Below, piece after piece: positions 1-34,086 of a stretch of 34,086 nucleotides of DNA. The notes under the pieces were generated by a model. The model ran no database searches. It was not told where the DNA came from and saw nothing but the letters and a program-made list of their open reading frames with translations. A program made the translations under genes and the position numbers. Source of the stretch: Gallionella sp. Its GTDB lineage: Bacteria > Pseudomonadota > Gammaproteobacteria > Burkholderiales > Gallionellaceae. Position 1 is the first letter of the stretch; every line of letters begins with the position of its first letter. The stretch spans positions 1 through 34,086 of the forward strand of contig JAJDNO010000034.1 of the NCBI GenBank assembly GCA_022340615.1, given 5' to 3'.

Positions 1-85
1 TGGTGCGAAAGGAGAGACTCGAACTCTCACGCCTTGCGGCGCTGGAACCTAAATCCAGTGCGTCTACCAATTCCGCCACTTTCGC
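1..85 (-). tRNA. tRNA-Leu (anticodon UAG)
   Basis: Read on the minus strand, this gives a full class II tRNA starting GCGAAAG and ending in an encoded CCA (positions 3-1). The anticodon stem CTGGA/TCCAG encloses the loop TTTAGGT, which places anticodon UAG for CUN leucine codons. The long variable arm (GCCGCAAGGCGT) and the T-loop GTTCGAGTC are clear. The acceptor arms GCGAAAG/CTTTCGC pair perfectly. It lies downstream of acuI in the same direction, but a TATAAT box between the two suggests its own promoter. Confidence 0.97.
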
Positions 86-110
86 GCTGTTCGCTTCCAG
101 CTTTGGACCG

Positions 111-139
111 ATTATATCATCAAGCGCCTATTTCACTAA
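111..139 (-). promoter_or_regulatory. Probable promoter of the tRNA-Leu gene
   Basis: On the minus strand a perfect TATAAT (116-111) lies about 26 nt upstream of the mature tRNA 5' end. Seventeen bases further upstream is a weak -35 match, TTAGTG (139-134), which overlaps the acuI stop codon. The strong -10 and its distance from the tRNA support independent transcription. The -35 is poor, so this is inference. Confidence 0.5.
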
Positions 140-1137
140 CCTGGCGCTTTTATTTCGACCACCGAGCGCCCGCGCAGCTTGCCTTGCAGCATCTCAGGGA
201 ATACCTGTGGCAGTTCTGCGAAAGGAACGTTATGCGCAATCAGGGACAACTTTCCCGGATGCAAATCTGTTGCCAGACGCTGCCAGATCAGACTGCGTAG
301 CGGCATAGCGGTCGCGGCAGAATCGATGCCGATCAGGTGAACGCCGCGCAGGATGAAAGGCAGCACGTTGGTATTGAGCTCGATGCCGCCCGCATTGCCA
401 AAGCTCGCGATCGTACCGTTCTGCTGCATGGTACGCGTCAGCCAGCCCAGCGTCTTCCCGCCCACCGAATCCAGTGCACCGGCCCACAGGGATTTTTCCA
501 GCGGGCGCGTGCCCATGACAAGTTCCTGGCGCGACAGGATTTCCGCGGCGCCCAGAGATTTGAGGTACTCGTGCCCGGAATCTTTTCCGGTCAGCGCAAC
601 CACGTGATATCCCAGTTGTGCCAGCATCACGATGCCCAGGCTGGAAACGCCGCCGGTCGCGCCGGTCACGATCACCTTGCCATTCTCCGGTCGCAGTCCG
701 TTCTGTTCCATGCGATGTATCGCCAGCGCCGCGGTGAACCCGGCCGTACCCAGCACCATCGCGTCGAACAGTGTCAGTCCCTGCGGAAGCGGCACCACCC
801 AGTCGGCCGGGACGCGCACATAACCGGCATAGCCTCCGTCATGCGCAACACCCATGTCGTAACCGGTCACCAGCACTTGTTCGCCGGCCTTGAAGCGCGG
901 ATCGGACGAACTGGCCACCGTGCCCGACACGTCGATGCCGCCCACGCACGGAAAACGGCGTATCACCTTGCCCGCTCCGGTCGCGGCAAGCGCGTCCTTG
1001 TAATTCACGCTGGAATAGTGCGCCCGGATCACCACCTCGCCCGGATCGAGATCGTCCAGTGTCAGGTCGACGAAACGCCCGGCTGATTTGCCGTCCTGTT
1101 CGAAGATTCGGTATGCTGAAAATTTATCCATGGTCAT
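136..1137 (-). CDS. acuI: Acrylyl-CoA reductase / YhdH-type quinone oxidoreductase
   Basis: A 333-residue zinc-independent medium-chain dehydrogenase of the YhdH/AcuI family, cytosolic and NADPH-dependent. In characterised members it reduces acryloyl-CoA to propionyl-CoA, a detoxification step. Family marks are SSVNYKDALA (42-51), GIDVSG (67-72) and the nucleotide-binding loop TGATGGVSSLG (158-168). The length is normal for the family. The start at 1137 is supported by AGGAG six bases upstream; a second ATG two codons later is less well placed. It follows sucB by only 9 nt and is probably read from the sdh-suc operon, in a place where lpd is often found. The family call is firm. The exact substrate is not shown by the sequence, and a general quinone or enone reductase role remains possible. 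Confidence 0.88.
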   Translation of the reverse strand: MTMDKFSAYRIFEQDGKSAGRFVDLTLDDLDPGEVVIRAHYSSVNYKDALAATGAGKVIRRFPCVGGIDVSGTVASSSDPRFKAGEQVLVTGYDMGVAHDGGYAGYVRVPADWVVPLPQGLTLFDAMVLGTAGFTAALAIHRMEQNGLRPENGKVIVTGATGGVSSLGIVMLAQLGYHVVALTGKDSGHEYLKSLGAAEILSRQELVMGTRPLEKSLWAGALDSVGGKTLGWLTRTMQQNGTIASFGNAGGIELNTNVLPFILRGVHLIGIDSAATAMPLRSLIWQRLATDLHPGKLSLIAHNVPFAELPQVFPEMLQGKLRGRSVVEIKAPG

Positions 1138-1146
1138 CCGCCTCTC

Positions 1147-2313
1147 CTAAAGATCAAGCAGCACCCGGCCGGGAAATTCAAGCGCTTCCTTGATGGTGGC
1201 GAGGAACTGCACGGCTTCGCGCCCGTCGATGATGCGATGGTCATATGAAACGGCAAGATAGTTCATTGGCCGGATCACGATCTGGCCGTTTTCCACCACC
1301 GGTCTTTCCTTGGTTGCATGGATGCCGAGTATCGCGGCTTGCGGCGGATTGATGATCGGTGTCGACAGCATCGAGCCGAACACCCCACCATTGGAAACCG
1401 AAAAGGTGCCGCCGCTCAGTTCCTCCATCGTCAGCTTGCCGAGCTTGGCGCGCGCGCCGAAATCGGCGATCTGTTTTTCGATGTCGGAAAATGAAAGCTT
1501 GTCGGCGTCGCGGATGATGGGCACCACCAGACCGCGCTCGCTGCCGATAGCCATGCCTATATCGAAATATCCATGATAGATGATGTCGGTGCCGTCCACC
1601 GAGGCGTTGACGATCGGGAATTTTTGCAAAGCCAGCACTGCCGCCTTGACGAAGAACGATGAAAAACCAAGCTTGATGCCGTGCTTCTTCTCGAACGCAT
1701 CCTTGTAGCGCGCGCGCAGGTCCATCACAGGCTGCATGTTGACTTCGTTGAATGTGGTCAGGATCGCGGCATTCTGCTGCGATTGCAGCAGGCGCTCGGC
1801 GATGCGCTGGCGGATGCGCGTCATCGCGACGCGCTGTTCGGGACGGTTGCCGGACGGCACGATCGCCGGAGCGGCCTGCGGTACATTACCCGGAGTTTCC
1901 TCCTGGGCAACCTGCTGTATCGCATTCAGGACGTCTTCCTTGGTGACGCGCCCGCTGCGTCCGCTGCCGTGCAGGGTGCCCGCATCGATTTCGTGTTCCC
2001 GCGCCAGCTTGCGCACCGATGGTGGCGCAGCGGCAGCGGCGGCCCGGGATGCTGCCGGTTTGGCAGCAGTCACTGCCGTGTCGATCTGCGCAATCAGCTC
2101 CTCGCTGCCCACTTTCTCGCCATCGCCCTTGATGATCTTGCTCAGCACGCCGCTCTTGGTGGCGGGCAATTCGAGCACCACCTTGTCCGTTTCCACGTCG
2201 ATCAGGTTTTCACCCTCGGCGACCGCCTCGCCGACCTGCTTGTGCCAGTTCAGCAGTGTCGCTTCGGAAACGGATTCGGACAGCTGAGGTACTTTGACGT
2301 CAATGATGGCCAT
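1147..2313 (-). CDS. sucB: 2-Oxoglutarate dehydrogenase E2, dihydrolipoyl succinyltransferase
   Basis: The 388-residue E2 core of the 2-oxoglutarate dehydrogenase complex, which moves the succinyl group from E1 to CoA through a lipoyl arm. Domains in order: a lipoyl domain (1-75) with the modified lysine K44 in ETDKVV; an Ala-rich linker (about 79-97); an E3-binding domain (about 98-132, [11 protein letters not shown] and GRVTKEDVL); and the catalytic acyltransferase domain (about 160-388), with H359 and D363 in YDHRIIDG. The C-terminus RVLLDL is typical of SucB. The start ATG lies inside the end of sucA with a 14-nt overlap, which suggests coupled translation; its GGAG lies within the sucA reading frame. 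The E3 partner (lpd) is not in the window. Confidence 0.97.
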
Positions 2314-5176
2314 AGTGTAAAGCTCCAGGATTAGGTTTGTTGTCGAGGTCGTCGCGGAATGCCGCTTCGATCACCGCCTTCTGTTGTTCCTGATGCACCG
2401 CCAGATAGCCGGCGGCAGGCGCGGCAGACGATGGCCGCAGCGCGTAGTCTAGGTGCATGCCCTTGCGCATGTGGCGCAGCAGATAATGCTGGATGCGATG
2501 CCATGCGCCCTGGTTGCCAGGCGCTTCCTGGCACCAGACCAGTTCGGTTGCGTTCGGATAGGCGGCAATCTGCGCCGCAAAGTCATCATGCGGGAACGGG
2601 TAAAGCTGCTCGATGCGGACGATCGCCATATCCGCGATACTCCTGGTCCGGCGTGCGGCAAGCAATTCGTAATACACCTTGCCGCTGCACGCGATGATGC
2701 GGCGCACACCGGTTGCATCCAGCGCATCGACTTCGGCGATCACCGGCTGGAATTTTCCGTGAGTCAGCTCTTCAATCGGCGAAGCCGCCTCCTTGCTGCG
2801 CAGCAGGCTCTTGGGCGTAAACACGATCAGCGGCTTGCGCATCGGGCGCAGCATCTGGCGGCGCAACAGGTGGAACATCTGCGCCGGGGTGGAAGGAACG
2901 CAGACCTGGATGTTGTAGTCGGCGCACAGCTGCAAATAGCGCTCAATGCGCCCCGAGGAATGTTCCGCGCCCTGCCCTTCATAGCCATGCGGCAACAGCA
3001 TCACCAGACCGCACTTCCTGCCCCACTTCACTTCGCCTGACGCGATGAACTGGTCGATCACCACCTGCGCACCATTCGCAAAATCGCCGAACTGCGCTTC
3101 CCACAGCACGAGTGAAGAAGGTTCTGCTGTGGCATAACCATATTCAAATCCGAGCACCCCCTCTTCGGACAGCAGCGAGTCAATCACCACAAAATCGGCC
3201 TGGTCCGGCGTGAGATGCTGCAGGGGGGTAAGTACTCCATCGCCGAGTACCACATGCTTCTGGTCGTGCCATGCCGCATGACGGTGGAAGAATGTGCCGC
3301 GCCCGCTGTCCTGTCCGCTCAGTCGCACCGGATAGCCTTCGGTGAGCAGCGTCGCGTACGCCAGATTTTCCGCCATGCCCCAGTCCAGGGACATTTCCCC
3401 GTTCGCCATCGCGGCACGATCATCGACGATCTTCTGCACGCGGGATTGCAGTATGAAGCCTTCCGGAACCGTGGTCAGCACTTTCGCAAGTTCGCGCAAG
3501 CGCTGCAGCGGCACCGCGGTATTCACCGGCATATCCCAGCGCACGTCGTTGCTGAACAATGACCAGTCCACCCCATGCCTGGATTTGCTGCCTTCCAGAG
3601 CGGGTTGAATCGAATTGCGCCCTTCATCCATCGCCTTTCGGTAGGTCGCAACCATCTCATCCGCTTCGCCGACCTGGATGACGCCCTGTTCCTGCAGACG
3701 CTGCGCATACAGCGCGCGCGTGCCGGGATGCTTGCGAATGAAGCTGTACATGAATGGTTGCGTGACCAATGGTTCGTCCTGCTCGTTGTGTCCCAGCTTT
3801 CGGAAACAGACCAGATCGATCACCACGTCCTTTTTGAATTGCATCCGGAAATCCAGCGCAATCTCGGTGATCAGCAATACCGCATCCGGGTCGTCGGCAT
3901 TCACATGGAAAATCGGCGCGTCGATCATTTTCGCCACATCGCTGCAGTAGGTGCTGGAGCGGACGTCGCGCGGGTCGGACGCGGTAAAGCCAATCTGGTT
4001 GTTGACGATGATATGCAACGTACCGCCGGTGCCGTAGCCGCGCGTCTGCGACATTGCCAGCGTTTCCATCACCACGCCCTGTCCCGCAAAGGCAGCGTCG
4101 CCGTGGATGAGTATGGACATCACTTTTGAACCATCGTGATCCTTGCGCCTGTGCTGGCGCGCGCGCACCGAACCTTCCACCACCGGATCGACGATCTCCA
4201 GGTGGGAGGGGTTGAACGCCACTACAACATGCAGTTCGCCGCCCGGCGTCGCGACGTCCGCGGAAAAACCCTGATGATATTTGACGTCGCCGGAAGGCAG
4301 GTGTTCGGCATGAATGCCCTCGAATTCCGCAAACAGCATGCCGGGCTGCTTGCCCAGGATATTCACCAGCACGTTCAGGCGCCCGCGGTGTGCCATGCCG
4401 ATCACCGCCTCCTGCACGCCTTGCGCGCCGGCACGCTGCAACAAATGGTCGAGCGTCGAAATCAGCGTTTCACCGCCCTCGAGGGAGAAGCGCTTCTGTC
4501 CGACGAACTTGGTATGCAGGTAACGTTCCAGCGTTTCTGCCGCGGTGATGCGCTCAAGGATGCGGCGCCGCATTGCATGATCATAGCCGGGATCGCCGCG
4601 CGCGCTCTCCAGGCGGTTCTGTATCCAGCGTTTCACCGCAACATCGCTGATATACATGTATTCCGCGCCGATACTGCCGCAGTAGGTCTGTCGCAGCAAC
4701 TTGAGGATTTCACGCAAGGTCATGCGCGCGCCGCCCACCAGCGATCCGGTGTCGAAGGTGGCATCCATGTCGGACTCGACCAGACCGTAGTGCGCCGGAT
4801 CCAGCTCGGAGACCAGCGGTTTGGCGAAACGTTTCAGCGGATCGAGATCCGCGACGCGCAGGCCGAGGAAACGATGCGCATTGATCAACTGCAGAACGTA
4901 GACCTGTTTGCGCTCCAACTCGGCATCCGATGCGCCCACATTACTGATGGCCAGTAGCGGCAAGGACGAAAAAGCATGGCGGATGCGGCTGTGCAGTTCT
5001 TCATGCGCCCCGCTGGCCAGCGGCGGCAGTGCATCAAAATAACCACGCCACTCTTCCGGCACGCTTTTCGGGTCGACCAGATAATTCTCGTACAGTTCCT
5101 CGACAAAGGGCGCATTCGCTCCAAACAGCAGCGAACTGTTCTGCATCCATTGCATGAAATTGACTGGTTTGTTCAA
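2300..5176 (-). CDS. sucA: 2-Oxoglutarate dehydrogenase E1 component
   Basis: A 958-residue thiamine-diphosphate E1 that decarboxylates 2-oxoglutarate in the TCA cycle. Typical OdhA motifs are the N-terminal E2-docking segment [17 protein letters not shown] (14-30), HRGRLNVL (263-270), [15 protein letters not shown] (321-335), the ThDP/Mg region [11 protein letters not shown] (357-367) with VNNQIGFT (391-398), and [12 protein letters not shown] in the transketolase-like C-terminal half. The start is a TTG at 5176 whose last two bases join the gltA stop (TTGA). GGAG lies five bases before it. The next in-frame ATG, seven codons on, has no ribosome-binding site, so TTG is preferred. The length is normal for the family, with no sign of damage. 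Confidence 0.97.
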
Positions 5177-6462
5177 CGCTTCTCCACAGGAACGTAATCG
5201 CGCTTGGCGGAACCCCGGTAGAGCTGGCGCGGGCGGCCTATCTTCTGTTCAGCATCCCCGACCATCTCGTTCCATTGCGACACCCAGCCTATGGTGCGCG
5301 CCAGCGCAAAGATCACCGTAAACATATTTTTAGGGATACCCAGTGCGCGCAGCACGATGCCGGAATAAAAATCGACATTCGGATACAGCTTGCGTTCGAT
5401 GAAATACGGATCGTTCAATGCGACGCGCTCAAGCTCCATCGCCAGTTCGAACAGTTTGTCGTTTTCCAGCTTGAGTTCCTTGAGCACCTCATAGCAGGTC
5501 TGGCGCATCACGCTGGCGCGCGGGTCCATGTTCTTGTAGACCCGGTGGCCGAAGCCCATCAGGCGGTATTTCTTGTCCTTCACGCCCTGCACATATTCCT
5601 TCACGCGCGAGATATCACCGATCTCTTCCAGCATGTTCAGCGCGGCTTCGTTCGCCCCGCCGTGTGCCGGGCCCCACAGCGCGGCGATGCCTGAAGCCAC
5701 GCAGGCAAAAGGATTGGCGCCACTGGAACCGGCCAGACGCACCGTTGCGGTGGAAGCATTCTGCTCATGGTCCGCGTGCAGTATGAAGATGCGTTCAAGC
5801 GCACGCACCAGAACCGGATTCTGAACATAGTCCTCCGAAGGAACGCCGAACATCATGTACATGAAGTTTTCCACGTAACTGTAACGATTCTTCGGATACA
5901 TGAAAGGTTCCCCGGTGTTGTACTTGTAGGCCATCGCGGCGATGGTCGGAACCTTGGCGATCATGCGCATTGCAGATATTTCGCGATGCTCCGGGTTATT
6001 GATGTCCAGGGAATCGTGGTAGAACGCCGACAGCGCCCCGACCACACCGACCATCACCGCCATCGGGTGGGCATCGCGGCGGAACCCGTTGTAGAAGCGG
6101 GTCAACTGGTCGTGCACCATGGTGTGTTTGGTGACCTTTTGCATGAAAGCCGCTTTCTGTTCGGCGTTCGGCAACTCCCCGAACTTCAGCAGATAGCAGA
6201 CCTCGAGGAAATCCGATTTCTCGGCAAGCTGTTCGATCGGATAGCCGCGGTAATACAGCAAGCCGGCATCGCCGTCGATGAAGGTAATGGACGAAGTGCA
6301 GCTGGCCGTGGCCGTGAATGACGGATCGTATGTGAATACACCCAGCTTGCCGATGCCGCGCACGTCCACCACATCCGGCCCCAGCACGCCGGACAGTATG
6401 GGCAATTCGATACTGCGCCCGTCGTCCAGGGTCAGTGTTGCGATACGTTGCTTGTTCTCCAT
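5173..6462 (-). CDS. gltA: Citrate synthase (type II, hexameric)
   Basis: A 429-residue citrate synthase that condenses acetyl-CoA with oxaloacetate. The catalytic triad is visible: H267 in [10 protein letters not shown]306 in FGHRVYK and D364 in NVDFYSG. The roughly 40-residue N-terminal beta domain ([15 protein letters not shown]) is that of the NADH-sensitive Gram-negative type. The start has GGAGG seven bases upstream. It sits 22 nt after sdhE and overlaps the sucA start by 4 nt, within the same TCA operon. It is supplied with acetyl-CoA by acs, found elsewhere in this window. Confidence 0.98.
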
Positions 6463-6484
6463 CGATATTCCTCCAGTATTAGCT

Positions 6485-6718
6485 TCAGCATGACCTGATC
6501 AATTCCAGCAACGCCTGATGGTTTTCCTGCGTTGCTTCTTTCCCGCCTGCAATCATATCCCATAGCGGATTGTCGGGCGTATCCAGCAGATCCTCGAACG
6601 CCTGCTGTCCGTTCTCGTCGAGCTCTGCATAATGCCTGTCGATGAAGCGGCCCAGCACGATGTCCAGTTCCAGCATTCCGCGCCTGCAACGCCAGCGTAT
6701 CCGTTCGAGATTTTTCAT
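6485..6718 (-). CDS. sdhE: Succinate dehydrogenase flavinylation factor SdhE
   Basis: A 77-residue protein of the SdhE/YgfY/SDH5 family, which helps attach FAD covalently to SdhA. The family signature RGxxE is present as RRGMLELD (12-19), followed by the usual acidic helix region ([13 protein letters not shown]) and the segment [14 protein letters not shown]. The same frame stays open upstream across sdhB, but the ATG at 6718 forms an ATGA overlap with the sdhB stop, so it is taken as the start. Its place between sdhB and gltA is the usual betaproteobacterial one. Confidence 0.95.
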
Positions 6719-7422
6719 ACCATGCGCTTGACCATCATGTCCTTGATTTTCCCGATTGCCTCGGTCGGGTTCAGTTCCTTGGGGCACACATCCACACAAT
6801 TCATGATGGTATGGCAGCGGAACAGGCGATATGGATCTTCCAGGTCGTCGAGGCGCTCGCTGGTGGCCTGATCGCGGGTATCGGCAACAAAACGGTAAGC
6901 CTGCAGCAATCCGGCCGGGCCGACGAACTTGTCCGGATTCCACCAGAATGACGGGCATGACGTCGTGCAGCATCCGCACAGAATGCACTCATACAGCCCG
7001 TTCAGATGCGCGCGCTGCTCCGGCGATTGCAGCCGCTCGGTTTCCGGCGGCGGCTCGTTGTTGATCAGGTAGGGCTTGACCGAATGGTATTGCTTGAAGA
7101 ACTGCGTCATGTCCACGATCAGGTCGCGGATCACCGGCAGTCCCGGCAGCGGCCGCAGTTCGACCGGCTCCTTGAGCGTATGCAACGGCGTGATGCAGGC
7201 CAGCCCGTTGCGCCCGTTGATGTTCATCGCATCCGATCCGCACACCCCCTCGCGGCAGGACTTGCGCAGCGACAGGCTGTCATCCTGCTGTTTGATCATC
7301 AGCAGCGCGTCGAGCAGCATTTTCCCCTGGGTGCTGTCATCGTGCCTGATTTCCAGTTCATAGTCCTGCATATACGGCGCAGTGTCCGTGTCAGGGTTGT
7401 AGCGGTAGATACGAAACTTCAT
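6715..7422 (-). CDS. sdhB: Succinate dehydrogenase iron-sulfur subunit
   Basis: A 235-residue iron-sulfur subunit of complex II that passes electrons from SdhA to the membrane quinone site. The [2Fe-2S] ligands are C56, C61, D64 and C76; the Asp in third place matches the E. coli enzyme. The [4Fe-4S] set is C146, C149, C152 and C156 (CILCGCCTTSCP). The [3Fe-4S] set is C203, C209 and C213 (CHTIMNCVDVCPKELNP). The start ATG has AGGAG six bases upstream. It is the fourth gene of sdhCDAB, 109 nt after sdhA with a hairpin in the gap. Confidence 0.98.
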   Translation of the reverse strand: MKFRIYRYNPDTDTAPYMQDYELEIRHDDSTQGKMLLDALLMIKQQDDSLSLRKSCREGVCGSDAMNINGRNGLACITPLHTLKEPVELRPLPGLPVIRDLIVDMTQFFKQYHSVKPYLINNEPPPETERLQSPEQRAHLNGLYECILCGCCTTSCPSFWWNPDKFVGPAGLLQAYRFVADTRDQATSERLDDLEDPYRLFRCHTIMNCVDVCPKELNPTEAIGKIKDMMVKRMV

Positions 7423-7459
7423 TGCCTGCTCCTACATATAACCGGCCGCCTTGCCGCCG

Positions 7460-7488
7460 ATCCGGTTTGCCAACGGCCGAAACCGGAT
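7460..7488 (-). promoter_or_regulatory. Hairpin in the sdhA-sdhB gap
   Basis: A perfect 9-bp inverted repeat, ATCCGGTTT (7460-7468) and AAACCGGAT (7480-7488), with an 11-nt loop lies between the sdhA stop and the sdhB ribosome-binding site. No T-run follows it, so it is unlikely to be a full terminator. It may be an mRNA stability or processing element inside the operon. Confidence 0.4.
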
Positions 7489-7531
7489 ATGGATAACTGT
7501 AATGCCCTCCAGTCGGAAGACCGGTTGTATA

Positions 7532-9295
7532 TCAATAAACCCGCGCCTTGAGCGGAAACGATTCGACCGACAACGGTTTCAGCCGCACCGGCTTGTAATC
7601 CAGCCGCCGTCCCTCGCGAAAATACAGGCTGTGCTTGAGCCAGCTCACGTCATCGCGCTGCTGGAAATCATCGCGCGCATGGGCGCCTCGACTTTCCTGT
7701 CGCGCATGTGCCGCGATCATTGTTGCCTGTGCGACCTCGATCAGATTGTCCAGCTCCAGCGCCTCGATGCGCGCGGTGTTGAACACCCTGCTCTTGTCCT
7801 GTATTTCGGTATTCCCGACCCGTTCGGCGACCTGTTTGATCTGCTCCACGCCCTCCGCCAGCAAATCCGGGAAGCGGAACACCCCGCAATGTTTCTGCAT
7901 TGTCCTGCGCATTGCCTCGCCGACATCCGGCACGCGCTCGCCGTTCTTCTGGTTTTCCAGGCGCGCCAGGCGCGCCAGCGGCCGGTCGGCGGCATCAGCC
8001 GGCAACGGCTTGGGATGCGGGTTGTTGTTCAGATCCTCGATGATCTGCCTGCCGGCCTCGCGTCCGAACACCATCAGGTCGAGCAGAGAATTGCAGCCCA
8101 GGCGGTTTGCGCCATGCACCGACACGCAGGCGCATTCGCCGGCTGCATAGAGGCCGTGCACGGCCTCGTCGGGACCTGTCTTGTAGGGCGCCACGACCTG
8201 GCCGTGAAAATTGGTCGGAATCCCGCCCATCATGTAGTGCGCGGTGGGCACGACCGGTATCGGCGCCCGTGCCGGATCGACGTGCGCAAATTTCAGCGAT
8301 ATCTCGCGGATGCCGGGCAGGCGCTGCCGGATCACGTCATCGCCGAGATGGTCCAGCTTCAGCATCACGTGATCGCCATGCTTTCCGCATCCTCGTCCTT
8401 CGTTGATCTCGATCGTCATCGCGCGCGCGACCACGTCGCGGCTGGCCAGATCCTTCGCGTTGGGCGCGTACTTTTCCATGAAGCGCTCGCCGTTCTTGTT
8501 GACCAGATAACCGCCCTCGCCGCGCACCCCTTCGGTGATCAGAACGCCAGCGCCATAAACCCCGGTCGGATGAAACTGGAAGAACTCCATGTCCTCCAGC
8601 GGAATCCCGGCGCGCGCTACCATGCCCAGCCCGTCGCCGGTGTTGATGTACGCGTTGGTGCTCGATTGGAAAATGCGGCCCGCGCCGCCTGTCGCGAGCA
8701 GCGTCGCGCGCGCCTGGAAGATCATCGTCTCGCCGGTTTCGATTTCCAGCGCGGTCACGCCAAGCACGTCGCCGTCCTCGTCGCGTATCAGGTCCAGCGC
8801 CATCCATTCGATGAAGAAATGCGTGTTGGCTTTCACGTTCTGCTGGTAAAGCGTATGCAGCATCGCATGCCCGGTACGGTCGGCCGCCGCGCAGGCGCGG
8901 TCGACCGGTGTCTTGCCGTATTCCTGCATGTGGCCGCCGAACGGTCGCTGGTAGATCTTGCCAGCGTCGGTGCGGTCGAACGGCATGCCGAAATGTTCCA
9001 GCTCATAGACCACTTCCGGCGCGGCGCGGCACATGAACTCGATCGCATCCTGGTCGCCAAGATAATCCGAGCCCTTGACCGTGTCATACATGTGCCAGTG
9101 CCAGTTGTCTTCCTTGATATTGCCGAGCGAGGCGGCGATGCCGCCCTGCGCCGCGACGGTATGGGAACGGGTCGGAAACACCTTGGACAGCACCGCGACC
9201 TTCAGCCCGGCATGCGCCAGCTGCAAAGCCGCGCGCATACCGGAACCGCCCGCGCCGACCACCACCACATCGAAAGTACGTTTAGCGACTGCCAT
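7532..9295 (-). CDS. sdhA: Succinate dehydrogenase flavoprotein subunit
   Basis: The 587-residue catalytic flavoprotein of complex II, which oxidises succinate to fumarate. It has the FAD dinucleotide fold [10 protein letters not shown] (10-19), the FAD-attachment histidine H45 in [15 protein letters not shown] in the substrate site, RGEGG and [12 protein letters not shown] near the C-terminal half of the FAD domain, and a C-terminal helical domain ending LKARVY. An in-frame TTG at 9340 would add 15 residues, but these come from the repeat-like spacer and lack a ribosome-binding site. The ATG at 9295 gives the standard length and begins MAVAKRTFD, so it is chosen. An AGAAGG lies somewhat far (11 nt) upstream. 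Confidence 0.97.
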
Positions 9296-9312
9296 TGTTA
9301 ATCGAACCTTCT

Positions 9313-9434
9313 GAAATTTGTTTTTCGGGATGAAGCGCAAGGAGCCGCGCAGCGAATGACGAAGACATATCGAGCCTGATAGGCGAGGAATGAGCGAGCA
9401 CGCGACACCGCGATTCGCCCGATAAACAGATTTT
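9313..9434. repeat. Possible MITE-like element inside the sdh operon
   Basis: The sdhD-sdhA gap (about 141 bp) is bounded by a 17-nt imperfect inverted repeat. The left end is 9313-9329 (GAAATTTGTTTTTCGGG); the right end is 9418-9434 and, when reversed, reads AAAATCTGTTTATCGGG. Fourteen of 17 positions match. The interior is rich in GAGCGA/GCGAATGA-like motifs and has no open frame of note. The neighbouring sdh genes otherwise overlap or nearly touch, so the spacer looks inserted. A repeated or mobile origin is inferred and needs copies elsewhere in the genome to be proven. Confidence 0.4.
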
Positions 9435-9436
9435 CA

Positions 9437-9784
9437 TTACATTCCCCACAGAATTTCAACCGACCATATTGAATAAATTATCAAGGCGAGGATCACCAGC
9501 ACATGAATCACCAATCTGATGGCGGCGGAATTGACGTAATCCATCACGATGTCGCGCACGCCGACCCAGGCGTGGTAAAACAGGGCGAGCAGGAACAGCA
9601 GCGTGAAGGTGCGCACCACCAGGCTGGAGAACAACGCAGTCCAGACGTCATAACCCAGAACGGGCTGCATCAGCAGGTAGCCTGTCATTGCGAATATGTA
9701 CAGCACCATCAGCACCGCCGTGATGCGCTGAATCAGCCAGTCGCGCAGCCCGTAGTGCGCCCCGACGACGACACGGCTCACCAT
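9437..9784 (-). CDS. sdhD: Succinate dehydrogenase membrane anchor subunit SdhD
   Basis: A 115-residue inner-membrane anchor of complex II with three hydrophobic segments (about 19-41, 53-76 and 89-113). H71 in FYHAWVGVRDI fits the haem b ligand, and the DY pair at 82-83 fits the quinone-site tyrosine. The start overlaps the end of sdhC by 7 nt (ATGGTGA), which suggests translational coupling. It carries no enzymatic activity of its own and works with SdhC to hold SdhAB and form the ubiquinone site. Confidence 0.95.
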   Translation of the reverse strand: MVSRVVVGAHYGLRDWLIQRITAVLMVLYIFAMTGYLLMQPVLGYDVWTALFSSLVVRTFTLLFLLALFYHAWVGVRDIVMDYVNSAAIRLVIHVLVILALIIYSIWSVEILWGM

Positions 9785-10152
9785 AATTTCATTCCCAGGA
9801 AAATTGTAAGTGCCAGACTCGCCGCGACCACCAGCCTGCTGCTGTTGCGCGCCCTGGCAAGGTCTCGTACCAGATGGAAATCAATCGCGAGATAACGCAG
9901 TCCGGCACAAAGGTGATGCAGGAATGCCCACAGCAAACCGAGCAGCAGCAATTTTGCCAGCGGGTACGAAAGCACGGACATCAACTCGGTATAGGTTTCT
10001 ATCGAGGTAAGGCTGTACTGCAGGATCAGCAGCAGCGCCGGCAATGCAAGGAACAGCAACAACCCGCTGACGCGATGGAGTATGGATACGATACCGGGGA
10101 GCGGCAATTTGATCTTGTGCAGCGCGAGGTGTTTGGGACGTTTTTTATTCAT
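9778..10152 (-). CDS. sdhC: Succinate dehydrogenase cytochrome b556 subunit SdhC
   Basis: A 124-residue cytochrome b subunit of complex II. The signature SILHRVSG (23-30) contributes to the quinone site, and the FLHHLCAGLRYLAIDFH stretch (77-93) carries the haem-binding histidine region. Three transmembrane helices are visible (about 28-48, 65-90 and 105-124). The start at 10152 (MNKKRPKHLALHKIKLP) matches the family N-terminus. An upstream in-frame ATG would add 13 unrelated residues. The ribosome-binding site is weak (GAG). This is the first gene of the TCA operon. Confidence 0.93.
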   Translation of the reverse strand: MNKKRPKHLALHKIKLPLPGIVSILHRVSGLLLFLALPALLLILQYSLTSIETYTELMSVLSYPLAKLLLLGLLWAFLHHLCAGLRYLAIDFHLVRDLARARNSSRLVVAASLALTIFLGMKLW

Positions 10153-10274
10153 TGCTGATCTCGAACATGCCTGGAATCCAATAACCCACATGCTACACCT
10201 TTGCGTGGCGGGAGAAAATCAATATAGCCAGCGCACCGCTATTTTAACAGTTGGCGGGAAATGCAATTACGCGT

Positions 10275-10302
10275 TCTATACATCGACATGGCCGATTGTC
10301 AT
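10275..10302 (-). promoter_or_regulatory. Candidate promoter of the sdh-gltA-suc operon
   Basis: On minus, ATGACA (10302-10297, five of six to the -35 consensus) is followed after 16 bases by TATAGA (10280-10275, four of six to the -10). It would start a leader of roughly 115 nt before sdhC. Other weaker boxes exist nearer to the gene, so this is only the best-looking choice. Confidence 0.35.
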
Positions 10303-10451
10303 GCTGGCCGCCCTTCAAACGCGCGATTAACCCGATCCACAGCAAGAAAAGACCATGCACAAGCCGGTATTCGAGATCGGGGCAGTCGGGAACTGATCCG
10401 GAATCAGCGTAAAAAAGAAAAATAAAGCAGGCTGCCTATTTTCACCCGCCA

Positions 10452-10480
10452 GGCAGGTTTTCGCATATTGAAAACCTGCC
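10452..10480 (-). terminator. Hairpin just after amt, possible terminator
   Basis: A perfect 11-bp stem, GGCAGGTTTTC / GAAAACCTGCC, with a 7-nt loop begins about 10 nt after the amt stop. There is no U-run directly after it. A T-rich tract (TTTATTTTTCTTTTTT on minus, 10426-10411) follows about 25 nt later, next to a small GC repeat that could pair as a second stem. Termination is likely but the mechanism is uncertain. Confidence 0.5.
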
Positions 10481-10490
10481 CTGCCAACAA

Positions 10491-11720
10491 TCACCAGCCC
10501 GATTCTCGTTCCGGTGTCGCGGTGATTTTGTGCACACTTAGGTCGGTTCCGTTGAATTCTTGCTCGGGGCTCAGGCGTATGCCGACCAGATTCTTCAGTA
10601 CGCCATAGACAAGCAGGCCGCCGGCAAACGCGATCGAGATACCTAGCGCCGTGCCGCACAGTTGCGACATGAAACTGATTTTGATTGTGGCCCCGTTTAT
10701 CGTGGCGCCGTTTAATCCGCCCAGTGCTTTCATTCCGAATATTCCGACCGCGATTCCGCCCCAGGCGCCGCACAAACCATGCAGCGGCCAGACACCGAGC
10801 ACATCGTCGATCTTCCAGCGGTTCTGCGTCAGCGTAAACATCGACACGAACAGCGCACCCGCCACGCCGCCGATAATCAATGCGCCGACCGGGTGCACCA
10901 CATCGGAACCCGCGCAGATCGCGACCAGTCCCGCCAGCGGCCCGTTATGCACGAAACCGGGGTCGTTCCTGCCCATCCACAGCGCGGTCAATGTGCCGCC
11001 CACCATCGCCATCAGCGAATTCACCGCAACCAGCCCGCTGATGTGATTGATGGTCTGCGCAGACATCACATTGAAACCGAACCAGCCCACCGTCAGGATC
11101 CATGCACCCAGTGCCAGGAACGGAATGCTCGAGGGAGGGTGTGCCGAAATGCGCCCTTCACTGGTATAGCGGCCGCGCCGCGCGCCGAGCAGCAGCACTG
11201 CCGCCAGCCCGATCCAGCCGCCCACCGCATGCACTACCACCGATCCGGCAAAATCATGGAACTCCGCGCCGAACGTCGCAGCAAGCCAGGCCTGGATTCC
11301 GTAATGATGATTCCATGCAATACCCTCGAAGAACGGGTAGACGAAGCCGACCAACATGAAGGTCGCCGCCATCTGCGGGTGGAACTTGGCGCGCTCCGCG
11401 ATACCGCCTGAAACGATGGCCGGAATCGCGGCGGCGAAGGTCAGCAGGAAGAAAAACTTTACCAGTGCGTAGCCGTTCATTTTCGCCAGCTGATCCGCCC
11501 CGGCCAGAAAATTCGTCCCGTAGGCAATCACGTAACCGATGAAAAAATACGCCAGCGTGGACATCGCGAAATCGGTCAATATCTTGACCAGCGCGTTTAC
11601 CTGGTTTTTCTTGCGCACCGTACCCAGTTCCAGGAATGCGAAACCGGCGTGCATCGCCAATACCATGATGGCGCCCAGCAAAATGAACAGCGTGTCATTA
11701 TTGACCCTCAGATCTTCCAC
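10491..11720 (-). CDS. amt: Ammonium transporter (Amt family)
   Basis: A 409-residue polytopic inner-membrane ammonium channel. The pore twin histidines are H164 (VVVHAVGGW) and H314 (PLHGLCGAWGG), and D156 in HDFAGS matches the conserved periplasmic aspartate. The early AFLELGTVRKKNQVN segment and the C-terminal SPEQEFNGTDLSVH cytoplasmic tail are typical. The start is GTG at 11720, with GGGGAG four bases upstream. It lacks the extra N-terminal signal-like helix of some Amt proteins. A short duplication gives NGATINGATI at 337-346. No glnK lies beside it. A hairpin stands directly ahead of the ribosome-binding site. Confidence 0.95.
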   Translation of the reverse strand: MEDLRVNNDTLFILLGAIMVLAMHAGFAFLELGTVRKKNQVNALVKILTDFAMSTLAYFFIGYVIAYGTNFLAGADQLAKMNGYALVKFFFLLTFAAAIPAIVSGGIAERAKFHPQMAATFMLVGFVYPFFEGIAWNHHYGIQAWLAATFGAEFHDFAGSVVVHAVGGWIGLAAVLLLGARRGRYTSEGRISAHPPSSIPFLALGAWILTVGWFGFNVMSAQTINHISGLVAVNSLMAMVGGTLTALWMGRNDPGFVHNGPLAGLVAICAGSDVVHPVGALIIGGVAGALFVSMFTLTQNRWKIDDVLGVWPLHGLCGAWGGIAVGIFGMKALGGLNGATINGATIKISFMSQLCGTALGISIAFAGGLLVYGVLKNLVGIRLSPEQEFNGTDLSVHKITATPERESGW

Positions 11721-11736
11721 TTTTCTCCCCTTTGCG

Positions 11737-11754
11737 CGTACCGTGTGCGGTACG
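11737..11754 (-). promoter_or_regulatory. Stem-loop in the amt leader
   Basis: A 7-bp perfect stem, CGTACCG/CGGTACG, with a 4-nt loop lies between an AT-rich tract and the GGGGAG ribosome-binding site of amt. It could affect ribosome access or be an operator dyad. No T-run follows it on the minus strand, so it is not a standard terminator. Confidence 0.3.
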
Positions 11755-11779
11755 GATTTATTATTTATTTGATTCCTGT

Positions 11780-11793
11780 GCTCCCGAAGGAGC
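11780..11793 (-). other. UUCG-capped hairpin after the NUDIX gene
   Basis: On the minus strand GCTCC-TTCG-GGAGC begins two bases after the NUDIX stop codon. UUCG loops are very stable and often close mRNA 3' ends, but no U-run follows. It may be a stabilising 3' hairpin. Confidence 0.3.
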
Positions 11794-11795
11794 TT

Positions 11796-12341
11796 TCAAT
11801 CTTGCCAGCTGTTCAGATATTTTTCCAGCCAGAACAGGCCGACAATCGTCTTGCTGTCGTTGATCTTGCCCTGCCGTATCCACTTGATCGCCTCCTGCAA
11901 TGACAATTCAAATACTTCAAGAAACTCGCCGTCATCGAGTTGGCGCCCCCGGTGAACCAGACCGCGCGCCAGAAAATATTCCATCCGCTCGTCGGCATAG
12001 CCGATGCACGGCCATGCGGTGGTGAGATGTATCCATTCGCTCGCGACGTAGCCGGTTTCTTCCAGAAGTTCGCGCTGGGCACACTTCAGGATATCTTCGT
12101 CATGATCGATCTTGCCGGCGGGCAGCTCGATAAACTCGCGCTGCAGCGGATAGCGGAATTGCCGCTCCATCACCAGGCTGCCGTTGTCCAGCAAAGCCAG
12201 CACCGCCACCGCGCCCGGATGGGTGATGTATTCACGGCTGCTGACTGCGCCGTCCGGCAGGCGCACCCTGTCCTTGAGCACCCGGATGAAATCACCGTCA
12301 TACTTCAATTCGGAATCAAGTTGCGTTTCTTTCAGTTCCAT
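11796..12341 (-). CDS. NUDIX hydrolase, ADP-ribose pyrophosphatase type
   Basis: A 181-residue NUDIX enzyme resembling NudF/ADP-ribose diphosphatases, which split ADP-sugars to AMP and a sugar phosphate. The NUDIX box is complete: G76, E82, then R90-E91-L-L-E94-E95-T-G97. The preceding ITHPGAVAVLAL and the upstream QFRYP match the ADP-ribose subgroup. The frame stays open upstream to a TTG at 12377, but the ATG at 12341 has GAGAG about eight bases before it and begins like the family. It lies between the SPFH gene (73 nt) and amt (75 nt) on the same strand. The substrate is inferred from the family. Confidence 0.88.
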   Translation of the reverse strand: MELKETQLDSELKYDGDFIRVLKDRVRLPDGAVSSREYITHPGAVAVLALLDNGSLVMERQFRYPLQREFIELPAGKIDHDEDILKCAQRELLEETGYVASEWIHLTTAWPCIGYADERMEYFLARGLVHRGRQLDDGEFLEVFELSLQEAIKWIRQGKINDSKTIVGLFWLEKYLNSWQD

Positions 12342-12414
12342 TGCAATTCTCTCGTCAAACGGGCGCCCGTGCAGCAACCCTGATTCATTCGCCTGCTTTG
12401 GTTTCTGGCAGCAA

Positions 12415-13320
12415 TCAGCTTTTTTTCACCACTTGCATCGCGGTGGCTACCATTCCGGCGATGTCTGCTGCATTGCCGGGAAGGATCATGGTATTGCCCT
12501 GTTTGGCAATGTTGCCAAAGGCGTCGACAAAACGTTCAGCCACCTTGAGATTGACTGCGATCAGGCCGCCTTCGTTCTGGATCGCATTGGCGACCAGCTT
12601 GATCGACTCAGCGGTCGCGTTGGCCACCAGCAGCAGCGCTTCGGCCTCCCCATGGGCGTTGTTGATGGCCGATTGCTTTGAGCCCTCTGACTCGCGAATC
12701 GACGCGGTCATTTTTCCTTCCGCAATATTGATCTCTTCCTGCTTCTTGCCTTCCGACTGCGCGATCAGAGCGCGCTTTTCGCGCTCGGCGGTGATCTGCT
12801 TCTGCATCGATGCAAGCACCTGCTGCGGCGGGGTGATGTCCTTGATCTCGTAGCGCAGCACCTTCACTCCCCAGTTCGGGCTGGCCTCGTCCAGTGCAAA
12901 CACCACGGTTCTGTTGATCGCTTCGCGGTCTTCCAGCAGCTTGTCCAGGTCACGCTTGCCGCATTCCGAGCGCAGCGCGGTTTGCGCGAGCATCGTGATC
13001 GCAGCGAGGTAGTTGGAGGTACCGTAGCTCGCGCGTGCCGCATCGGTCACCTGGTAATACAGCACGCCGTCGACCTGCACCTGCGTGTTGTCGCGGGTTA
13101 TGCAGACCTGCGGTTCGATATCTATCGGGAATTCGGTAAGACGGTGGCGATAGGCGACTCGGTCCATGAACGGGATAACGACACTCAGGCCGGGCTCCAG
13201 TGTCCTGTTGTATTTGCCGAACCGCTCGATCACCCATGCGTTCTGTTGCGGCACTATCTTGATCGTTCGGAAAGCCAGCAAAACCGCGAAAACGACCAGT
13301 ACGACAACAAATATATTCAT
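12415..13320 (-). CDS. SPFH/band 7 membrane protein (QmcA/stomatin type)
   Basis: A 301-residue stomatin/prohibitin-family protein. One N-terminal transmembrane segment (1-19) is followed by an SPFH domain (about 20-190, IVPQQNAWVIERFGKYNRTLEPGL) and a long Glu/Ala-rich coiled coil (about 185-255). Such proteins form large membrane rings or microdomains, often with an NfeD partner. The frame extends 46 codons upstream, but the ATG at 13320 has AGGAG six bases upstream and begins with the membrane helix. It follows the nfeD-like gene by 41 nt, the usual partnership. The exact cellular role is unknown. Confidence 0.92.
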   Translation of the reverse strand: MNIFVVVLVVFAVLLAFRTIKIVPQQNAWVIERFGKYNRTLEPGLSVVIPFMDRVAYRHRLTEFPIDIEPQVCITRDNTQVQVDGVLYYQVTDAARASYGTSNYLAAITMLAQTALRSECGKRDLDKLLEDREAINRTVVFALDEASPNWGVKVLRYEIKDITPPQQVLASMQKQITAEREKRALIAQSEGKKQEEINIAEGKMTASIRESEGSKQSAINNAHGEAEALLLVANATAESIKLVANAIQNEGGLIAVNLKVAERFVDAFGNIAKQGNTMILPGNAADIAGMVATAMQVVKKS

Positions 13321-13361
13321 GCTCTGCTCCTGCTTGATGACTGCTTGTTTAAGGTTCAAAT

Positions 13362-13778
13362 CTACTCGATGATCAAACGGCTGCCCGCGATTTCCTTGAT
13401 CTTCCAGCTTTGCCGTGCCATATCCGCTGACGCTGTACCGGCCAATTCGGCATCCCATTCCGCGCCGCGATAACTGACCCGTGCGTGACGTTCGTCCGAC
13501 CAGCGTACTGCTTGCACAGTCTGCCCGATGTCATAGGCGAGATTGGCCTGTTCCAGTCCCGGTCCCCGGGCCTGCTTCAAGCGATATATTCCTGCCACGC
13601 TCAAGGTGCAGAGCAACGCCGCGATGGCGGCTTGACCGCTCCATGCCATACCCAGATAAGCCGACAATCCGGCAGCAGCCAGGCCAAACGCCACCGCAAT
13701 CAGGTAAAACGTGCCGCTGTTAATTTCGGCGATCACCAGCACCACCGCCGCCAGCCACCAGATCCAATATACTTCCAT
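13362..13778 (-). CDS. NfeD-like membrane protein (short type)
   Basis: A 138-residue protein with two to three N-terminal transmembrane segments (about 5-25, 27-45 and 47-65) and a C-terminal OB-fold domain (about 80-138, ending GSRLIIE) as in YbbK/NfeD1b. It lacks the ClpP-like protease domain of long NfeD. GAGG lies seven bases before the ATG. It sits just upstream of the SPFH gene, as these pairs usually do, and probably anchors to or modulates the SPFH assembly. Confidence 0.88.
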   Translation of the reverse strand: MEVYWIWWLAAVVLVIAEINSGTFYLIAVAFGLAAAGLSAYLGMAWSGQAAIAALLCTLSVAGIYRLKQARGPGLEQANLAYDIGQTVQAVRWSDERHARVSYRGAEWDAELAGTASADMARQSWKIKEIAGSRLIIE

Positions 13779-13880
13779 TGTTGCGCCTCGCTATGTCAGG
13801 AACGTCCATTTTGCCACGTTTGGCGCGGGCATTCGTCGAGCCAACCAGAACGACCGCACAGATGCGCGCAGATTGCCGGC

Positions 13881-16800
13881 CTACGCTGCATCGGAGCGGC
13901 GCAGATGCAATCGGACCAGGCAGCGGTCTATCCACTGCGCGGTCAGCTTTTCCTGCACCGAATTCTGCCGCAGCCTGGCTTTCAGTCCGGGGAAATCGAC
14001 TCGGTCCAGCGGCTGGTCCTGGTTGAAGCAGGAAAACACATGGCTGGTCTTGCCGGTATCCGGATCGATATGGGTTTGCAGACATTGCGCGCAGATCTCC
14101 TTCATCATGCACTGCATCGGTGAGTTGATCGATCCGATCGCGAAATGATGGGGCTTCAGGTAAGGCTGCAGCACCGCATGGCGCGCGGCGGCCACCGCCG
14201 CCATCATGCCGTCCGACCCGATCGCGATGATGCGGTCGGCATCGGCACACGGAATCTGCTGGTCCCCGAGCGCGCCGCTTGCGTAGGCCGTCATCGCATC
14301 GACAATATTTCCGGCAAAACTGCGATCCTGGGGGCGTGAAGGCGCAAAACCGGGCTTCTCGTCGCAGCACCAGACCACCACATCGGCGGCATTCTCGATC
14401 TCGGCAACCTTGTAACGGTCAATGGCTTTTTTGTATCCGGCGAAATAAAGCACCCTGGAGCCGGCCGCGCGCAATGCCTGGCCGATCGAAAACAACACCG
14501 CATTCCCCAGTCCGCCACCCACCAGCAGCACCGTTTCATCCACCGGTATCTCGGTGGGCGTGCCGGTCGGCCCCATCAGCACCACCGGTTCGCCGGGCTT
14601 GAGCATCGCGCACAGGTCGGCCGAGCCGCCCATCTCCAGCACGATGGTCGAAATCAACCCGCGCTGCGGATCGACCCAGGCACCGGTCAAGGCGAGCCCT
14701 TCCATCGCGAGGCGGGTCGAGTCGATCTCCAGCGCATTGGCCTCGTAATTCTGCAGGCGGTAAAACTGTCCCGGCCTGAAATTTCGCGCAGCCAGCGGCG
14801 CGTGGATCACGACTTCGACGATATTCGGCGTCAGTCGAATGACTTCGTGGACCGTCGCTCGCAACTGATGATTGATCTGCGCAAGAAATTCCGCATCCGA
14901 TGACTCTGATGCAGGTTGCACCCGCTGCAGCACTGCACTGACCAGCGGATAGCCCTGTTTGGCGCCGCCCATTGCCTTGACCACATTGCCGAAATAGGAC
15001 GGATGCAGATCACCGAAAAAGCTGATGAATCGGCCATCGGGTTGTTTCGCTAACAGCACCTGCGCCATCTTCGGCTTGGACGTCGCCGGCTCGGGACGCA
15101 CCGGCGATCCATCCGCGTCGCATGCCTGGAAATAGCGCCCGTCCAGTTTGAAATGATCCGGGTCTTCGCGCGCCAGCACGGTGTTCGGCTGGGTACCGGC
15201 GGCAACCAACACGGTGCGCGCGGCGATTTCAATCTCTGAACCCGCGCTCCAGTTTCCCTCCTCATCGCGCTGCTGCAACGACAACCCGATGGCGCGTACC
15301 GCGCCGAACTCGTCGACCTCGATGCGCGTCGGGCTCAGTCCCTCGGCGAAACTGATTCCTTCCTCCAGCGCCTTTTCGACTTCCTCATGGTTCAGCGTGT
15401 AGGAGGGACTGTCGATCAGACGCTTGCGGTAGGCGATCGTGACGCCGCCCCAGCTTTGCAGCAATTCGACGATGCGGGGCTCACGTCCTTCTGCGGCGGC
15501 TTTGCTGCGCTCCGAATCGATCGCCAGCGCATGGCCGAGAAACTCATCGGCGATCTGGCACTCTTCGGCCATCCAGCGCCGGCGCACCGCCTCCTCGCCC
15601 TTTTCGGCTACCAGAATCTTGTAGCGATGCAGGAATTTTGCAACCTGCTCCGGATAATAGGCCAGCGACTCGGTAGCTGTGTCGATTGCGGTCAGACCGC
15701 CGCCGATCACCACGACAGGCAGGCGTATCTGCAGATTCGCGATCGAATTCTGCTTGGCGGCGCCGGTCAATTGCAGCGCCATCAGGAAATCCGACGCAGT
15801 GCGCACGCCGCGCGCCAGTCCGTTGGGGATATCCAGCACGGTCGGCCGGCCGGCGCCGTTGGCCAGCACGATGTGGTCGAAACCGCTGGAGAAAGCCGAG
15901 TCCACGGTGAGCGTTCCGCCGAAACGCACGCCGCCGAACAGCGCGAACTGGCTGCGCCGCTCCAGCACCAGGCGGATCAGTTTCAGGAAATTCTTGTCCC
16001 AGCGCACCGTGATGCCGTATTCGGCAACACCGCCGAATCCCGCCAGCACGCGGTCGTCGAGCGCTTCGTACAATTCGCCGATTTCACGGACCGGCGCAAA
16101 TTCGACACGCTCGCCGCTGGCTGCCACGCCGCCGATATGCGGCGGCAGCGGTTCGATTTTCAGGCCGTCGATGCCGACCACGGTATGTCCGTCATTGATC
16201 AGATGATGGGCAAGCGTGAAACCGGCCGGTCCCATTCCGGCAATCAGCACGCGTCGGCCGGAGGGCGCTTTCGGATAAGGTCTTTCCAGATGCAGCGGAT
16301 TCCAGCGCGTCAGCAGGCTGTAGATTTCGAATCCCCACGGCAATTCCAGAACATCTTTCAGCGTGCGCGTTTCCGCCTGCGGAATATCGACCGGCTGCTG
16401 CTTCTGGTAGATGCACGACTTCATGCAATCGTTGCAAATGCGATGTCCGGTCGCCGCGACCATCGGATTGTCGACCACGACGATCGCCAGCGCGCCCAGC
16501 GCATGACCCTCTGTCTTGACCTTATGGAACTCGGATATCTTTTCCTCAAGCGGACAACCGGCAAGCTTGACGCCGAAAATATTTTTCCTGAACGCGGCAA
16601 CACCACCGTCTGCGGGAGGCTTTTCCCTGAGTCCGTGGGAGCAGGAATCCTTGCCCTGCTCGTGGCACCAGATGCAGTAATTCGCCTGGTCGAGCGCGCC
16701 GGCCAGGTCGGTCCCGGCATCGGTCAGCGCAAAACCCCGGCGGCGGCGCAATTCATGGCCTGCGCCGAGGCGATAGGCGTGGATGCCATCCAGGTTCACC

Positions 16801-17435
16801 GTCGCCAGCGGAACCAGTTTGTCAAAATCCAGTTTGGCCGGAACCTTGAACAGTATGCCGCTGCGGTGGCGCTGTCGTCCGGCGGCCGTTTGCACTGCCC
16901 AGGCCGCATAACGCAGGGCGAGCTGCAATTCAGCGGCATGGACCGTCTCATCTTCCAGCCACACACCAACAAGTCTGGCATAGGCGAGTTCGCTGAATGG
17001 CGCGCCGATGTAAGCTTCCAGTTCGGCTTCAAGAGCGGGGCCGTCTATGGTTGCCGCTTCTTCGGCTTTCACCTTGGTCATCGCGCGGCGCTGGACGAAC
17101 AGGCGTTTGCAGCCGTACAGCGGCGCCAGCTCATGATGGCGCTCGGCCAATGCCCGCATTTGCGTCTCGATGCCGAACAGGGTTGCCAGGAAATCTTCAA
17201 GGTGGGGCGCAAGCGCGATCAGCAGCTCCGATTGCGCCTTGCCTGACAGTCCGCCTGGCTTCTGCCGGGCGGCTTCGAGTTGCGCGCGCAGATCCGGATC
17301 GCTTTCGCCCAGTGATTCGAGAAAAGCCGCATCGATGCGGATCAGCCCAGCGCGATCGTAAAGGTCGCCGAATTTGAACCCGTAAGCGAGGTCCAGATTC
17401 TGCTGACGGGCGGTGTCATTTTGAATGGTCGGCAT
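13881..17435 (-). CDS. Fused GltD/NfnB-like and NfnA/PyrK-like flavin oxidoreductase
   Basis: A very large (1184 aa) soluble redox protein. Residues 1-250 are an alpha-helical region I cannot assign. Cysteines follow at C254, C257, C265, C294, C334, C337 and C341, a likely Fe-S region. A GltD-like FAD/NAD(P) module (about 394-835) has Rossmann loops AGMGPAG (399-405) and VIGGGLTAID (576-585), plus AGTQPN (746-751). A ferredoxin-reductase/PyrK-like module (about 855-1150) has RPGQFYRL (887-894), VGGGLGNAV (972-980) and a 2Fe-2S set C1109, C1115, C1118 and C1136. The module order suggests an NfnB-NfnA fusion, linked in known enzymes to electron transfer or bifurcation between NADH, NADPH and ferredoxin. 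ATG at 17435 (GGAAG nine bases before) is preferred; a GTG at 17474 would add 13 residues. Substrates are not determined. Confidence 0.82.
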   Translation of the reverse strand: MPTIQNDTARQQNLDLAYGFKFGDLYDRAGLIRIDAAFLESLGESDPDLRAQLEAARQKPGGLSGKAQSELLIALAPHLEDFLATLFGIETQMRALAERHHELAPLYGCKRLFVQRRAMTKVKAEEAATIDGPALEAELEAYIGAPFSELAYARLVGVWLEDETVHAAELQLALRYAAWAVQTAAGRQRHRSGILFKVPAKLDFDKLVPLATVNLDGIHAYRLGAGHELRRRRGFALTDAGTDLAGALDQANYCIWCHEQGKDSCSHGLREKPPADGGVAAFRKNIFGVKLAGCPLEEKISEFHKVKTEGHALGALAIVVVDNPMVAATGHRICNDCMKSCIYQKQQPVDIPQAETRTLKDVLELPWGFEIYSLLTRWNPLHLERPYPKAPSGRRVLIAGMGPAGFTLAHHLINDGHTVVGIDGLKIEPLPPHIGGVAASGERVEFAPVREIGELYEALDDRVLAGFGGVAEYGITVRWDKNFLKLIRLVLERRSQFALFGGVRFGGTLTVDSAFSSGFDHIVLANGAGRPTVLDIPNGLARGVRTASDFLMALQLTGAAKQNSIANLQIRLPVVVIGGGLTAIDTATESLAYYPEQVAKFLHRYKILVAEKGEEAVRRRWMAEECQIADEFLGHALAIDSERSKAAAEGREPRIVELLQSWGGVTIAYRKRLIDSPSYTLNHEEVEKALEEGISFAEGLSPTRIEVDEFGAVRAIGLSLQQRDEEGNWSAGSEIEIAARTVLVAAGTQPNTVLAREDPDHFKLDGRYFQACDADGSPVRPEPATSKPKMAQVLLAKQPDGRFISFFGDLHPSYFGNVVKAMGGAKQGYPLVSAVLQRVQPASESSDAEFLAQINHQLRATVHEVIRLTPNIVEVVIHAPLAARNFRPGQFYRLQNYEANALEIDSTRLAMEGLALTGAWVDPQRGLISTIVLEMGGSADLCAMLKPGEPVVLMGPTGTPTEIPVDETVLLVGGGLGNAVLFSIGQALRAAGSRVLYFAGYKKAIDRYKVAEIENAADVVVWCCDEKPGFAPSRPQDRSFAGNIVDAMTAYASGALGDQQIPCADADRIIAIGSDGMMAAVAAARHAVLQPYLKPHHFAIGSINSPMQCMMKEICAQCLQTHIDPDTGKTSHVFSCFNQDQPLDRVDFPGLKARLRQNSVQEKLTAQWIDRCLVRLHLRRSDAA

Positions 17436-17594
17436 AATTTCAGGCTTCCGAAATTCCGCAAGATTCACATTCACGGTCCGGGCTCATCGCGCCACAAGGA
17501 AAGTGCATCGTGCGAAATGATTCCAGCCGGGCGTAAACCATCGGCATATATTAACTTACCAGCACGGCAATAACTGCAGAATTGCCCGGCCCGC

Positions 17595-19343
17595 TCACTT
17601 CTTCGATCCGCGCTTGTAGAGTCCGGAAGTGTTGCCGCCCTCTTTTTTGGAGTTATACATCGCCTGATCGGCATTCTGCATCAAATCGTCGGCGTTCTTT
17701 CCATCCTCGGGGTAGACACTGACCCCGATGCTGGAGTGGACGGTTAGTTCATGGCCTTCGATCTGCATCGCGCCCTGGAAAAGATCATGCAGCTTCCTCA
17801 CCACGACCATGGCCTGCTGGGGATCATTGATCGAATCGAGCAGGATGACGAACTCGTCGCCGCCAAGGCGCGCCACCGTATCCACTTCACGCACCGCCGC
17901 CCTCAGCAGCTTTGCAAAGTTGACCAGCACACTGTCCCCGGCCGCATGGCCCAGCGTGTCATTGATCTCCTTGAAGCGATCCAGATCGATAAACAGCACG
18001 GCGAGGTGCTTGCCGCTGCGCCGCGAACTGACGATCGCATGTTCCAGCCGGTCGAAAAACATCCGGCGATTGGGCAGCCCGGTCAGCGTGTCATGCCTGG
18101 CCTGATGATCGAGCGCCTTGCGGTGTTCGTCCAGTTCGGACAAGTGCGCGACGATTTGCTTCTGCATATCGTGAAAACTGCGTGACAGCAGGCCGAGTTC
18201 ATCGTTGCGTGCCAGCGGCTTATTGCTGACGACGTGCTCTGTCGAGAATTTCCTGATCGCGTCGACCACGGTATTCAGCGGGCCGGTGACGATGCGAGAA
18301 ACCAGCGCGGAAAGGATCAGCGCAAGCAGGCTGAATGCCAGAATGATCTGGAAAGTGTCCCAGCCCAGCCTCGAGGTTTCCTGCGTGATGCTAGCGATCG
18401 GCTCGGACAATCCGAGAATCACAAAGCGCTTGTCTATCGTGTCGCCAAACGGCAAGCGTATGAAGGCGGCAACATGCCCATCCTGTTTCCGCGATTCATC
18501 GTAGACATGCGTCACGACATTCATCTTCTTGCCGTGAATCAGCAACAGCACCTGCTTGAAGGAATCCTGGATCAGGATGCGCTTGCCGCGGTCAAAACCA
18601 AAGGTCTTGCTCGGATCGGGATGTATCAGGAAGTCACCAGACTGGTTGCTGAGGTATAGATTGTATGAACTCGGCAAATTGCTCTTCAACAGCCTGGCCA
18701 GCCCGTTCAGATCAATATTGATTGCAATCAAACCAAGTCTTCTGCCGCTTTGTGAGAATACCGGCGTCGCAACCGTCACCGTCGGTTTGTCACGGCCCGA
18801 GTGTGCGCCCCTTTCATGGTTTATCCTGATATCCGACAGATAGATATCTCCCCGGGCCAATCTCAGCGTGCCGGCAACATAGGGATAGCGCCCGCGTTTC
18901 TTCAGATCGCTGCCCTGCACCCGGGTCAGTCGCTTGCCGTTGCGGTCGACGCGCACCAGTTCCTGGCCGCCATGGTCGATGCCTATCAGGCGGATCTGGA
19001 AATATTCCGGGTGTGCGGACAGCATTGCAGCGAAGGTGTCGGCCAGTATCTGTTTGTCCTGTTCGGCAGTCTTCGCATCCGGAGAAAGAAAAACATTACG
19101 CGACAGCGGCAGGGCTGCCAGCAATTGCGAATCCTCCGCAATCACGTCAATGATGATCTTCATGTTCCGGCCAACCACCTGAGTCGCGGTCAGCAGGTCG
19201 CGTTCCGCCGCACTGGTCAGCATATTCCGGCTGGACGTGTAAAAGTAATAGCCGGTCAGGATGGTCGCCAGGATACCGAATGCGGCAAGCAGGGAGCCGA
19301 GCTTGAATCCGATATTCGGTTTCATGTAATCAGAGAGCTTCAT
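17595..19343 (-). CDS. Membrane diguanylate cyclase with periplasmic Cache sensor
   Basis: A 582-residue signalling protein making cyclic di-GMP. Transmembrane helix 1 (about 14-35), a periplasmic dCache-like sensor (about 40-325), transmembrane helix 2 (about 331-350), a HAMP linker (350-405) and a GGDEF domain (about 415-578) follow in order. The catalytic GGDEF (494-498) is intact. An RxxD inhibitory site (REVD, 485-488) lies exactly five residues before it, so product inhibition is expected. DTLTGLPNRR and DLDRFKEIND are conserved. The start is uncertain: ATG 19343 has no clear ribosome-binding site, and ATG 19325 is an alternative. The frame is open to a TTG at 19433. The sensed ligand is unknown. 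It precedes the fused oxidoreductase by about 160 nt. Confidence 0.92.
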   Translation of the reverse strand: MKLSDYMKPNIGFKLGSLLAAFGILATILTGYYFYTSSRNMLTSAAERDLLTATQVVGRNMKIIIDVIAEDSQLLAALPLSRNVFLSPDAKTAEQDKQILADTFAAMLSAHPEYFQIRLIGIDHGGQELVRVDRNGKRLTRVQGSDLKKRGRYPYVAGTLRLARGDIYLSDIRINHERGAHSGRDKPTVTVATPVFSQSGRRLGLIAINIDLNGLARLLKSNLPSSYNLYLSNQSGDFLIHPDPSKTFGFDRGKRILIQDSFKQVLLLIHGKKMNVVTHVYDESRKQDGHVAAFIRLPFGDTIDKRFVILGLSEPIASITQETSRLGWDTFQIILAFSLLALILSALVSRIVTGPLNTVVDAIRKFSTEHVVSNKPLARNDELGLLSRSFHDMQKQIVAHLSELDEHRKALDHQARHDTLTGLPNRRMFFDRLEHAIVSSRRSGKHLAVLFIDLDRFKEINDTLGHAAGDSVLVNFAKLLRAAVREVDTVARLGGDEFVILLDSINDPQQAMVVVRKLHDLFQGAMQIEGHELTVHSSIGVSVYPEDGKNADDLMQNADQAMYNSKKEGGNTSGLYKRGSKK

Positions 19344-19809
19344 GGCACTGGACAGGAGTCGGCAAATGGGCGGGAGGTGATGGAAGTCAGGCCTGGCGAT
19401 CCGGACTGGATAGACCCGCAAACCTGATCGCAATCAATTCAGCCCGAATTTTCAGACCGGTTTCCGGTTTCGATCGCAATGCCGAACCATCTGGCAACAT
19501 CAGCCCGAACGACATGGTCACGGCACAGACGGCGCGACAGGATGCAAACGAAACGGGGTGAGCAACATTCATTATGTCTGTCAGGCAAGTCAAGCCAATA
19601 TCATGACCGGAAGAAAACCGGACACATTATACATACCGTTGCAAATCGACATGCATCCAAAAATGCCGGCGTCCGCAATGCCGGCCGAGCAGGTGTGTAC
19701 GATATTGCGCTTTGCATGATGCGCAATCATGCAAAGTTCTTCGCTGCGCCGATTCGGGGTAGAATTGCCTACCACTTTCTCGAAACACATCCTGATTGTG
19801 ATATTCCTT
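19344..19809. other. 466-bp gene-poor region between divergent genes
   Basis: This separates the cyclase (minus) from the lipoprotein (plus). No protein is convincing; a 68-codon minus frame (19387-19593) has no family and no ribosome-binding site. Visible structure: the words GATCGCAAT (19426 and 19472) and CAGCCCGAA (19440 and 19501) each occur twice in the same order, and a perfect dyad lies at 19710-19736. It probably holds divergent promoters and perhaps a decayed or regulatory sequence. Confidence 0.5.
19710..19736. promoter_or_regulatory. Perfect dyad upstream of the lipoprotein gene
   Basis: CTTTGCATGAT (19710-19720) and ATCATGCAAAG (19726-19736) form a perfect 11-bp inverted repeat around the 5-nt spacer GCGCA. 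It is not followed by a T-run, is AT-balanced, and lies about 75 bp before the lipoprotein start, so an operator is more likely than a terminator. Confidence 0.45.
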
Positions 19810-20262
19810 ATGAATCGCAAAGCCTGGCTGCCACTCGCCATTTGCCTGACGTTCCTGCCTGGTTGCGCGTCCTGGCATAAAACCGAGACAAACAACGCGA
19901 CAAAAAAATCGACGCGTCACGCCCCGTCTGTTGCGAAGCCGCCTGTGCGCTCGGTAACGTCGGCAGACGGACTGGTCAAGGGAGAAATAATCGGAATTCC
20001 TGCTCCCGCCAGTAAATTCTCCCTGCTGCAAATCGGGATGACCCTGAAACAGGTCGAGCACCTGATCGGAAAGCCGAACAAGTCCGACAGCCGGATCACC
20101 GGCAAACAATACCAGCCATTCTATTTCGGCGGGGATACCCAGCGCACTGAGGCCTACTACAAGGGCGAAGGGCACCTGACTTTTTCGAATACACGGCCCG
20201 ACAGCGCCCCGGATACGCTGATCCGCATCACGGTGTATCCCGATGCAACTACAACGCACTGA
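19810..20262 (+). CDS. Small lipoprotein with a SmpA/BamE-like segment
   Basis: A 150-residue predicted outer-membrane or periplasmic lipoprotein. A lipoprotein signal (1-18) ends in the lipobox LPGC with C19 as the lipidated residue. A Thr/Lys-rich linker follows, then a segment LLQIGMTLKQVEHLIGKPNKS, whose G-M-T-x-x-x-V-x-x-x-x-G-x-P pattern recalls the SmpA/BamE fold, and a short beta-rich tail. The start at 19810 is set by the signal peptide. The frame is open upstream and the ribosome-binding site is weak. It lies upstream of acs, which has its own promoter. Function is unknown and the fold is a suggestion only. Confidence 0.78.
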   Translation: MNRKAWLPLAICLTFLPGCASWHKTETNNATKKSTRHAPSVAKPPVRSVTSADGLVKGEIIGIPAPASKFSLLQIGMTLKQVEHLIGKPNKSDSRITGKQYQPFYFGGDTQRTEAYYKGEGHLTFSNTRPDSAPDTLIRITVYPDATTTH

Positions 20263-20302
20263 TACACGAAGAAGATGCACCAGGAACCTTGCCTGCGCCG
20301 GG

Positions 20303-20332
20303 TTGACAGACTGCACAAAAAAAAACTACATT
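20303..20332 (+). promoter_or_regulatory. Sigma70-type promoter of acs
   Basis: A perfect -35 TTGACA (20303-20308) is followed after 18 bases, which include an A9 run, by TACATT (20327-20332), four of six to the -10 consensus. It would give a leader of about 58 nt before the acs ATG. The consensus -35 and its place directly ahead of acs make it credible. Confidence 0.6.
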
Positions 20333-20396
20333 CCCCAGCACTGCGTTTCATTACTTACCATTTAAACAATAATCCAATTGCAATTCGGGAGAGCAC

Positions 20397-22361
20397 ATGT
20401 CCAACATCGAATCCGTTCTGAATGAAGTACGCGTTTTCGAGCCTTCGGCCGAATTCGTAAAACAAGCCAACGTGTCAGGCATGCAGGCATATCAGGCGCT
20501 TTGCAAGGCGGCCGAACAGGATTACCCCGGCTACTGGGCCAATCTGGCACGCGAAACCCTGCAATGGAAAAAACCGTTCACCAAGTCGCTCGATGAAAGC
20601 AACGCGCCGTTTTTCAAATGGTTCGAGGACGGCGAATTGAATGTATCCTACAACTGCCTGGACATACATCTCGCCGAGCGAGCGGAAAAGACCGCGATCA
20701 TTTTCGAATCCGACGATGGCAAGGTCAGCAAGGTCAGCTATCGCGAACTGCACGGGCGCGTCAGCCAATTCGCCAACGGGCTGAAATCGCGCGGCATCGG
20801 AAAGGGCGACCGTGTCGTGATCTATCTTCCGATGAGCATCGAGGCAGTGGTGGCCATGCAGGCCTGTGCCCGTATCGGCGCGATCCACTCGGTGGTATTC
20901 GGCGGATTCTCCGCGAAGAGCCTGCATGAGCGGATCACCGATGCCAAAGCCTGTGCGGTGATCACCGCCGATGCGCAAATGCGCGGCGGCAAACAGATGC
21001 CGCTGAAACCCATCGTCGACGAAGCGCTCGCCACCGGCGGGTGCGAATCGGTGCACAGCGTCATCGTTTATCGCCGTTCGGGAAACAATGTCGAATGGAA
21101 CGATGGCCTGGACATCTGGTGGCACGACCTGTTCAATTCCCAGCCTACCCACTGCGAGCCGGAATGGGTAGGCGCCGAACACCCGCTGTTCATCCTGTAT
21201 ACCTCGGGCTCCACCGGCAGACCCAAGGGGGTGCAGCACTCCAGCGCCGGATACCTGCTAGGCGCCATGCTGTCGATGAAATGGGTTTTCGACTACAAGG
21301 ACAGCGACATATTCTGGTGCACCGCCGATGTGGGCTGGGTTACCGGCCACAGCTACGTGGCTTACGGTCCGCTGGCGATGGGCGCAACACAGGTGGTGTT
21401 CGAAAGCGTCCCGACCTACCCGGATGCAGGGCGGTTCTGGAAAATGGTCCAGGACCACAAGGTCACCACTTTCTACACGGCGCCAACTGCCATCCGTTCG
21501 CTGATCAAGCTTGGCGGAGAACTGCCCAAACAATATGACCTGTCCAGTCTGCGCCTGCTGGGCACAGTCGGCGAACCGATCAATCCGGAAGCGTGGATGT
21601 GGTACTACAACACCGTCGGACAGGGCCGCTGCCCGATCGTGGACACCTGGTGGCAGACTGAAACAGGCAGTCACATGATCGCCCCCCTGCCCGGTGCAAT
21701 GCCGATCAAGCCGGGCTCATGCACCCTGCCGCTGCCCGGCATCATGGCCTCCATCGTCAACGAAGCAGGCGATGAAGTGCATGACCAGCATGGCGGATTC
21801 CTGGTCATCAAACGCCCGTTCCCGTCGCAGATCCGCACCATCTGGGGTGATCCCGAACGCTACCGGAAATCCTACTTCCCCGAAGAAATGCACGGTTACT
21901 ACCTGGCCGGCGATTCCGCGCACCGCGATGATGACGGATACTTCTGGATCATGGGACGCATAGACGATGTATTGAAGGTATCCGGCCATCGTCTGGGCAC
22001 GATGGAAATCGAGTCGGCACTGGTCGCAAACCCACTGGTTGCGGAAGCAGCAGTGGTGGGCAAGCCCCACGAAATCAAGGGAGAAGGTATCGTCGCCTAT
22101 GTTGTGCTGAAGGGTTCGCGCCCGTCGGATCCGAACAAGTCCAGGGAAATCGCCGAGGATCTGCGCAACTGGGTAAGCAAAACCATAGGCCCGATTGCCA
22201 AGCCGGATGAAATTCGTTTCGGCGACAATCTTCCCAAGACACGTTCCGGAAAGATCATGCGCCGCCTGCTCCGGGCAATTGCAAATGGCGAGGAGATTAG
22301 CCAGGACGTTTCGACTCTGGAAAATCCGGCCATACTGGATCAGCTTAAAAACGCAATATAA
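20397..22361 (+). CDS. acs: Acetyl-CoA synthetase
   Basis: A 654-residue AMP-forming acetyl-CoA synthetase that converts acetate, ATP and CoA to acetyl-CoA in two steps. The P-loop-like motif [11 protein letters not shown] begins near residue 268, WWQTETGS forms part of the acetate pocket, and [13 protein letters not shown] is the hinge region. The catalytic lysine K619 in [11 protein letters not shown] is the usual target of reversible acetylation. GGGAG lies five bases before the ATG. The length is standard. It supplies acetyl-CoA to citrate synthase and, if growth is on acetate, works with the glyoxylate route, which is not seen here. Confidence 0.98.
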
Positions 22362-22376
22362 TTGCTTGCCAGGCCC

Positions 22377-22405
22377 CCAGGCCGGACGCAGACATACCGG
22401 CCTGG
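22377..22405 (+). terminator. Hairpin after acs, possible terminator
   Basis: A perfect 9-bp GC-rich stem, CCAGGCCGG / CCGGCCTGG, with an 11-nt loop begins 16 nt after the acs stop. No T-run follows directly, so it may stop transcription weakly, stabilise the 3' end, or work with Rho. Confidence 0.4.
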
Positions 22406-22541
22406 CGGACTGCTAGAACAGATTTTCGAAGGATGCCGTACCGTTTTAACCCTGGATCCGCCTGAAAATGCGAATCAGCCAGCATTTCCGACCTTCCATC
22501 CCCGGTCCACTGCCTTTTATCATCTAGTCGCTAGTTTTTGA

Positions 22542-22578
22542 TTGACCTGTATGTGGATATGGATGTTAAACTAACATC
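22542..22578 (+). promoter_or_regulatory. Candidate mltD promoter with overlapping palindrome
   Basis: TTGACC (22542-22547) is followed after 18 bases by TTAAAC (22566-22571). Overlapping this -10 is the perfect dyad GATGTTA-AAC-TAACATC (22562-22578), 25 bp before the mltD ATG. A repressor bound there would block RNA polymerase. The boxes are moderate matches, so this is inference. Confidence 0.4.
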
Positions 22579-22602
22579 ACATCGGGATTTACTTCAGGAA
22601 GG

Positions 22603-24102
22603 ATGCATGTGCTATTGATTCGATTCATGATTTCTTTGCTTGTCTGTGCTTTCTGCGCAGCCATGCCGGCCTATGCACAAACAGATGCAACTCAACTGGC
22701 CGAGCATCCGGAAGAAACGATCGCGCTTAACAGCCCTGTCACAAGTCCTGCTGCAGTCGACTCTGTTCCGCAGTGGCTTCCGTCCGGTCGCGATATCAGA
22801 ATCGAACTCATTCCCAGTGCAGCTCCTTTGCCGCAGGAACTGTGGACGAGAATACGCGACGGTTTTGCGATGCGCGAACTGAATTCCAGACTGGTCGCAA
22901 GGCATGAGCGCTGGTACGCCCGCCATCCAGAATATTTTGCGCGCATGATCGATCGCGCCCGCCTTTACCTGTATTACATAACCGAGGAAGTCGAACGGCG
23001 TGGCATGCCCAGCGAAATCGCGCTGCTGCCCATGGTCGAAAGCGCCTTCAATCCTGGCGCATATTCAACCAGCCGCGCATCCGGCATCTGGCAATTCATG
23101 CCTTCCACCGGCAAAAAGTTCGGTATGCAGCAGAACTGGTGGTATGACGGCCGACGCGATGTGATCAGCGCGACCAATGGCGCGCTCGACTATCTGCAGA
23201 ATCTTCACTCCATGTTCGGTGACTGGCAATTGGCCCTGGCTGCCTACAATTGCGGCGAAGGAGCAGTACTCCGTGCCCAGGCACACAATCGCAGACGCGG
23301 ATTGCCTACCGACTATGAACACCTGAGGCTGTTGAGGGAAACGCGTAATTATGTGCCAAAATTGATGGCCATCAAGCACATCATTTCCGATCCGGCGAAA
23401 TTCGGGCTGGCATTGCAGGATATTCCGAACAAGCCCTATTTTGCAGCAATTACCACTTCCCAGCACATCGATGTAAAGCTTGCCGCCCAGCTGGCCGGTA
23501 TATCGGAAGATGAATTTGCCGCGCTCAATCCGGCACACAACCGTCCGGTGATCCTGCAGGACAACAATGATTTCATCCTGTTGCCGATCGACAAGATAGC
23601 AACCTTCAGGACCAACCTGGAAAACTATGACAAGCCGCTGGTAAGCTGGCAGCCATACAAACCCAAAAAAGGCGAACGCCTTGACAAGCTGGCACCGCGC
23701 TTCGGCCTGTCACTGGCCAACCTGAAGTCCGTAAACGGGCTTTCCAGGCACGGTAATATCAGTACCGGACAAACCCTGCTGGTACCGGCGAACGGCGATG
23801 AATCCTCAAGCGAGTTCGAAGCTTTCAACATGCATCTTGCACCTACCGAATACCGGACAAGAATCAAGGTTCGCCGGGGGGACACACTGGGAGCACTGTC
23901 GCGCCGTTATCACGTCAGCATCGCCAAGCTGAAACGATATAACCACAGCTCGCTGAAAATCATCAGGATAGGCCAGACACTGGTTATCTCGGAAGAAGGA
24001 TCAAGCCCGCGTTACATCAGGCACAGAAAATCCAGGGACAGATCGCGTGAAGTCGCCCAAAACGGCAATGAGTCTTCTAGCGAGTCTTCACAGGGAATCT
24101 AG
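22603..24102 (+). CDS. mltD: Membrane-bound lytic murein transglycosylase D type, LysM
   Basis: A 499-residue peptidoglycan lytic transglycosylase, which cleaves glycan strands to 1,6-anhydro-muropeptides. It has a Sec signal peptide cut after AYA (about residue 25); unlike E. coli MltD no lipobox cysteine is seen. An SLT domain (about 128-235) carries the catalytic E146 in MVESAFNP, GIWQFMPSTG and LALAAYNCGEG. Two LysM modules follow at about 346-392 and 422-465 for glycan binding. AGGAAGG sits directly against the ATG, too close for ideal spacing. The GTG at 22609, six bases from it, may be the true start. The 3' end overlaps yqjK tail to tail by 15 nt. Confidence 0.93.
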   Translation: MHVLLIRFMISLLVCAFCAAMPAYAQTDATQLAEHPEETIALNSPVTSPAAVDSVPQWLPSGRDIRIELIPSAAPLPQELWTRIRDGFAMRELNSRLVARHERWYARHPEYFARMIDRARLYLYYITEEVERRGMPSEIALLPMVESAFNPGAYSTSRASGIWQFMPSTGKKFGMQQNWWYDGRRDVISATNGALDYLQNLHSMFGDWQLALAAYNCGEGAVLRAQAHNRRRGLPTDYEHLRLLRETRNYVPKLMAIKHIISDPAKFGLALQDIPNKPYFAAITTSQHIDVKLAAQLAGISEDEFAALNPAHNRPVILQDNNDFILLPIDKIATFRTNLENYDKPLVSWQPYKPKKGERLDKLAPRFGLSLANLKSVNGLSRHGNISTGQTLLVPANGDESSSEFEAFNMHLAPTEYRTRIKVRRGDTLGALSRRYHVSIAKLKRYNHSSLKIIRIGQTLVISEEGSSPRYIRHRKSRDRSREVAQNGNESSSESSQGI

Positions 24103-24402
24103 TTCGGCACGGGACGGCATCTTTTCCGGAATGGAACTTAAATAGCGGTATCCCTTCCACAACCGCCACGCACCCCACATCAAACCCGCCGCTCTGCCGC
24201 GGCGGATCAGAATAAAAGCCATCGCGCCAACCACCAGCAAAGGATGGCGTCGCAAATAGTGAACTCCAGAAATTCCCTTGTCGGCCAGGGCCAACGGAGC
24301 TTCCCATTCCGCTCCGGCCTCGGCGACCTGCTCGCGCTGTGATGCAATTCTTGCCAGCAACTCGACCCGGCGCTGCTTGAGCTCGAACAATTTTTCATTC
24401 AT
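24088..24402 (-). CDS. yqjK: YqjK-like protein
   Basis: A 104-residue protein with an N-terminal charged helix (about 1-26, MNEKLFELKQRRVELLARIASQRE), then a YqjK-like central part with a hydrophobic segment (about 54-66, HPLLVVGAMAFILIRR) and a WGAWRLWKGYRYL motif. The frame is open upstream to 24546, but the ATG at 24402, 8 nt after the yqjE stop, fits the family start. It is the third gene of a yqjD-yqjE-yqjK operon. Function is unknown; it is associated with stationary-phase membrane proteins in enterics. Confidence 0.85.
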   Translation of the reverse strand: MNEKLFELKQRRVELLARIASQREQVAEAGAEWEAPLALADKGISGVHYLRRHPLLVVGAMAFILIRRGRAAGLMWGAWRLWKGYRYLSSIPEKMPSRAELDSL

Positions 24403-24410
24403 GGCAACAG

Positions 24411-24791
24411 TTATTCCCCTGGATCCAGCTGTTCCCTGTCCCTGGCCAATTCGGCAAGACTGGCGGAAAAAAGCCTGGGCCTGGACTGCGCCTTGCTGCG
24501 CAACAGCAACGCGATCAGTATCCCCGACATGAAGAACAGCGCGCACAACCCGCCCAGCACTGCGATGCGATGGTCGTCCCAGAACAGCACGGTGATGAAT
24601 ATCGTTAGCAACAGCAGCGCCATGCCAAAACAGAACAAAGCCAGCAGCGACAGGAAGAACATTTGCGTCAGGTGCAAACGCTCTTCCTGAAGCTCATTCG
24701 CAAGCAGTTCCAGCCGGGTCGATACGATCGAGATCAGCGTCGAAGCCAGTCGCTTGACTGAATCCATCAAACCGGCGCCTTGTCCGGCCAT
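24411..24791 (-). CDS. yqjE: YqjE-like membrane protein (holin-like superfamily)
   Basis: A 126-residue inner-membrane protein with two strong transmembrane segments (about 44-67 and 74-97), an amphipathic N-terminal helix and a charged C-terminal tail (ELARDREQLDPGE). The pattern, including LELLANELQEERLHL, is that of the YqjE/putative Actinobacteria holin-like family. It lies 3 nt after yqjD and 8 nt before yqjK. The holin name comes from sequence resemblance only; no phage genes are near. Confidence 0.86.
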   Translation of the reverse strand: MAGQGAGLMDSVKRLASTLISIVSTRLELLANELQEERLHLTQMFFLSLLALFCFGMALLLLTIFITVLFWDDHRIAVLGGLCALFFMSGILIALLLRSKAQSRPRLFSASLAELARDREQLDPGE

Positions 24792-24794
24792 GAC

Positions 24795-25124
24795 CTAGCG
24801 GCCGCGTCCGATCAGCATGCCGATGATGACCCCCACGCTGGCGCCGACACCGATTGCCGTCCACGGATTATCGTGCACATATTCGTCAGTGGCTTTGGCG
24901 GCCTGTTTGGTCTTCTCGATCATTTCAAATTCCGCCGCATTCAGGCGCGCTTTCGCGATAACCAGGTTTTCCTGGATGCGCTCGCGTGCTGCAGACACCT
25001 TGTCACCCGCCTGCCCCGCTGTAGCGCGCAGCAATTCCTCTGCGTCAGCGACAACCGCGCGAATATCCTGGATCAGTTTTTCCTTGTCTGTTTCGCTTTT
25101 TGTTCCTGCCAGCTTCGTGCTCAT
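24795..25124 (-). CDS. yqjD: DUF883 family protein (YqjD/ElaB type)
   Basis: A 109-residue protein of the ElaB/YqjD/YgaM family. A long soluble amphipathic helix (about 10-80) is followed by a C-terminal membrane anchor (about 88-107) with the family end VHDNPWTAIGVGASVGVIIGMLIGRGR shape: NPW, then glycine-spaced helix, then RGR. E. coli homologues bind ribosomes at the inner membrane in stationary phase. AAGGAG lies six bases before the ATG, a strong ribosome-binding site. It is the first gene of the yqjDEK operon. Confidence 0.92.
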   Translation of the reverse strand: MSTKLAGTKSETDKEKLIQDIRAVVADAEELLRATAGQAGDKVSAARERIQENLVIAKARLNAAEFEMIEKTKQAAKATDEYVHDNPWTAIGVGASVGVIIGMLIGRGR

Positions 25125-25212
25125 GATTCACTCCTTATTTATACAAGCAATTCGTGATCAACTTACGCTGAAAACCCCGCAACCAACCGGAGAGCCTTCA
25201 ACCTTTGTAAAC

Positions 25213-27237
25213 CTAAAATACCCTGTCGTCAACCCGGGCTTCAACATGCAAATAGCAACTCACACTGTGGGTTGGCGAGTGCCGGGTCAACGGCGGATAA
25301 TGCGCGCGGCATTGCTCCGTCGCATGCGCACAGCGCGGCGAAAAATGGCAACCTTGCGGCGGATTGGCCGGCGACGGCAAGTCTCCCTCCAGCCGGATGC
25401 GATCCCTGTTTGCACCATCTATACGCGGAACGGCAGACAACAGCGCCCGTGTATAGGGATGCATCGGTGAGCGCAGCACCTCCGCCGCAGTACCGCGTTC
25501 CACGATGCGGCCGAGGTACATCACGCATACCTCATGGGCAAGATATTCGACCACTGCAAGATTGTGAGTGATAAACAGGTAGCCAAGTTCAAATTTCTGC
25601 TGCAAAGATTTCAGAAGGTTCAATATTTGCGCCTGCACCGATACATCCAGCGCGCTGGTCGGTTCGTCGCAGATCAGCAATCGTGGCGACACGGCAAGCG
25701 CACGCGCGATCGCGATCCGCTGCCTCTGTCCGCCGGAAAACTCGTGCGGATAGCGCCATTTCGCTCCGCGCGCAAGACCAACCTGGTCAAGCAACGAATC
25801 GATGTGCGACTGGCGCGCCTTGCTGCCGCTGTCGATATCGAGCGCGGTCATGCCTTCCTCCAGAATTTCCGCAACGCGCATCTTGGGGTTCAGCGAAGCA
25901 TAGGGGTCCTGGAATACCATCTGCATTGCAGCGCGCTGTTCGCGGCTGACGTATCCCGACAATGTCTGACCGGCCAACTGCACGCGGCCGGATAAAGCCG
26001 GTACCAGTTGCAACAGCGCCTTTGCCAGCGTGGTCTTGCCGCAGCCTGATTCGCCCACCAGCGCCAGAGTGCGTCCCTGCGGGATGTCCAGCGTCACGCC
26101 GTCCACCGCTTTCACCTGCCCGACCACACGCTGCAACAAGCCTTTGCGAATCGGAAAATGGACGCGCAGGTCCGAGACTTGCAATAGCGAGGGGCCCGGT
26201 TCAGGGTGCAACTCAGGCTTTGCATCAACATCAGGCACAGACAACCGGACCTGTTTCTCCTGCACCGTATTTCCCGCCCCTTGCATCTGATAAAGATGGC
26301 ACCTCACACCGTGCCCCGTATGGACCTCTGTCCAGCCCGGCGTCTTTTCCCTGCACAGCGACCAGGCCCTGTCGCAGCGCGCGGCAAATCGACAGCCCTG
26401 CATCACGCTTCCAAGCGGTGGTACGCTGCCGGGAATCGCGGCCAGTGACTGGTTGCGGTGCGCCGCATCGGGAAGTGCAGCAAACAGTTTCTGCGTGTAG
26501 GGATGAAGCGGCTGGTCGAACAACCGGGCCCTGCTGGCCTGCTCGACGATTTGCCCCGCATACATTACGCCCACCTGATGCGCCATTTCCGCGACGACGC
26601 CAAGGTCATGGGTTATCAGCAGCATCGCCATGCCGTTTTCAGCCTGAGTGTCACGCAGCAATTGCAGCACTTGCGCCTGTATCGTGACATCCAGTGCGGT
26701 GGTCGGTTCATCCGCAATCAGCAGTTTTGGCCGCCCGGCCAGCGCCATCGCAACCATCACGCGCTGCTTCATGCCGCCGGAAAGCTGGAACGGGTATTCA
26801 GCCACGCGCCGGGCCGGATCCGGAATGCCGACCTGATTCAGCAATTCCACGCAACGATTCCGTGCAGTCTTGCCGCGCAGGCCCTGATGCAGCGACAATA
26901 CTTCGGTTATCTGCTGGCCGACCGTCATTACCGGATTCAGGCTCAATCCCGGCTCCTGGAATATCATCGCCATCTTGCCGCCTCGCAGGTCGCGCATCTC
27001 GCGTTCGCGCAGACCGAACAGTGCGATGCCATCCAGTTGCGCAACCGAGTCCGTATGCGTCACGCCATCGGGCAACAGCCGCAACAGCGACAGTGCAGTC
27101 ATCGATTTTCCGCATCCGGATTCACCAAGCAGCACAAATGTCTCGCCCGCCCGGATGTTGAACGAGATGTCGTCGACGATACGGATGCCATTGTGCAGCT
27201 GCGTAACCAGGCCGGACACGCTCAGGATGTCGGCCAT
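25213..27237 (-). CDS. Peptide-type ABC transporter, fused double ATPase
   Basis: A 674-residue protein with two complete ATPase halves, like YejF or a DppD-DppF fusion. Half 1 has Walker A GESGCGKS (38-45), signature LSGGMKQ (152-158) and Walker B LLIADEP (172-178). Half 2 has GESGCGKT (395-402), FSGGQRQ (500-506) and LLICDEP (520-526). Each half ends with an oligopeptide HPYT motif (245 and 593) and a four-cysteine set with identical spacing: C282/C288/C295/C313 and C630/C636/C643/C661. Its ATG shares one base with the stop of the upstream permease gene. It powers import of peptides or similar solutes. Confidence 0.94.
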
Positions 27238-28604
27238 TATTCGGCCTCCCAGGTACGGTTCAGGCGCGGATCAAATGCGTCGCGCACGGCATCGGCGAAC
27301 AGGTTTGCGGCCAGCACCAGCGCCAGCATGAAACCGAATGCCGAGGCCAGAGACCACCACACCATCGGCTCGCGGCCCAGTTCCAGCCGCGCCGCGTTGA
27401 TCATCGTGCCGAAGCTGATCATCGAAGGATCGACACCCACACCGACGTAGGACAGGACCGCCTCGGCCAGCACCAGCCCGCTGAAATCCATCACCAGCGA
27501 AATCAGCACGATGTGCATCACGTTCGGCATGATATGGCGCATCAGGATGCGCAACGGCGACACGCCGAATGCCTGCGCAGCCTGTATGTATTCCATTTCG
27601 CGCAGCTTCAATGTCTCGCCGCGCAGCAGGCGGCACAAGCCGGTCCAGCTGGTGACCCCGAGGATCAGGCACAGAAACACAAGGCGCAGATCCGCCCGCG
27701 ACGCCAATGTCGTAAACCAGCCCGGATGCATGTCGATGGTTACCTGCATCATCAGCACCGCCGCCGCGATCAGCAGCACACTGGGTATCGAACTCAGCAC
27801 GGTGTAGATATATTGAATAACATCATCCACCCAGCCGCGAAAATACCCTGCCGCCACACCCAGGAACAGGGCGAGCGGCAGAGTAACCAGCGTGGTTACC
27901 GTACCGATGATCAGCCCGGTTCGTATGCTTTTCAGTGACAGGTACAGCACATCCTGACCGACCTTGTCGGTACCCAGCACGTGATATGCAGCAGCAAGAT
28001 TCACAGTTGCGCCGATCAGGACCGAAATGACCAAAGTGGAGGCCAGCAGTGCACGCATCGGCCACTTGCGCTTCACGAGCCACCGTTTGCTGCCGAGCGC
28101 GATCAGCAAACCGGCCGCCAGTCCCGCCAGCGCACCGGTCAAACCGCGCCGGAATATGTCTGCATCCCGCTGACGTACATCGGTCAGGCCGGCGCCGCCG
28201 AAGCGCAGGCGCGGATATTCGCGCAGCACGTGGCCGCTCGCATCGATGACGCTTTCCTTCGCATACAGCGTGACGGCAAGCGGAGCGGAATAGGTTTTCT
28301 CGGTTTGCGTGCGCAGCGGCGTAACCAGCTTGTCGAACACGCTCAACACCTCGGGAGAATAGACCGTTTCGCCATCATTTCTGTCCGGCAAGGCGGCCCG
28401 GTAGTGCAGCGTATCCAGCAGCCCTACCAGCACGAACAGCGACAGCACCAGCAAAGAAACCATCGCGGTCGGATTTCGCGCCACGCGCCGCCATGGCACC
28501 AGCAGATGCTCGAGCTGCCGAACATACCACACGCAGGCTATGCCGACAGCCAGGATCAGAAATATCAGCTTGTCGCTCCACAGGAATACCGGCATGAAGC
28601 TCAT
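27237..28604 (-). CDS. ABC transporter permease, DppC/YejE type with long N-terminal region
   Basis: A 455-residue inner-membrane permease, longer than the usual 280-350. Two N-terminal helices (about 12-27 and 48-66) come before a roughly 90-residue periplasmic stretch (70-155) and two more helices (about 156-172 and 184-206). The canonical OppC-like core follows: HVLGTDKVGQDVL, about five helices, and the EAA loop EYIQAAQAFGVSPLRILMRH, which docks on the ATPase. It ends FDPRLNRTWEAE, normal for DppC types. It overlaps the upstream permease by 4 nt (ATGA) and the ATPase gene by 1 nt (TAATG), so the three are one operon. Confidence 0.93.
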   Translation of the reverse strand: MSFMPVFLWSDKLIFLILAVGIACVWYVRQLEHLLVPWRRVARNPTAMVSLLVLSLFVLVGLLDTLHYRAALPDRNDGETVYSPEVLSVFDKLVTPLRTQTEKTYSAPLAVTLYAKESVIDASGHVLREYPRLRFGGAGLTDVRQRDADIFRRGLTGALAGLAAGLLIALGSKRWLVKRKWPMRALLASTLVISVLIGATVNLAAAYHVLGTDKVGQDVLYLSLKSIRTGLIIGTVTTLVTLPLALFLGVAAGYFRGWVDDVIQYIYTVLSSIPSVLLIAAAVLMMQVTIDMHPGWFTTLASRADLRLVFLCLILGVTSWTGLCRLLRGETLKLREMEYIQAAQAFGVSPLRILMRHIMPNVMHIVLISLVMDFSGLVLAEAVLSYVGVGVDPSMISFGTMINAARLELGREPMVWWSLASAFGFMLALVLAANLFADAVRDAFDPRLNRTWEAE

Positions 28605-29578
28605 GACAGTCGCACCCGAGGATCAACCATGGTGTAGGAAATATCGGTGAGGATCAGTCCGACGATGTACAGCAGCGAGCCGAGGAAAACCATCGCGCGC
28701 ACCACGCTGAAATCCTGCGCATTGATCGCATCGATGGTGTAGCTGCCCAGACCGGGAATGCCAAAGAACGACTCGGTCAGCAGGCTGCCCATGAACAGCA
28801 GCGGTATCACCACCACGACCCCGGTCAGTATCGGGATCATCGCGTTCTTAAGTACATGGGTAAACAGCACCCGCAGTTCGGACAGGCCCTTGGCACGCGC
28901 GGTGCGCACATAGTCCTTGCCGATTTCCTCGAGGAAAATGGTGCGATACCAGCGGCTGCTGGCGCCGACACTGCCGGCGATGCCGATCAGGATCGGCAGC
29001 ACCACGAACTTGAAGCTGTCCAGGCCGCCCGCATATCCGGATATCGGGACCAGATGCCACAGCTTGCTGACCAGGAACTGGCCCCCGATGATGTAGAACA
29101 GTCCGGATACCGACATCAGAAATACGCACAGCGACACGCCCGCCATGTCCAGCGCGGTGGCGCGAAACAGCGTCATCAGCAGTGCAAAACTGACATACAC
29201 GATGAGGCCGATCAGAAAAGTCGGCAGCGCAATCGAAAGGCTGGGCCACATGCGCGTCGCGATTTCGCGGCTGATGTCGCGCCCGTCATCCGAGTAACCG
29301 AAATCGAGCACGAACATGCTCGCGGATTTCTGCCAGAAAATCGTGTCGGTGATCTTGTCGATTCCGGCGGCGGCACTGTTCAGGAACAGCGGCTTGTCAT
29401 AGCCGTGCTGCTGTTCCCATCTGGCAATCGCTTCCGGTGAGACGCGCTTGATGCCGAGCTGCATGCGGGCCATGTCGTCCGGCGTATTCACGACGAAGAA
29501 CAGCGCGAAGGTAAGCAGGTTAACTCCGACCAGAATTGGCAGGGCATATGAAATGCGGCGGATCAGGTAAGCGATCAT
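28601..29578 (-). CDS. ABC transporter permease, DppB/YejB type
   Basis: A 325-residue integral membrane permease of the oligopeptide family. It begins with the typical YLIRRISYALPILVGVNLLTF helix, followed by a periplasmic segment to about residue 115, then about five helices. The EAA loop is DYVRTARAKGLSELRVLFTH, and the family end YTMVDPRVRLS is present. The ATG at 29578 has no clear ribosome-binding site. It is the first gene of the permease-ATPase operon. The binding-protein gene lies about 820 bp upstream on the same strand, with two small plus-strand frames in between. Confidence 0.94.
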   Translation of the reverse strand: MIAYLIRRISYALPILVGVNLLTFALFFVVNTPDDMARMQLGIKRVSPEAIARWEQQHGYDKPLFLNSAAAGIDKITDTIFWQKSASMFVLDFGYSDDGRDISREIATRMWPSLSIALPTFLIGLIVYVSFALLMTLFRATALDMAGVSLCVFLMSVSGLFYIIGGQFLVSKLWHLVPISGYAGGLDSFKFVVLPILIGIAGSVGASSRWYRTIFLEEIGKDYVRTARAKGLSELRVLFTHVLKNAMIPILTGVVVVIPLLFMGSLLTESFFGIPGLGSYTIDAINAQDFSVVRAMVFLGSLLYIVGLILTDISYTMVDPRVRLS

Positions 29579-29834
29579 TAAGGACAGGTGAACTAGTGAA
29601 TATTACCGAGCGCAGGCATTGTTTCACATGCCGGGCGCTTAGGCACCGTGCTTGAGCTTCTGTTTGCGTCTGGCATTGCGCTGCAACGGCCGATTATATT
29701 TCCCGACTGTTTCAATCGGCTATTTGCCGGGCTTTTTTGCCTTCCGGTCACATTTTTTCCAGTCATTGAGCTATCATTCGCATTGCACGGACAATGTTCC
29801 TGACCGGGCGGACATTTTATTTGAAAGGTTAATC

Positions 29835-30032
29835 ATGGATCCAAAAATTCGCTTGCTTGTTGTTTCGGTAATCATTTCTGTCGTCCTGTGGCTGGTGGGC
29901 GGATTCGCATTTGGCCAATCTCAGGCTGCACACATATTCGGCATTATTTGCATATTTGTAAGCATGTGCCTGGTCGGCTATGCCGCGGGCAACCTGATGG
30001 ACACCCCCGAAATGCCACACGGAGAAGAATAA
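29835..30032 (+). CDS. Small two-helix membrane protein, function unknown
   Basis: A 65-residue protein with two hydrophobic segments (about 5-27 and 33-53) and an acidic end (MDTPEMPHGEE). AAGG lies six bases before the ATG, and a strong intrinsic terminator follows 26 nt after the stop, so it looks like a complete single-gene unit. The frame continues upstream to 29652, but that part is not membrane-like. I do not recognise a named family. It lies opposite to the surrounding ABC genes. Confidence 0.7.
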   Translation: MDPKIRLLVVSVIISVVLWLVGGFAFGQSQAAHIFGIICIFVSMCLVGYAAGNLMDTPEMPHGEE

Positions 30033-30058
30033 TCGCACTGGGCTAACCAGCCGGTTCG

Positions 30059-30083
30059 ACGCCACCGCAAGGTGGCGTGTTTT
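30059..30083 (+). terminator. Intrinsic terminator after the 65-residue gene
   Basis: An 8-bp GC-rich stem, ACGCCACC / GGTGGCGT, is capped by a GCAA tetraloop and followed by GTTTT. It lies 26 nt after the stop of the small plus-strand gene and has the shape of a textbook Rho-independent terminator. Confidence 0.85.
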
Positions 30084-30195
30084 ATGGAGCCGGCCATCAA
30101 TGCCGGCGAACCGGATCCCGGCCGGATATTGCGGGTAGTCGTCGGGCACCTTCGCCGCGCTTTCCGATTCTGATTTCAATCCAAATTTACCTGCC

Positions 30196-30378
30196 ATGCT
30201 CAAATTCCTGCCCTATCCGCTTTTTGTGCTGTTTTCCATCGTGGCATTCAATATCACTGCATTCGCAGCGGTGCTGCAATTGAACATACTCATCATCAAT
30301 GCGACTGTCTACAAGATCATTGCCTGGCTTGTCGCCGTGGCGGCATGGATCGTCGTTTACTTTTTCCGCAACAGGTAA
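30196..30378 (+). CDS. Possible small membrane protein
   Basis: A 60-residue frame encoding two strongly hydrophobic segments (about 6-27 and 33-56) and a basic end (FFRNR). It ends 22 nt before the convergent binding-protein gene. No ribosome-binding site is seen before the ATG, so the start and even the reality of the gene are uncertain. The Ile/Val/Phe-rich, well-formed helical pattern argues for a real protein rather than chance. Family not recognised. Confidence 0.45.
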   Translation: MLKFLPYPLFVLFSIVAFNITAFAAVLQLNILIINATVYKIIAWLVAVAAWIVVYFFRNR

Positions 30379-30400
30379 ATCGCTCCCGCTCCGGGCATAT

Positions 30401-32521
30401 TCATCTCGCTTCCTCGCGCTGGCGCAGCTTTCGCCACAGCCAGAAGGCAAACATCAAGACTGCAGTCCCAGACAGCCATAGCGGCCAGCGCACCGGCTGA
30501 TTCCATTTGCGGCGCAACCGATCGCGCAGCTGCGGGTCGACGCGCCAGTATTTGATCTTGTTGTTTGCCATTACGTTCGCCTTGACGTTGCTCAGCCAGC
30601 TTTGCTGCAGCACATAATCCTTGGGATGGTAGCCCCACAACCACGGCGAGTCGCGGCGCAAAATCTCAATCATGCGATCAATGATGGCCTGGCGCGCAGG
30701 ACTGTTCTCCATGTTCTTCATCTGCTCGAACAATCTGTCATATTCCGGATTGCTGTAGTTCGCCGCATTTTCGCCCCCCTTCCCGACCTTGGCCTGAGCG
30801 CTGGTCAGCAGGAACAGAAAATTTTCCGGGTCAGGATAGTCTGCATTCCAGCCCCAGTAGAACATCTGCGTATCACCTTTGCGGATCTTGTCCTGGAATC
30901 GGTTGTAGTCGGTGCTGCGCGCGACCAGCTGCACATTGATCTTGTCGAACTGTTTGCGCAGCCAGTCGATTCGCGCCTTGCCCCCCGCCCCGCCTGCCGT
31001 GGTATCCAGATAGATCACCAGAGGCTGTCCGGTTTTGGCATCAATCCCGTTTGGATATCCCGCTTCGGCCAGCAGCTGCCTGGCCGTCGCGATGGACTTG
31101 CGCCGCGGCGCGCCATTCACCCAGTCATATACATAGTGGTTGATGCCTGCCTCGCCCGAACGGTAGCCGAAGATGCCCGGCGGAATCGGCGATTGCGCCG
31201 GGATACCGCGGCCATTCGCAAAAATCGAGATGAATTCCTCGAAGTCCACCGCAATAGAAATCGCCTGCCGCAGCTTGCGCGACCGCTCGCTGTTTCCGCC
31301 CACGACGGGATCGAGCCAGTTGAATCCGGTATACATGGTCGAAGTCGCGACAGCCGTGGTCAGCTTGATGCCCTGCGCCTTCATCGCATCCGATACCGTC
31401 GCTTCACCGCCGACGCTCACCTGCACCGCCTGGTCGAAGCTGTCCGAACTGATCCCCGACGCGTCGTAATATCCCTGCAGGAACTTGTTCCAGTACGGTA
31501 TGGTTTCCTTTTCCAGCGTAAACACGGCCTTGTCGATCAGCGGCAGGCGTTTTCCCGCGTCCTTGAGCAAGCCCGCCGCCGCATCGCCTGGTTCGCCTTC
31601 ACTCGGATAGGTCTCGCTGTCATAGTACGGATTGCGCGTCAGCACCATGCGCTGGTTGGGGTTGTTCTCGGACAGGTAATACGGCCCGCTGCCGACCGGC
31701 CACCAGTCCAGGGTCAGGTTGCGCTCGCGCATGCCAGGCTGTGCGTAGAAGCGTTCGGCTTCAGGCGGCATAGGCGCGAAAAACGGCATCGCCAGCCAGT
31801 ACTCGAACTGGGGATATTTTCCGTATAACTCGATGCGGTAGGTATGTTCGTCAATCACCTTGACGCCGCGCAGCGGATATTTGTTCAGGTCGAGATACGC
31901 GTCGGGATGCTGCTTCACCGCCTGCTGCAGCGTTTTGGCATATTCCTTGAGTCCGACGATATGATCGCTCATCACCCCGAAAATCGGCACCTGCAATTGC
32001 GGATCAGCCAATCGCTTGATCTGGTAAACATAATCCGCCGCGGTAACAACGCGTGTCCCGCTGTGCGGAAAATCGCCGATTGCATGGATACCGCGCAAAT
32101 CAACCGGCTTGAGATGATCGTATTCCGGCACAAATGCCGGGTGGGGCTGATAGCGCATGCCGGGCTTGATATGAATCTCGTACTCGCTGTAGGCAATCCT
32201 GCTTGCAGGCGCATTGTCCGGCAGCAGCCGGTGCTGCCTGTCCAGATAGCGCACTGTCGGCATCGCGCTGGCCGCCAGAGGCACCAGCTGGTAAGGCCGT
32301 TTCAGATAATGGTATTGCAGCGGCGGCGCGTATATCTGCGCAAGGAAGACGTACTCGTTCTCGCTGTATGCCTGCGCCGGATCGAGATGTTTTGGCCGTT
32401 CGGTGAACGCGCTATAGAAAATCGACTTGCCCTGGTCCGATGCCGGATAGGGATCGTTCCACAACCCCCCACTGCAGGCGGAAAGCAGCATAACCAGCAG
32501 GCAAACCGGCAATATTTTCAT
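30401..32521 (-). CDS. ABC transporter substrate-binding lipoprotein with C-terminal membrane helix
   Basis: A 706-residue family 5 (peptide/nickel type) solute-binding protein. A lipoprotein signal ends in the lipobox LSAC with C16 as the anchor. The core includes RPKHLDPAQAYSENEY near the start, YYLSENNPNQRMVLTRNPYYD and GWNADYPDPENFLF, typical of SBP_bac_5. Unusually, a transmembrane segment lies near the C-terminus (about 678-694, LWLSGTAVLMFAFWLWR), followed by basic residues. The start at 32521 is set by the signal peptide; the frame is open to 32593. It is presumably the binding protein of the downstream permease/ATPase operon. Confidence 0.92.
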   Translation of the reverse strand: MKILPVCLLVMLLSACSGGLWNDPYPASDQGKSIFYSAFTERPKHLDPAQAYSENEYVFLAQIYAPPLQYHYLKRPYQLVPLAASAMPTVRYLDRQHRLLPDNAPASRIAYSEYEIHIKPGMRYQPHPAFVPEYDHLKPVDLRGIHAIGDFPHSGTRVVTAADYVYQIKRLADPQLQVPIFGVMSDHIVGLKEYAKTLQQAVKQHPDAYLDLNKYPLRGVKVIDEHTYRIELYGKYPQFEYWLAMPFFAPMPPEAERFYAQPGMRERNLTLDWWPVGSGPYYLSENNPNQRMVLTRNPYYDSETYPSEGEPGDAAAGLLKDAGKRLPLIDKAVFTLEKETIPYWNKFLQGYYDASGISSDSFDQAVQVSVGGEATVSDAMKAQGIKLTTAVATSTMYTGFNWLDPVVGGNSERSRKLRQAISIAVDFEEFISIFANGRGIPAQSPIPPGIFGYRSGEAGINHYVYDWVNGAPRRKSIATARQLLAEAGYPNGIDAKTGQPLVIYLDTTAGGAGGKARIDWLRKQFDKINVQLVARSTDYNRFQDKIRKGDTQMFYWGWNADYPDPENFLFLLTSAQAKVGKGGENAANYSNPEYDRLFEQMKNMENSPARQAIIDRMIEILRRDSPWLWGYHPKDYVLQQSWLSNVKANVMANNKIKYWRVDPQLRDRLRRKWNQPVRWPLWLSGTAVLMFAFWLWRKLRQREEAR

Positions 32522-32630
32522 GGCATCCAGTTTAGCGGAATCGCGACGCCGCGTCATGGGCAAGGTTGACATCACAGGTGCATTGAACAACACTGCACGC
32601 GAATATTTTCAGCACTTTCGGCAAATCACC

Positions 32631-33680
32631 ATGAATCCAGACTGGCAAGAATTTCTCACCCGGCAAGGCGCAACCCTGGCCGACGGCATCGTGCAGGACT
32701 TCGGCGACAGCGCCGCCGAACTGCAGGAAGCCGGACTGGGCACGATACTCTGCGATCTGGGCCAGCTCGGAACATTGCGCGTGTCGGGCGAGGAAGCGCT
32801 AACCTTTCTGCAAAACCTGTTCAGCAACGATATCCGCGAAGTCAGCCCAACCCGCGCCCAGTACAGCAGCTTCAACAGCGCCAAGGGACGGATGCTGGCG
32901 ACCATGCTGGTCTGGCGCCAGGGCGACGACTACATGCTGCAGTTGCCGCGCCAGCTGTGCGAACCGATACGCAAAAAACTTTCCATGTACGTGCTGCGCG
33001 CCAAGGTAAAAATCAGCGATGCCAGCGATGAGATCGTCGTGCTGGGATTGTCCGGCGCCAATGCGCAGGAGATTCTGCAAACGCATTTCGGCGAATTGCC
33101 GGACCTGACGCTTGGCGTCAGCGCCACCGAACCGGGCATCGTAATCAGAATCGGCGCGCAGCGCTTCCAGGTCATCACCACGGTGTCTGATGGAGTATCT
33201 GGCGCTGCCGCGCTGTGGGCTGAATTTGCCCAGCGCTGCAGGCCGGCCGGCAGTGCATGCTGGGACTGGCTCGATATTCGTTCCGGAATTCCGGTGATCC
33301 TGCCGCAAACCCAGGAACAGTTCGTTGCGCAGATGGTGAATCTCGAACTTCTCGGCGGTGTGAATTTCAAGAAGGGCTGTTATCCGGGACAGGAAATCGT
33401 CGCGCGCATGCAGTATCTCGGCAAACTGAAGCGCCGCATGTATCTTGCGCATCTCGACAGCAACACGGCACCCATGCCCGGCGACGAGCTGTTCAGCGCC
33501 GACATGGAGGGCCAGGCCAGCGGCATGATCGTGAATGCGGCAGCCTCGCCGGACGGCGGATTTGACCTGCTGGCGACCGTGCAGAATTCCAGCCGGGAAA
33601 CCCAGGTCGTCCACTGGAAATCGTTGCAGGGCGAGCCGCTGGAATTCCTGCCCATGCCTTATCCGCTGCCCGATGCCTGA
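32631..33680 (+). CDS. ygfZ: Folate-binding Fe-S cluster repair protein YgfZ
   Basis: A 349-residue GcvT-like protein of the YgfZ/IBA57 family, which uses tetrahydrofolate to help build or repair [4Fe-4S] enzymes. The family signature KGCYPGQE (K248 to E255, with C250) is intact, followed by IVARMQYLGKLKRRMY. The frame extends 37 codons upstream across the divergent signal peptide gene. The ATG at 32631 gives a family-like start (MNPDWQEFL) although the ribosome-binding site is weak. It is divergent from the binding-protein gene with a 109-bp gap. The Fe-S enzymes in the window (SdhB, the large flavoprotein) are plausible clients. Confidence 0.93.
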   Translation: MNPDWQEFLTRQGATLADGIVQDFGDSAAELQEAGLGTILCDLGQLGTLRVSGEEALTFLQNLFSNDIREVSPTRAQYSSFNSAKGRMLATMLVWRQGDDYMLQLPRQLCEPIRKKLSMYVLRAKVKISDASDEIVVLGLSGANAQEILQTHFGELPDLTLGVSATEPGIVIRIGAQRFQVITTVSDGVSGAAALWAEFAQRCRPAGSACWDWLDIRSGIPVILPQTQEQFVAQMVNLELLGGVNFKKGCYPGQEIVARMQYLGKLKRRMYLAHLDSNTAPMPGDELFSADMEGQASGMIVNAAASPDGGFDLLATVQNSSRETQVVHWKSLQGEPLEFLPMPYPLPDA

Positions 33681-33789
33681 GTGCAACATCGAGCCTGGAA
33701 ATCAATTTCACTTGAATATTCCGGTCTCTTCGCGATAAACCAAGCAGCATAAGCGGTCTACCGCAGCCACTCCGGTCACAACATCCTTT

Positions 33790-34086
33790 TTACGCCAGCA
33801 TCGTCCGCAATGTATCGACAAAACGTGCATTGTCCTCGGGTCGCGAGGTGGTCACGCGCATGAACCCTTTGCCCAGTACCGGGTCGCCCAACGGCTTGAC
33901 CAGAATTCCCTTGACCCTCAGAGCTTCGGCAAGCTGGGCCGCATCATGCGGTGCAAAATCGGCAAGGAAGAAATAGGTATCGGTCGGGTAGGTGCGCACG
34001 CCGAGAGTACGCAACTGTGTTGCGAGCTGCGCCGTCCAGGCGCGCAACTGCACCGCGCGTTCATGAATCCGGCTTTCGTGTTGCAG
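33790..34086 (-). CDS. hisC: Histidinol-phosphate aminotransferase, C-terminal part
   Basis: The last 98 residues of a PLP-dependent class I/II aminotransferase of the HisC type. The frame is open to the window end, so the catalytic lysine and N-terminal part lie outside. The pieces seen are LRTLGVRTYPTDTYFFLADF (like the NFVLV-F strand), the small domain GILVKPLGDPVLGKGFMRVT with the substrate-binding arginine, and RPEDNARFVDTLRTMLA at the end. In histidine synthesis HisC converts imidazole-acetol phosphate to histidinol phosphate. Assignment to HisC over other aminotransferases rests on the C-terminal domain only. Confidence 0.85.
   Translation of the reverse strand: MQHESRIHERAVQLRAWTAQLATQLRTLGVRTYPTDTYFFLADFAPHDAAQLAEALRVKGILVKPLGDPVLGKGFMRVTTSRPEDNARFVDTLRTMLA

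What the first reader, a model, noticed from the sequence alone, without database searches (positions are those of the whole stretch)
13881..17435. Single-chain fusion of an NfnB/GltD-like and an NfnA/PyrK-like flavoprotein
Two modules that are separate subunits in NfnAB or SudAB are joined in one 1184-residue chain, in the order GltD-like then FNR/PyrK-like. Known relatives carry out electron bifurcation or transhydrogenation between NADH, NADPH and ferredoxin. Both Rossmann loops, the FNR-like FAD and NAD motifs and a C-terminal 2Fe-2S cysteine set (C1109/C1115/C1118/C1136) are visible. A fused form next to a c-di-GMP cyclase and an SPFH/NfeD pair in a betaproteobacterium could be an undescribed electron-transfer enzyme.
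Basis: partly seen in the sequence, partly recalled or inferred. Interest (0 to 1): 0.7.

Follow-up and report, generated by a model that had tools for sequence, protein, structure and literature searches.

The report
One-chain Nfn-like ferredoxin-feeding enzyme
A very large single protein that joins two flavin-and-iron-sulfur modules and probably passes electrons from NADPH to ferredoxin; sequence databases already hold its relatives, but its gene neighbours point to a testable job, such as feeding sulfite reductase.

Summary
Window 13881-17435(-) encodes one intact 1184-residue chain (1197 from an upstream GTG): an unmatched helical N-terminal domain, an NfnB/GltD-like half with ligands for two [4Fe-4S] clusters, and an NfnA/PyrK-like half with a four-Cys [2Fe-2S] site. 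All 11 cluster cysteines are invariant in 211 of 211 aligned rows. It belongs to a very large family, closest to NCBIfam PRK06567 but below its cut-off. Fused Nfn-like proteins of this module order are described in print but uncharacterised, so it is a new variant of a known kind. What is added here is function by context: the gene recurs beside assimilatory sulfite reductase/cysG/cysH/cysD/cysN(C), beside 7Fe ferredoxin fdxA and beside pntAB, and is anticorrelated with the ordinary ferredoxin-NADP reductase Fpr (present in 11 of 57 against 98 of 138 genomes). Best reading: an Nfn-type NADPH:ferredoxin oxidoreductase supplying low-potential ferredoxin, perhaps by bifurcation with NAD+. Against it: this genome has no assimilatory sulfite reductase (DsrAB only), the Nfn-specific Asp ligand of [2Fe-2S] is absent, and the sulfur adjacency does not differ significantly from that of Fpr itself. 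No activity is known.

The parts
13881..17435 (-). gene of the one-chain Nfn-like flavoprotein, 1184 aa from ATG (GTG start at 17474 gives 1197 aa)
   Evidence: open frame; full-length relatives, 64-93% identical in the rows listed; 1184 aa in 28 of 120
16689..17420 (-). N-terminal helical domain, residues 19-262 (PF27156 in database relatives); no PDB fold match found
   Evidence: helical core mostly pLDDT 91-98, one block 82; 0 Foldseek matches at E<=0.001
16275..16691 (-). two-[4Fe-4S] domain, residues 262-400: C267,C270,C278,C307 / C347,C350,C354 + E368
   Evidence: all invariant; E368 aligns with the ER glutamate of the Pyrococcus large subunit
14880..16274 (-). b-FAD and NADP(H) Rossmann domains, residues 401-865 (GMGPAG 413-418, R491, GGGLT 591-595, YR 682-683)
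15459..15665 (-). helical insertion in the NADP(H) domain, residues about 604-672
   Evidence: helices 593-662 between the GGGLT helix and the next strand; the Pyrococcus alignment breaks at 604 and resumes at 676
14541..14879 (-). FNR-like barrel for a-FAD, residues about 866-978 (PGQFYR, E925..T930)
14154..14540 (-). NAD(P)-type domain of the NfnA-like half, residues about 979-1107 (GGGLGNA)
   Evidence: loop kept in clade 1, degenerate in clade 2
13884..14153 (-). C-terminal [2Fe-2S] domain, residues 1108-1197: C1122-x5-C1128-x2-C1131-x17-C1149
   Evidence: the four Cys invariant in 211 of 211 rows

Best explanation
A single-chain, Nfn-type NADPH:ferredoxin oxidoreductase. NADPH reduces the b-FAD. 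Electrons leave through two [4Fe-4S] clusters to a ferredoxin (a 7Fe FdxA-type one in several genomes). A second branch leads through the four-Cys [2Fe-2S] cluster and the a-FAD to NAD+, which in the bifurcating version makes ferredoxin reduction favourable. PntAB, where present, would keep NADPH high by proton-motive force. The reduced ferredoxin serves low-potential reductases, in several lineages the siroheme sulfite reductase, and the enzyme tends to occur where Fpr is missing. Shown: architecture, conserved ligand sets, fold match, recurrent neighbours, Fpr anticorrelation. Inferred: cofactor occupancy, substrates, direction, bifurcation.
Confidence: 0.5

Rival explanations
1. Non-bifurcating reductase: NADPH electrons pass to ferredoxin, or straight to sulfite reductase, without NAD+; the NfnA-like half has another acceptor or a structural role.
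For: Four-Cys [2Fe-2S] instead of Asp-Cys3, and a degenerate NAD loop in clade 2; adjacent cysI/cysG/cysH genes; Pyrococcus NfnII shows NAD-independent activity (PMC6405883, passages).
Against: Clade 1 keeps a GGGLGNA loop and the NfnA-like fold; the arginine and both [4Fe-4S] ligand sets are kept.
Confidence: 0.22
2. It runs in the anaerobes' direction: NADH plus reduced ferredoxin make two NADPH.
For: This is the reaction given for NfnAB (PMC6405883, passages); NADPH-consuming neighbours would profit; clade 2 lacks PntB in 5 of 5 genomes.
Against: Clade 1 genomes usually have PntAB for NADPH (53 of 57); no ferredoxin-reducing enzyme stood out among the recurrent neighbours identified.
Confidence: 0.13
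3. A glutamate synthase small subunit (GltD) or another amidotransferase partner, as database names suggest.
Against: Far below the GltD cut-offs (47.1 against 447.7; 44.0 against 482.95 bits); fused NfnA-like half; no gltB among the recurrent neighbours identified.
Confidence: 0.03

Closest known systems
[quoted passage not shown]
   Same: NfnB fold with 7 Cys + Glu in cluster-ligand positions, b-FAD domain, arginine at the N5 position, NADP(H) domain; NfnA fold with a C-terminal [2Fe-2S] site
   Different: one chain, NfnB-like half first, extra N-terminal domain, 28 residues between the third and fourth Cys of the first cluster motif, helical insertion in the NADP(H) domain, Cys instead of Asp at [2Fe-2S]
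NCBIfam PRK06567 / NF005128
   Same: best family match (E 4.8e-235, 782.9 bits), matched from residue 29 on
   Different: below the curated cut-off (1072); the model is 1031 positions long
Fused Nfn 'Pattern C' of Liang 2019; NCBIfam PRK12779
   Same: NfnB-like half first, NfnA-like half second
   Different: PRK12779 is 944 positions and scores only 91.1 against a cut-off of 1519; that it equals Pattern C is my guess, and whether the review's Pattern C includes the present family could not be checked
Fpr2 beside the cys genes of Corynebacterium glutamicum
   Same: a ferredoxin-NADP+ reductase gene beside and co-regulated with a ferredoxin-sulfite reductase cluster (fpr2 cysIXHDNYZ; PMC2580772, passages)
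   Different: relation to the present protein was not tested

Membership tests
NfnAB | NfnB-type fold with b-FAD and NADP(H) domains | tested here: met
NfnAB | ligands for two [4Fe-4S] clusters (motifs RCx2Cx4Cx3CPV and GRVCPQExQCx3C...ER) | tested here: met
   7 invariant Cys and E368 in the same order; spacing differs (Cx2Cx7Cx28CP and Cx2Cx3C), so the literal motifs are not matched
NfnAB | arginine at N5 of b-FAD | tested here: met
   R491 invariant, aligned with Pyrococcus residue 201; by sequence alignment only
NfnAB | NfnA-type FNR fold | tested here: met
NfnAB | a-FAD strand ERxPxT | tested here: inconclusive
   EGLALT in clade 1: Glu and Thr kept, Arg and Pro not
NfnAB | [2Fe-2S] with Asp and three Cys (DGTGMCGxCRx10CV) | tested here: not met
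   four Cys, C-x5-C-x2-C-x17-C; Cys invariant in 211 of 211 rows
NfnAB | two arginines for the NADP phosphate | tested here: inconclusive
   R683 invariant; position 684 is mostly Lys
NfnAB | electron-bifurcating activity | not testable with these tools
   needs enzyme assays
NCBIfam PRK06567 | score at or above 1072 bits | tested here: not met
   782.9 bits; 0 of 299 phylum genomes over the cut-off
PRK12779 (fused, GltD half first) | score at or above 1519 bits | tested here: not met
   91.1 bits
GltD (glutamate synthase small subunit) | score over TIGR01317 or TIGR01318 cut-off | tested here: not met
   47.1 of 447.7 and 44.0 of 482.95 bits
CysJ (sulfite reductase flavoprotein) | match to TIGR01931 | tested here: not met
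   not among the 23 families matched at E<=0.1

The most novel reading that the evidence does not exclude
A proton-motive-force-to-ferredoxin module of aerobes: PntAB raises NADPH, and this one-chain enzyme bifurcates NADPH electrons (to NAD+ and to low-potential 7Fe ferredoxin FdxA), replacing Fpr and supplying assimilatory sulfite reductase and other reductases.
Probability: 0.28. Interest if true: 0.82.

Novelty: new variant of a known kind. Interest (0 to 1): 0.58.

Why it matters
CysJ, the textbook electron donor of sulfite reductase, was found in only 17 of 200 genomes of this order (sulfite reductase itself was not counted there), and aerobic lithotrophs need low-potential electrons with no fermentative source (general knowledge). 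If this enzyme is a donor, a very common 'FAD-dependent oxidoreductase' gains a job, and electron bifurcation would extend widely into bacteria known to me as aerobes (Nitrosomonas, Azospirillum, Acidithiobacillus); a 2019 review named a single aerobe with Nfn (PMC6405883, passages). One deletion and one assay would test it.

Tried and rejected
GltD/glutamate synthase: rejected on family scores, fused half and neighbours, not on fold, which is tied. SPFH/NfeD link: not recurrent. c-di-GMP link: GGDEF or EAL genes are adjacent in 8 of 95 loci and L136; left open, no control. Autotrophy: RuBisCO shows no association in clade 1 (27 of 57 against 55 of 138, p 0.34), though 5 of 5 clade-2 genomes have it. 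CysJ: no association (7 of 57 against 10 of 138, p 0.27). Natural fusions: the long frames in L168 and L169 look, by inspection of their letters, like chance extensions upstream of the gene. Stand-alone N-terminal domain: in 120 genomes each match lies in a frame of 1063 aa or more (40 of 120 genomes); short database hits (816 proteins, best 120 seen) look like fragments, a number of them labelled partial. Fold of the N-terminal domain: no PDB match at E<=0.001 in Foldseek, which does not show a new fold. Fpr in the same cys slot: 2 of 20 alphaproteobacterial Fpr loci (19 genomes of the 26 positive). Paper searches: searches gave no hits; others (16 hits; 1; 6; 5; 1) gave listings with starts of abstracts; I read passages of PMC6405883, PMC4013037 and PMC2580772 only. 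None named this family, as far as these views went. RNA families at gathering score and sigma-70-type promoters near the gene: none; four terminator-like sites, fewer than in shuffles.

Limits: the Fpr test used one E. coli query at E<=1e-25; other ferredoxin reductases were not surveyed. Genomes are related, so p-values are hints, softened by genus and family collapse. 198 of 200 genomes had a family label; the other 2 were counted as negatives at genome level only. The five clade-2 genomes were left out of the clade-1 tests. The 145 loci include some overlapping stretches of the same gene and many with short flanks. The 23 alphaproteobacterial loci are 23 of 38 positive genomes; one (L170) has only 145 bases upstream. 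The chance rate assumes 7 sulfate-assimilation genes per 3 Mb. A neutral control set of loci was not run. One fdxA hit on the other strand (L053) and weak hits in L020, L080 and L097 were not counted.

Full report
What is there. Pfam sees only Pyr_redox_2 (residues 408-777) and a sub-threshold Fer4_20. NCBIfam gives PRK06567 at E 4.8e-235, 782.9 bits, below its cut-off of 1072, with weak matches to other fused or single Nfn/GltD/PyrK models. The closest solved structures by sequence are Pyrococcus and Thermotoga Nfn subunits.

The N-terminal 19-262 region was folded alone: helical core mostly pLDDT 91-98, mean 87.4, pTM 0.67. Foldseek finds no PDB match at E<=0.001. Database proteins that match only this part carry Pfam PF27156; no call gives its name. 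In 120 genomes of the order every match to it lies in a long frame (40 of 120 genomes).

Family and spread. A second clade, 45-49% identical, includes Acidithiobacillus, Acidiferrobacter, Nitrosococcus and Halorhodospira entries; the two clades separate with full support, and the window groups with L002 and the Gallionella acididurans record L003. Of the six genomes of the window's family in the order set only the window's own has it.

Neighbours. In Nitrosomonadaceae the order is a siroheme sulfite/nitrite-reductase-like gene, cysH, cysD, a cysN-like gene, this gene, then pntAA, pntAB, pntB; in L031 the reductase is nearest to NirA models but below their cut-offs. Pnt genes within 0.9 kb downstream occur in 16 of 145 loci, in two tree groups, Nitrosomonadaceae and L025/L040/L060; some forks between the groups are weakly supported, and L028 was not in the tree. 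In the alphaproteobacterial set sulfate-assimilation genes lie within 3 kb in 7 of 23 loci: L132 (cysI, a siroheme-synthase-like gene, cysD, cysNC, then this gene), L165, L166, L174, L176, L177 and L179; they come from seven different families by the labels. The rough chance rate is 1.4% per locus; against Fpr loci, 2 of 20, the difference has p 0.14. One further locus of the window's order (L114) and L052 have a sulfite-reductase-like gene just upstream. The 7Fe ferredoxin gene fdxA lies immediately upstream in 5 of 145 loci (L041, L054, L120, L122, L125) and 3.6-4.0 kb upstream in 7 more (L007, L014, L017, L042, L129, L130, L131), in a cluster of GntR regulator, AprA-like flavoprotein, AprB-like ferredoxin, HEAT protein, fdxA and an SsuA-like ABC transporter; the last three loci belong to clade 2. 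The same cluster beside both clades suggests a functional tie (inference). Genes for c-di-GMP turnover sit beside the gene in 8 of 95 loci and L136; they are common genes and I made no control.

Co-occurrence. In the 200-genome order set, E. coli-type Fpr is found in 11 of 57 clade-1-positive genomes and 98 of 138 negatives (p 4e-11), 8 of 27 against 56 of 79 by genus majority (p 2e-4) and 2 of 15 against 22 of 36 by family majority (p 0.002). Within the six families of mixed presence there is no clear contrast. The alphaproteobacterial set repeats the direction, 1 of 38 against 25 of 124 (p 0.0099). PntB is enriched, 53 of 57 against 94 of 138 (p 1.9e-4), but absent in 5 of 5 clade-2 genomes. 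CysJ and RuBisCO show no association in clade 1 and serve as rough controls.

Mechanism. The simplest account is a ferredoxin-NADP(H) oxidoreductase that stands in for Fpr. Nfn anatomy suggests that NAD+ takes the high-potential electron, so that ferredoxin can be driven below the NADPH potential; this is inferred. That 7Fe ferredoxins have very low potentials, which would favour bifurcation, is from memory. A precedent for a ferredoxin-NADP reductase tied to sulfite reductase is fpr2 cysIXHDNYZ of Corynebacterium (PMC2580772, passages).

Against. The window's own genome lacks Fpr and CysJ, but its only NIR_SIR genes are dsrA and dsrB, so there the consumer must be something else. Close relatives without this gene also lack Fpr. 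G353 and G395 hold CysJ as well. Most loci of this gene have no telling neighbour.

Verdict. Observation confirmed; architecture of a known kind but a distinct, uncharacterised variant; function by context is new here as far as could show. Interest 0.58.

Noticed in passing
L007 70-7946; also L014, L017, L042, L129, L130, L131: Cluster GntR/UTRA - AprA-like flavoprotein (PRK08275) - AprB-like ferredoxin - HEAT repeat protein - FdxA - SsuA-like ABC transporter, upstream of both clades of the fused enzyme; its substrate is unknown to me.
   Followed up: partly
window 17595-19343; L003, L027, L039, L043, L046, L086, L087, L136: GGDEF or EAL (c-di-GMP) genes next to the fused enzyme in 8 of 95 loci and L136; possibly chance, as such genes are common.
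   Followed up: partly
L095 (G114) and P0121-P0124: A divergent lineage (about 40% identical to the window, branch length 1.31) within the clade-2 side of the tree.
   Followed up: no
clade-2 proteins P0125-P0240, region equivalent to residues 985-998: The NAD-type loop GGGLGNA is AGrWGAA in clade 2, suggesting a changed or lost NAD(H) site.
   Followed up: partly
G000:C46 4627-6491 (L201): The window's genome has dsrA and dsrB, fitting a sulfur-cycling relative of Gallionella.
   Followed up: partly
G000:C66 and G000:C30: Two PntB genes in the window's genome, the second a partial match at the contig end.
   Followed up: no
window 136-10191: TCA genes on the minus strand: sdh cytochrome b and sdhA, citrate synthase, 2-oxoglutarate dehydrogenase E1 and E2, then an acrylyl-CoA reductase-like gene.
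   Followed up: no
window 30401-32593 and 32799-33689: Two minus-strand frames of 730 and 296 aa with no NCBIfam match at E<=1e-20.
   Followed up: no
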